Positions 1-64,000 of a DNA stretch of 64,000 nucleotides are shown one piece after another. The DNA lies in NCBI GenBank assembly GCA_012845835.1, contig JABAKD010000006.1:7734637-7798636 (forward strand), given 5' to 3'. Source of the DNA: Undaria pinnatifida (lineage: Eukaryota > Sar > Phaeophyceae > Laminariales > Alariaceae). The position numbers and the translations under genes are program-made. Position 1 is the first letter of the stretch, and each line of letters begins with the position of its first letter. The notes beneath the pieces were generated by a model. That model was given only the letters and a program-made list of their open reading frames with translations. It did no database searches and was not told where the DNA came from.

Positions 1-443
1 TTCAGAGTGCCCACTGTAAGCCCTTTGGAACTTTCAGAGGGAAAACGTGTCGAAAGCAATAGGCGATTATTATGCCGACTTGACCGCTCTTAACTCTCGA
101 ATGCTCTGAACGCGAGCGCCCTTAAATCGCGCTACCCCTTCCGGGCTTCAGAGGCAAAACTTGTCGAAAATAATAGACTAATAAGAGTCAATCGCTCTTA
201 ACTCCCGAATGCTCTTAACTCGGGTACTCTTAACTCGGGGTACCCTCTGTAAACGTTTTGGAGCTTCAGAGGGAAATCTTGTTGACAGTAAGGATCTCCA
301 TAGATAGATCAAATGCGGCAATTCCGCCGAGACCCTGTTTCGATGCTAAACAAAACATGTGCTGGAGTTCGAATCTCGTCAGCAAAGCTTTTAACCTTGA
401 AAAAAATGTGCTTTTTTTAAAGGGAAGAGTTGAAAAAGGCCTG
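1..443. repeat. degenerate tandem repeat, about 100-125 bp unit
   Basis: Phrases built on 'cttcagagggaaaa', 'cttgtcgaaa' and 'ctcttaactcg' recur at about 30-60, 150-170 and 225-290, so the segment reads as about three diverged copies of one unit. A related phrase appears alone at about 45,255. No gene is seen. Confidence 0.5.
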
Positions 444-1909
444 TTTCGAGTCAGTACTTTGTACGTGGCAAGTGGGGGGGGTCGCAGGAGATCAACGCTG
501 GCGAGATTGGGTGCTCCGAGCCCCAACGTATATAATTTGTCACTGTAGTTGAAGCTCTACTCGTTGAGCTGCTTCAGTCACGTGATTGACGTAGCTCAAA
601 CGCTTAGATCGTCCTGCTAACACACCCATGCAAGTCAGTTGTGTTTGCTGTTGTGTGTCGGTAGGTAGGCACTGTACGAGAATTATGTTTACCGAAAAGG
701 ATGGAAGCGTGCAAGGCTTTCCACTGGTGGGTGGTGCGTTTCCGGTGAGACCGTGTTTCGATGCTGGCAGCCATTGCAGTTAGCCACGTTTTTGTTGGAC
801 GCAATCAAACAGGTTTTGCGTTGGTGACATTGCGCGAACATTTCTTGCTTCTTAAAACGCCTTGCTATGTGCTGAGCGCCACTGCAAGGGCACAGGAGAG
901 ACAGGCACGGGCAGTTTCCAATAACCATGTCTCTGGTGAAAAGGGTATGATGACAAATAATCAATCGCATAGTTTAGTCAACTTGTACGTTGATTATGAT
1001 GTGTGCTGATCGCCAACACTACAGCTAAATACTTACTGGCGTGCGTGTTAACTATTTTTGGACTTGAAAAAAGAGACTTGGTCGAGCGGTCAGCGTACTG
1101 CTTTGGTCAGTACATCTTTGGATTGAGAATAGTCAACAGCCACCAGTATATACTGGACAGCATCAGTATACTGGATGCGATTTTCTTCATTTTTTTTTCA
1201 GGGGCTTTAGGCTTTGAGCAAGTTATGTCAACTAAACTATTTACTCACCGAGCTCACCGAGCAGGACCGCGAGACTTCTTTCTTCGACGGTGGGTGGTAT
1301 GTGCGGAGGCACCACCGCGTAAGCGTGGCCATCGGGCTACTCAGGCGAAATATACCAGCCGCGGTCAATCCACTGGGGACACAAAACTACGGCCAAGAAA
1401 ATATAGCCCTCTGAAGAATAGCCAACACAGAGACTAATCCTCAAGTTAGAATGATAGAATGTGTACCTCGGCCACCAAAATCTCAACTGGTACAGCAGTA
1501 TTAAGCAATTAAAGTTCACACCCCAGTAGCACATGGTTGGCTTGTTGAACAATGGGATAACTTGAAAAGATGCACGAAGAAACCCGGTGCAAATATTTCC
1601 ACGGCACGGTGACATCGTGTTATGGACGGGGCGGCGGTGGCGGCGGTTTCGGAACTACGCCTGATAGCGCATTAAACTTGGGATGAGGAGTCTGTTCTAT
1701 AAACGGGCGACACGCGCAGCGGCTGATATGTGGCCGACGCTGAACTAACACACCGTTTCAAATGATGATAATAACAATAATGAACAGCTTGCAGCAACGA
1801 CAACAATGATGATGGTGATGATGACGATGATGATGATGATGATGATAAATGATGATGATGATGATAATAGTAACATCATTAAAACAATACAAAATAGTCC
1901 AACTTTGTA
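444..1909. other. 3' flank of the truncated copy; no gene seen
   Basis: This is the downstream flank carried by the duplication; its twin is 4,911-6,379. It contains short open frames conserved between the copies only because the copies are young, and a GAT/GATGAT microsatellite at about 1,805-1,870. No protein family was recognised. Confidence 0.5.
1805..1871. repeat. GAT trinucleotide microsatellite (copy 1)
   Basis: Runs of gat/gac triplets. The twin at 6,272-6,345 differs in repeat number, which explains part of the 3-4 bp offset drift between the duplication copies. Confidence 0.9.
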
Positions 1910-3059
1910 TCAACACACCAGGCCCTGTCCCCGCCCACAAACGCAAAACCTCACGCGTTCCAAGTCTCCGGGGTGGCACCATAGTCCCAACCCCGACCCC
2001 TCCCACGAAGATGCTACCCCAGCACCGCCATTAATAGGCGGTCCTCGTTCCCCTAGCAAAGGCGGTGATTTTTTCAAAGCGCCTTTTTTTGGCGAGCGCT
2101 CGACATCCGCCTCAAGACCGACGACCCCTGCCACTGGGAGTTGTGAAATCCTGTTTGGTCGCAAGCTAGTGGACTCCATGACGCCAGGTTGCGAAACACC
2201 GTGCTGTGAGCAACCACCGCCCTCCAAAGAAACGCCTGCGCTTGAAACCCCGTCAGAAGGAGACGCCTTCTTCGAAGCTCCACCATCCCCTCCGTTACCA
2301 CTACTACTACTACTGCTACTACCACCACCACCATTTATATTGCTACCAACACCGATACTGCCTCTACCACCATTGCTACTACTGCCACTGCCAGAAGCAG
2401 TACAAGATTTTGGTGGCATAAGAGCAGTGTCTGCAACAGCGACGCCGTCTTCGGTGGTTCCTTCTGCCGACAGATGATGTATCGAAAAATCCCCACTGCT
2501 AGGAAAGCCAACGCTATGCCATGGAACGCCCGCAACCTCGAGGCAACGGTGGAAAGCGCCCATGGTCTCGGCATTTCGAAGCTTAGCGAGGAAGCGACGC
2601 GAGGGTTTGCAGAATGAGGAGGAGGCGGAACAGGGGCAGGCGAAAGGGAAGGGGGAGGGACGGGGGAGATTGAGAGAGAAGCGAGGAGATGAACTCACGC
2701 TTTCATGGGGGGGTTACAGGAGGATGCGGGGGGGGGGGGGGGGGGGTTGAACGAGAATTGTAGAGAAGCAATCGCTCTTTTACGGTGGGTTTGCAGGAGG
2801 AGGAGGCGGGGATGGGGAAGAGGAAGAGGAGGGGGGATGAGAGAGAACTGTGGAGAAAAAGCACGCTATTTCGCGGCCGCTCCAACGAGTATGAACTACA
2901 ACTACTCACGGCCGCTCCACCGAGTATGACCTGCAACTACTCGTGCCGTACAACCGTCGCACTCCGGACAAAAACTCCCTTGCCCCAGAGCCCAGGCGGA
3001 TTGCGTGTCACACCCGATGATGTGGTGATCACTTTTATTCGATTTTTTTGTCCGTTTCA

Positions 3060-3400
3060 AATCCCAAAAGGGCTAAGAACCTGAAGAATTGGATGTTACA
3101 AATCTGAAAAAAATCATGTTACGAACCTGAGAATATGCGCGATAGGGAATCCGAGAGACGTATGTTTAAGAACGCGTGGAAAGACACATTAATAGCATGA
3201 GAAAGTTTATGTCGAAGAACGTGAGAAAAAGTACGTTTAAGAACCTGATAACACGCGTGTTCAAGAAGCTGAGAAGCGTATCTTAAGAACGCGTCAAAAC
3301 GTACGTTGACAACCTTATAGAAAAATACGTTACGAACCAGATAAAAGTGTGTTACGAACCTGAGGAAACATGTGTTAAGGACACGATAAAAAACAGGTAC
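3060..3400. repeat. degenerate short tandem array (about 35-bp unit), copy 1
   Basis: The phrases 'gttaagaacctgataaaa' and 'gttacgaacctgag' recur about every 30-40 bp, giving about ten diverged units. The array lies in the intron before the last exon of the duplicated methyltransferase exons. The twin array is at 7,530-7,870. Confidence 0.7.
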
Positions 3401-3454
3401 TCCATCCACTGCAGCGAAGCACGATACGATAGAGGTAGCACCATTTGTCGCGAA

Positions 3455-3825
3455 AAAAAACCTGAATGACGGGGCCCCTTAACTCGAAATCGTCGGAATG
3501 CCATTATAGCTACTCAATTTGACTTCTTGCTGTAGTAGTTTTGACTCTTTTTGTGTATCTCAGTCATGGGTTTGTTCATCGGGTTGGAATTTCAGTTTTC
3601 TCCCAAAAATCATTTTTGGGGTGAGGTATAGAGCTCAGAGATCTAAATGACGGGGCTCCTTAACCCGATATCGTCGGAATGTCATTATTGCTACTCAATT
3701 TGAATTTTTGTTGTATTAGTTTTGACTATTTTTCGTGTATCTCAGCCATGGGTTTGTTCATCGGGTTGGAATTTCAGTTTTCTCCCAACAATCATTTTTG
3801 GGGTGAGGTACAGAGCTCCTCAAGC
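3455..3825. repeat. two tandem copies of a ~185-bp unit (copy 1 of the block)
   Basis: Units at about 3,460-3,645 and 3,645-3,825 share 'atgacggggc', 'aactcgaaatcgtcggaatg' or its variant, 'catgggtttgttcatcggg' and 'ttctcccaaaaatcatt'. They are intronic to the duplicated exons. The same pair occurs at 7,930-8,290. Confidence 0.85.
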
Positions 3826-4910
3826 AACCGCCCTCAATAAGAAAAAACCGTGCACCACTATCGTACCATGCGTCCAAGCATTACACTTACCGTAGATGCG
3901 AAGATTATGAGCGCGTCCGGGCACCTCCGCAGAGTCTCCACCACCACACCCACCAACGCCGGGTGGTACCTGCCGGGTCGAGCAGTCGTTGTTGTCGCCG
4001 GCAAGCAGAGAAAAAAAAAATAGGCAAAGGCCTGTCGCTTAAAATAGCATATTTGATGTCGAGTACGGGTTCACCAAGAATAACAAAGATTAGCGAGCAA
4101 GCTGCCGCAGACGCCCTCTCTAACACGCCTGAGACATACCTGGAACCTGGTATGTTTTAGGACGCCGCGAGGCAAGCCATCCGTGTTGAACTCTCTCTCT
4201 TGTTTTAGTATATCTACCTCCCTCCCTCTCTACCCCCTTTCCTTTCTCTTCCTCTCGCAGGCTTTCTCTGCAGTCCGCCCAACCTCTCCCGAAGATCACC
4301 CGTAACCCTAGATTAGCCCATGGCCACGTGGTGATCGAGTAAACGGTAGAACAGCCCAAGCGGGGAGAGGCGAGGGTGGGGAAGCGAAAGAGAAACCAGA
4401 ACCCATGCACTCCCGACAACAAAGCATCCAGCCGCCCACCTAGCCGCCCACCCATCCATCTACTTACCCACCCATACCCACCCAACCACCCACCCAGCCA
4501 TCTGCCCACCTGACATCGTACACAACATCTGCGGCCAGAACCACCTCCGGCACACCCAACGCATCTATCTCCTCTTCCCGTTCCCTCCCTTCCGCCCCCC
4601 CCTCCTCCTTATGCCCTTGATCCTCTTCCTCCTCCCCCTCCTCCTCCTCCCCCTCCTCCTTGCCCCGGCCAAGTCCATCCGACCGCCCCTCCTCCCCGCC
4701 CACGCCTACACGTGTCACCGCCGCTGGTGCTCGTATTCCCGTCGATGGTGCTGGTGTCGCCGTCGACGGTAAGGAAGAGGTGTAGTCGGTCCAATCGAGG
4801 GAGCGGACCGTTAATTTTGCGGCGTCCGCATTGGGAGCAGGGCCGCATTGCTGTAGCCACCTTCTGTTTATTTCAACGTTGAATCGGAGGTTGGCGAGCA
4901 CCCTGAAGGG

Positions 4911-6379
4911 TTTCGAGTCAGTACTTTGTACGTGGCAAGTGGATGGGGTCGCCGGAGATCAACGCTGGCGAGATTGGGTGCTCCGAGCCCCAACGTATAT
5001 AATTTGTCACTGTAGTTGAAGCTCTACTCGTTGAGCTGCTTCAGTCACGTGATTGACGTAGCTCAAACGCTTAGATCGTCCTGCTAACACGCCCATGCAA
5101 GTCAGTTGTGTTTGCTGTTGTGTGTCGGTAGGTAGGCACTGCACGAGAATTATGTTTACCGAAAAGGATGGAAGCGTGCAAGGCTTTCCACTGGTGGGTG
5201 GTGCGTTTCCGGTGAGACCGTGTTTCGATGCTGGCAGCCATTGCAGTTAGCCACGTTTTTGTTGGACGCAATCAAACAGGTTTTGCGTTGGTGACATTGC
5301 GCGAACATTTCTTGCTTCTTAAAGCGCCTTGCTATGTGCTGAGCGCCACTGCAAGGGCACAGGAGAGACAGGCACGGGCAGTTTCCAATAACCATGTCTC
5401 TGTTGAAAAGGGTATGATGACAAATAATCAATCGCATAGTTTAGTCAACTTGTACGTTGATTATGATGTGTGCTGATCGCCAACACTACAGCTAAATACT
5501 TACTGGCGTGCGTGTTAACTATTTTTGGACTTGAAAAAAGAGACTTGGTCGAGCGGTCAGCGTACTGCTTTGGTCAGTACATCTTTGGATTGAGAATAGT
5601 CAACAGCCACCAGTATATACTGGACAGCATCAGTATACTGGGTGCGATTTTCTTCATTTTTTCTTCAGGTGCTTTAGGCTTTGAGCAAGTTATGTCAACT
5701 AAACTATTTACTCACCGAGCTCACCGAGCAGGACCGCGAGACTTCTTTCTTCGACGGTGGGTGGTATGTGCGGAGGCACCACCGCGTAAGCGTGGCCATC
5801 GGGCTACTCAGGCGAAATATACCAGCCGCGGTCAATCCACTGGGGACACAAAACTACGGCCAAGAAAATAAAGCCCTCTGAAGAATAGCCAACACAGAGA
5901 CTAATCCTCAAGTTAGAATGATAGAATGTGTACCTCGGCCACCAAAATCTCAACTGGTACAGCAGTATTAAGCAATTAAAGTCCACACCCCAGTAGCACA
6001 TGGTTGGCTTGTTGAACAGTGGGATAACTTGAAAAGATGCACGAAGAAACCCGGTGCAAATATTTCCACGGCACGGTGACATCGTGTTATGGACGGGGCG
6101 GCGGTGGCGGCGGTTTCGGAACTACGCCTGATAGCGCATTAAACTTGGGATGAGGAGTCTGTTCTATAAACGGGCGACACGCGCAGCGGCTGATATGTGG
6201 CCGACGCTGAACTAACACACCGTTTCAAATGATGATAATAACAATAATGAACAGCTTGCAGCAACAACAACAATGATGATGGTGATGATGACGATGATGA
6301 CGATGATGATGATAAATGATGATGATGATGATGATAATAGTAACATCATTAAAACAATACAAAATAGTCCAACTTTGTA
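4911..6379. other. 3' flank of the methyltransferase gene; no other gene seen
   Basis: This is the duplicate of 444-1,909. It holds a GAT microsatellite at 6,272-6,345 and no recognisable protein. The 3' UTR and polyadenylation site of the methyltransferase gene should lie here on the minus strand, but I could not place them. Confidence 0.5.
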
Positions 6380-9300
6380 TCAACACACCAGGCCCTGTCC
6401 CCGCCCACAAACGCAAAACCTCACGCGTTCCAAGTCTCCGGGGTGGCACCATAGTCCCAACCCCGACCCCTCCCACGAAGATGCTACCCCAGCACCGCCA
6501 TTAATAGGCGGTCCTCGTTCCCCTAGCAAAGGCGGTGATTTTTTCAAAGCGCCTTTTTTTGGCGAGCGCTCGACATCCGCCTCAAGACCGACGACCCCTG
6601 CCACTGGGAGTTGTGAAATCCTGTTTGGTCGCAAGCTAGTGGACTCCATGACGCCAGGTTGCGAAACACCGTGCTGTGAGCAACCACCGCCCTCCAAAGA
6701 AACGCCTGCGCTTGAAACCCCGTCAGAAGGAGACGCCTTCTTCGAAGCTCCACCATCCCCTCCGTTACCACTACTACTACTACTGCTACTACCACCACCA
6801 CCATTTATATTGCTACCAACACCGATACTGCCTCTACCACCATTGCTACTACTGCCACTGCCAGAAGCAGTACAAGATTTTGGTGGCATAGGAGCAGTGT
6901 CTGCAACAGCGACGCCGTCTTCGGTGGTTCCTTCTGCCGACAGATGATGTATCGAAAAATCCCCACTGCTAGGAAAGCCAACGCTATGCCATGGAACGCC
7001 CGCAACCTCGAGGCAACGGTGGAAAGCGCCCATGGTCTCGGCATTTCGAAGCTTAGCGAGGAAGCGACGCGAGGGTTTGCAGAATGAGGAGGAGGCGGAA
7101 CAGGGGCAGGCGAAAGGGAAGGGGGAGGGACGGGGGAGATTGAGAGAGAAGCGAGGAGATGAACTCACGCTTTCATGGGGGGGTTACAGGAGGATGCGGA
7201 GGGGGGGGGGGGGGGAAGGTTGAACAAGAATTGTAGAGAAGCAATCGCTCTTTTACGGTGGGTTTGCAGGAGGAGGAGGCGGGGATGGGGAAGAGGAAGA
7301 GGAGGGGGGATGAGAGAACTGTGGAGAAAAAGGACGCTATTTCGCGGCCGCTCCAACGAGTATGAACTACAACTACTCACGGCCGCTCCACCGAGTATGA
7401 CCTGCAACTACTCGTGCCGTACAACCGTTGCACTCCGGACAAAAACTCCCTTGCCCCAGAGCCCAGGCGGATTGCGTGTCACACCCGATGATGTGGTGAT
7501 CACTTTTATTCGATTTTTTTGTCCGTTTCAAATCCCAAAAGGGCTAAGAACCTGAAGAATTGGATGTTACAAATCTGAAAAAAATCATGTTACGAACCTG
7601 AGAATATGCGCGATAGGGAATCCGAGAGACGTATGTTCAAGAACGCGTGGAAAGATACATTAATAGCATGAGAAAGTTTATGTCGAAGAACGTGAGAAAA
7701 AGTACGTTTAAGAACCTGATACACTCGTGTTCAAGAAGCTGAGAAGCGTATCTTAAGAACGCGTGAAACGTACGCTGACAACCTGATAAAAAAATACGTT
7801 AAGAACCAGATAAAAGTGTGTTACGAACCTGAGAAAACATGCGTTAAGGACACGATAAAAAACAGGTACTTCCTCCACTGCAGCGAAGCACGATACGATA
7901 GAGGTAGCACCATTTGTCGCAAACAAAAATCTGAATGACGGGGCCCCTTAACTCGAAATCGTCGGAATGCCATTATTGCTACTCAATTTGACTTCTTGCT
8001 GTATTAGTTTTTACTCGTTTTTGTGTATCTCAGCCATGGGTTTGTTCATCGGGTTGGAATTTCAGTTTTCTCCCAAAAATCATTTTTGGGGTGAGGTATA
8101 GAGCTCAAAAATCTAAATGACGGGGCTTCTTAACCCGATATCGTCGGAATGTCTATATTTGCTACTCAATTTGACTTTTTGTTGTAATAGTTTTGACTCT
8201 TTTTCGTGTATCTCAGCCATGGGTTTGTTCATCGGGTTGGAATTTCAGTTTTCTCCCAAAAATCATTATTTGGGTGAGGTACAGAGCTCCTCAAGCAACC
8301 GCCCTCAGAAGAAAAAAACGGTGCACCTCCATCGTACCATGCGTCCAAGCATTACACTTACCGTAGATGCGAAGATTATGAGCGCGTCCGGGCACCTCCG
8401 CAGAGTCTCCACCACCACGCCCACCAACGCCGGGTGGTACCTGCCGGGTCGAGCAGTCGTTGTTGTCGCCGGCAAGCAGAGAAAAAAAAAATAGGCGAAG
8501 GCCGGTCTCTTAAAATAGCATATTTGATGTCGAGTACGGGTTCACCAAGAATAACAAAGATTAGCGAGCAAGCTGCCGCAGACGCCCTCTCTAGCACGCC
8601 TGAGACATACCTGGAACCTTGTATGTTTTAGGACGCCGCGAGGCAAGCCATCTGTGTTATCCTCTCTCGTTTTAGTATATCTACCTTCCTCCCTCCTTCT
8701 CTACTCCCTTTCTCTTCCTCTCCCAGGTTTTCTCCGAAGTCCGCCCAACTTCTCCACAAGATCACTCGTAACCCTAAATTAGCCCATGGCCACGTGGTGA
8801 TCGAGTAAACAATAGAACAGCCCAAGCGGGGAGAGGCGAGGGCGGGGAAGCGAAAGAGAAACCAGAACCCATGCACTCCCGACAACAAAGCATCCAGCCG
8901 CCCACCTAGCCGCCCACCCATCCATCTACTTACCCACCCATACCCACCCAACCACCCACCCAGCCATCTGCCCACCTGACATCGTACACAACATCTGCGG
9001 CCAGAACCACCTCCGGCACACCCAACGCATCTATCTCCTCTTCCCGTTCCCTCCCTTCCGCCCCCCCCTCCTCCTTCTGCCCTTGATCCTCTTCCTCCTC
9101 CCCCTCCTTCTCCTCCCCCTCCTCCTTGCCCCGGCCAAGTTCATCCGACCGCCCCTCCTCCCCGCCCACGCCTACACGTGTCACCGCCGCTGGTGCTCGT
9201 ATTCCCGTCGATGGTGCTGGTGTCGCCGTCGACGGTAAGGAAGAGGTGTAGTCGGTCCAATCGAGGGAGCGGACCGTTAATTTTGCGGCGTCCGCATTGG

Positions 9301-12300
9301 GAGCAGGGCCGCTGTGCTGTAGCCACCTTCTGTTTATTTCAACGTTGAATCGGAGGTTGGCGAGCACCCTGAAGGGCCGCGGTGCACGGTGGAGGCGGCG
9401 ATGACGGAAGGAGGGGGCGCGGGGGCGCGGGGGAGAGTGAGATGCGGGCAAGGGGTATCAGGCGCGGACAAGATATGTACACGTCCAGATATTTCCATCA
9501 CATCTGAGGCTATTATTTTCGCACGTTTTCTCCAGCTCTCTCACTTTTTGTAACCCAGAACATGACACACGTGGCGAGCACCGCAGAAAACGAGAAGAAA
9601 TATATACCAAGTGTGAAATACCGGCATAGGTATGTCATCCTATCGACTAATGGGTGCTCGCTTTTTTCCTTTAGGCTCCTCGTCTTCGTCGGGTGACAGC
9701 CTGTAGCTAAGAATCATATACAAGTGAGCGGGCACCGCCCCCTGCCATCCCCTAACGCGCACGATACCCCCCCCCCCCCCCCCGGTCCTCGCCTCTCTAC
9801 CCTACCAACCACCACCATAACTGATATCGCTGACCTGGGAGCGTATTTGTAAGCATAACGTCTCCACCCCCCCCCCCCCCCAAGCCCCTCGCATCCGTAT
9901 CAACACCACCACTACCGCTGACCTGGGAGCGTAGTCTGTAAGCACAACCTCTCTCGCGCCACAGCATACAGCAACAGCAGTCCCCGTCATGCCTATTCCT
10001 GCACCAAGCTCCACTACTCGTTTTTCCTCCAGCAGACGCCAGTGCGCCACGCAAAAATCTGCGTGATACGGAACGGGACGGAATGAGAGAGGACCGGATG
10101 AGGTAAGGCGGGATTATATAGGACGGGATATTATAGGATCGGATGGGATGGGATGGGATGGGATGGGATGGGATGGGACTGGATGATATGTGACGGGGTG
10201 GGATGTAATGCGATGGGATAGGGTGAGATGGGATGGGATGGGACAGAATGAAACGGGGTGGGATGAGATGAAAAGGGATAGGATTGGATGACATGGGATG
10301 AGACGGGATGAAATGGGATCTAATTGGATGGGATCGGATGATATGTGATGGATGGGATGGGACGGGACGGGACGGGATGGGTGAGTTGGGATGGAATGAG
10401 ATGGGATGGAATGTAACGGGATGGGACGGGATGGGATGGGGTGGGAACGATGATGAGTTAGGATGAAACAGGATGGGATAGAATGGGGTGGGAACGATGG
10501 GATGGGATAGGAAGGGATGGGATGGAACGGGATGGGATGGAATGGGAAGAAATATGAGATGGGATGGGAAGGGGCGGGAGGGCATGAGACGGGATGGGGT
10601 GAAATGCACGCTACGCTAGGCGTGCACATCATTTTTCCAAGGTACCTCATGTTAGAAACTCAATACCCCACCCAATACCTCATTTCGACGAAGAATGGAA
10701 GAACACCCTAATGAACAATCTCACGGCCTGCAACAGGTACGAACTCACAGCCAAAACTACCCTAAAACACAAGGACGTTCTAACGATAGGCGCAAGCTAC
10801 GACAGAGGCGTACCGATGTTTTCTAAGGCGTCCTCGCTTAAGGAGCCCCAAACCTCTCCCAAAAAAAAAGGGGTTTGGGGGAAAAGGCGAAAAAGAAAAA
10901 GGCTACCCGATGAAAAACCCCATGGCCTGCTAGGCATTCCGCTAAACTTCCGCAAAAAAAAAAAGAACGAAATTCCGACAACTTTGGGTTAAGGAGCCCC
11001 GTCATCCTATTATTGTTTTTTCATCCAAAAGAATGCCACCTCTATTGTAGCACGCCTCGATACTGGAAAGTTCCTCTGATGAAGAACCCCCGTTAGACAG
11101 GAACAGTTCGGCTGAAACAATTGCAACCCCTCTCTCAGCGTGCGTCCCTTTCCTACCTGCTAGCGCCCGACCGGCCTCCCAAACCCGAAGCCCCACCTAT
11201 ACGTAGCGCGTGCGGCGGCCAACAAGGGAAGAAACAAAAATTAGGCGGAAAAAACCAGCGGCGTAGGCAAGCAAGAAAGCGAGCGAGCGAGCGAGCGGAG
11301 AAATGGGGCTATAGAACACACGCAACGGATGCATAGAGAAACCCTGTGTACCAGGTATGTCAGAAAAGTTTTCACGCCTTGGCACCAGCTCTCAGGTCTC
11401 AAAATTGTTGTTGATAGTGTTCGTTCGTTCTTTCCATGGTCAAAATCTGCTATATTTTCTCTCGCTCCCGCCCTGTTTTTAGCTCATACCTGGGGCCATA
11501 CGTATAGGAGGGGCCTTACAGCAGGAAGTAATTTCCCCTCCTAACTACAGTGCATGCTTTCATTTTTATGGCCAGAAGGGGTCAGCATTTTCGTCCCGCG
11601 CCGACTCGCGTTGAATTTTGCATCCACTCGCAAATAATAGGTGCAATTCTGCTTGACAATTGTGCACAAGAAAAAGTCCCTGACCGTGACCACCGCGCAC
11701 CCAGTATTCGGGCAAATAACACAGTCCAGCCCAGAGAAGCTTGTAGCTTAGCCTATAACAGTATAACCCAAAAAATAAAATATATATTTTTTCCGGGTTT
11801 AGTGAGCGACGTCGTCGGTTTTCCTATTTTATTTCTGGATGTCTTTGCCGGTTTGGCGTAAGGCCGACCAGGTACCGAGCGTTGAAAAAAACTACAACAC
11901 TAGAAAGTAAATAAAACAGTGGCTGACCTCGTTGTCCTTATTCGCAACCCTGAACGACAGAAACGCCTCCGCTCCTGCCTCTGCCTCCGCCGTCGCCTCT
12001 ACCCCCATCCCCACACCCGCCCCTACCCTCACCCCCCCCTTCTCATCGCACCCTCCCGAACCTTCCGTCGGCCCCTCCACACCCGCGCCCGCCTCGCCCT
12101 CGACCCCGCAGTGCCGTAAAGAAGCGGCATCAGCCCGGCGAGAGATGGTGGCATGTCGGCGGGGGGAGGGGGGGACACAAAACGATTCGAACGCGGTTTC
12201 TTCCCTATCTGTCCCCTCTCGGAGAGTGGCCACGCATGCCACCCTAGCACACAGGAGACCCTCGGCGGGCTCTTCGCCAGCCGCCTCGACCTCATTCAGC

Positions 12301-12305
12301 ATTAC
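6380..12305 (-). CDS. EEF2KMT/FAM86/EFM3-like protein-lysine methyltransferase
   Basis: This is a split gene with six exons: 12,305-12,105; 11,196-11,157; 10,058-9,923; 9,368-8,976; 8,440-8,362; 7,051-6,380. All have GT-AG introns with matching phases (0, 1, 2, 2, 0) and give about 505 residues. The fold is a class I SAM-dependent methyltransferase of the Methyltransf_16 group. Exon 2 gives GLRVWEAGRALAD, which matches the family's G-L-x-x-W-x-A-x-x-L-A-E helix. Exon 3 gives motif I (VVELGAGIGMTG) and the acidic end of the next strand (VLTDYAPR). Exon 4 gives RVLANLRFNVEIN, LDWTD and VVLAADVVYDV. Exons 5-6 give LVGVVVETLRR and FASTLRNAET, matching the family's x-S-T-V-R-N-x-E-T signature. In yeast and human, members methylate a lysine of elongation factor 2; that role here is by family. 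Oddities are an acidic E/G insert before the DVVYDV strand and a long Ser/Gly-rich insert in exon 6. Exon 1 is the weakest part: ATG at 12,302-12,300, a GTCGAG donor, and possibly another exon upstream. Confidence 0.85.
7530..7870. repeat. degenerate short tandem array (about 35-bp unit), copy 2
   Basis: Same array as at 3,060-3,400, in the intron between exons 5 and 6 of the complete methyltransferase gene. Units read roughly 'aagaacctgataaaaacgtgtt' in short variants. Confidence 0.7.
7930..8290. repeat. two tandem copies of a ~185-bp unit (copy 2 of the block)
   Basis: Same pair as at 3,455-3,825, inside the intron between exons 5 and 6 of the methyltransferase gene. Confidence 0.85.
9815..9965 (-). 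repeat. partial duplication of an exon/intron boundary
   Basis: About 50 bp around the exon 3 donor (gene sense 'acgctcccag' followed by 'gtcagcg', at 9,905-9,960) occurs again at about 9,815-9,870 in the following intron. The copy keeps the donor-like sequence, so it is a potential cryptic splice site. Poly-C runs separate the two. Confidence 0.7.
10125..10610. repeat. GGGAT pentanucleotide satellite
   Basis: About 480 bp of imperfect 'gggat' units lie in the intron between exons 2 and 3 of the methyltransferase gene. On the minus strand it gives long open frames of His-Pro-Ile/Ser repeats, which are an artefact of the repeat. Confidence 0.95.
11550..11700 (-). mobile_element. fragment of the tRNA-derived SINE family
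   Basis: The segment has 'gcatgctttcatttttat', 'gtcagcatttt', 'cgactcgcg' and 'tgtgcacaagaaaaagtccc', the same order as in the minus-strand SINE at 28,093-28,463. It lies in the first intron of the methyltransferase gene. The tRNA-like head is missing. Confidence 0.55.
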
Positions 12306-12776
12306 CTGGGAGGCCGTGTGCGGGGAGGGGGTGAGGATGGGGGTGGGAGTGGGGGCATGGGGGTGGGGTGTGGGTGGGTGAATCGATAAAAGCCACGAGA
12401 AGTTTGACGAGACGGGAGCGTACCGGTTCAGTATAATATCTGATACTACAGCAGTATCCGGTACCACTGTACTACTGTTGTCTTCAGGGGGCAGGTCCTT
12501 ATTCTAGCACACATGTGGCATATGATCCGCCCCGGAAAATATGCCGCCGTGGTGAGGGTGGGGAATGGTACGGGTGGGGTGGATACGTGGTGAGGTGGGG
12601 GTGGGGGTGTGGGTGGATGCGGGGTATGGTGGAGATGGGGGAGGGGGTGGGGGTGGGGGTGGGGTGAGGGCGGACGTGTGGTTGGGGATGAGGGTAAGTT
12701 GGGGATGGATGGGGGTGGGGTGGGGGTGGGAATCAGCTACCCCCTTTCGAGCTGCACCAATGTCTTGGGAGGCAAA
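12306..12776. repeat. G-rich (GGGTGG) low-complexity tract; no gene seen
   Basis: Repeated 'gggtggg' and 'ggtggggatg' runs from about 12,310 to 12,370 and 12,540 to 12,735. A first exon of the methyltransferase gene could lie here or beyond, but none could be supported. Confidence 0.7.
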
Positions 12777-13000
12777 CTACTTGGAACTACAGTAATCTGA
12801 TACTTCGTATGCTCTTTGCCAAGTCCAAAACGGGTAAGCGTCGTATGATTCGACGGAAATTGACAAGCTGAAAAGGCTGAAAAGTAGGGAATGCCGAACC
12901 CTGTACGCGATAAAATAAAGGCATGTACAGGGGGAGGGAGAAGTGAAGACACCTGTGACCACGGCTCCTCCAGAAGGTCGCAGACCCCTTACGGACTGAG
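12777..13000 (+). mobile_element. SINE 3' part (plus orientation)
   Basis: The sequence 'aagctgaaaaggctgaaaag', 'gaaccctgtacgcgataaaa' and 'gacacctgtgaccacggct' matches the 3' half of the SINE at 30,751-31,062, at higher divergence. No tRNA-like head is visible. Confidence 0.6.
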
Positions 13001-14040
13001 CTGGGGAGAAAAAACACCTAAAAAAATGTATATATACATACATACTCGTATCTCTCGAGTGTAGCGCTACAAAGTCCATCCAAACCGTTCGAAAGCCATT
13101 ACTCTGAGCCGCACGTTACGGCAAGACTACACCAAACTCTCTGAGCCTCCCGACTTCAGGAGCCCTATAACTCACTCAAAACGACCCTGAGGAAAAAAAA
13201 AGGAAAAGCAACCCGATTAATCAATCCCCATGATGTCATATCGGTATTTTACGAATACGGCCATCGTTGGAAACTCACAGAATCCATCGACGTTGGGAAC
13301 TTCCTCAATTGAAGAGCCCCCTCAGCCAGATTGTTATCTGGGGCAAAGTATGGAAACGTCTAGATTATAATCTAGGATAAAGTATGGAAGTCGGGGACTA
13401 TTTTTATACATGAGTTTTAACGAGGCTGACCAAATCTTCAACAAAAAAAAGTCGGATTTTTTCCGGACAAAGTTCGACGGGTGGGGTCGGGGTTAGGGCT
13501 AAGGGGGAGGGTTAAGGGCTAAAGTAGTGTTTTGCGCAGTTTTTGGTGTTTTCCTTCACATAGTACTGGAAGCACACGCGGGCCAATACCAAATTCCCTG
13601 ATTTCCACACTCTGTATCCTGTATAATAATCCAGAATTGCGATAAAGGCGGCTTCAGTCTGGATTTTGAAGCAAAAAGTGCTGTCTTTATCGTAGAAGGC
13701 GTCGTCACTCGGTCCTGACACGTTCCACGGGAAAGGTGCACCGTTTTTTTTTCGCAATACTCCTCCTCACTTGAGGAGCTCTATTTTTTTCTGAGGCAAA
13801 AGCTCATTCTGGGTAGCTCAAATTTGTTTTTGAGGCAAAAGCTTATTCTGGCTAGCTCTATCTGTTTCTGAGGCAAAAACTCATTCTGGGTTCGTAGCTC
13901 TACTTGTTTCTGAGCCAAAAAAAATATTCTGAGCCAAAAAAATTATTCTGGGTGAATTGAACGTGCAATCCGATGAACAAAGTCATGGTCTAGGTGTACA
14001 TATACAAATATAATGAAAAACAAGAATGATATTCGGACGC
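13001..14040. other. non-coding; short local repeats only
   Basis: A triple repeat of 'tgaggcaaaagctcattctgg' type phrases runs at about 13,790-13,950. A 'ggttaggg/ggttaaggg' patch lies at about 13,490-13,525. No supported gene. Confidence 0.5.
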
Positions 14041-14047
14041 TTTTGCG

Positions 14048-14222
14048 GTTAACCCCTTTGAAGCCCCCAAAACCCTCCCTATACCAATTTCAAGTAACAT
14101 TTTCCCCAGAAGGTTTTCCAGTGGTGAAGGCATTAACCTGTTTAGAGCCCCCAAATCCCTCGCTATACTAAATTCAAGTAAAATTGTCCCCAAAAAGGTT
14201 TTCCAGCGGTGAAGGCATTAAG
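14048..14222 (+). mobile_element. two tandem copies of the ACCCCTTT MITE family
   Basis: Two adjacent units (about 14,048-14,137 and 14,138-14,222) share 'ccaaaaccctccctatac', 'caagtaa', 'ccccagaaggttttccag' and 'gtgaaggcattaa'. Other copies lie at 17,027-17,118, 32,956-33,050, 41,351-41,440, 41,743-41,834 and, on the minus strand, 41,918-42,085. Confidence 0.75.
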
Positions 14223-14394
14223 GAGCTCCGTCTGTAAGACAGAAAACTGGCCGAAAAGTGCTACCTCTATTGTAGTACACGTCTCCTTTTCCATTGGCTT
14301 TCCTGCTTGTATATAATTATTTTATAAAACGTCCGCGGGGAGTTCGACGGGTTTTTTTTTCCCGGTGTTTTGAGAAAAACATCAAATGCGCTCG

Positions 14395-14462
14395 TACTAC
14401 AGCTGTGAAATCGAGGACTTCGTCGAAACTCATACTTGCAAGCTGTGCGTGATTACCCCGAC
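14395..14462 (+). repeat. fragment of the 'tgtgagatcgaagattttgtcg' repeat family
   Basis: It shares 'gaaatcgaggacttcgtcg' and 'cttgcaagctgtgcgtgat' with longer copies at 27,099-27,208, 39,490-39,601 and 44,925-45,034. Confidence 0.65.
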
Positions 14463-14536
14463 GTAATACTGTTTCCCTCCGTACTGTTGATTCCTACCTT
14501 CCCGAGACGACGGGCTAGATATCGGCGCGGAGTTAG

Positions 14537-14868
14537 CCCAAGAACAGCAACAGCAACATCAACAACACCAACACCACCACAAACAATAACAACGGGAACA
14601 AAAACACCAACAAAAGCAACCACAACATCAACACCAACGCCAAGACCAAGACCAAGACCAAGACCAAGACCAGCACCAGCGCTAGCACCAGCACCACCAC
14701 CAACAACAACACTACCACCACCACCACCGCCATCACCATCACCACCACCGCCATCACCATCACCACCACCGTCACCACCAACACCACCATAACCTTCCCT
14801 CCCCCCCACCCGCCACCCTACCCCCCCCCCCCTTCCTCCGCCACCACCATCACCACCAACAACTGCAC
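14537..14868. repeat. CAA/CCA trinucleotide and ACCAAG hexanucleotide tract
   Basis: Long run of 'aacaac', 'accacc' and 'ccaagaccaag' units with a poly-C stretch at about 14,820-14,832. It would be the intron after the minus-strand exon at 15,072-14,869. Confidence 0.9.
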
Positions 14869-15072
14869 CTTAGTGAGTCTAGAGACGTACTCGAGGCGCG
14901 GAGGGAACTGCTCCGCTACGGGGCTGCCAAGCACCTCCGCCGCAAACTTCTGCTGGAAGGCGAGCGAGGTGTAAGGCAGCCCTCCAATCCCCCCCTTCCC
15001 TCCCGCTCCCCTCCCGGAAAACGCCGCCGAAGCGGATGCCTTGAGTTCCTCCATCAACGTCTCCAAAGGAGC
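14869..15072 (-). CDS. isolated 204-nt exon of an unidentified gene
   Basis: The minus strand has an open 204-nt stretch. It is bounded by an AG acceptor (gacag) and a GT donor (ctaag followed by gtgcag), with phase 0 at both ends. It gives 68 residues beginning APLETLMEELKASAS and ending PRLEYVSRLTK, with a Gly-rich middle (GRGAGGKGGIGG) and amphipathic ends. The composition is unlike the repeats around it, so it is probably a real or recently real exon. I do not recognise the protein. Degenerate relatives of its first 40 bases and the preceding intron recur upstream (gene sense) at about 15,270-15,330, 15,505-15,555 and 16,665-16,720. No partner exons with convincing coding could be joined to it. 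Confidence 0.4.
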
Positions 15073-16850
15073 CTGTCTTGCCACAAAAATTGCGACGAGA
15101 AAACAACAGGTAACGATAGAAAACGGCGCAAAAACGTGTGTTATCAGATACATTTTGAGATTGTGAGATGTTTTAAACTATGGAATTCTACGATTTTGAT
15201 ACGCAAGAGTGGGAGACTGATGTAAGATTACAGATAATACTGTATTTGAAGCTGATACAGATTTTAAGACGCCTTGAGCTCCGCCATCGACGGCTACCAA
15301 AGAGCCTGCCTTGTCACGAAATGAAAAAAACGTCGAAACGACCAGAGGCAACGGCGGTGGCCGAAAAAACGTGCTAGATTCGTATACGTACACGTTGAGC
15401 TTTCAAGATTTTTCTGAGATTACAATTGAACCTCCAGGCAAGCTTCAAGACAGTACAAATATAATATAACAAGTAAGGTTTATAGGTAGGAGATTAAAGG
15501 TGCCTAGAGCTTCGTCGTCAATGCCGCCAAAGGAGCCCGCCTTGTCATGAAGCATTAAAAAACCACGTTAATAAAAAACAAGATGTAAGACCGTTGCTAA
15601 TGGCAACGCGATCTTGCCCAAAAAACTATAAATTTCGATGATACCAGCCAACCTTTTCCTGTACGACTGCTTATGTATACGAGCCTAATTTTGTATATAT
15701 ACATATTTTGGAATTTTCCAATTTTTCAGTGAACATGGATTCCTGGCCACGATCTTGGGCAACATTTGCTAGAGAAATTCTCAAGCAGATTTCAGATTTC
15801 GAAGCGGCGATATTTCGGCTGCCCAACACACTTCGTTTGACGAAATCAACAACGTCGTGGCGAGCTCGTTAGGGGCCCCGACCTACCCCTAGCGTCGATA
15901 CGGCTGCTATCAAATATGCATTTGGGGGCTGGAGTGCAGAACACAGAGACAAAAACTCTCGATCGTCCCCCAACGGGCAAAAAATAGGGTTTTGAACAGG
16001 TTTGACGGAAGACCAAAGGACAACGTGGGCACCCTCTCGCGCCCTAGAGCATGAATCAACGTGAAGGCTTGGGCGCTGTCACCTACATGTGGCTTTGTCG
16101 GGAACGAAGAGGGTTAGCCGTGGCTTGCCTCGATCTCGAGATCGAACGTCAATTGTGGTTGAAGGACAACGTCGACGGAGGCTTGCTGACAAAATACAAG
16201 TTGCGCCGCGTGACAAAAATTAACAAAAAACAAGAACAAAAAACGTGTTATCCCCACAACGATGGCATGAAAATCTCTTTAGTACGGACGAAAAAAAATG
16301 GATTGTTCAACATCGCCTTACCATTAGCAACGGTCTAACGATAGATAACAGCAGGAAAAACGTGATAGATTTCAAGATTTCAAGATTTCAAGATTTTGGG
16401 ATTTAACGAATCTGATATTTGAGGCGACTTCCAATATTGTATACTTCGAAGTATATAATACCTGGTAGGATAATACCTGGTAGGATTATACCAAGATCGC
16501 AAAATATCAAGGGACTGTAAGATGGCTTGAGCCTACGCTTGTCCAAACAAAACAAAACACTTCGCGGAAAGAACAAGAGGCAACGGTAATGGCCGAAAAA
16601 CAGTCTTCGATGTTAAGGTTTTTAGATTCCAAGATTTCGAAATACTAACTTGTAGGGGTGTTCAACATCTTCTGAGCTCCATGCTTCCAAAGGAAACTGC
16701 CTTGTCATGTAGTCAATTCGCTCACAAAACTAGAGAAAATGAAGACGAAAGAAACAATTTTTCAAGATTTTGATATTCTTTTAATAGATACCAAGATTAG
16801 ACTACATCAGTAGCATTCAACATTTAAAGGTGCCTTGAGAGGAGGGTTCA
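15073..16850 (-). repeat. degenerate tandem copies (~235 bp) of an intron/exon start
   Basis: Phrases like 'ccaaaggagcctgccttgtca' preceded by 'cttgagctcc' recur at about 15,040-15,090, 15,270-15,330, 15,505-15,555 and 16,665-16,720, with weaker ones near 16,520 and 16,830. Between them 'caagattt' and 'ggcaacgg...ggccgaaaaa' phrases also recur. They look like tandem copies of the start of the exon at 15,072-14,869 plus its upstream intron. The copies carry frame breaks or lack donors. An open stretch of 95 codons at 16,051-16,338 (plus) lies here but has no supporting features. Confidence 0.55.
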
Positions 16851-18185
16851 CCGTAAGCCCAGCCGGAAGCAGAAACAAACGCGTTTTCGCTTACATGCCC
16901 ATCACAATCGGGGGCTCAACACAACAACACTGGCCGAGGGTAGTTGCGGGCATCGACGCATAAAATACCATGTGCAGCGGAGCGAAAACAAGAACAGAAC
17001 GACGGAGCCCAAGGCGATGATAAGACGGTGACCCCCTTACAACCCCAAAACCCCTCCCTATACTAAATCCAAGTAATTTCGTCCCCCAAAACAGTTTTCC
17101 AGTTGTAAAGGCGTTAAGTTGTGTTCGCTCTCCTCTGCTGCCGGACCCCGGATCGGGAAGTCAATTTTTATGGGTTTCCATCATATATATTGGAGTGGTC
17201 CCACGCATGATACGAAATATCATATCTACTGGCAATATCTACTGGCAGGCTCAGTCAGTAGATAGCTATCGGCAGTACCAGAAGCTGTCTGTTGGCAGTA
17301 TATGTTAAACTCTGTGCGAATGCAGCCCTGAAACGAGGGGACGCGTTGACGCACGTCATACTTTTGCTACTGCTGCTTGTCGCGAGGCCGGAGGGACACG
17401 TGATACTTCAACTATGAAGGAAACGCAACGATATGCACGAAAACCAGTGCTGTTGTCGTTGCTGTGCAATATTCTATGGTATCAGGTGCAACAGTAGTAC
17501 AAGGTGTCGACTACTCCGTGTTAGCGTGTGGCGTTCGTACCGGCTGGCTGTTGATGCATGCGACAGTTGATCTACGTGTGGATTACCCAGCACGATACGG
17601 CAGTTCATAGTCCATCTAAATAACGCAAGATGCAAGCCACTCAGCGCGTGAGCGTACACTCCAGAAAGAAGGTGGCAGTACTGGCGACGCGAAGCCAGCA
17701 GCACATCTTTGATTACTCAGAGAGAAGGTGAGCCAATGATTTACATGAATATTTCAAATACGTTAGCTGTGAGTTCGATCAATTGCGAGGTCTATATAAT
17801 AACCTATTTTCTACACGTCGACAAAATATAGAGATCCCTTTCGAAAGGACTGCAACCTTTTTTACTTCATTACACAGCAGTGGATTTCGACCGCGGAGCA
17901 CATCACACACCCACCAACTCACACAAGTTGACGACCAGGTATCGGCCACTCAACTGGTCGCATGCACAGCCGACGAATTTCAAATATAATTGAGTATCCC
18001 AATTTAAGAACACCCCGTGACAAGCCGGCAAACGCTCGTGTCGCACTTATGTGTAGTGGGAATGCATAATGGTAGCTTTTAGCAGCTTTTAGTATAGATG
18101 GGACATGTCGATTGCCCGAATGCTCCAACCTTGCGATCTTAAGTCGGGGTACCCCCTGCAATGGCAGTTGAAATTAGAGATTATC
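16851..18185. other. non-coding; one MITE
   Basis: A copy of the ACCCCTTT MITE family lies at 17,027-17,118. Otherwise I see 'tactgg', 'actgctg' and 'ctggcag' short motifs and no supported gene. Confidence 0.5.
17027..17118 (+). mobile_element. ACCCCTTT-family MITE
   Basis: It contains 'ccccaaaacccctccctata', 'ctaaatccaagtaattt' and 'cagttttccagttgtaaagg' followed by 'cgttaa', in line with the other copies. Confidence 0.75.
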
Positions 18186-18186
18186 A

Positions 18187-19710
18187 GGCTTGTCATGGGC
18201 CGATCGTCTGGGCCGGTCCGGGCCTCGCCGGGCCGGTCCGAAAATCGTGACGGACCGGGTCAAATCTTTCGAAAACGTGATGGGCCGGGTCGGGTCGGGT
18301 CGTGAGAAATAGAAACATGATGTGATGAGCCGGGCCGGGCCGTGGTTCAGCATGCAATAAATTTGATGGGCTGGGCCGGGCTGCGGCCAATGAGATTTGG
18401 GCCTCTACACGGGCCGATTCCCCCTGCCCATGACGTGGCCCACGTGCTTTCACGAGCCAGCCCGGGGCGCGGTTAACGAAATGTGGTGTCCTACTGCTAC
18501 TATTAACATAACTATACGGCGTTCACCCGGCCCATGCGGCGGCCCACCTGTTTTCACGGGTCGGCCCGGGTCGCGGCCCACAAGATGTGCAAAAAGGGAC
18601 ACAAACAGTATTGGTATACAAACAGGCAGCCTGGGTGCAACCTACCCCTTGAGTAAACAAAATTACGAGTTACACACTCGATCAGTTACTGCTGCTGTGC
18701 ACACACTGCTCCATACACAAGCTTGACGAGAGTTACAGCGGTATAGAGTGCAGCGTTGTAGCGTGCTGAATCTTCGCCTGTGCCGATCTGCTGCTAGCAG
18801 CGGGAACCAACTTCGACTGTGCTTCGTGGACCTTGTGCAAATATCTGATAAAATCCGTGATGCCGTTGTGGGTGTATGGCAGAGGGCAATCCTTGGCGCC
18901 TCCGTGACTCAGGCAGCATTGTTTGACGCTGTTGCTGTGGTTTGGTCCGAACGGAACCGCCGGTGAAAAATGGTGACAGGAGGCATCTTCTGACCGAGCG
19001 ATGCAGCGACCGCCACCTTCGCGTGCGTCGTTGTAGAACCGAGGGCGAAGACTGCTGCTGTAGCCTGTCTGGGAAGCCCCCGCCCAAAGACCATTGGGTA
19101 ATAATTGCCCTGTTCGGATGGCGAATAGATCGCAAGCAGGTGGGGTATATTTTTCAGCAGCAATTTTTTTGAAGCAGCAGGTGCTCGGTGCTGTTGCTAT
19201 TGTTGCTACTGCTGACAGTCCAGCAGTAGCAAGAAGCAGGGGGAGGTGGTGGTCCACCAGTCGGGATAGAGCCATCGGACCGGGACGCCAGTGGAGCAGT
19301 GCGTCGGTACGAGTGGGCACATTTGTCTCATGGGCCGGTTTCAGCTGGCCCACGGAATCAAGAGGGAAAAATAAAACGAAAAGCAAAGAATGATCTTGAA
19401 AAAAATGTCAGCATGAACCTTTTCGTACGGGACAACACATGGGCCGGCAACGGGCCGGCCCGTCAAATCCACGGGCCGGCCCACAAAACTGGCGGGCCGG
19501 CCCATATAGACGCCGGGTCTCATGGACCTCGCTGCCAATGTCGTGGGCCGGGCTGGGCCGGGCCGACCGTTTGGAAAATTGGCGGGTCAGGCCAGGCTGG
19601 GCCGTGAAATGTTGAAAAGTGATAGGTCGGGCCGGGCCGCGGCCGACAACTTGAGAAATTGATGACCTGGGCCGGCCCACTAGCGCCGGCCCATGGCAAG
19701 CCCTGAAAAC
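18187..19710. mobile_element. hAT-like non-autonomous element with GGCC-rich arms
   Basis: The left end 'caggcttgtcatgggccg' is an imperfect inverted match of the right end 'cggcccatggcaagccctg'. Both arms (18,190-18,600 and 19,435-19,700) are packed with 'gggccgggcc' and 'ggcccggccc' subterminal repeats. CAGGG-type ends with GGCC-rich subterminal repeats are typical of plant-type hAT elements. The flanking 8 bp (gagattat, aaaactat) agree at only five places, so a target-site duplication is uncertain. The interior has a minus-strand open frame (19,386-18,733) with no transposase signature. Confidence 0.55.
18730..18970 (-). repeat. inverted homolog of 20,108-20,345, possibly coding
   Basis: Read on the minus strand, this matches the plus strand at 20,108-20,345 ('cggcggttccgtt', 'aatgctgcctgagtcac', 'gccaaggattgcc', 'cgaagcacagt', 'gctagcagcagatc', 'aactctcgtcaag'). 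The reading frame is partly kept: QCCLSHGGAKDCPL here against ECCLGHSDAKECPL there. The Cys/His spacing resembles a small metal-binding knuckle, but I cannot assign a family. Confidence 0.55.
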
Positions 19711-20107
19711 TATCTTGCTGGGCGAGTCTCTAGAGACGGCTATACTGTCTCCGTTACTCGTGCTGAAGAGATGATTGTGGCTATCGAAGAGATTAGGCGA
19801 AAAGGCGACATGCCGAGTTTCTTGCTCCGCCAGCGAGTTGATGCGGCAATACGGATGTCGGGGTTGACCAACAACTAAGCAAAACGCAGCGAGACGACAG
19901 GACACCTTTTTTATACGTACAGTACAGGACTCTCAATAAGAAACACGGTAATAGGAAAGGCAAGCTGATATAGACAGGAACATACCAATACGGGAGCCGA
20001 TATAACGGGCCATGAGGAATATGAGCCCGAGGGAGCGCTAGCTGCCGAAGATTCAAATAATCCTCTTCCTAATCGGGTCGAGCACGCACAGCAGTACACA
20101 CAAAGTT

Positions 20108-20345
20108 GCACACGTGCGGCGGTTCCATTGGGAACAAACCATGGCAAAAGCTAAAAAAGAATGCTGCCTGGGTCACAGCGACGCCAAGGAATGTCCTCTG
20201 TACCCCCACAACGGCGCCAAGGCTTTGGCCAGTCATTTCGACATATCCACGAAGCACAGTGGGAGATGGTTCTCGCCGCTAGCAGCAGATCAGTACAGGT
20301 GAAGAGTTAGCACACAGAGACGCTCGTTTATATATATTGCTTTAA
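20108..20345 (+). repeat. plus-strand partner of the inverted pair, possibly coding
   Basis: Open from about 20,114 to 20,302, giving ECCLGHSDAKECPLYPHNG and FSPLAADQYR before a stop. It belongs to the 230-bp segment found inverted at 18,730-18,970, next to another GGCC-rich arm (20,460-20,935). Confidence 0.55.
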
Positions 20346-20459
20346 CTCTCGTCAAGGTTGTGCATGGGGTAAGTAATACCCCGTAATCTTGCTTACTCGA
20401 AGGGAACGTTGCATTCGGGCTGCCTGTTGGTTTATTACTTACTGCTGGTTGTGTCCCAA

Positions 20460-20940
20460 TTTGCACATCTCATGGGCCGCGGCCCGGGCCGGCCCGTGAA
20501 AACGCGTAAGCCGCATCATGGGCAGGGTGGACGCCGTATGATACCACCAACATTACTCGTAGCAGTAAAACGCCACATTGCATGGGCCGCGGCCCGGGCC
20601 GGCTCGTGAAAACACGTGGGCCGCGTCATGGGCTGGGGGGAGCGGCCCATGTTGAGGCTCACATCTTATGGGCCGCGACTCGGCCCGGCCCATCAGATTT
20701 CGAGATGATGAGCCGCGGCCCGGCCCGGTCCATCAGGTTTCGAGACGATGGGCCGTGGCCCCGCCCAGCCCACCAAATTTCTTGGACACTGGTCCTTGGC
20801 CCGGCCCGGTCCATCATGTTTTAATTAATCACGGCGCTGCCCACCAATTTTTCAAAATTCTCGGCCCGGCCCTACTTTCAGATCGGCCCGGCCCGGCCCC
20901 GTCCGGCCTGGACTTTCGGCCCATATCAAGCCTTGGCAAA
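20460..20940. mobile_element. GGCC-rich arm and terminus of a second hAT-like element (truncated)
   Basis: Dense 'ggcccggccc' and 'atgggccgcggcccggg' repeats end at 'cggcccatatcaagccttg' (about 20,921-20,939). That is an inverted match of the left end of the element at 18,187 (caggcttgtcatgggccg). With the shared 230-bp segment next to it, this looks like the same terminal half in reverse orientation. No partner end is seen. Confidence 0.5.
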
Positions 20941-20967
20941 AAATAAGAAACGACGTTTGGCCATCTC

Positions 20968-21370
20968 TTATAATATACTGAGCCTTAAAACCGAATTTGA
21001 TGTTTCAGCACCTTCGCGAGAATCGGGTCCGCTCTTCTCAACGCCCGCGCAGCCTTTTTGCCAGGCTCATCCAACGACGTTTTCCGTTTCTTCAGGATAG
21101 GCGGTTGATTTTCTTTCGATACACCGCAGCCGCCTCAAAATCAATCTGGGAAGCTGTTTATCCGAAAAAAAGGCAATTGTTTCCCGACCGGTATTGAAAA
21201 AGTAAATATCTCCTGAAAAAACGGCAAGCAAACGTCGTTGGAAGCGTCTCGCAAAAAGGCTTAATAGCCGGACTTTGAGAAGAGCGGGTACGGTTCTCCC
21301 TCTCCCCGGGTCAAATACGCCTGCGAAGGTGTTGAAACATCTATTTTCGGCTTTCAGAACCAGTTTATAA
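20968..21370. mobile_element. foldback element with ~150-bp inverted arms
   Basis: The left arm (20,968-21,110; 'gatgtttcagcaccttcgc', 'ccgctcttctcaa', 'gcctttttgcc', 'ccaacgacgtttt', 'tcttcagga') reappears as reverse complement in 21,210-21,370 ('cctgaaaaaacgg', 'acgtcgttgg', 'gcaaaaaggc', 'ttgagaagagcgg', 'gcgaaggtgttgaaacatc'). The transcript would form a long imperfect hairpin with a loop of about 100 nt. Confidence 0.8.
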
Positions 21371-22434
21371 TAGGACACGCGTAGTCCCTCGCTTTCATTC
21401 TTACGTCAATAGTAAAATAGTGTTGAAAGCGCCCCCGCAAGTAAGAATCCCAGCCTGGTTTTTATCGTCTACTTAGTACCTGGCATTGATACTGTAGTGG
21501 GGTGCAAGTATGGTTCGAGGATCAACGCCCGAATGAGTTGGGGGGACCGTAACTGCACCAAGTCCGGCGGAAAGCTGTTTTCTCATGGCCGGGGGGGTTG
21601 TTAGTGGGTGAACTTGAGCAAGTCCCACACTACCCGGAATGACGCGGTTCGGGGTGGCTATCTCCACTGCACCTGACCCCCAAGGGCCAGGTCGGGTCGA
21701 TATACTCACGCATCCGTATACAACGAAACGGCAGCTTGGGCTGCCGAAGTAGTAACGGGGACCGCCGGTAGGGACAGCTCCATCCATCGCTATCACGGGA
21801 ACTGAAGGACACGCCAGCTAACGCTGGATTGCGAATGCAATTTCGTTAAATTGACACCCAACATATATGACAACACATGGAAGTGTGGTATTTTTTCCCA
21901 TCCCCATAGAATGGGATAAAAAAGGTCGTACGAAAAGCGAAAACTTGAAAAAAATTACGAGGTACCCTCTGGTATGATACAAAAACACCAAAACACTCAA
22001 ACAAAGCAAAACATCTCCAATCTCCACATCTCCACATTGTGCAGAAAAACTTTAAAAACCTGAAAAATATGAACGCAGTGATCTGTGGGTATAGAGGGTG
22101 CCTACTAGCCACACATCGCGCTACCCTGAGCACGACATGCACATTATAGTGGCGCTTACTATCATAGCAACGCACATCACGACGACTTCGGCTGCTTTTG
22201 TGGCTGATAAGCAAAGACAGCACTTCAAACGAAAGGCATTGCAATGTGCGGTCTAATATTGCGGCGAATGATGCCGAGTTCGTGGAGGTCCCTACCTGTT
22301 GGAGGTAGAGCCTCAGGGCTCGTTTCAAGCAAACATCTTGGGAAGGAATCTCCATTGAAGAGTTCAGGTTCACAGTGGTGAGTTGGGGTATGCACGGCCT
22401 CGATGCACTGCGGCAGTCGACGCCATCGCTGCAG
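21371..22434. other. repeat-derived and unassigned DNA
   Basis: The segment 21,545-21,925 carries 'ctgcaccaagtccggcgg' and 'cgccagctaacgctggatt' phrases of the A-tailed retroposon family in diverged form, ending in 'gggataaaaaa'. The remainder shows no supported gene. Confidence 0.45.
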
Positions 22435-22653
22435 TTTCGATGTTCTCCGTCTACATATGTGGTACATGAAAAACATGCGCAGACAGAAGTATGGAACTCC
22501 AAAATCCCGTTTATTAGAACGGATTGAAAGTGGAAAGTGGCAAAATTTCCAAGTCATTACTACACCGGAATCCGTTGCTGCCATACGACAGCTCTTTCCC
22601 GGCGGCCCTGTGTCGCCTGCCTGCTGTAACTGGTGGAACAACGCCCAACAGGG
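22435..22653 (+). CDS. exon-like fragment of an unidentified gene
   Basis: An open plus-strand stretch is flanked by a possible AG acceptor (gctgcag) and a strong donor (ggg followed by gtaaga). It gives about 73 residues with protein-like composition: HMWYMKNMRRQKYG near the start, then GKWQNFQVITTPESV and ACCNWWNNAQQ at the end. I do not recognise the family. A second protein-like stretch follows at about 22,890-23,024 (VDFRLVLLLELDRV, GHDVVWVVDPIPW, then a stop), but its phase does not obviously join. It could be a decayed gene or a gene fragment carried by a transposon. Confidence 0.3.
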
Positions 22654-23024
22654 GTAAGAGGACCTACGCTTACTTGTGGATTGCACTCTCCGGAACGCAA
22701 GGGAGATAAAGCAACGGAGAAGCAAGAGTTGCACAACTGATGTGCATTTGAGCCACGAGAGCCATTTTCTAAGAGTCCAACCGCAAGCAAGCACACGAAG
22801 CCATGATGAGCCCATTCCGAACGCTGTCTCTGCGCTCCGGGCACGGCTCGAAGGGCAGCGGCAATCAAGTGGTGAGTGCCAGGCGTGGACTTTCGTCTGG
22901 TGTTGCTCCTTGAACTCGACCGTGTCACAGGGGGGGGGCAGGGGGCGGCCGGCCACGATGTGGTCTGGGTCGTGGATCCCATCCCATGGGCAGGCAGATT
23001 TGACGGGAAAACAATTTTAATTTT

Positions 23025-24065
23025 GTGATCGAGTAAAAATATCGCGCTATTTTAATACTTTTTTCGAGTATTTTTTCTGTTGACGAAAGTTGATTCTGCG
23101 AGTACTACGAGTACTGCTGAAAAATATTTGCTCTTGTATGTCCAAAGAGCTCGCTGGTACGTATCATGCACATGCCCGGCGTTCCCATTTTCCCGTTCGT
23201 CCCTTTTTCTGTTGTCCCTTTCTTGTTCACTTTTGTTTGCCCCTTTTGCTTTGCCCTTTCTGTTTTCCTTTTTTTTTGGGGTACTCTTCGGGGTTAGTGG
23301 AGCGATGATGTCGGTATGGACGCCGACTTCGAAGATATATAGCAAGTAGAGGACAGACCGGGCAGCATGCTCCTAACCTTCTCGTAGTAGTTGCATTCCG
23401 AACCCAGTTTGGGTGCTGCCCCGACGCCGGCTGGGTGGTGTCATCCGCTTTGTTTTTGTTCGGTACGGGGGCGACGATGACGGTATTGGCACCACTGCTA
23501 GCAGATGTCATCAGAAACAGCAGTAGCTAGTGCACTGGCAGGTGATCTATAGACTATGCGGCAATGCTCTTACTCCTACTAGTACCACAGCAGTAGTAGG
23601 GTGATTCGGAGCCCAATATATACTTGTAAACAGAGGGTATAATAAAAGTATTATTTAGGATGGAGTTTTTCTTCAGGATGAGATTTTTTATTTTTGGTCG
23701 AGAAATCGTCAAAAACATCAACATTTCCGATCCGAGGGCTCCCGACCGAACATTTTTTGCACTACTAATACTTGTTTTAGTCGTCATTGGGGATAAAGGA
23801 ATAGAGAGGCGCCAAGCTCGAAAAGCTCTTGTGCCTCTGCGTGCATCTAGGGATACATGTTTGTTCTAGAGTCGATGCTGCTGTGTCTGCATCAAGCCAA
23901 CATCATTAAATGACAATGAAACACAAGGCAGTGCACAGCAGTCACTACATCCAATGCATTCTACTAATATTATTACCAGGTATTTTTTATACATGTAGTT
24001 CACACCACAGCGTGACTTGGCCTTTAGCCTGTCCTGTGCGACCACGCACTTGATTGTTCGAGTTC
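23025..24065. other. non-coding; nothing supported
   Basis: AT-rich spacer with short 'actgctg' motifs. No family hit by eye. Confidence 0.4.
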
Positions 24066-24215
24066 ATGTTAGTTTTTTTTTTTTCTTATCCTCCGGCGGA
24101 TGGGGAAAAATAAAGCTTTAGCTCACCACACTTCCACGTATTTTCATACGCGTCGTGTGTCGATTTAACTCAGCTGCTTTCGCAGCCCAACGCTAGCTGG
24201 CGCACCCTTCGGGTC
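24066..24215 (-). mobile_element. A-tailed short retroposon (minus)
   Basis: Starts with a T run (the A tail in reverse), then 'atcctccggcggatgggg', 'agctttagctcaccacac', 'ttccacgtattttcatacg', 'gtgtcgatttaactcag' and 'gctagctggcgcacccttcg'. Near-identical blocks occur at 33,576-33,740 and 33,955-34,105, and in reverse at 43,685-43,822. Confidence 0.75.
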
Positions 24216-25390
24216 CCATTGTTGGAAAACAACAATAATCACGACAACAATGGTTGCCGACCCCGAAGGTTTGACGGTGTCATTTGCTCTATTGATATTG
24301 ATTTGCAGTATTTTGTTGCCGGCTGGCTGTTGTTGTTTGTTTTTCGTTTTGCGGCAGCAGTGTTAGTATTTTTGTCGTGCCGTCCTGACGTAGTCGAGCG
24401 ATCGTCGTTGTTGATATTCTTTCGCGAGATCTTTGTCCAAAAATCAATCTGTGAAATCAGCACGACGCGCACCGGCCTACAGCAGTAGTTCGGGTTTCTC
24501 TACGTGAGAAAAATACGTAAGGTTGTACGCTGTCGTCCCGCTTCTGCCCGTCCGGTTCTGCGACCCGAAAATCTATATAATTGTCAGATTCGGGTACGAT
24601 ATTATAGGAGATGGGCTTTTTTACTGCGAATAAACATAGTCTGGTGTGCTGGCTTGCTTTCTTGTTCTTTGCCCAAGTGCTCACCGCGGTTGGCGTTGCA
24701 CGGTCAGATCACCTTGCTCACTGTATTTGCAATGTGCATCTATCTCCTCCTGTGAATTGTGACCACAGACCTCATCTCTCTATATATTATTGTTTGTTGT
24801 TCTCACATTAACTCGCATAATCAAGTCCGTGGTCACAGGACAGGCTCCAGTGAGCGAGGAATACCCCAAGGGAAAAACACAAACCAAAGGTGGTACACGC
24901 ATTATGTTGTTACATTATATGAGGCATCAGCACCGACCCTGGTTGTGCTGGATGTAGATGAGTGGAAACAATATAATTTCAATGTGAAGAGCACACACAT
25001 ACATGCAAGCAGCAGCAGCGAGCAACCCCAACAGCCATGCACAGCAGGCGCTCAGCAATGTCTAATGCTATCTCGTGAAGCCTGCTAGCATTGCTCGTCC
25101 CAAGATCACCGGCCGGTGTAGGCCTGTGCAGGTGCACAGCGAACTTCCCCCGCCAGTGGCGATGGCTTCATCGGCGGGTCTAAAAAATGCACTTTTATTT
25201 CTGCTTGATGTGCATGGACCTTGACTTTTTTCCATGACCGGTGCTTCCTCTGTAGTTATACTATTGTGAAAGGTGTAAGATTATCAGCCGTCGACGCAGT
25301 CAACAAAGTGAGGATTTATTGTCGAAGCGTGATATAAAAACTTCACATCTTGGTAGTGGATGAGGTTGGTTGTAGTGGGTAGGGTTTTAG
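24216..25390. other. non-coding; nothing supported
   Basis: Open frames up to about 100 codons exist but have no supporting features. A phrase shared with other repeats ('cgcataatcaagtccgtggtcacagga') lies at about 24,815. Confidence 0.4.
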
Positions 25391-25843
25391 TCCCGTCGCC
25401 CCGGTGGCGTATCAGGTTACCCTCGAGCCTGGTATAGGACCACGGACTTGATTATGCGAGTTAATGCGAGAACAACAAACACACGACTCGTATGAAAATA
25501 CGTGGAAGTGTGGTGAGCTAAAGCTTTATTTTTCCGCATCCGCCAAAAAAAACAAAAACAAGAACAAACAAACAAACAAGGTCAGTTTCGTGAGTTCGAG
25601 CCCCACCGAATGCATACTCGTATAAATTCGTTGGGACTTTTTCTTGTGCACAAATTGACTTGCGTCAAACGCGAGAGCGCGAGTTAGCAAAACTCGATGA
25701 AAAATAGACGAGCAGTGGGGTTGCTGAACCCTATGCGCGATAAAAATTGAAGGCAAGGGGGGAAGAAGGGACGACACCTGTAACCACGGCCTGTCCAGAA
25801 GCTGGAAAGTAAAAGTGTGGGGAAAAAAAAAAGAAAAAAAAAA
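25391..25843 (+). mobile_element. tRNA-derived SINE interrupted by another retroposon
   Basis: The head 'gtcgccccggtggcgtatca' with an A-box-like 'tggcgtatcagg' runs to 'cctggtatag' at 25,437. It resumes at 'gtcagtttcgtgagttcgag' (25,581), which contains the B-box-like 'gttcgagcc'. The body ends in an A-rich tail near 25,843. The inserted piece is listed separately. Confidence 0.8.
25438..25580 (+). mobile_element. A-tailed retroposon nested inside the SINE
   Basis: It carries 'tgaaaatacgtggaagtgtg', 'gtgagctaaagctttatttt' and 'ccgcatccgcc', then an A-rich tail ending in 'aaacaaacaag'. It splits the SINE exactly between 'ggtatag' and 'gtcagtttcg', so it inserted after the SINE. Confidence 0.8.
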
Positions 25844-26159
25844 GGTTAGTCTATACGTACGTAAATTTTGGTGACGAAAAATATACCCGGCGTCTGGTAT
25901 CTGGTGTACTGCTGTAGGTCTATGTACTTACCTTTCCCAGTGTTTTACCTGAATTTTATTATACTTCTCTGTACATAGATACATACTCATTTGTTTATGT
26001 GTATCTACTTTTTTCTTTTCTTTTTCATATCAAATGATTTATGGCATGCCTTATCATAGCGAAGGAGGGGGGGGAGGAGGGGGGGGAGGAGGAGGGGAAG
26101 GCTTTATCTCTACCTACCAGGCGCTATTACTTCCACTCGAGAATGATTGGAGCCTTTCC

Positions 26160-26275
26160 TGTGACCACGGACTTGATTATGCGAGTAGTGCTGAACGTGA
26201 GAAAAACAAGTGTGGTGAGCTAAAGCTTTATTTTTCCCCATCCGCCGGAGGATGAAAAAATAAAAAAATAAAAAG
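26160..26275 (+). mobile_element. A-tailed short retroposon (partial)
   Basis: 'gaccacggacttgattatgc', then 'gtggtgagctaaagctttat', 'tttccccatccgccggagga' and a tail of A-rich units. Confidence 0.7.
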
Positions 26276-27098
26276 TTACCTGTACCGGTCTTTTTATACC
26301 AGGTACACGACAAGTAAGTTGGGTCGGGCATACGTTGGTGGTATGAATAGTTTCAATATTAACTACGTATGTACGATATACGTGGTACGCATCCAGGGTT
26401 TCATTTGAAGTGGGTAGAAATGTTTTTCTACATATTTGCTTGCCTTCCCCCCGTGGTACTCTCTTACGCAGCACTCCTGGATGCCTGTCTGTCTGTCATG
26501 GATCAATGTGTACTTTTATGGAGTAATTGGAGCCTCATGTTTGCGAATCCACCAAGAATGCACTAAGAATCCACCGGATTAGTGATCTCTAAGCTCCCGG
26601 TGTGCTCTGAAAGTGCTCTTGTAGTAGACTCATCCATGATCGTGATTGTCGATTCCCGGAAAAAAAGCAGGAAGCAGCAGCAGCAGCTGCTTGTTGTGGT
26701 GTGAATGGTACGCTGCTGTACCTGATGTTTTTTCTTTGAGACATTCCAATATCCATGTATCATACACAAAGACAGGCGAATACCTAACCTGCAGCGTACC
26801 GGCGTTCACGTCGTGTATGTTTACGGGCGTTTGTTTACGTTTTGGCATTGAAATTTCTTGCTCGTCATCCATCTTCTCCCTCTGTCTTCGCACGCATGAT
26901 TCATGTTTCATCTTGCAATGTTGCATTTCTCTCTCCCTGTCTCATCACCAGCACTTGTAAAAATTCCGTTAGTTCGGCGAGTCAATTCGGGTTTTAGAGT
27001 AGTAAAATCTAAACGATTGGGCTATCGCTTAGTTTTTATAAATTTTTCAGTCCACACGATATTTTGATATCGCTCTACCTGGTATACTACAACAACAA
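26276..27098. other. non-coding; nothing supported
   Basis: No supported gene. A small inverted pair of reading frames around 26,650-26,950 has no splice or motif support. Confidence 0.4.
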
Positions 27099-27208
27099 AA
27101 AATACACTCCAGTTGTGAGATCAAAGATTTTGTCGAAACTCATCTTTGCAAGCTGTGTGTGATACTACGATCGCGCGTATTACGGGTTGTGTGTCCTCAT
27201 TATTAAAA
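27099..27208 (+). repeat. 'tgtgagatc...' interspersed repeat
   Basis: 'acactccagttgtgagatca', 'ttttgtcgaaactcatcttt', 'gcaagctgtgtgtgatac' and 'cgcgcgtattacgggttgtg' are shared with 39,490-39,601 and 44,925-45,034. Confidence 0.8.
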
Positions 27209-28092
27209 CTCAACAAGCGCGGGACTTCTTTAGGAGTGATGCTCTCGTTTGACCTCGTTGAGTGGAAGACACGTAAGCGAACACACGCACGCACACACCA
27301 CTCTGTGCGTTGTATGATGTGGTGCGATCGCTTTTTATTGTTCTGTGGCCCATCCTGCTCCCCCTCCATGTCAATCTCCTGACCAATCTCCTTCTTGTCT
27401 TCTTCTCTCTTCCTACGATTGCTTCTCTCCGCTCCGCTCCATCCCCCCTTCCCCCCTTGCTCCTCCCCCCTCACCCCGCCCCCGGGTCCCCCCCCCCCCC
27501 CCGTGCCCCCCCCCCGCACCCACCAACTGCCGTACTTGCGTCATGCGTTTGACCGTGCTTTTGCTTACTTTGACTCGATCGTTCGTCGTCTACTACTTTT
27601 GTTTGCCTATTTGCTTGTGTGTTTGTTCTTTCGGCGGTGGTACAACAACAACGATATCGATGACGACGATATCAACGACGACGACGACTTCGACGCAACA
27701 ACAACTGCAACTTCAACTACGACTGCAACCACGATTATAACTACGACGACTACGTAACAACAACTGCAACTTCAACTGCGACTGCAACCACGATTACAAC
27801 GACGACGACCGCAACGATTGCTACGAATACAACTCCGACTGCGACAACAATACCACCACCAATAACGGCAACACCTTTAACAACGACAACGATGGCAACC
27901 ACGGCAACATAACTTTTTGCCAATTTTGTCATCGTCGCCGCCGTCGTCGTTGTTGTATTTATTGTGGTTGTTACGGCAGACTTTGTGCCCGCGGCATCCA
28001 AGATCTTGGATCGAGAAGAAAGTGTTCTTTGTGACGACGACGAGGGTGTGCCCGTACTGCGATCTCGAGAGGTGCGCAGTATTTGAATACAT
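27209..28092. repeat. poly-C tract and ACAACGAC-type microsatellite; no gene
   Basis: C-rich stretch at about 27,440-27,530 and 'acgacgac', 'caacaac', 'actgcaac' units at about 27,645-27,905. Part of the latter is a tandem copy of a 60-bp block (27,695-27,755 and 27,757-27,810). Confidence 0.75.
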
Positions 28093-28463
28093 GATTTTTT
28101 TCATTTTTTTCTTTTTCTTTTTCACTCACACTTTACTTTCCAGCTTCTGGACAAGCCGTGGTCACAGGTGCCGTCCCTTCTCCCCCCCGGTTCTTGCCTT
28201 CAGTTTTTATCGCGCATAGGGTTCAGCAATCCCACTGCTCGTCGACTTTTCATCGAGTGTTGCTAGCTCACGCTCTCGCGCTTTCCGCAAGTCAATTTGT
28301 GCACAAGAAAAAGTCCCAACGAATTTATACGAGTATGCACTCGGCGGGGCTCGAACTCACGAAACTGACCTGTTGTTGTTGTTGTTTTCTCACATTAACT
28401 CTTATCAAACAGACCTATACCAGGCTCGAGGATAACCTGATACGCCACCGGGGCGACCGGCTA
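28093..28463 (-). mobile_element. tRNA-derived SINE (minus)
   Basis: In reverse it runs from the head at 28,463 ('gccggtcgccccggtggcgt') to a T-rich end near 28,093, which is the A tail. The A-box-like and B-box-like elements are present. About 40 bp of foreign sequence (28,371-28,412, 'tgttgttgttg...') separate the two boxes. Confidence 0.8.
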
Positions 28464-28996
28464 CATGATATGAATACGTCACCTGCTGTGGGTTCGATGA
28501 ATAGTTTTTGTTGACCCTGACGACATCCAGGGGACTCACCAGTCTTTATATTTCATGAGAATCAAATATAGAACACGCGCGAACGACCTTCCGTAAATTT
28601 TGTGCAACTGCTGTATATTAGCGAAACATAGATAGATGTACCACGCAACTTGCAAAGTTGAGTTTCAATCATTCAATCGGTCGTACTCACAGCTGACGTT
28701 TTTCAATTGTTGTAAATTAGTTTATTTTTGCGTTACTTTCCACAGGATAGTTACGATGACGCACTACTATTAATTGTACTCGTGTAGTATGCAACAGATA
28801 CGCTGTGGACTACAGCAGTACAGGATACCTCGTAAGAAACAGGGTACTATAAGTAGAAAAATGAGCAATACGCTTCAACTGTGAGATCGATCACAATTGT
28901 TATTTTGATCAAAACTCAGCTTTGCAAGCTGCGTGGTACTATAATATGTAGTAAGGTTGGCTGATGTTATCAGGAAGATATATTAATAGCAATCTG
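28464..28996. other. non-coding; one short repeat fragment
   Basis: A diverged piece of the 'tgtgagatcga...' repeat family lies at 28,877-28,943. Nothing else is supported. Confidence 0.45.
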
Positions 28997-29309
28997 TAGA
29001 GCTGTGAGTCGGCAGGATTTCACGACCAATGACTAATCGGTAGGTGCCGTTAGCCGACTAACTGACCTCAGGCGGCAAGAGGGCTGGCAAAGCCGACTTG
29101 AGTCAGGCGAGCGAAGCAAGCCAACTAGCTCCCGCCGGCCGGGGCGGGGTCGCCCAAAAAGGGGACAATGCGTCCCACTCTAGACGATCCCTTCTACAAT
29201 GTGTGGAAACAAAATAAGTCGGATAGTCGGCACCTTCGGGAAACGACTAATCAATAGTCCGACTAATAATTAATGCGTGACTTAAGTTGTGACGACTCAC
29301 AGCTTTAGA
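28997..29309. mobile_element. TIR element (AGCTGTGAGTCG ends), ~310 bp
   Basis: Left end 'agagctgtgagtcggca' and right end 'gacgactcacagcttt' are inverted repeats. Both ends are flanked by 'taga' (28,997-29,000 and 29,306-29,309), a possible target-site duplication. Inner phrases 'ggcaggatttcacgac' and 'agtcggatagtcggcacc' are shared with 40,229-40,555. Confidence 0.75.
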
Positions 29310-29477
29310 AGTCTGGGATCCGTTATACTGACGTTAGTGTAGAAGGCCCCGTCTCCCAAATAATAACCTATCCACCCTGATAAAAACCCACCCTGGGTCA
29401 GCATTCGTGTATATTATTGTTCATATGTTAGTGTCCTGTACTACTGTGCAGCAGGGTACAGGTAGACAAAGCCTGGT

Positions 29478-29676
29478 ACCATACCATACCGTACCATACC
29501 ATACCATACCACACCATACCATACCATACCATACCATACCATACCAAACCATACTACAGTATACCATACCATGCCATACCATACCATACCAGACCAAACC
29601 AGGCCATTCCATATCATACCATACCATACCATACCATACCATACCATACCATACCATACCATACCATAGCACAGCA
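29478..29676. repeat. CATAC pentanucleotide microsatellite
   Basis: About 200 bp of 'ccata' units with a few interruptions. Confidence 0.95.
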
Positions 29677-30449
29677 CAGCACGTAGACAGCTATGACCGT
29701 GTAAGGCACTGCTATTTAGCACCCATTGCTGTGTCGCCTGCTCTGACCAGGGAGTGCATTTTTTTCACGCAGTCTCGAGCGCAGTTTCAGGCTTCAGGTT
29801 TAGTTGGGCGATATGGTTGCATATCATACGACTTGTTTTTGTGACGTGGTTGCGTATGATGCTCTGCATACGTGTTTAACATTGCAGGACTCCAGAGAGA
29901 AAAAGTGTGGGTTTTCAGCGTCGAAAAATCGACGATTGGGCCATCTTATAGCACCGTTTCTGGATCCGAAAATGTTATTTTTCAGGATCGCTAAACCGGT
30001 GTAACACGTTTCTGGATCCGAAAATGAATATTTTAGGATCGCCAAACCGGTTTGAAAAGCCTCTGATCGAACCTTGTGGTTTTTCAGCCGTTTCTGGATT
30101 CGAGAATGAAGATTTTAGGATCGCAAAACCGGTTACAAAAGCTTTTACCCGAACCTTGTGATTTTTCAGGCTTCATTTTTCGGATATTGTTCTTGGGTCG
30201 GCCCCAACCCGGAAGTTGGGGCCTTGTTTCGGATAAAATCGTATCCGCCAACGGCGCCAGGATTTGGTTTTCCATACCTTATGGGAGGCAACAAGCGTGT
30301 ACGAAACCGAAAACGGCAGTAGTAGTAGTGCAAGACACAAGACGCGCATCAGACATTATATCTGCTGAGCAAGCAGCATGTATCATCGGGGCGTACTCGT
30401 GCTTCGTTTCGCTTCGTGTGAGCGCGGAATTACGCCGAGATGTGTGTGT
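29677..30449. other. tandem phrase repeats, no gene
   Basis: The phrase 'tttctggatccgaaaatg' followed by 'ttaggatcgc(c)aaaccggt' occurs three times at about 29,955-30,135. It is a short degenerate tandem repeat of about 65-75 bp. No supported gene. Confidence 0.6.
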
Positions 30450-30590
30450 TTTTTCTAATCCTCAAAACGGATAGGGAAAATGAAGCGTAAGATCAGCACA
30501 TTTCCACGTATTTTGACACTTATGTCTTGTGTCGATTTAAGTTGACTGTTTTCGCAATCCAGCGGTAGCTGGCGTATCCTTCAGTTCTCG
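30450..30590 (-). mobile_element. A-tailed short retroposon (minus, diverged)
   Basis: 'aaacggatagggaaaatgaa', 'catttccacgtattttgac', 'gtgtcgatttaagttgac' and 'agctggcgtatccttc' follow the order of the family. Confidence 0.6.
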
Positions 30591-30750
30591 CAGTGACAGC
30601 GCGAGCTGTGCCTACCGGCGGTCACCGTTACTACTCCAGCAGCGCAAGCTACCGCGGTATACGGATGCGTTTTTATGTCGACCCGACTTGATCCCTGGGG
30701 ATCGGGTTCGGTGGAGATAGCCAGACGGAAAACAATTTCCGTCCTGGGGA

Positions 30751-31062
30751 GCCGGTCGCCCCGGTGGCGTATCAGGTTATCCTCGAGCCTGGTATAGGTC
30801 AGTTTCGTGAGTTCCGAGCCCCGCCGAGTGCATACTCGTATAAATTCGTCGGAACTTCTTCTTGTGCACATATTGACTTCCAGAAAGCGCGAGGGCGTGA
30901 GTTAGCAATACACTCGATGAAAAATCGACGAGCAGTGGGATTGCTGAACCCTATGCGCGATAAAAATTGAAGGCAAGAACCGGGGGGGGAAGGGACGACA
31001 CCTGTGACCACGGCTTGTCCAGAAGCTGGAAAGTAAAAGTGTGAGAAAATAAATGAAAAGAA
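30751..31062 (+). mobile_element. full-length tRNA-derived SINE
   Basis: This is the best uninterrupted copy (about 312 bp). The head 'gccggtcgccccggtggcgt' has the A-box-like 'tggcgtatcagg'. The B-box-like 'gttccgagcc' carries one extra base here. The body has 'tcttcttgtgcacatattga', 'gaaccctatgcgcgataaaa', 'gacacctgtgaccacggctt' and 'ccagaagctggaaagtaaaa', followed by an A-rich tail. Spacing of the two boxes fits an internal RNA polymerase III promoter. Confidence 0.8.
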
Positions 31063-31184
31063 ATCCGTCCTGTGGTGGTGTGGGGCTTGCGCAAGATCGC
31101 ACACTAATAAAACCCCTGGCCATCCGAGGACCAACGCCCCCACGGGTAGGGTGGACTGCAACTGGACCAAGTCCGGCGGAAGGC

Positions 31185-31330
31185 TGTTGAAGGATACGCC
31201 AGCTAGCGCTGGATCACGAATACAATTGAGTTAAATTGATAGACGACGGGTATGAATATATCATTTGGAAGTGTGGTGAGCTCAAGCTTTAGTTTTTCCC
31301 AATCTGCCGGAGAATGAAGAAAAAAAAAGT
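31185..31330 (+). mobile_element. A-tailed short retroposon
   Basis: 'cgccagctagcgctggatca', 'gttaaattgatagacgac', 'tggaagtgtggtgagctcaa' and 'tctgccggagaatgaagaaa' are followed by A-rich DNA. Confidence 0.65.
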
Positions 31331-31648
31331 GTTTTGAACGGTATTTGTCTGCCTGTCTGCTTTCTTGCGTTTATCATGTCGTTCTTATATACCAGGTACC
31401 AGGTACGTATTATGTATTATGCTGGTTTTCGTTTTTGTATGCGCATCATAGCAGCCGTTCATGTTCATGTTTTTTATTCGAAGTTTGAAGGGTGAAGGTT
31501 GTGTTCATTTCAGCGGTGCGTGCGTATTGTAGTATGCCACGACTTTGCATGCATACGGCAGTTTTACGTCCTTTACAACGGCAAGTAGCAGTTGGGCTCT
31601 AGGGGTTGCGGATATGTAGCGGATACGTGGCGGTTGTCCATTTCCCTA

Positions 31649-31747
31649 TACTGCTGCTGCTGTGGCTGCTGCTGCTGCTGCTGCTGCTATGGCTGCTGCT
31701 GCTGCTGCTGCTGCTATGGCTGCTGCTGCTGCTGCTGCTGCTGCTAT

Positions 31748-31778
<31 letters not shown>

Positions 31779-31803
31779 ATGGCTGCTGCTGCTGCTGCTG
31801 CAC
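31649..31803. repeat. CTG trinucleotide array with regular CTATGG spacers
   Basis: Blocks of 8-10 'ctg' triplets are separated four times by 'ctatgg'. All frames are open, giving poly-Ala, poly-Leu or poly-Cys on plus and poly-Ser on minus. None has coding support. Confidence 0.95.
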
Positions 31804-31914
31804 GTGGCTTTGTTCATAGTTGTTTTTGGCCGTATGTGGCATGTTGTTTTGGATTGTGGAAAGTGATAGAGGACACGCTCTATTTTTTACAAGAATGAAA
31901 AACAACCAATGGTA

Positions 31915-32020
31915 GCCGGTCGTCCCGGTGGTCTAGTGGCATTTTTACCCTCGATTGCTATGTACTAGTAGATTTGGTTGTGGGGTTCGAATCACAAGGT
32001 GGGTCGGACCTTCGAGTTTA
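31915..32020 (+). mobile_element. tRNA-like SINE head, second subfamily
   Basis: 'gtcccggtggtctagtggca' carries a textbook A box (tggtctagtgg). About 65 bp on, 'ggggttcgaatcacaa' carries a textbook B box. It resembles a Glu/Asp-type tRNA D-arm, but the cloverleaf does not close. I call it a tRNA-derived retroposon head and not a tRNA gene. Confidence 0.6.
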
Positions 32021-32254
32021 CTTTCAAAAAGTAAAAATGAGAGAAATCAACTCCCGCGAGCGCCTGTTAAATAGCAACGTGGGTGTATTCGCACCTCGAT
32101 ACGAGTCGACGAGGGAAGAAAGACATTAAGTCGTCTCGTGCTACAAAAGGAGGCGCGTTCCGTAGTGGGGAAGGAGGAGAAGAGCCTGTCCTGTTCCCTT
32201 GGATCTGAGTCTAGTCTAGGCAGGGAGAAAGAGGACGAACACTTTTCCTTTTTG

Positions 32255-32345
32255 ATCCTCCGGCGGATGGGGAAAAAGTAAAACACACTTCTCCGCGCGT
32301 TTCATACACGTGATATTCTCTTTTTATCTCAATTGTATTCGCTAA
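32255..32345 (-). mobile_element. A-tailed short retroposon (partial, minus)
   Basis: 'tttttgatcctccggcggat' followed by 'ggggaaaaagtaaaacacac' and a diverged remainder. Confidence 0.6.
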
Positions 32346-32774
32346 CGAAAACGTGCGAAGATAATAGATGGGATGACCGAAAAAAGAAAAAAGCAGCCGT
32401 TCACCTTGTTACTTGTTCCTTGGTTGAAGTTTTTGAGTTCGTGTTCATTTCAGCGGTGCGTACGTATTGAATTATGCCGCGACTCTGCTTGCATACGGCT
32501 GTTTCACGTCCTGTACAGAAGTGGTCTGGCTTTATGGGTTAGTATGTGTCGCCGATAGCGGTTACCAGGTAATAGTTGTTAATATTAGCTGTTTGCCCTG
32601 CTGCTGCTGACCTGCAGATGATGCTCGTTGCTTTGTTTCACGATAGTTTTGGCGATACTTCTTCTTCCCATTTTATTTATGTTCCTCGCACTCGTACTCT
32701 CACGCTCCTCCTCAGGAATAACTCAGATCCGGGGTCACATGTCATATAGCGGGCCCTCCTCCCCCCTCCCCACT
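32346..32774. other. non-coding; nothing supported
   Basis: 'gtgttcatttcagcggtgcg' and 'catacggctgtttcacgtcc' recur from 31,503-31,570, so this is a diverged copy of an unnamed repeat (about 32,445-32,520). No gene. Confidence 0.5.
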
Positions 32775-32860
32775 TCGGCACGTGCCTTCATTTTTATCGC
32801 GAGAAGAATTTAGCATTTTCTTCCCTCGTCGACTCGCGTCGAATTGTACTATCCACTTTG
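32775..32860 (-). mobile_element. SINE fragment (minus)
   Basis: 'cgtgccttcatttttatcgc' and 'cctcgtcgactcgcgtcg' match the body of the SINE family. Confidence 0.5.
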
Positions 32861-32924
32861 CTGGGAGCTCTCACCAGTTGATCCTTTTTTCGTATTTTTG
32901 CACATATATAATCAAAATCTCACC

Positions 32925-33110
32925 ACGATATAGGAATCGAACTCCAGGACCAACTCCAGTAACCCCTTTTAGGGACCCCGAACCCCTCCCTATACTAGAT
33001 CCAAGTAATTTTGTTCCCAATAATGGGTTTCCAGTTGTAAAAGGGTTAATAGTAGTATTCGAGGGTAACCACCCAACCACTAGACCACCGGAGCGACCGG
33101 CTCTTTGGCG
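32925..33110 (-). mobile_element. tRNA-like SINE head split by a MITE
   Basis: On the minus strand, 'gctccggtggtctagtggtt' (A box) is followed by the reverse of the MITE at 32,956-33,050 and then by 'ggtcctggagttcgattcc' (B box). Removing the MITE brings the two boxes to about the spacing seen at 31,915-32,020. Confidence 0.7.
32956..33050 (+). mobile_element. ACCCCTTTT MITE with TA target site
   Basis: The copy reads 'ta' then 'accccttttaggg', with 'acccctccctatactagatc' inside and 'tccagttgtaaaagggt' then 'ta' at the end. The ends ACCCCTTTTA and TAAAAGGGT are inverted repeats flanked by TA, as in Tc1/mariner-type elements. It lies inside a tRNA-like SINE head. Confidence 0.75.
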
Positions 33111-33575
33111 ATATGCAGTAAGTTATTTTGGACTGGAGAGCGATGAAGAACAGGGATGCATACACATCTTTGCAAAACCCCTTGCTGTACAAGTATCATA
33201 CCTGGTAATATTTTCGACATAAGTCTCTGTTTCGTAGCTCGTGACCACCGAGCTTGTCTCTCCACTGATGATGTAGGATGAGACATCGGGACGGACTCTG
33301 GGTGTGCCGGACGTCGACGGGTGCAAAGAACAGTTTAATCCTAAGGACACACAGGACAACACACATAATCGTACATGTATTGCACGTTTCAAGTTTCAGG
33401 TATACAACCGGACCACCACCCGTACTACTGTATGTACCTGGTATGCATCAGCATACGTCTTGTGCGTGAAACTCTTTCCACGAAGCTAACCAATGGGCGA
33501 CGCTTCAAGCACAAGCGCATGTGTTGTGGTATTGCCGTACAGGCATCGCTTTTGCGCCGCTGGGTTCCCGTTTCC
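33111..33575. other. non-coding; nothing supported
   Basis: Short open frames only. No supported gene. Confidence 0.4.
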
Positions 33576-33740
33576 TTTTTTTTTTTTTTTTCATCCTCTG
33601 GCGGATGGGGAAAAATAAATCTTTAGCTCACCACACTTCCACGTATTTTCATACGCGTCGTGTGTCGATTTAACTCTGTTGCTTTCGCAGCCCAACGCTC
33701 GCTGGCGCACCCTTCGGGTCCCATTGTAGGTACAGCGTAA
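33576..33740 (-). mobile_element. A-tailed short retroposon (minus)
   Basis: T run, then 'catcctctggcggatgggga', 'tagctcaccacacttccacg' and 'cgctggcgcacccttcgggt'. It extends to the same 'gggtcccattg' junction as the copy at 24,066-24,215. Confidence 0.75.
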
Positions 33741-33954
33741 GCTGTCCCTATCAGTGGTCTTCGTTACAACCCCGGCAGCGCAATCCTTTTTCTGTCTCGT
33801 TCGTCTCCATTCCGCTGCTAATCCAAGGAAAGCGATAGCTCTCGCGTCTTTCGATTCCACCGTTACGGCTGGGTTCTCTGTATTCCGTTTCCCGTCTCCC
33901 GTTATTCGTTTTCGGTTTTCTGGTTTAGCATCTGCCTGAGGCGTCGTAGCTTTT

Positions 33955-34105
33955 TTTTCTTTTCCTCTTTTTTATCCTCCTGCGGATTGGGAAAAAAAAA
34001 ACTTGAGCTCACCACACTCCCACGTATTTTCATACACGTCGTGTGTCGATTTAACTCAATTGCATTCTCAATCCAGCGCTAGCTGGCGTCGTAGCCTCAC
34101 AAGGT
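33955..34105 (-). mobile_element. A-tailed short retroposon (minus)
   Basis: 'ttttatcctcctgcggattg', 'gagctcaccacactcccacg', 'gtgtgtcgatttaactcaa' and 'cagcgctagctggcgtcg'. Confidence 0.7.
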
Positions 34106-36132
34106 TGTTGTGGCGTTAACTCTTGTAAAGAAAATCTAGAGTGTAGTTACACAAGGGTTCTGGAGCCCTACGTAAGAAGATCCGAAAAAAAAAATATGAA
34201 ATACAAATTCGGCCGGGAAACACTGCTGCGCTTTCCCGCCAAAACACACGAGACGAAGAAGGCGCACGAGTGAAACGAAATCAATATGCAAACTGAAGTA
34301 ACAACATGGCCGCGGGTATCCACTCAACAATAGCATAGTCCCCCCGTTCCCACAACTAACCAACTCGTGTCTACTTACTGCAGCGGTTGCTGTCTGGAGT
34401 GCTGCCTGCACCGTACGAAGTGCACGGTAGTTGCGATGACAGAGAGGAACACGCCTGCTGTCTGGGGCGCTGTCAGAGTGACGACGCGCGGGCATGCAGT
34501 GGACAAATAGCAATCGAACCGAAAACCGCCATAAAATGCCAACGATCGCCACCTCTTCCCGGACTATCTCACAAGGTACAGCTATCACGTTCCTGAGAAA
34601 TGCAGGGGGTTGTTCTCCATGAAGGGTATACAACTCTACCCAAACTTCAAAAACCAGAGACGTGAGTAACATGTACTAACTGCCGCGTCGTAAAAAATCC
34701 GGAAAATAAAAAGATGATCGCTGCTCTCGTGATGATGCGCGCGCCGGTCGTGGGTCTTCAGAGCCGTCCTGCTGCCGTTATGGCCGCCTCATCGCCTTAG
34801 CCCAGTCGGCTCGCTCCTTCGCGCCTGCTCTCGTGTGCCACTCGATTCCAATCGGTTTCCCTCCCCCCCCGTCCCAAAAAACAAAATGCTCCTCGCAGCT
34901 TGCGGTACTTATTTGAGAAACAAAAAAAAACTTTCAGGGAGAGTTCAATCCGTCTCTTCCCCGCCCGTCGACGCTCAGTCTCCCTTGTCCTTCGTCGTCG
35001 AATCCAGCCACCTGACAGCGCAGCTCCCTCTATCCGAACCTAGACTGTGCCGTACTTTGGCTCGTGGTGGCGCCTACCTCCGCGCACGGGCATCCCGATT
35101 GTGCGTTGCTGCTCTGCCGCTGCTGCCTAAAAAAGACGCGCGAGTCGTAGGTGCCCATGCCTGACGCACTACGTACGACCCAACTCTACCGCCACGCCTA
35201 AGCTTTGCGGCCACACGCAGCAGCAACAAGGCATCACTCCTTGAGCGTGAGTGCAGCCTTACTCCCGCCAGAAAGACCTACCCCACTCGCTACACGCCAG
35301 ATAGGGCATGCCGCGCAGCATGCCGAGGGGGGCGGAGAATAGCCTCGCAGGGTAGGGGCGTGGAAGTGTGTTTTGAAGAGCTACTTCTTCGAGTCATGTT
35401 CTAGACCGTGGAACCGATGCTTCCCCGAATATTCCATGCATACACGGCTCATCAGGGTGGGCTAATGTTATGGTATTGCCCTGGGAACCTAGCAATGGCT
35501 TAGGATCCAGAATGTTGGGTATGGATATGGGATATAAGGGTTTCACATGCCTTTGAAGGCGCGTGCATACGGGGAAAAGAGAAAGATGCAATTCCTCACG
35601 GATTTGTGATGCGCTTAGCTCTCAGTGCCTCAGTGGTACAAGGAATAATACAAGGAGCTTCCCTAAGGATACACAAGTGAGTGGACACCGTGGGACCAGC
35701 CTGGTGCTGAGACCTGCAAGGAAGTTCCTGTCTCTATCAGGCCTTTCTCATGGTACGCACACAGAGAACAAAGAGGATACGCTTCAAGCATAGCATGCAG
35801 ATGGGTGGAAATCAACTTATGGTGAAGAACACACACAACACCCCTGATACATACACTCACCAGTGCTTAGGGCCGTAAGACCTTTTTTTTGTCCTCAATT
35901 TGCCAAATTTCCTAAATTTCCATATTTGTGAAATGTGTCTTGAAATGCGGAGGCGTTCTGTCATAATTTGTGAAATTCTGAAGCCCCAAGAAATATGGAA
36001 AAGTTAACAATCACAAATTAGGAAATCCTATCGTCGATTTCCATATTTCGAAGGCAGTGCTCCGACAAGCGCCGTGGCTCAACGCTGGGACCATCGGGTA
36101 GCTTTAAACGTTGACCAGGGTGGTCCACCATT
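34106..36132. other. no supported gene; possible short fragments
   Basis: Open frames of 60-180 codons exist on both strands (for example 34,672-34,136 minus and 34,835-35,164 plus) but lack motifs and splice logic. At 35,885-36,060 an AT-rich patch repeats 'aatttccatatttg' style phrases. Confidence 0.4.
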
Positions 36133-36639
36133 ATGGCCGATGAAAGGAAGCGGCCTAGGCCTCCGGAGGACTCATCCTCGAATCGGACGAAACAACGATT
36201 CAGCCTTCACAATTTTCCAGGCACGAGGCGCAGGAACATGAAGGCTATCGCTGGTGTCCTCGTCGTGCTCGGCATGCTCCTGAAACCAGGGGCTGCTGTC
36301 GCTGGATTGCACGAATCTACTTGGCCTGGCTGGGTGCTTTCCTCTGCGGTCTTCCGGGATGTCCGCTCATGCTTGCTGTGTGACGACGCGCGTGACTGCT
36401 GGTGTGGGTGTTGGCGGTCTTGCTTTATGACTCTGCTTTCAAAAATCAGGGGAAAAAAGACAAAGAACCCCGCGCTCGATAATGATGTGGAAATGCTGGA
36501 AAAAGAGAGAAAATTTATGAAATTCACATATCCGATAAGAGCGGCCCTTACTTGTGTATACCACTGCTGTACACCGGCCGGTATTTCAGCGAAACCTTCT
36601 TTTTTTTTCGATTTAACTCGGTTGCGTAAAACCGAGTGA
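36133..36639 (+). CDS. hypothetical protein, 168 residues, one hydrophobic segment
   Basis: An open frame from ATG gives MADERKRPRPPEDSSS, a basic stretch ending TRRRNMK, then a hydrophobic segment (AIAGVLVVLGMLL) and AVAGLHESTWPGW. It continues with a Cys/Trp-rich patch (CLLCDDARDCWCGCW). The first 80 residues look protein-like: a basic tail followed by a single membrane anchor or signal-like segment. The last part reads into repeat-like DNA with a T8 run, so the true 3' end may be a splice site. I do not recognise a family, and there is no neighbour context. Confidence 0.3.
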   Translation: MADERKRPRPPEDSSSNRTKQRFSLHNFPGTRRRNMKAIAGVLVVLGMLLKPGAAVAGLHESTWPGWVLSSAVFRDVRSCLLCDDARDCWCGCWRSCFMTLLSKIRGKKTKNPALDNDVEMLEKERKFMKFTYPIRAALTCVYHCCTPAGISAKPSFFFDLTRLRKTE

Positions 36640-37113
36640 AATCGAGGGTGCTATATATACGTCGTAAGCGAACACCAATCACCAACCCCTCCCACCCCCA
36701 CCGCGTACAGCAGTAGTAGCCGGTGCAAGACGTTTTGGATAAAGGGACGAAACAATCGCCTCCATTTTGTGATTCCGATTTCGATTGTATCGGACCATTG
36801 CATCAGATGAATTGGCTGCGGGCTGTGCGATTCACAGCCCTATTAGTTCCAGTTTTAAATTTGGTGTGCATTTTGTATTTTGTTAAATGACACAAGCAGC
36901 TTCTATATGATGTATAGTTGCTATTGTCGTTTTTGCCTCTGTTTTCGGACATACCTATTTGTGCTCGCACCTTTGTCCGAAACGCCAATGGGGTGGATGC
37001 GACTCGGACCTTGCGGTCGCTGTCGTCGAGGTTTGGGCGCGATCCGTACAGAGTGTCGCGCGTGGCGAGGCTTTGAAATGTTTTCGCCGTATTTCGTTTT
37101 TTGACCACTCATT
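36640..37113. other. non-coding; nothing supported
   Basis: Short open frames only. Confidence 0.4.
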
Positions 37114-37440
37114 AGAGCTGTGGGTTGGCTGCTCTTGACGGCTGGTTATTGTTGCATGGCGGAGTCTAACTGACGTTAGCCGACCAAAGTCGGGTACCGA
37201 AGCGAGCTAACCCCCCCCTCTATCGGCGAGGGGGGGGCGCGGGAGCCGGATCCCGCTGAAGGCCCCGCTGGAGGAAGAAAACGATATTAGTTGGCCTCAT
37301 TTTACGGACAACGTGTATGATAAATCAAACAAGCCTTCCTAAGAACAGCACAATCCCCAAATAGTCGGATAGATGACACGGCTGCGAGTAACTACTGCTG
37401 TGTTTCCTATAATGTGATACCCAACTTAATAACCGGTCGG
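37114..37440. mobile_element. diverged third copy of the AGCTGTGAGTCG TIR element
   Basis: 'tagagctgtgggttggctgc' at the left, 'ctaactgacgttagccgacc' inside, then a GC-rich middle and 'atagtcggatagatgacacg' to the right follow the order of the copies at 28,997 and 40,229. The right terminus is unclear. Confidence 0.5.
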
Positions 37441-39489
37441 CGACTTATCCCATATCCCGTTTTGGAGATCCCGTTTTGGAGATCTACCCACGTATTTGGG
37501 GACAACCTGCTTGGAATTAATTTGCGGTCATTTTGGCAGTAGTTGAAGGGCTACACTCGTACGGTGTAAGCCCGCCAAGACACGCGCGTACTGTATACCA
37601 GGTAGCAAGAAAGAATAAAAAAGTAAATGGGATGACTTGCGTCGCCATCCAGCTGATATCTACCAGGTAGCCGTCAAGTCCAGCCAACCCACAGCAACAT
37701 CGTCATGAATTTACGTTTCATCGAAATGTTTTCGTCGGAGTAATTTCCGGAGTTACGTTTTTGTGCATAGCTGATGCATTTGTGGCTGGCATTGGGACCT
37801 GCTGTATGCGACTCCAGTTGCTAATCTCTTGTGTCTGGCCAGGCTGAAAATGTTGTGTAAGGCAGGGTGTGCCACATGTCTCCTACACTATTTTAAGTGA
37901 AAAAGAGGCCAAAAACACATTTAAAACGTTTTCGACCGAAAAAAGTCGAAGAGCGAAAAAGCTCAGCTCTTTTTCGACTGTGTAAGCAAGCTCAATTTGG
38001 GCTTCAGTCGAAAAGGGCTGGTTCTCGACTGACATTCCGACTGTAAAATAACTGGTCTAAGGCCGAGAATTTCGTGGAAATTCACACCGGTATATATTTG
38101 CAAGCTGCTTGTGATACTGATCGCTTGGGCTGTGCGTCGGCTCGATTTGACGGCTAGCTATTAGGTGGGTGGTGACGCAAGTACTCCGATTAACTATTTT
38201 AACATTTTTAGCTATACAAGTTAGCGACAGCAATTAATGAAGAATTGGCAGTTAATAATTTCGGGCTCGATTTTTACACGAAATACCAGGTACCACGCAG
38301 CAGCATCATACAACAGCGCCGACGCTGGCTTGGCTGCTATCCCTGCTGCTGCTTCTCGCCGCAAGTCAGCGTGGCGCAGTCCTAGCTCCGCTCGCCAGCA
38401 GCGTGCATCATACGATAGTGGCAGCAGCGCGGGCTATCGGTGTCACTTTGCCAACAATGGCTACGCCTGCTGTAGCTTTGGCGGCTCTCGGCTGAGTGCA
38501 ATGCCGCGAACTTAGCTTCCGCGGCTTTCGGCTAAGTCCAACGCCACCAACCCGCTTGGACAAGGAAGGGTTCGTCGCGCGCGAAGCACGCGTTGCTCGC
38601 GGAGAATCCACGAATCACAGAGCTTCCAACCAACTTTCGACTGCCATACAGCAGTACTCCCTCACACCAACCACCTCCAAAAAGAGCGCAAAACTATAAA
38701 ATGTACTCGACTGACGAAAAAGGAGGCCTACAAGAATCCGGCCGAAAAAGGGCCGATTTTGACTGACGGACTCCGACTGTATAAGAATTGGCCTTACAGC
38801 GGAGGTGTCTTCTTTTCTTTTGTAAAACATTTTACGGTTTGTTGTCGGTGTTAAAGGGCAGCGTTTGCTCCGTGTTTCATTCCTTCCTTCGATTGTATGC
38901 ATCCTTTTATGTTCGGCAGAAGTTTCTGCGTGTAAACATGCGGAATTCTACGGGATTAATGTTCGTTTATCGTACTTGTGAATGGGAATAACGGCATCAA
39001 TGTTTTCTTGTTGGCTTCTCGTACTCATGAACGGGAATTGTGTTGTTTAAACGGCTTCAACGTTTCCTGCTTGCTTCTCGTGCTCTTACGAACGGAGGTT
39101 TTGTTGTTCAGCGGCATCATTCATGTTTCGTGTTTGCTTCTCGTACTCTTATGAACCAGGTTGATGTTCTTGTGCGTTCCTTGTACTTACGATACATACC
39201 AGTACCAGGTACGTGGTAAGTCTAATGCTGGTACGTAGCTATTAATGGACACACATATATGTAACATCAGCTGTATCATGCCACAGCGCATATTTTCATT
39301 TGCTAATATAATGTTTTTGTTGCTGATGTTGCAACAGCAAACAATACGCGTAGAACGACGTCTTCTATAGATCCTTCCGGGACCCATTTATACCAAGTGA
39401 TTAGTGATTAGTGATTACTACCTACCGAAAACACGAGAAGTGCGAACTAATCAGTTGACCGCCTCATGTTCAATTTATTTATAAAAGTT
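37441..39489. other. non-coding; repeats of short phrases
   Basis: 'gaaaaagctcagctctttttcgac' type inverted phrases lie at about 37,930-38,050. 'ttgcttctcgtactc' with 'gaacggg' occurs four times at about 39,010-39,160, a degenerate repeat of about 55-60 bp. A piece of the 'cttgcaagctg' family is at 38,078-38,125. No supported gene. Confidence 0.5.
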
Positions 39490-39601
39490 AAAATACACTC
39501 CAGCTGTGAGATCGAATATTTTGTCGAAACTCATCTTTGCAAGCTGTGTGTGATACTCCGATCGCGCGTATTACGGGTTGTGTGTCCTCATTAAGGATAT
39601 A
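39490..39601 (+). repeat. 'tgtgagatc...' interspersed repeat
   Basis: 'acactccagctgtgagatcg', 'tattttgtcgaaactcatct', 'tgcaagctgtgtgtgatact' and 'cgtattacgggttgtgtgtc' are nearly identical to 27,099-27,208. Confidence 0.85.
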
Positions 39602-40228
39602 GGTCGATATTAAATATATACTCCGGAGTATATATGATTTTGCAGTAGAGCTCACCCCATTTTCGAAACAATGGCTGACAGACAAATATGTCAAGAGACG
39701 GTCAGTTAAGGGAAAAAGTCCAGCTGTCAAGGGTGTCAAACCAAGCCTTCCACGCTTGAAAACCTAGTGGTTTGGCGTCAGTCGAGGTAATTTTCGGGAA
39801 TGTTGCCCTCTGCCAAGGGCTGGAAGCGCCATCTCCTGATGTCTCTGCTGAGAGGTACTCGTGCACTATCTCAAGCACTATCTGTGCAGAAGAGGAAGGG
39901 GGGAATCACTACATTGGTTGACTGGGTTTGGATGTTGTGCGTGCCGTGTACTAGGTCTATATCATCTATCGATCGACGCGTCCAGTGCTAACGCACCACT
40001 GTTCTGTGGCGTGGCGAACCACTGTTTGTGCGATCGGGCTGTATGTGACGGACCCGACTGCTGTATTACAGGGTGCATCTGGTAGCAGCTGATCACTCCC
40101 GTATCACCGTCTTGATAGCATCTCTCTTGAGTCTCTCTTGGGCCCTGACGAATGCTACTGACAACCTTGGGACACACGCCCTACCCAGCAGCCAGGGCTG
40201 CTTCGTAGGGCCGATTGTGTAATCATTG
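39602..40228. other. non-coding; nothing supported
   Basis: Short open frames without motif support. Confidence 0.4.
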
Positions 40229-40555
40229 GAGCTGTAAGTCGGCAGGATTTCACGACTAATAACTAATCGATGAGTGCTGTTTGCCAACTAATTGACTTCA
40301 GTCGGAAAGTCGGCTGGCGAAGCCAGCTGGTGGCCAACCGATTTGCCGACGTAAGTCAGGCTTCGCGAGCCAGATCAGCGCCCGTCATCCAAGGGGGGGC
40401 CGCCGATAAACAAAAAAATGCACCCCGCATTAAATATCCTTCCTTCAAGTTCGGAAATTCGATAAGTCGGATAGTCGGCACCTGCGGGAAACCACTAATT
40501 GTAAGTACGACAAATAACTAGTTGGTGACTAAAGTCATGCCGACTCACATCTCTA
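40229..40555. mobile_element. TIR element (AGCTGTGAGTCG ends), second copy
   Basis: Left end 'gagctgtaagtcggca', right end 'tgccgactcacatctc'. Inner 'ggatttcacgactaataact' and 'ataagtcggatagtcggcac' match the copy at 28,997-29,309. Confidence 0.75.
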
Positions 40556-40915
40556 GCAATCGCCACTCTCGTTCGACCTTTTTCTCCCCCTTGAAGTTCC
40601 AAGGCGCTGTTGTGTTTTGAAAATGAATGTAGGCTAAAATCAACCATGTTACTATTACTATTGCTCGAGGAGTTCCCCTTTTGTACCTGGAAGGCGTTAC
40701 GACCGAAACAAGACTCGATAAGATGTGACGACACGTCTATCTAACACTATTGCGGGCGAACATGGTAATCAGAACGAAAATATGGTAGGAAAAATTGGGG
40801 AATCTATAGGTTTTTGTATTTGTCGTAGGTCATGATTACTATGGTCCTCCGTCATAGTTATGTTGTTGTCTAGGCACAGTCATGGTTCCACGTTTGTGCG
40901 GTATATATCCGTTTG
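40556..40915. other. non-coding; nothing supported
   Basis: No supported gene. Confidence 0.4.
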
Positions 40916-41080
40916 GCGCAGGGCTACTGTAGTGCTGTGGAAACCGCTTGTCGTGATCTTGTCCTACAGGGCACCCCGCTCTCCGGGGATTGGCGGGCTC
41001 ACGCTTTAGTGCGGGTGTTGTCGCTTGGCAAGGCTACGGAAGAGGAGAACCGATTTATTTGTGGAACTCCCCACTTGAGT
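40916..41080 (+). CDS. exon-like fragment of an unidentified gene
   Basis: After a possible acceptor (tttggcgcag) an open plus-strand stretch gives GYCSAVETACRDLVLQG, then PLSGDWRAHALVRVLSLG and KATEEENRFICG. The helical, charged composition differs from neighbouring repeats. The frame stays open to 41,272, but the later part looks random. No donor is convincing and no family is recognised, so it may be a captured or decayed exon. Confidence 0.2.
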
Positions 41081-41350
41081 ATGAAAGTTTTCTCTTTCAA
41101 AAGTATTGAAGTGCAACCCGTTTTCGACCAAACCCATGGCTTAAGGTGTCCAAAAAAATATGGCGAAAACTGGAATGGCATTCTGATGATTTTGGGTTCA
41201 GAAGCGCCGCCACTATTGAGATTTATTTTTTGCAATTTTTTGCTACGCACCCCAGTCGTTGTACGTGTGTGAATGAGAACCGCGACTGCTGTGCTCTGTT
41301 GTGGTGGTGGTGTTGCCGGATCGACCTGTTATTTTGCTGAGGAGTAAAGC

Positions 41351-41440
41351 GTTAACCCCTTTAAGAGCCCTGAAAAAAACTCCCTACGCTAACTCCAAGT
41401 AATTTTGTCCCGAACGCGGGTTTTCCAGCTGTAAAAGGAT
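41351..41440 (+). mobile_element. ACCCCTTT-family MITE
   Basis: 'ttaacccctttaagagccct', 'actccaagtaattttgtccc' and 'gttttccagctgtaaaagga'. Confidence 0.75.
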
Positions 41441-41742
41441 TGCACCCTCGTTTTGGAGGGGACGGAAATTACGTTTCAGCCCCCCCGCTTGAGGAGCGCT
41501 ATACCGCCCACCCAAAAACTGAGTTGGAGAAGAACGAAGGTCCAAAACCCCATGAGCAACCGGAGCGGAGAGCATCACGCAGCTTGCAAAGATGAGTATC
41601 GAACGTTAAATTGGTTGAACTCGCGGCTGACGTATTTGAAACATTTTCTTCAAAAAAAAATATCATGTCCTGTTTATACAAGTATAACACGAACAAAAAA
41701 ATGCTACAAGCTACGTAGAATGAAATTGCCAGCGATATTGGG

Positions 41743-41834
41743 TTAATCCGTCAAGAGCCCCAAAACCCCTCCCTACACTAAATCCAAGTAATTTTGTGCC
41801 CCCGAAACGTGTTTCCAGCTGTAAAAGCGTTAAG
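41743..41834 (+). mobile_element. ACCCCTTT-family MITE
   Basis: 'ttaatccgtcaagagcccca', 'cccctccctacactaaatcc' and 'gtttccagctgtaaaagcgt' followed by 'taa'. Confidence 0.75.
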
Positions 41835-41917
41835 GAGCCCCATCTCCCAGAAGAAAAAAATAAGCCGAAAAGTGCTACCTCGATCGTAGCTCGTGTCACA
41901 TGTATAGACTAGGTGTC

Positions 41918-42085
41918 TTAACGTCTTTTTAACGACTCGAAACCCGTTTTTAGGGACAAATTACTAGGGGTTAGTATAGGAGGGTTTTTTGGGGCACTGA
42001 GCGGGTCATAACGTGAACACGCCGCTGTATGAGTTAGTTTTTTGGGGGATAAATTACTAGGAATTAGTATAGGAGGGGTTTTTGG
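41918..42085 (-). mobile_element. two ACCCCTTT-family MITE copies (minus, adjacent)
   Basis: In reverse sense the family phrases appear twice: 'ttactaggggttagtatagg' at about 41,960 and 'ttactaggaattagtatagg' at about 42,053. The arrangement mirrors the adjacent pair at 14,048-14,222. Confidence 0.7.
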
Positions 42086-42127
42086 GGCTTCCAAAGGGAT
42101 TTCCTTCTGTTCGGAAAAAACCAAATA

Positions 42128-42935
42128 TACCGTGACTGACACAAGATATCACCCGTACATGAGAAATCACACCCCCCACAGGATACGACACCCCGGTGAT
42201 AATTTTGGGCGTTTCTGACAAACCATCGATTTATCACCCGGGGTACCTAAGATAACACGCCCCGGTGATATCGTAGTGCAGAATTGTGGTTTGTGGCTTC
42301 GATTTTTGGTCGTGGTGTCTCTGCGTAACTCTTTTTTGGTCGTACCTATAGCGAGGTAGGTAGCAGCAGCCCACTTTTGTGTGGGGGCAGGACGGATGGC
42401 GCAGCCACCGCCTCGTATCATAGCGGGCGAGGTACCTTCGATTTAGATATATTTATTTTTTTATGCTCCAATCCAAGCCCGTATTTTGTTTGAAACTTTC
42501 TTCGGCGTTGAGGGGGTTGAGTCATCGCCGAGGTCATGTACTAAGGAGTTTCGTCACCTAGGTTGGGTCCCTTTGTTTTACCACAACCCGGTATCACAGG
42601 TGGGTACCTACAGCAGGAATGCGGGGCAGCTGCAAGTGTTCGTGCAGGCATACCGCACCCCTTCAAGTGTGCGGCAGCAGCGGTTCAACTGTTATCACAC
42701 CCGATTTTATCACACCCCCAAACACACCTTGTGGGTGTTCGGACGTCCTATCACACCCCCTGGTTTATCACACCCCCTGGTTTATCACACCCCCCTTGGG
42801 CCCCCTGCGAGCTGCACTTTATCACCCGGGTTACACAAGATATCACACACCCCACAGGATACCACATCCGGTGATAATATTTTTAAATCCCAAAATGTTA
42901 TCACCGGGGTGTGTTATCTTGTGTCAGTTACGGTA
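42128..42935. mobile_element. 808-bp TIR element with TA target site and TATCACACC repeats
   Basis: The left end TA-CCGTGACTGACACAAGATA and the right end (reverse complement TA-CCGTAACTGACACAAGATA) are inverted repeats of about 25 bp flanked by TA. The interior holds at least eight 'tatcacaccc' or 'ggtgataa' units in both orientations, concentrated near the ends and at 42,690-42,800. No transposase is encoded. TA flanks and such ends suggest a non-autonomous Tc1/mariner-type element. Reading frames across it are repeat artefacts. Confidence 0.8.
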
Positions 42936-43684
42936 ATCGATTACAGCACCCGCCACACGAAAGCAGAATCCGAGCTGCGCTGATGCAGGGGATATGGAAG
43001 TTGTATTTTTTACCGAACTTCAAACGCAAAAGACTTGTGCGTTACGTGCACCGGGAAGATTGGATATTCTTTCTTTCTGTTTCCAGAAGTTGCGCGGGCG
43101 TTTGGAGCTTGTATACCGTGAGTACTAAGGATAGATGCCGAAGAGTGGGAAGGGTGGATGGGTACACCGGGGGCGGGAGGTGCTGCCACTGCTTCATAGC
43201 ACTCTTATCTGAGAAGAAAAACTGGCTCGAAGATTCTGATTATCTGGTTTTGTTTAGCCGGGGTCGGAGGAATTCTAGAAACATCCCTAGCCACTGTGCT
43301 ACTAATGAGGCAGTACCAGCAGGACTCCAGGAGGGCCTGGATCTTTTATGCTACGCGAATATGACAGTCGGTTGTTATTGTTCGACCTTTTTGTGTAAAT
43401 GGGTTTTCTGAAAAACATGAGGTAATTAGAAAAAAAACTCGATTGTGCTAGAAATTATGCTGTAAATAGCGCGACATATCTGAGCCTAACTCCCGGAGAA
43501 GTCTCACAACTCAAATACAAGCAAGCTATACGTCACGGACCGCAGGAGACCAGAGGTATCGCGGCTGATAGTGGCTACCTATCCTCCCGATTTATTTCCC
43601 AACGATCCAAGTTGTTCTTCTGCAATAACGAAATAACCCACTTAGAACTCCACCTACGTGTTGGGGAAAAATGACGTTAGAGTG
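42936..43684. other. no supported gene
   Basis: The plus strand is open to 43,411 from within the TIR element (for example KRLVRYVHREDWIFF). It has no motif, start or splice support, so it is left unassigned. Confidence 0.4.
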
Positions 43685-43822
43685 CGCCAGCTAGCGTTGG
43701 GCTGCGAAAGCAACTGAGTTAAATCGACACACGACGCGTATGAAAATACGTGGAAGTGTGGTGAGCTAAAGCTTTATTTTTCCCCATCCGCCGGAGGATA
43801 AAAAAAAAAAAAAAAAAAAAAA
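43685..43822 (+). mobile_element. A-tailed short retroposon (best plus copy)
   Basis: 'gctagcgttgggctgcgaaa', 'gcaactgagttaaatcgaca', 'tgaaaatacgtggaagtgtg', 'gtgagctaaagctttatttt' and 'ccccatccgccggaggat' are followed by about 22 A. The element's own 3' end is thus an A tail, as in SINEs. No coding capacity. Confidence 0.8.
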
Positions 43823-44014
43823 GACGTGGAACGGGTATGCCAATATTTTCCGTTCTGCTTGGGCGTACAGTGTCAAGTATTATTGGTATCAAGGCAAGAA
43901 ATGCCCTGCAGGGTTGTCTTGACATGCTGTTGGACCCTTTCCACATCTCTCGGACAGATCACCGATCCCTGCTGGATGGTGTAGATCTTCAAGGGAAGAG
44001 CTGTACGGTGCAGC

Positions 44015-44190
44015 TCATGTTACCCAGTGGGAGCCGTACGATCTGCATGGCCTAGTCCGTGCTTCCTGGGTTAGATCTGTACTCCGTAGATTCAGATCCA
44101 GCACAGCATCTCACAACGGCAGATACAGGATGTGCTGTAGATGATCTAGATCATGATCTAATCATGATCTGGGCGAGGTGTAGATCCTTC
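44015..44190. repeat. AGATCT-rich interspersed repeat
   Basis: 'agccgtacgatctgcatggc', 'ctgggttagatctgtactcc' and 'gatctagatcatgatct' match 61,470-61,660 in the same order with substitutions. Confidence 0.65.
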
Positions 44191-44924
44191 CCATTGGCGT
44201 TTGTTTGGTTTTTTTTTTCGTTTTTTTTTTTGGTGTTGTTGATTTTTCATCTTTGTCTCCTTCAAATTTGGTTTCTGCCTAATCGATTTTGGATACATAT
44301 CTTGAGTTTTTCTTTACGTACTCTTTGTCTTTTTTATTTTTTTGCTGGTGCACGTTGAATACGAAGTACCATACCAGGTCCACGCTGAGCTCAGCTTGGC
44401 TCATTAACTCAGATCAGCAGCGCAGCGCCGCGCGGTGCCGTGCCCTTCCGACAGGTGCGGTACGGTGCGGTACTGCTGTGCCGTGCTGCGTGCTGTGCTG
44501 TCCTCACTCTTTCGTGCATGCCAGGCATCATTTGAAGTGTCATACCAGGTACCAGTACACCAGGCGTGATCGTCGTGGTCGAAGAGATACTTCTTTTTTT
44601 TTTAGTTGTATCATGCTCCGTGTACGTAGCGATGTTGGGTCTGGTCATGCTTATGATACCAGCAGATGGAACTCTTTTCCCGGCCTTTGCCAGTTTTCAG
44701 TTTGTTGTGTTGCATGATTGACGAAGAAGCAGAAAATCACCTGTGTACAGAGCTACCTGTAGCGTAGTAATTAACAGTACATGTATGCCAATTCATTCTT
44801 TGGGGCATAGTCTTGGGATTGGTCTGACTAAGCGTTGCGTCGTCAGGCTCAGAAATCTTGTAGATATTTGATAATTAACCAACAGCCATTAGCTGGTGGG
44901 CAGATATATATTTTTTACAAGAGT
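44191..44924. other. non-coding; nothing supported
   Basis: T-rich stretch and 'gtgcggtactgctgtgccgt' type short repeats at about 44,430-44,510. Confidence 0.4.
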
Positions 44925-45034
44925 AAATACACTCCAGCTGCGAGGTCGAAGATTTGGTCGAAACTCGCCTATGCAAGCTGTGTGTGATACTCCGATCGCG
45001 CGTATTACTGGGTGTGTGCCCTCATTAAGGATAC
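44925..45034 (+). repeat. 'tgtgagatc...' interspersed repeat
   Basis: 'acactccagctgcgaggtcg', 'tttggtcgaaactcgcctat', 'gcaagctgtgtgtgatactc' and 'gtgtgtgccctcattaagga'. Confidence 0.8.
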
Positions 45035-46317
45035 AGGTCGGCGATTCCCCTTAGAACTGCAGTGTAGCGTGTACCAGGGTCAACAGGGTGACGTGCATCG
45101 ATCTGTACGCGGAAACTATACAACCCGTTTTTGAGGGGGACAAAATCTGACGGCTGTGGAAGGAATGCATCAGTGTTATCATGTACCAGGTATACTTACG
45201 CTGCACGATCATTGTTGGACTACACGCATCATGTTGGTATATCCCTTGTGGGGCTTCAGAGGGAAAAAATGACGACTAAAACAGACGATATGATGGCAGC
45301 ATCCTTCACAGGAAGCAAGCGACCCGGGCTGCTAGATTAGGTGACGGTTAGTCTGTCGATCTCCGAAATTCAAGTGCCTGTAAGACACGCGCATAGCTTG
45401 CACTGCTGCCGTGTGCTGCATGCTCGCACCATGATGAAAACGCGCTTACCAGGTATACCTTATTTTGTCGCTGTGTACGGACCACCAAGGGTTAATGGGT
45501 TAAGGGTAATGGGTTCATGGTTTATGGTGTAATGGTTAATATTAACAGTTATGTTATGTCAATAGGAAGTTGTGTTGTCGCGATTTAGACCAGCCTGATT
45601 CCAGGAAAATTCTTTGGTTCCGAGTCGTCAAGGTTCTGTGCTATATATAAAGGCTATATACGCAAGGTGGTGACCGCGGCGGCGGCAATCAAAAGATTGA
45701 TATGGCACCATGGTGCGGCGATCTGACCGACACCATACCGGTCGTTTGGTCCTGATGAGGGACGGCAATCGAAGGATTGGTGTGGCACCATGGCACGATT
45801 GTCTCACCGACACCGTACTGATCGTTTGATCCTGACTTCGTGTCCCGGTTTGCGTTTCTTTTTTGGGGAGCTGTTTCTTTTTTTTGTGTTTTTTTTTTTG
45901 TTTTTTTCTTTGTGGCTGTGGACGACCGATGACCGGGCACGCACGCACCTCGACCATAACCCGAACCAGTAACCCGAAACCGTAACCCGAAACCGTAACC
46001 GGAACCCGTAGCTCGAACCCGTATCCCGAACCCAAACCCGAACCCTAGCGTTATGGGGTGACTTGTTTGGATGCTGTGGCTTGTGAGGCTCTTTGTTGGT
46101 TCGGCCGGCGTGGATGCCGTGCTTTCGCCGGCGCGGATGCTGTGGCTTGCTACAACGCATCACCACCCATAGAATTGCAAAAGGACCCACGGAAATTCCT
46201 CGGAAAAAAAAAAAATCGGGGCTACTCTATAGCCCGCTAATATTGACCAAATATTGATTAATGCCACGAAGGATCTTAGCCGTCCCGTGGTCGCCGGGAT
46301 CAATTTTATTTTTTGGA
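45035..46317. repeat. non-coding with three small tandem repeats
   Basis: 'gggttaatgggttaagggta' units run at 45,488-45,530. A unit of about 88 bp is duplicated at 45,682-45,768 and 45,769-45,855 ('ggcaccatgg', 'accgacacc', 'tcctgat'). 'aacccgaaaccgtaacccg' 12-bp units run at 45,957-46,046. No supported gene. Confidence 0.65.
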
Positions 46318-46533
46318 CTACAATTTTTGAAAATGCGTTTGCGACAGTTTCGAAAGACTGTCACTTTCTACCATCAGTGGCCACGGTCTGTACAATATTA
46401 ATGGAGGCAGCACATTAGTCAAACCAACATCATGAGGATCGAAGGCTGGCTTGTTGGAGTCGTCAGCACGGCGTGCTTTAGCGGCAACATGGCGGCCCCA
46501 CAAGTTGAGAGGGGTACGGATGTCCTCAGCCAT
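46318..46533 (-). CDS. hypothetical 71-residue open frame
   Basis: A minus-strand ATG frame gives MAEDIRTPLNLWGRHVAA, then PHDVGLTNVLPPLILYRPW before an AT-rich end. The first 55 residues look protein-like, while the tail after a possible donor (ctgatg followed by gtagaaag) does not. It may be a first exon or the start of a transposon protein. No family is recognised. Confidence 0.25.
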   Translation of the reverse strand: MAEDIRTPLNLWGRHVAAKARRADDSNKPAFDPHDVGLTNVLPPLILYRPWPLMVESDSLSKLSQTHFQKL

Positions 46534-46781
46534 GACGTCTGTGAAAAAGGTGGGCTCTCGGCTTCCTGTGTCGAGAGCTCCATGACGGCTATGCCTTAAA
46601 GTATAACAGTGGCCATTAACAGCAACCCCCTTCGCCCCCCTCCCCTCCCTTGCCCCCCCCCCCCCCCCTCCCGTCCCGTCCCCTCCTCCTCCCTTCCCCC
46701 TCCCACCCCCATCCCCATTTCCGTCTCCTTCCCCCTCTCAATTTCCTAATGAAAACAACGAAACGAAACGAAACCTACCAG
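46534..46781. other. C-rich spacer
   Basis: Long C and CCT runs at about 46,625-46,740. No gene. Confidence 0.6.
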
Positions 46782-47006
46782 TTACGCCGTTGTCGACGCC
46801 ACTGGAGAAGGGACCCTCCCCCCATGTGAACCCGGATTTGGCGGTTTCGCTCCGGTTGAACGTAAAAGAAGGCCGTCGAGGTCTTCCCAACGCCCAGGGG
46901 GTAGGGGTGGAGGTAGGGGGGGCTCTAGAGAGGGCACCCTTCGAGCTGGTGGCGGTGTGGGAAACCCGAGGGGGGGGGGGGCGGAGACGGCTTCAACGCC
47001 TCGAAC
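46782..47006 (+). CDS. exon-like fragment upstream of the pseudokinase gene
   Basis: An acceptor (cctaccag) is followed by 225 open bases and a donor (gaac followed by gtgagt). The product reads PLEKGPSPHVNPDLAVSLRL, NVKEGRRGLPNAQGVGVEVG and ALERAPFELVAVWETRG. Start phase 2 and end phase 1 are consistent with an internal exon. No neighbouring exon with a matching phase could be found: the gene at 47,980 starts with its own ATG and a hAT-like repeat lies between them. It is either part of a gene I could not complete or a remnant. No family recognised. Confidence 0.35.
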
Positions 47007-47078
47007 GTGAGTTAGCCTTGTTTGGTTTGTTTTGCTGTGGTTTGTTTTACTACGATTTGCGATCGAGATTCATTTTTT

Positions 47079-47270
47079 TCAGGGCTTCTCACGGGTCAGA
47101 TCACCGCTCGCGGATCAGGGTGACTTGGCCCGACCCGTGATATTTGAAAACCTCCTGACCCGACCCGGCCAAACCCGTGAGGTTTCGAGCACCTCCAGAT
47201 AACGCGACCCGACTCGACACGCGTTTTTTTTACCCCACCAGACCCAACCGGCGGGCCGGGTCATGACCGC
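47079..47270. mobile_element. hAT-like end with GACCCG subterminal repeats
   Basis: 'cagggcttctcacgggtca' resembles the CAGGGCTTG ends of the GGCC elements. It is followed by 'gacccgacccgg' and 'cccgtgatatttg' phrases and a 'gggccgggtcatg' near 47,253. The partner end is not clear. Confidence 0.4.
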
Positions 47271-47979
47271 TGAACAGTTTTTTTTTTTTTTACCGCGCCA
47301 AAAGGTAGGGGCCTCTTTCGAGTCGCCTGAAACGTCTCCCAACGCACAGAAGTTGACGTCAGCAGTTACATCTACCCTGGTGCGCGAGTTTCTAGCCACA
47401 GCTGTAGTCTACGACTCCAATCTTTTTTTTTTTTTTGCCTCAAATCTAAAACGGGGGGCCACTCCGGAAGGAAGCCTTGTGTTTTTGATTAGTTGGTTGT
47501 GTTTTGTATTGGTGGGCGCAAGGGGACGGCGAAGAGGGGAGGGGAGGAGGGGGAGTGGGACATGTTCTTGTTTTGTGTCAGATTTAAGGTAAGGAGATGG
47601 GAAAGAAGAGGGAGGGGAAGAGGAAGATGGAGGAACGATAGAGATGGAGAGTTGAGAAGAGAATGAAACGGGAGAGGGATGGGAAATCGAAAGCGAGGTA
47701 AAAGTTTTTTTTTGCGGCCTGTGACGGCGTAGTCCGTGTAACGTCGAGGTCTGCGCATGCACCAGGCATGTCGCAAAATCTGTAATTACACAAAGTACTT
47801 GCGGCGACCGCCGCCTCCCCCCCCGTCCCGCTTGTGATGGCATTTTGTAAAAGCTAACACGAAAATAATTGCTGCTGCTGCCGCCGCCGCCGCCACCACC
47901 TCCATCGCTACCTTGTTTGTCAGGGCTACCGTGCGTCGGACGGCCGTCTTCAGGCCAACACAGCGCACACCTCGCGGCG
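47271..47979. other. upstream region of the pseudokinase gene
   Basis: T runs, a GA-rich tract (47,520-47,680) and a CTG/CCG patch just before the proposed start (47,870-47,900). The promoter and 5' UTR of the plus-strand gene should lie here. No core promoter element could be pinned down. Confidence 0.4.
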
Positions 47980-50900
47980 ATGGGGTGAGTGACTATCTGG
48001 ATGGTAGGGTTGAATTTGGTTGGGCTGGGATGCTGTGTCTTTGCATAGTCGGCGGTTGGTTGTGGGTAGGTTGGTCCGTTTTCAGTTTGTGGGTGGGTGG
48101 TGGTGGCGGTGGGTGGGTGGTGATGGATGGGTCTACTCTTAATTGTGACACGACCAACAGTCCTGCTTTCGTTGGGTTTTGATCAGGTTGGGTTGGAGTG
48201 GGATGGGGTGGGGGTAGGGTGGGTCTCGTTGGTTGATATGGTTTTCTTTGAGGCAGGATCCGTTGTGCGTGTTTTTGTTCGATTTGTTTTTTTGGTAGTG
48301 TTTTGTTTTGTTAGGCTTGCTTGCTTGCTTAGTAAACACCGTCGCTCGCCGACTACTATTAAGGTTAGCAGTTGGCACCCGCGAGTGTCCACGGCCAGGA
48401 TTGTAAAGGTGCGTTACAAAACAAAAGACTTGCGTATTGTAACGCCAGAAATTCCCGCCCCCCTTCTGCCCCCACCCGCTCCCCTCCCATCATGCCCTTC
48501 CAAACTTGAAGCGACCACCGAGAGGGGCACACTCTCCGTCCCCCCCTCGCCAGCGCGGAGGGCCATCGTCCTCGACCAAGGGCGGCCAACGACCCAAGCA
48601 CAAGCGCCCCCCCTCGTCGTCCTCCCCCTCTTCGTCAAAAGCTGAAGGAAAGACTGGGACGCCGTCGCATAGACGCGGCGGCAGTGGCGGTAGCGGTGAT
48701 AGTGGCGGTAGGGGTGGGCCGGCGCGGTCGACGAGCTCGGAGACGGGGCCTCTTTCTCCGTCTGGACGAGGATGGGGACGGGAGGGGGAAGGAGGTGATG
48801 CATCCCCGACCCCCGGGTCGACTGTCCATGGAATACCGCCTCCTCACCCGGTGGTAGAAGCGACCCCGAAAAGGGTGGCGAGGAGCCTCATGTTTACCTC
48901 GGCCGCGCGCAAACGTGGCAGCGGCTATGGGAGTAGTGTCGGTGGTAGTAGCTTCGGCGGGGGCAGCAGCGTCGGAGGGAGCGTTAGCGGGAGCGGGGTT
49001 TTCGAGGATGACGGCGCTGCCGCCACGCCTACCTCTTCGCTGGGGGCTGCCACGGCGTACTCTTCCCGCGGCCGGGGCGGGGTGCCGCCCTCCCCGTCAG
49101 GCAGCGTCTTCAGCGACATCAGCGGGACTGAAGGTGTCTTTGCCGGCGCTTACGGTGGTGGTGGCGGCGCCGCCAACAACCGGCGCCGCGGTCCACTGTC
49201 GTCCCGTGGCTCTGGCCCGCTCACGCTTACCTTACCCGCTATGCTAGAGAGTGAGGACGGGGGCGGGAGTGGTGTCCCTCGAGAGGACCCCCCGCGGTCG
49301 CCGCTCAGCAGATTGGCGGCCGCTAACCTTGCGGAAGAAGCGCAACGAACCGCGAAGGGAACGAGCTTTACGGGCACGGCGTTGACGGGTGATGCTGCTT
49401 CGGCGGCGGCGGTGGCAGGGGCAGGGGAAGGGGCGGCAACGGGAGGGGTGGCGGCGGGGGCGGTAGCCAAGGGGGCGGCGGCGACGAACGCACCAGGGGC
49501 GGTGGTGTCTTCTTCTCGGAGTGACGCTTGGCTGTTGGCGGCGGCGGTTGTCGCGGCGGTGGAGCGAAGTGAGCCCGCGGAGGCGAGGGGGCGCGTGCGG
49601 CCGGCGGCGGCGACGGCTGTTAACCTGGCGGGGGCGCTCGAGGCGCTGCAGCCTGAACAGGTCGGCAAATCGGGCAGGGCAGATGACGTCATTGATAAGG
49701 CTGGGCTTGCCTCGAGCGTTGTGAGGGAGGTGGGCGTTTTGACGCTGGAGGAAGGGCATGGTGGTGGTGGTGCCGGTGGTACTACGGAGGGGCAGATGGA
49801 CGAGGAGGCGGTGGAAGCAGCGGGGGCGATACTTTCGGAGGCCGGGCTTGCGGTAGATTCTTTAGCGCAGGTTAGTAGCGGACGTTTGTTGTTATTTTTT
49901 GCCCCTCGAGTGTGAAGCTGGTTGCTGTTTTTTTGTTTGTGCGACGTTAGTGCTTTTATTTTTTGTTCTCAGCCTCCTATCCCACGTCATATATATATTC
50001 AACCCTGTGCTACTCTCGTTCTTCCCCCCCCCCCCCCTGTCTCATCTTTTTTTTTTTGTTTTGTTTTTGGCGGTCGCCATGATAATTATCGAGTTAGATC
50101 ATATTGCGCGGGTCGGAGAACCGTAACTCCGCACAAGGGGAATGATTGCATCGCGTAGTGTGAATATGTTGAGGCACCCAGGAGGCAGTTGCATAGTAAT
50201 GCCCATTACTGTCTCTGGAGTGGCCACACTAGAAAACAAAGTAACTCATTGATCGCTGTCATCCGTAAGCAAGAAAGTAGTCACAAGGTGCTGAAGTCCG
50301 TCTTACGAGCGGTGCTTGGAAGGATGCAGTTCACCCTTCATGCGACTCGCCGAACACCCCACGGCGCTTCGTGCTTGGTGCAAGAAATGTCTGTCGGATT
50401 GGTGAAAACCCGAAGTGCTCCGTCCCGGCAGAGTAGAGATGCGAGGGCCTAAGGTCATACGACTACGGCCATGCACAAAATGAATACCCCCCCCCCCCCC
50501 CCCCCCCCCCCCCTTTCGTTGCCAGACGATACAATGGTGGTCCTGCGATAGCGTGATACTCTCTCGTCTAAGCCCCCTTTTTTCTCGATGAAAATCGCTT
50601 GTCAAGACCTCATCTTACCTACCGCACTGTCCCGTGCTAGGGATATCGCTTTAGTGCGTATATGATTGTCCGGCAAGGCACCACACTAGTGACAAAGCAC
50701 GCTAAAAACGATGGCCCCCCATTCCCTTGTCCCCGAGATTCACAAAAAACACAGTTTCACAAGCAATAACACCCTCCTAACCCTTCGCATCCTTTTGCCC
50801 GCCCCCCTCCTAACCCTAAATATATGTATGATAGTTGGCGTCGGTTGGCACCGACGCTGTGAAATATTATATGTATATTGGGGTTGGCGTTGGTTGGCAA

Positions 50901-53900
50901 CGACGCTGTAAACATGCCAATAACGGCGTGAGCTAGACAACCAGGGTAACCCTTTTTTTTTTTTTTTTCTTTGGCGGTCATCATGATGGTTATCGAGTTA
51001 GATCATATTGTGCGGGGTGGAGAACCCAAACTCCGGACAAGGGGAATGATCGCATCACTTAGTGTGGATATGGTAAGGCACCCATGAGGCAAGTTACATA
51101 GTAATACCCATTGCTGTCTCTGGAGTGGCCGCACCATAAAACAAAGTAACTCAATGGCGATGTCACCCATAAGCAAGAAAGTAGGCACAAGGTGCCGAAG
51201 TTCGTCACACGAGTTGTTCTTGGAAGGATGCAGTTCATCCTTCATGCGACTCGCCGAACACTTCACGGCGCTTCGTGCTTGGTGCAAGCAATGTCTGCCT
51301 GGTTGGTGAAAACCCGACGTGTTCCGTCCCGGCATCGCAGGAATGCGAGGGTCTAAGGTCATACGACTGCGGCCATGCACAAACTGAGTACACCCCCCCC
51401 CTCCCCCCGCCCCGTGCTCCCCTTTCCTCTCATTTTGTGTTCCCCCGCGGGAATGCCGCCACATACCCCCCACTGTAAACCAATCGCTGTGTATCCCAGA
51501 CCGCGCGCGCCTTCGCTTGGGGCGGAAACGAGGTTAGCAAGCTCAGCGATTGCGCCGCATTTGTGATGCGCCACCGTACGGCTACTGCGGCAGTGGTGGA
51601 AGCGGCGCGTAGGGCGGGGCTTTTCTTGGCCGCTCTCGCGACGGGCGAGGGCAAGGGGCCGAGGGAGAAGGCTGAGGCGCAGCGGCTGTGGCTGTCGGTG
51701 TTGGACCGCCACGAGGCGTGGTTAAGACGCAGGTGGGGGGGGGGGGGGGGGGGTAAGATGAGGGGAGGGGGGGGAGGGGTAGGGGCTGGAGGAGAGGAGA
51801 TGACGGGGGTAGGGGGCAGGCGGGGGGCTGTACTCATTTCATGCATAGCCCCACAACGCAGATGTTGCCGCAAGAGAAAGGCGTCTTTTCGTGTTTTACA
51901 CCCGTTGTAATACCATGTTCGGGGGTGGGAGGGGTTCTTACCAGCTCTGTTGGTTACGAATCTTTGGTTCCGACCCCTTTCTCTGCTGTCTCTGCTGCTG
52001 ATTTTCGTTGTTTTGCTGTTTCTGCCGCGGACTGCTGCTGCTGCTGTTGCTGACACTGCTGCTGCTACCGCTGCTGCTTTATTCTGCAGAGACTCTCGGA
52101 ACGGGTTGCTGACGGCGGAGCTGGAAATACCGGCCGAGACTGTGACCGTTTTCAGGGATTGCCGGCTGCTGCCGAAGGTGAGACAGCAAGACACACTTTT
52201 TTGCCCCGGCGTGTATCACTTGTGCACGAACAGAAGCGTTTTTCTAGCTGCTGCCTGCCCAAATGCGCTGCACAAAGTGTACTGCTATCATACACGATTA
52301 GTGATCTATGAAATTCGATGCTAATCGACGAGCGTAAAAAGCTGAAAAGTGGGAATGCTGAACTCTATTCGCGATAAAAGCGACGGCAAACCCCGGGGGG
52401 AAGGGAAGACACCTGTGACCACGGCTTGTCCAGAACGTCGCTGAGGGTAAAACCTCATACGAGTTGAGGTGGAGAGTAAAAAAGTGATGATTAAGAACAT
52501 ACGTTCTATGAAAAGCACCCTCTAATTACCACAAACCCAGCCTATACGGCAAGTAGGCTCAGTGCCAAGTAGTGACTTCCCCATCCCACTCCCGTCTTCG
52601 CTAAAAGTTGTTCGGCGACTCACTTCCAGATTATCTCGTCCGTCCTTAACCAACGACCTCAGGGAGCATTCGGCGAGACGTGCGCAGCCGAGTACCTTGG
52701 CATACCGGTCGCCGCGACGATCCTGGCGCATCCTATCCCCCCTCCCCTGCCTGCCACCGCCTCCGGCGTTCTGGAGAAACCTCCAACCACCACCTCCACC
52801 GGTAGCGCTACAGCCGCGGACACGGTTGCTGCTGCTACTGCCGCTACCGCTCTCCGCGCAACCGCGACTTCCGAGATGCGCGCGCTAGCTTCTCTCGTGC
52901 CCCCGCACCCGCGACTCGCGCGCATTCACGGCCTCGAGACATTCCCGACGGTGGCTGCTGTCTCCTCGCACCGCGTTGTGACGGGGGGCCACACTGGGAA
53001 GGTCGGGCAGGCGAGGGGGGAAGGGGGGGGGGAACGCGTTGTTACCGCCCCTGAGACTCCGGTTTTGGTGCTCGTGGGTGAGGTGGTCGATGGGGGTACC
53101 CTGCGTGACCGCGTGGCGGCTAGCGCCGCTGTCATCGCCGCTAACAGCGCAGCTGACGGCGCTGCCGATGGTGCCCGCGGCGGCGTGGACGGAGTAGGAG
53201 ACAAGCGAGGACAACCAGGAGATGTTGCTGTTGGGGGGGGGGGGGGCGGAGATGGCGCTGGTGATGATGGGGCAAGCCGCGTAGATGGGGCCGCAGAGAA
53301 TGGGCCGCCCGAAGCTGGCGCTCCCGAAATTGGGGCTCCCAATGATGGGGGTCCCGAAAATGGCGTTGCTGAAAAAGGAGTTGCCGACCACGGCGCTACC
53401 GATGGTGGTGTTATGGATGGTGCTAACGGGGCTGGTGCTGGCGGGGGTGGCGCTCGGGAAACGGCGAAGGCACGGCAGGCGCGGGGGCTGCTGCTGCAGC
53501 GGAGACGGGTGCTCGCCGATGTCGCGGAGGGACTCGCGTTCCTGCACGAGCGGGGCGTGTGGCACGGGGCATTGTCGGCGAAGAACGTTCTGCTGGACGC
53601 CGAGGGGAGGGCGAAGGTGGGGACAGTTACAGTAGTGACGATGGCGACGATGCGCGCGGGAGATTTATTACAAGCGAATGCGAGGTTCTATTTTGCACCA
53701 CGCCAAGAAAATTGTGACCCTCAGAGACCCCTTTCCGAGATCGCTGAAGTACTTTTTTGCTTATTTATCAGTTGATTTCGACCGCGGAGCAACACCAAAC
53801 ATCCACGAACACACACAACAAGTTGATGACAGTTGCGAACTTCCTGCTGCGAGAGTTTCTAGTAATAGCGATAGCGGACCTTCGCACGGCAACGGGCGCT

Positions 53901-56900
53901 TGTTCTCCCCCTCCTCGCCCACCCCTGTTTTCAAACGCGGCTGCTATAAAAAGCTAGCACGGACAGTTCTCTCTTGGAGGCTTGTGACAGCAGAACGTGT
54001 GTGCGCGCGAACGCGTGTGTGCGTGTGTGTGCACGCGCGCGTGTGTGCGTGTGTGTGGGTGTACGTGTGCATATGTGTGTGGATGCGTGTGCGTGTCTGC
54101 CTGCGTCTGTGCCTGCATCTGTGCATGCGTCTGTGCCTGTGCCTGGATCCGTGTCTATGCATGTGTCTGTCTGCGTGTGCTTGTGTGCCTGTGTATTACT
54201 TCTTGTGTGCGCATGCCCCTCCTTCCTCTCCCCCTCCGCGTTTCCCCTTCCGCGTCCCACCCCAGGCGTGCTCCTTAACACCCCCTAACGAAAACACGCC
54301 CGCCTGCCACACCATTCCTTCCGCTTTTTTAACGCGCATGTCTCCACTCGATCCTACCTTCCGCTATTCTCAAACGCGCTTGTTTCACACTTCATGCGTC
54401 GCAGCTCTTCCTGTTCGGCATGCCCGAGACCCGAAAAGCGGTGGAAGCGTGGCGCGGCGTTTCTGCGGCGGCAATCTCTGCCGCGTCCACTCCTTCTGAC
54501 AGTGTCGAGGCTGACACTTGTGTCAAGGACGCAGTCGACGCTACCGCGGCCGCCCCGCCAGCGAAGAACTGCTTGGAGCTGCGGACCGTGTGGACCCCGC
54601 CGGAAGCATTGACGACGGTGGCGACAGCGGCGATGATTGACCCGCCGGAGGAAGGAAGCGCGGCGGTCGCGGCCGAGCGTGAGAGAGTCGGCATAGCGGC
54701 GGACGCGTACGCTTTCGGAATGATCGCGTGGGAGGTACGCGAGGTTTTTAGTTTTTTGCTTTGGGAGTTGCATATCGGTTGTGGTGCGGCGCGGTGCGGT
54801 GAGGTGCGGTGCGTATTTTGTGTTTACGTCGGTGTGATGGGTGCACCTGCTTGCATGCGTGCATGGGTGTGTGTGTGCGTGCTCGTGTGTGCTTCTGTGC
54901 GTGCGCGCGTGTGCGTGGTGTTCGCGCATGCTTGTTGCCCTCTCTGTGCCAGCGATCGGCCTGTCTTTTCGCGCGACAGCTGATGGTATGTGCTCTTTTT
55001 GGTCGAAATTCCGTGCTGAGCTTCTGAAACAGAACGAACGCTTTCCTGACACCTGGTGAAGTGAGAAGTTGCTTTTGCTACAGGTTTTATTTAATGGTGC
55101 TTTAGTTGCGCGCCAGGGGCTGAAACAACCTTCAGCTATACGAGGACACGCGACCAAAAAAAAAAACATTCTCTAAAATTATCGGAATGAAGAATAGTCC
55201 AGACCGGAGGAGATTTCTGCACGAGTCGAGTAGTTTTTTTAACTCATGCTTTTCACTCGGATTTAGTATCACCCCCCCTTGTCTACTTCTTTGAATTTTT
55301 CGGGTGCCCCTGATTTATGGTGTTATGTTGTGTTGTCGCTGATGTTGTTCGTCCTTCAAAACACCGCTCTACCTAGCGGTTGAAGCCTCACCTGCGGTAT
55401 CGCTTTCTCTCGTGCATGTGCTTACCGGTCCGCCCACGTACGGTCTCCTCAAAAATCACATTTTTTTTCATTATTTCACCCTTTTTATGACCCTGCTACG
55501 TGCCAGGTATACGTTTTTCGTGTTATCGCTTGTATGTGCGTCTTTTTAAAAACCGCTCCACCTGGCGACTGAAAACTCATCTGCCTTACCGTTGTCCCTG
55601 CGTTGCACAGGTGCTCACCGGCCGCCAGCCGTGGGCGGGCGTCGACATCAACGACGTGTCCGCTAGAGTGTCTCGCGGCGAACGCCCTCCGCTAGCCTTC
55701 GAAGGGACTAGCCTTGAAGGCCACGATGGTTTCGGTGACCTCGTGCGTCTCCTTTGGGCCCAAGAGCCAATCGCGAGACCCGCGCTAGAAGATGTCGCGC
55801 GGAGCCTCCGTGGTACCGAGCCGACCCCCGCTGACTCTCCCCGCGTAGCGGAAGGTTCAACGAATCCGGCGGAGTTGACGAAGTCGGCGCCTCTTGCGAA
55901 GGGAGGGGCGCAGAGCCTCCGCGTTACCGAGCCAGCCCGCGCTGACTCTCCCCGCGTAGCGGAAGGTCCAACGACTTCGGTGGAGTTGACGAAGTCGGCG
56001 AATCTTGCGGAGGGAGGGGCGCAGAGCCTCCGCGGTACCGAGCCGACCCGCTCTGACTCTCCCCGCGTAGCGGAAGGTTCAACGATTTCGGCGGAGTTCA
56101 CGGAGTCGGTGCCTCATGCAGAGGGAGGTGATCAGGAGTTGGGCATCGGCGAGATAGACGGCAATTCCATGCTCCATGCTGATGACATAAACCGAGATTT
56201 GTTGGTAGCGGCGGAGGCGAGAGTGGAAAAGGAAGGAGGGGGGGCGGATGCGGAAGCGAAGCCGGAGACTGCGGCGGACGGGCGGGACATGCAGAAGGAG
56301 GAAGGAGTGAGCAAGGCGGTGACTGATGACAAGCTTGTATGCACAGCTTTGGCGCCATCATCCCCCTTGCCGGAAACCAAGAACACGATTTATTATTCGG
56401 CCGCAGTTAACACGCCAAAAAATCCCGCTTCTGATACCAATTGCGGAGACAAAATCGCGCCGTCTGTCGGCAAAGACGGCGGTGGCAGCGATCAGTTGGT
56501 TCTCGGCGTTTCGCTCTCGCCGATCCCCGGGGGGGGGAGCAGGGAGCGGGCACGACCGGAGGAGCTGGAGTCGCCGGGAGATGCCGACGGCAGCGGTGGC
56601 GAGTTGACATTGCCGGAAGACGAGAGTTGCGCGGGTAAGGGCAGCCGCATTGTGGAAGGCCTCAGTCCGAAGATGGTCGCGGCGGCTTTGACGACGGCGC
56701 TGTCGTCGGCGGTAGCAAACGACGCGGATGGGGATACCGGCGGCAGCGGCGGTGGAACCGTGGTGACGCCGCAAGCGGAGGCGGCGACAGCTGAGGTGGC
56801 GACAGCTGAGGCGGCGACAGCTGAGGCGGCGGGGGCGGCGGCGGCAGGGGCAGGGGCCACGACGGCGGAGGCGAGGAGCTTTTCGCTTGTAGACCGGGAA

Positions 56901-59225
56901 AAGAAGAAACCGCGATCTCGGAAAAAAAAACGTGCGAAGAGCTTGGCGGAGGTGGTGACCAAGACCTGGCGAGACATTATGTCGGAGGACGGTTGGGCGG
57001 ACAGGGACTGCGACGATGGAGAGGGCGCTGGCTCTGACATTTTTTACGGCGCGGTCAGCGACGTTAGTCCTAAAAAAGGTGTCGCGGATTACGGGGATGA
57101 TATGAACAGGCAGCCCTGGGTCACTCCTCGTGGAGGGGCTGGACCGATCGACCATGAGGCGGTAAAACGCGATGCTTTCGCGGTGGGTGCAGGGTCTGAC
57201 GCCAAGTCTTCATTCCCGGCGATGCAGTCCAGTCCGTTGACAGCTAAGTTTTCGCGGCCACTGCTTAGCTCGTCGCCGCTTGGCTCGGGGGACACTCCGC
57301 CATACCTGCATCACAAGGGGGTGTCCGACGTCGGCGATGACGAGCCGTGGGCGAAGCGGCGGGCTAGGGGAGTGGGGGCGGGGATGTTAATCCCACCCCT
57401 CGCGCACGTGCTGTCCACGGAGGGGTCGTCGAAGAGTGACTTTGAGTCGGACGATGGAGATGAGGGTTACTTTTCGTCTAGCGAGAAACACACCCACACC
57501 ATGTTTACCTCGCCGATAGTCTCTACCGCGGCGGGTGCGAAGACGATTTCCAAAGACGGAAGATCGGAACCGTTGCCTACCTGGATTCCCTCGCCCTCCA
57601 TACGCCCCGGCAGCGGATACACAACCGGGACCCCCAAGGCTGAGGCCGAGTCTAACTGGGGCGCATCATCTACTTCGCAGTCTGGGAGTATCGGCAGTGG
57701 CCTGTCCCCTGCTTCGGCTGTGAACGCGCGCATGGTGGCGGCCACCACCCGTATTCGGCAATCAGTCAGCAGTGACCAACCGCACGGCACATCGCAACGC
57801 CGAACGGATGGAACCGCTAGTCGCGCGGTCGACACGTCCAAAGCTGGGGCTGTGCCTGCACGCGTCCCGTCCCCGGCTGCCCGGCCCGGTGAGATCGGGA
57901 GCGGCCTTGCCCCTGCCGCGGCAGTGACCGCCGGCGTAGTGGCAGCCTCCGCGCCCCTGCGTCGATCAGCCAGCCTTGAGCAACCGCACAGCACGTCGCG
58001 GCGCCAAGCGCGCAAAGTCGCAGCCGGCGGCGGCGGGCTCACAGTTGAGACGCGCAAAGCCAGATATGTGCCTGCCAGCGTTCCGTCTCCAATTACACAC
58101 TTCGGTCGGATTGGTAGCGGCCTCACCCCTGCCGCGTATGCGACCGCCGACTTTGTGGCGGCCTCTGCCCCGCTTCATCGGGGCGACCGTCCGCGCAGCA
58201 CTCCGCAGCGCCGGGCGGGTAAAGTCGCGGCCGGCACTGGTCGCGTGGTTGACAGGCCTGAAGTCGGGGATGTGCCTGCCCGCGTTCCGTCTCCGGCTGC
58301 GATGAAAGGTGGGATCGGGAGCGGCCTTGCCCCTGCAGCGGCTGTGACCGCTAGCGTTGTAGCTGCCTCCCCTCGCCTTCGTCAAACAGCCAGACGTGAC
58401 GAGCCGCACAGCTCTTCGCGCCGGCAAGCGCATAAGGCCGCAGCCAAATACGGATTCGCGGCTGAGCCGCAAGTGACCGGAGTTATGCCTGCCCTAGTCA
58501 GGCACCCGCCTGTGCGATTTGGCAAGGTCGGTATTAGCCTCCCCCCTGCTGAGGCTGGAATCGCTGCTTCTGCTGCTGCTTCTGCGGGCGCGAGGGCGTC
58601 CTCCAACCCGATTCGTCGTGCAGCCAGCAGCGATCAGCCGTACAGCGCACGCCGGGGACGCACCGTTAAAGACGCCACGGGCACCGAACACGTGCTAGAG
58701 GCGCCCAAGGCCGAGGCTGTGTCTGCCAGAGCCAGGTCTCCGGGTGCTCGTCCGGGTAAAATTAGCAGTGGCTTGCGCCCCGCGTCGACGATTTCGGCTG
58801 CCGTTGTGGCTTCTTCCGCTCCGCTTCGACGAGCCGCAAGCGCAGACCAGCCGCATGATGAGGATGTCCCGCGCCAACAACCGGACAAAGGTGTGGTTGG
58901 TTCGCTGCACGGGTTGCTGTCGCCTGACCTGTCCCAGCTGTCGACGACATCGAGGGGTGGGGCCACGGTAGAGGTTACGCCGCCGCCGGCAAGCAGCGGT
59001 GGGCGGGGCAAGCGCACGCCCGTGCAAGGGTCGGCGCCTGTAGACGCGTCGCCACTGGAAGCCAATACCGATGTTGGCAGGGGCGGGGTACCGGAAACGC
59101 CATCGAGGAGAAGACGGGCGGGGGCAGCCCTGAGGGGCTTTGCGATGTCCTTTTCGAGGTTCGGTAAGGGGAAGAAAAGGGATGCCGGCGTCGGGGTTGA
59201 GTCGTTCCCGCTTGAAGAACGATGA
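47980..59225 (+). CDS. large TKL-type pseudokinase with repeat-rich tail
   Basis: Proposed exons are 47,980-47,984; 48,333-48,408; 48,449-49,870; 51,500-51,732; 52,090-52,177; 52,630-53,616; 54,405-54,734; 55,611-59,225. All introns are GT-AG with matching phases, giving about 2,250 residues. Order: a Ser/Gly/Pro-rich N-terminus, a helical Ala/Arg-rich segment (about residues 470-600), the kinase fold (about 609-1,113), then a disordered tail with 37-residue (x3) and ~70-residue (x6) repeats. Kinase landmarks are visible: GAFGETCAAEYLG, helix-C Glu in SEMRALASL, LHERGVWHGALSAKNVLLD, WTPPEAL, DAYAFGMIAWEVLTGRQPW and the final RPALEDV. Three catalytic residues are replaced: the VAxK lysine (VAAT, about T638), the HRD aspartate (HGA, about A922) and the DFG aspartate (LFG, about L940). 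The HRD-loop Asn is kept. It is most likely a non-catalytic scaffold or switch. Weak point: the frame changes between 48,409 and 48,640, explained here by a 40-nt intron that may be wrong. Confidence 0.8.
50070..51400. repeat. two ~430-bp direct copies inside a pseudokinase intron
   Basis: Copy A at about 50,070-50,495 and copy B at about 50,973-51,400 (offset 903 bp) share 'atcgagttagatcatattg', 'gtctctggagtggcc', 'aacaaagtaactca', 'ggaaggatgcagttca', 'gcgactcgccgaacac' and 'ttggtgaaaacccga'. Both end in long poly-C. Divergence is about 10-15 percent by eye, so the copies are old or arrived separately. A 45-50-bp phrase ('ggcgttggttggcaacgacg') is also doubled at 50,835-50,920. Confidence 0.85.
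52322..52437 (+). mobile_element. SINE fragment in a pseudokinase intron
   Basis: 'aatcgacgagcgtaaaaagc', 'gctgaactctattcgcgata' and 'gacacctgtgaccacggctt' match the 3' half of the SINE family. It lies in the intron between exons 5 and 6. Confidence 0.65.
53995..54195. repeat. GTGTGC/GTGCCT low-complexity tract
   Basis: Alternating 'tgtgtgcg' and 'tgtgcctg' units lie within the intron between exons 6 and 7 of the pseudokinase gene. A smaller one follows at 54,840-54,915 in the next intron. Confidence 0.9.
55803..56135 (+). repeat. 111-bp (37-residue) coding repeat, three copies
   Basis: Units start at 55,803, 55,914 and 56,025 with SLRGTEP or a variant. They continue DSPRVAEGST, then AELTKSA, then EGGAQ. 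They are in frame in the last exon of the pseudokinase gene, directly after the kinase fold. The units are nearly identical at DNA level, so expansion is recent. Confidence 0.95.
57684..58860 (+). repeat. ~70-residue coding repeat, six copies
   Basis: Units begin near 57,684, 57,889, 58,104, 58,308, 58,521 and 58,754, with spacing of 204-233 bp. The consensus is IGSGLxPA, xVVAAxxxLRR, DQPHSTSRR, a Lys/Ala-Gly linker, then VPARVPSP. They are much more diverged than the 37-residue repeat. The Arg/Ser/Pro-rich units could carry phosphorylation or docking sites; that is inference. Confidence 0.9.
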
Positions 59226-60560
59226 TCCTGTTGGAATTGGACTTGGAGCGCGCGGTCTGAAATCATCGCTTTGACCGCGAGGCTAGGGGGCTGCTGCTGC
59301 CGCTGCTGCTGCTGCTTCCATGGGCTGTTTCTTGCGCATTTCTTGGCTCGGAAAGAAATGCATTCTACACTAACTCAGTATATAACGGCTTCCGAATTTC
59401 TTACTTTCCTTTTGAATATCAGCTTGTCTTGCTTATAGTTAGTGATCGTATTTTAGTCGTATATTGTATGTGTCCTGTACTGCTGCATGCCGGTGAAACA
59501 CGTGCCTGAGTTGGCTGCTGCAAGCGCGATTTTACCACCGATTAGGCGATGGGTTGATTGCCGCTTGCGGCCCTGTTGAGTGTTTTTTTGTCTTATTTTT
59601 GTCTTATTTTGCTCATTTCGTCTGGTTTTCTCAACTCTGGTTGTTTCTGCTGGTTACGCAGGCAGGACGTGAACCAGTCACGTTGTTTCCGAAAATGCCC
59701 ACCCTGGTTTTCCGCTCGCTTTGGTTGGCGGGTGGTAGGGGGCGCGAAACTATTCGCCATGTTTTTGCCTCCCACGTTTGTTTATTTTCTTTCTGGTTTA
59801 GCTTGCGCTAGGGCGTGCCGCGGCGCAGTGTTAGCGCGGTGACTGGTGCTTTATAGCTGGTAGCTGTCGCTGAAGCGGGGCGCACCAAATGTTGCAACGG
59901 CAGGAGCGGGTAAAATTCTTGTGAGGATGATAAGAGATGGTGTGAGCAACTCGCGAGGTGCTAGGGCCGCATAACTCGTAAGGTAACACACCCCCTACGA
60001 CGATTTCCAAGCTGGTTTTCTCGGCGATGGGGAGAGTGTAAACGTCGAGCGATGTGTCCATGTTGACGTCCCAACGAGATATTTCCAAAGCCATCGTTTT
60101 CGTGTTGTGCGGTCTCCATTGTTTTTGAAAATATTGGCTTTGAGTTTCGCTCCCAAGGGCTGTGATATCGAGTCATTTCATACGGTACTCTGCTAGACTA
60201 GATATTATAGTAGTGCCATTGCCTGCGTAGATTTAGCAGGCAAACATGTCGGGTGTATGGCTTCACAATGCTCATCTTGTAGATTGTTAATGCCGTAAGT
60301 CAACGGGTATTAGTTTATACTTGGTAGTAAGTAATTCTGGTGCGTGGTAGGTAGGTAAGCTGTACGTAAATGCTGACTGTAATCGGTGCACGAGATGGTT
60401 TTGTGTAACGACCTGGTACGTTTAGACAGTAGGCGTTTTTGTCCCGGGGGCACTTGATATGCCTCGGGCATAGTAAGTTGCGAAAACAAATAGCTGGTAT
60501 CAGTTTGTTGATGCTTATTACTCCAGCGGAAATATTTGGATCATTGGGGTATACCAGGTA
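59226..60560. other. 3' flank of the pseudokinase gene; no gene seen
   Basis: A short CTG run at 59,291-59,318, then unassigned DNA. The 3' UTR of the pseudokinase gene is expected at the start. Confidence 0.45.
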
Positions 60561-60579
60561 CATATGAATACCCAAACGG

Positions 60580-60810
60580 TCGTTGCATTTCCATCCACAG
60601 ATAGTAGTCCCTCTATAGCGCCGATTGAGTAGTGCCGGCTGTCCGCTATAGTGCCTGTTAATTCGTTTGGCACAGATGGGAACAACCAGCATTGGCAGTA
60701 TTTCCATCCACAGTGGTCCCTCCATAGCGCCGATTGAGTAGTGCCGGTTGTCCGCTATATAGTGCCTGTTAATTCGTTTGGCACAGATGGGAACAACCAA
60801 CAGTGGCAGT
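60580..60810. repeat. tandem duplication of a ~112-bp unit
   Basis: 'gcgccgattgagtagtgccg', 'ttaattcgtttggcacagat' and 'gggaacaacca' occur at about 60,618 and 60,729. A third, decayed start follows at about 60,808. Confidence 0.9.
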
Positions 60811-62974
60811 ATGCGGAGTAGTGCCCACTGTCGCTATCGTCCCGATGTTTCCGCTTGGCACGTCCAGGCACTATAGAGACATCACTCCTGCATGTGCCTG
60901 CGTACGTACATGTACTTAAATCAGAGATTGGTGTTCATGCTCCAAGCTTGTCGTGCCCTCTGAGTATAGCTAACGTAGTGACTGGTCGCTATGAGTGTGC
61001 ATCGTTATGGACACCAGCGTACGTAGCACATGTTTTTTCCCGGCGATGCTAGGGCAGCTCATTGTAGCCGCACCTACCCTCGAACGAAGGCTTTGTCGCG
61101 GCAGGACGCGGAAGTATGTTGTTCATATGCGACGTACATGGATGGCTAGCTTCCTGTTTTAGTTGCATCAATGTGCGGCGTGCGCTGCCTGTATGTCCTA
61201 CCTGCGTAGTACGTCCTCGTGCTACGCGCCAAAGCGAGCGGCGTTTGTTTGTTTTTGCACACCCCTCTCGCTGGTATTTGTCACCTCGCTCGAATATGAT
61301 CTTGGGACTAAGCACGTGCACAGTTGCAGATCCGTGAAAAGAAATTCCCCTCACGATGGTTGTGGTGGTGGTAGTCGTTGCGGTTTGAGCACAGATTATT
61401 GCACACACAGGACGGATCAGGTCCTTCTTCATGGTGTTTGCCTTCCACGGCAGGCATAAATATCCCTGGTGCATATGATCTGCATGGCCTACAGATCATG
61501 TTGCATCGTGAGAGAGCCGTATGATCTGAAAGATCTGCAACAGTTACTGGGTTGGATCTGTACTACACAGATCCTGCACAACATACCATGCTGACATATA
61601 TAGAATCTAGGTTATCTAGATCGTGATCTGTCCGATCTGTTGATTCTTGGAATGCGTGTCGATGAGTTTGCGTAGGTATGGGCATGCTTTTCGAGAGGAT
61701 GCTCTCTTCTCTACCTGGACACATGTAACGTGTACCTGGCATGTGTTCGAGCGGATCCCTCTTACTCGTCCCTATTTTTTCTTGTTTTCTGCGTGTTTTT
61801 TCATGTTTTCCTATAATTGAGCCTCGGCCCTGTGTAGAGTTTATAGATGTTTCCGTTGTTGAATTATTTCGTGTAGGCATGTTTAGGACGGATGGCATCA
61901 GACTCCCCCAATGGGAGATGGTGTGTGATGTGCGTCAGGGGGAGAGGATGCGAGTGTATTTTTTGTATTGGGATCGCAATCGGCTACGTACGTAGTGGTT
62001 GATGGTGGTTGAACAACCTTAGTAGCCTTTTGCATATAACTCGTAGTATTTGTTATTAGCGATGTCCCTTTTAGTGACGCAACGAAGGACGATAAATAGA
62101 TAGCTCCACGTACGTAGCACGTACTGGTTTTAGGGTAATATATTGAGCACGAGCTGGTGGGCATTCATTCCATAAACGGGGAGAGGGAGCTAGGGCGAGG
62201 GGGGGGGGGGGGGGGCGGGGGCGGTCGGCACGTACCGAAAACGATTAAAATAAGCCGACTTATTGACTAACTGTTGTTATTTTTCTGATTATCTGTTTGT
62301 ATTCTTGCGCGCCGTGACTAGTGAAACAATAAGGATTTGATTTAATGAGGTCTCCTGCAGCAGGGGGGGCTCAGCTATCTCGCGCTGAGTGCGCGCTCAC
62401 CGCGGCGCTTATCCGCAAAAGGTTTCAAACGCATACTTCGTACACTATTTACTGTACATATGCTGTCAACCACCGCTCCGCCTGTGCGATGTGTACAGCA
62501 ACAGCCGCAACAAACTGTTATAGCAGGGATGCCAGTAGAAGGTATCGCAACTTCCGCTGCGAGGTAGTAGGGTGGGTCACCGAGGTGTTTTCAAATGCGA
62601 GAAAAAGTGGCGTAGCTACCGTCCCGCGGACGTGTCCGCTACTACTTCTACCACAGCTGAAAGTATATGGCAAAACGCCAGATTCCAAGTCACTCGTACG
62701 AGACCATTCAACACAAACAATAACAGCACACCGGGGAGCAGCACGCCAATGTCATTCTTTGACGCTGCACTACAGCAGTTTACTTACAAAAAACAAACAT
62801 CGCCTCACACGATTACAAATGGCAATATCGACCCCCGTCGACATATACAAACTCCGTTCCTTTCCCCCTACGCACGGCATTATTTGCTGGCTACACCCAT
62901 CATTTCCGGGTATCACGAGCACCCCCCAGAATATCATGTTTACTCTTTACTTTCCAGTTCAACTTGTGAGAGGT
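60811..62974. other. repeat-derived DNA; no supported gene
   Basis: An AGATCT-rich repeat lies at 61,470-61,660 (partner at 44,015-44,190) and a 17-19 bp poly-G at about 62,199-62,216. Open frames such as 62,345-63,097 and 62,572-63,051 run straight into a SINE fragment and have no motif. Confidence 0.5.
61470..61660. repeat. AGATCT-rich interspersed repeat
   Basis: 'gatctgcatggcctacagat', 'gttggatctgtactacaca' and 'atctagatcgtgatctgtcc' correspond to 44,015-44,190. Confidence 0.65.
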
Positions 62975-63160
62975 TTTACCCTCGACGACCTTCTGGGCAA
63001 GCCGTGGTCACAGGTCTCTTCCCTTCTCCCCCTCGATACGTGCCATCATGATGTTTATCGCGCAAAGGGTTCAGCATTTCCACATGTCATATTTTAATGC
63101 TCGTCCGCTTTCATCAAAATTTGCTAACTTACGCTCTCGCGCTTTGCACTAGCTCCATTT
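62975..63160 (-). mobile_element. SINE fragment (minus)
   Basis: 'gcaagccgtggtcacaggt', 'tttatcgcgcaaagggttca' and 'gctaacttacgctctcgcgc' match the body of the SINE in reverse. Confidence 0.65.
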
Positions 63161-63554
63161 TTTTACGCAAGGAAACTCCCTGCGAGAACGAGTATGCACT
63201 ATTAATATAGTATTAACAAGGGCACTATTAATATAGTATTAATAGGGACGATGCTCACCTACTACTCCACAGGGGACGCCCATTGAGCTATTCCCGGGGT
63301 TTCCACTTCAAATCTGCTGACACTTTGATACCAATCACCTCCGATTTAGAGGCGATCTCAACCGGGCATTAGAGCGGTGACCCTACAGTAGGTGACCCCC
63401 CGATACGATACCGTGATGGGTACCATCTACGAACTTCGCTCGGCGTAGCCCACCAAGGAAAATTGAGGCACGCGAAGCGAGCCGATTTTTGCGCTTGTAT
63501 CCCACAAAAGACATCCTTCCTTGCAGTCCTTCCACGGCCACGAGATAACCGCGG
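63161..63554. other. short spacer; no gene seen
   Basis: A 24-bp phrase 'gcactattaatatagtatta' is doubled at 63,196-63,245. This is the expected 3' flank of the minus-strand gene that follows. Confidence 0.5.
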
Positions 63555-64000
63555 TCACAACCGAACCATGCTAGCCGGTTCAGCTACCGAAATGGCAAGC
63601 CTGACGTCCGTCTCAACGCCTCCCTCTTCGTCCTCTCCAGCACTAACCCCGCTCCCGGGGGTCGTCACTCGCGCATACAACCGAGCCCCAACGCCCTCCA
63701 AATCGCTGTCATCATTCTCTCCTGTGCGTTTCATTTTCCGGACAAGGTCACTAGCCAACCCGGGCAAACGCCACTTGGCGGAGTACTCCCGCACACGCGC
63801 CTCGGGCATCGCGTTTCCTGTCGAGAGCAGGGTGCTGGGAGTTCGAGCTCCCCGTGTAGGCGTAGTGGTAGGAGAAGTGGCGGCAGCAGCCGTGGAGGCG
63901 GCAGTTTGAGAGGCACTGTTGTTACTCTCTACGGCGGCGTGATGGTCATCGCCATCGGTTCCATCGCGGGCGCTGTTATCGCCGCTGCCGCGAGAATCTC
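63555..64000 (-). CDS. 3' part of an unidentified gene, running off the window
   Basis: The minus strand is open from the window edge to a TGA at 63,555, about 148 codons, with a GC-rich coding look. The upstream part is Ser/Thr/Ala/Asp-rich and probably disordered (GDNSARDGTDGDDHHAAVES, then ATSPTTTPTRGART). The last part is more ordered and charged (MPEARVREYSAKWRLPG, LASDLVRKMKRTGENDDSD, GARLYARVTTPGSG). An internal Met near 63,809 is possible but not needed as a start. The stop could be the true C-terminus, or a donor could lie before it. I do not recognise a family. Confidence 0.45.
   Translation of the reverse strand, partial: DSRGSGDNSARDGTDGDDHHAAVESNNSASQTAASTAAAATSPTTTPTRGARTPSTLLSTGNAMPEARVREYSAKWRLPGLASDLVRKMKRTGENDDSDLEGVGARLYARVTTPGSGVSAGEDEEGGVETDVRLAISVAEPASMVRL

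Follow-up and report, generated by a model that had tools for sequence, protein, structure and literature searches.

Gene structure at the locus

The window analysed here, a stretch of 64,000 nucleotides from Undaria pinnatifida, carries on its plus strand a predicted gene of six exons (48890-59225), which, spliced through five GT-AG introns, gives an open frame of 2,066 amino acids. Across these 2,066 codons we found no disabling change, i.e. neither a stop nor a frameshift. The exons, catalytic positions and repeats are located as follows:

48890..49870, + strand: exon from the first in-frame ATG, a low-complexity N-terminal region of 327 aa (donor CAG/GTTAGT)
51500..51732, + strand: exon upstream of the kinase domain, judged helix-like only by eye
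52090..52177, + strand: exon with the start of the N-lobe, ELEIPAETVTVF...LLPK (beta1), aligned to the IEIP...LGK stretch of the relatives
52663..53616, + strand: exon with G-loop, beta3, helix C, hinge, inserts and catalytic loop, through GRAK (acceptor CCTCAG/GGAGCA picked by homology; profile matches)
52717..52719, + strand: beta3 Lys replaced by Thr (ACG) in VAAT, from the alignment to relatives
52873..52875, + strand: helix-C Glu kept in SEMRAL, the least secure placement, from a weak piecewise match
53128..53451, + strand: insert between helices D and E, 108 aa with degenerate 5-residue units in the spliced translation
53300-53363: 15-nt tandem repeat within this insert
53569..53571, + strand: catalytic Asp replaced by Ala (GCA) in HGALSAKN, from PDB alignments and the relatives' catalytic-loop profile
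53584..53586, + strand: loop Asn kept
54405..54734, + strand: exon with activation segment, PPE and DAYAFG (helix F), from the spliced frame
54411..54413, + strand: DFG Asp replaced by Leu (CTG) in LFLFG, from PDB alignments and the intron site
55611..59225, + strand: last exon, remaining C-lobe (C-lobe profile i-E 3e-11), then a tail of ~1,140 aa
55797..56128, + strand: three recent tail repeats of 37 aa (111 nt), found with TRF
57690..58859, + strand: six old tail repeats of ~70 aa, the last counted over 33 aa

In the long first exon the earliest ATG in frame lies at 48890, the predicted start; a start near 47980, as given in the original prediction, was not confirmed, and since the frame stays open upstream to 48443 the true 5' end is uncertain. 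For the exon that carries VAAT, an acceptor at 52630 was tried and rejected: it puts 11 extra residues into the G-loop, and the protein would then have 2,077 amino acids. Most likely this exon begins at 52663, without those residues, and reads LPKGAFGE. Indeed, related genes of the same genome align to LLPKGAFGETCAAEYLGIPVAAT at the G-loop, consistent with the acceptor at 52663, and moving the acceptor from 52630 to this position mends the G-loop reading. Four exons (the two shortest being outside this comparison) were set against dinucleotide shuffles: in three of them the longest open frame exceeds that of all 300 shuffles, and for the exon at 54405-54734 it is matched by 18 of 300.

Elsewhere in the window, a tandem duplication of ~4.47 kb is found at 443-9006, with blocks of 256-300 nt that are 92-99% identical between the copies. 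The first intron contains a 256-nt element twice within 50254-51413, the copies lying 904 bases apart with 88% identity; this is perhaps a dispersed repeat. For eight further open frames from the window Pfam gave nothing at E 0.01.

Kinase homology and relatives in the same genome

The original prediction took the gene for a TKL-type pseudokinase and proposed an HMM search for kinase families. In Pfam the kinase core matches PF07714 (E 9.4e-16) and PF00069 (E 2.3e-8); all NCBIfam kinase rows for the gene lie far under their cut-offs, and at E 1 Pfam gave nothing in the first and last exons. A search of the PDB places EGFR first (E 9.5e-10; no single stretch passes alone), followed by RIPK3 (E 8.5e-9), GCN2 and then RIPK2. 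The matches to RIPK2 and RIPK3, right behind EGFR, lie mostly in the C-lobe and reflect distant similarity only. That the top row is EGFR, a tyrosine kinase, speaks against a TKL placement; however, PF07714 ranks above PF00069, and the top catalytic-loop matches among the fetched loci all fall within one TKL family of the same genome. By these measures the gene appears closer to TKLs than to other kinase groups, and the predicted TKL-type pseudokinase is borne out at the level of sequence.

Relatives were obtained as stretches fetched at Pfam-scan coordinates in the same genome (511,146,479 bases, 68 contigs), which gave a TKL family of 21 loci (L007, L009-L012, L014-L028 and L035). Together with the window gene they have the EIP...G-loop...beta3 segment, the HGxL...NxLxDxxGRA loop, an intron after GRAK and the C-lobe. 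The signature of the 21 loci reads EIP...LG.GGFGxV..AD..G.N.A.K, then HGxLxSxN.L.D..GRA in the catalytic loop, IxDFGT or DLGT, APE or SPE, and SDVYSFG. An intron right after GRAK is visible in 20 of them (with a GC donor in L021; L035 reads GRAQ), and in the window gene, too, an intron at this site separates GRAK from the DFG position. Seven related TKL genes (L007, L010, L011, L017, L021, L024 and L035) lie within ~270 kb (G000:C1 11.07-11.33 Mb) and are a local expansion. L001-L003, which head the Pfam scan and lie on the small contigs C45 and C50, look bacterial by eye and were left out; the kinase genes on G000:C50 and G000:C45 are probably contamination from associated bacteria. No relative turned up when viral contigs were scanned with a piece of 216 aa.

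The placement of the motifs differs in strength along the domain. Profiles of the relatives (searches scored for a nominal 20,000 targets) match the window gene in the catalytic loop (i-E 2.1e-8), the C-lobe (i-E 3e-11) and the N-lobe (i-E 0.0075), and the hinge piece gives an i-E of 80. With tblastn, the top 22 rows for the catalytic loop are the 21 family loci (L008 being the same as L009); for the C-lobe the closest locus is L083 (42% over 80), which is found on the same strand as L009, downstream of it, and is taken as the C-lobe of the L009 gene. Since the N-lobe alone has no kinase match in the PDB, the placement of VAAT was motif-based until the relatives were found. Among the tblastn rows for the N-lobe in the fetched loci only two relatives occur, L019 (E 3.8e-5) and L022 (E 2.6e-4), and their alignments run through VAAT, where they read NAAAK or NVAAK. 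For the helix-C/hinge piece the best match is the bacterial-type L003 (E 0.003) with no clear family member, and helix C is therefore the least secure placement. The printed PDB alignments (EGFR, RIPK3) set HGALSAKN opposite the HRD loop and LFG opposite DFG. With the activation-segment profile of the relatives alone the gene is not detected, and over 46500-60500 this profile gives chance-level rows only (best shown i-E 0.68); the position of LFG is thus placed by these PDB alignments and by the common intron site, GRAK/LFLFG in the window gene and GRAK/IxDFG in the relatives.

VAAT, HGA and LFG, the three motifs on which the original prediction was built, are all present, and by alignments and intron site the three catalytic residues are replaced by Thr, Ala and Leu, respectively. 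All three codons sit inside exons, and the changes are substitutions, not indels. The Lys two places past the catalytic Asp is also absent. As had been stated, the helix-C Glu, the loop Asn, PPE, DAYAFG and the final Arg (IARP) are kept, as are the H of HRD, the F and G of DFG, WE, PW and two of the three G-loop glycines. Reading HGA as a degenerate HRD holds for the Asp but not for the Arg: as all 21 relatives read HG, absence of the Arg characterises the whole family and can be ruled out as part of the degeneration, so that HGA represents one loss, not two. In the relatives the beta3 Lys is kept in all 18 loci with the N-lobe in view (the fetched stretches of L016, L023 and L028 show none), the helix-C Glu in 20 of 20, the DFG Asp in 21 of 21 (L022 reads DLG) and the catalytic Asp in 20 of 21, the exception being L018 with HGG. 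Because these same-genome relatives keep the residues wherever they are in view, with L018 lacking the catalytic Asp only, whereas the window gene lacks all three, their loss would most simply be a derived state. L018 itself (G000:C35:441500-449500), with beta3 Lys and DFG kept, is a second, partial pseudokinase candidate.

How rare is such a combination? The Pfam scan gave 142 matches, and the catalytic loop was viewed in 78 loci (L004-L007, L009-L081 and the window gene; L008 is a duplicate of L009 and was not counted, and in L082 the loop is not sufficiently in view), which are exon matches rather than curated genes and include non-TKL kinases. The catalytic Asp is absent in 4 of the 78: the window gene, L018, L054 and L066. 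All three residues are absent in the window gene only. L066 also reads HGA but was rejected as a match, as its gene keeps the beta3 Lys and the Asp of DYG; the same applies to L054, which reads HRN with Lys and DYG kept, so that L018, L054 and L066 all retain the beta3 Lys and a DFG-type Asp. The scan gives minimum numbers only: with E 5.8e-4 the window gene barely entered it, and equally degenerate genes may therefore be missing. Besides L018, two kinase-like genes deserve mention, L089 (G000:C13:8250000-8259500), with HGA, beta3 Lys and DYG kept and a long glycine-rich insert before helix E, and L090 (G000:C48:470500-477000), with HRN, thus no catalytic Asp, and beta3 Lys and DYG kept.

Divergence of the kinase core, the insert and the tail

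The insert of 5-residue units between helices D and E was found as predicted, with 108 amino acids by our count instead of ~115, and additional sequence is also present between beta3 and helix C. Insert and repeat tail are the window gene's own and were not found in the fetched relatives; L004, which shows two kinase pieces, was considered as a carrier of the insert and ruled out, the stretch between its pieces holding stops. At E 0.01 neither the tail nor the N-terminal exon matches anything in the fetched loci.

For the kinase core we took as family-conserved those positions that are conserved in at least 90% of the relatives (n = 103). Of these the window gene keeps 60 and has changed 43. 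Positions involved in nucleotide binding or catalysis, according to our own assignment, are lost in 6 of 11 cases versus 37 of 92 for the remaining ones (Fisher p 0.52); with random loss at a rate of 43 in 103, all three named residues would be lost with a probability of 0.07. Thus the catalytic residues are not singled out, as they are lost in proportion to other conserved positions. In a tree built from the window gene and the relatives other than L035 (n = 20; in some rows a segment is missing) the end branch of the window gene has 3.95 changes per column compared with a median of 0.091, which makes relaxed constraint plausible; grouping with the C35 trio (L009, L018, L022) is neither established nor rejected, with an AU p of 0.278 and a long branch. 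Taken together, the data fit a domain that first lost catalysis and then evolved under relaxed constraint, while its frame stayed open.

The tail behaves differently in its two sets of repeats. The six old repeats differ by 0.373, 0.296 and 0.495 at codon positions 1, 2 and 3, with a pooled pS of 0.53 and pN of 0.33 over 15 non-independent pairs; this excess at third positions is the pattern of translated sequence and shows coding constraint on the predicted tail. In the three recent repeats pS is 0.07-0.12 and pN 0.12-0.17, i.e. the synonymous excess is absent. The motif R[RQ]xxS is carried, as judged by eye, by four of the six old repeats. The original prediction had argued from an intact fold to a selected non-catalytic role. 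In favour of this are the frame free of disabling changes and the coding constraint on the tail, but the kinase core shows proportional losses (43/103), and a selected non-catalytic role of the kinase domain thus appears only partly supported.

Possible roles and known systems

With a probability of roughly 0.55, we consider the gene to be a strongly diverged, catalytically dead paralogue within an expanded TKL family, whose product would serve as a protein-binding scaffold or allosteric partner. We infer that the domain would be unable to transfer phosphate and would act as a protein-binding module. It may dock on an active kinase, the simplest partner being a member of its own family; the long repeat tail, with its basic-serine motif in four of six old repeats, could present phosphorylation or binding sites, and the protein as a whole might then act as scaffold or allosteric partner.

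Less likely is that the gene is a decaying duplicate in which the kinase fold retains no function, the tail perhaps being used or the whole gene disappearing. The very long branch, the proportional loss of catalytic and other conserved positions and the three tail repeats without synonymous excess agree with such a decay; however, 2,066 codons without stop or frameshift, GT-AG at five of five introns, older tail repeats that vary most at third positions and 60 of 103 family-conserved positions kept do not. Starting again from a dead paralogue with a retained binding role, the family could also be seen as a series, from kinases with all residues over L018 without the catalytic Asp to the window gene without the three, the latter being retained to serve the active kelp TKLs as a dedicated partner or decoy without catalysis, its output being the new serine-repeat tail; we regard this more elaborate version as improbable.

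We consider it quite improbable that the protein is an effector resembling MLKL, in which, as described in the available portions of PMC9950082 for MLKL of animals and plants, a helical N-terminal domain is controlled by a pseudokinase domain. Upstream of the kinase domain some relatives share exons of seemingly helical character, as judged by eye; of these the second was seen in 9 of the 21 loci and the first in 4. Among four pairwise N-terminal tests that with L014 shows a weak, suggestive similarity (4 of 500 shuffles reach its score). The PDB matches also include 6ka4 ('F22L4.1 protein'), which we take to be a plant MLKL. On the other hand, the remaining three pairwise tests are at chance level (86-112 of 500), the N-terminal exons of these relatives are undetectable in the window gene with the relatives' N-terminal profile and hhalign, and its exon region at 51500-51732 gave nothing significant in the PDB, Pfam or that profile. 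Against the PDB the relatives' N-terminal profile gave no MLKL, HeLo or four-helix structure, and single relatives yielded only sub-threshold Pfam rows, e.g. Rx_N (E 0.1). For the window gene the MLKL-like reading would be only a lead.

WNK and SelO are active kinases with relocated residues or other chemistry. In favour of an active enzyme of this kind, the window gene retains the helix-C Glu and two of the three G-loop glycines; this reading is nevertheless more improbable still, as both Asp and the Lys two places past the catalytic Asp are absent, and the Lys beside the G-loop is not a relocation, because many relatives with normal residues have it, too.

Least credible is an artefact of the gene model, in which the true splicing or assembly would give normal residues: the 5' end is uncertain and the exon model is a prediction from genomic sequence, but the three codons lie within exons and are changed by substitution. 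Splicing that restores the residues, which the original prediction had named as its possible refutation, is unlikely, because D[FLYW]G is absent from the three forward frames over 53500-55700 and the only AGs in 54361-54430 are 54404, which is used, and 54428, which would delete LFG instead of restoring the Asp.

Dead kinases of a related kind are known from other organisms. According to PMC3019232, 9% of the kinases of Phytophthora infestans (32) are predicted to be inactive, 19 of these being TKLs, and the P. ramorum orthologues of 25 P. infestans inactive kinases are also predicted to be inactive; going by this description, the inactive TKLs of P. infestans, stramenopile TKLs lacking at least one of the three residues, resemble the window gene. 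EphA10 and EphB6 have a kinase fold without all three catalytic motifs, according to the sections available of PMC7586955; these are animal receptor tyrosine pseudokinases and not TKLs, and have the loss of all three in common with the window gene. Another case is PfpTKL of Plasmodium, described in excerpts of PMC6544628 as a TKL pseudokinase with an insert that lacks the ATP-binding Lys (possibly an alignment offset, according to its authors) and has the Asp changed to Asn. On that description PfpTKL has lost the helix-C Glu, which the window gene keeps, and has its insert in the activation loop and other accessory domains, whereas the insert of the window gene lies between alphaD and alphaE. 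Among the matches listed in the open-access literature for pseudokinases, TKLs or MLKL with brown algae or stramenopiles, and for the Ectocarpus kinome, no title concerned a brown-algal pseudokinase.

Dead kinases are common, and the window gene is a good fresh example rather than a new type. If real, it could be used, together with the paralogues of the same genome that retain the catalytic residues, to test how a TKL loses catalysis and why the kinase fold is maintained.
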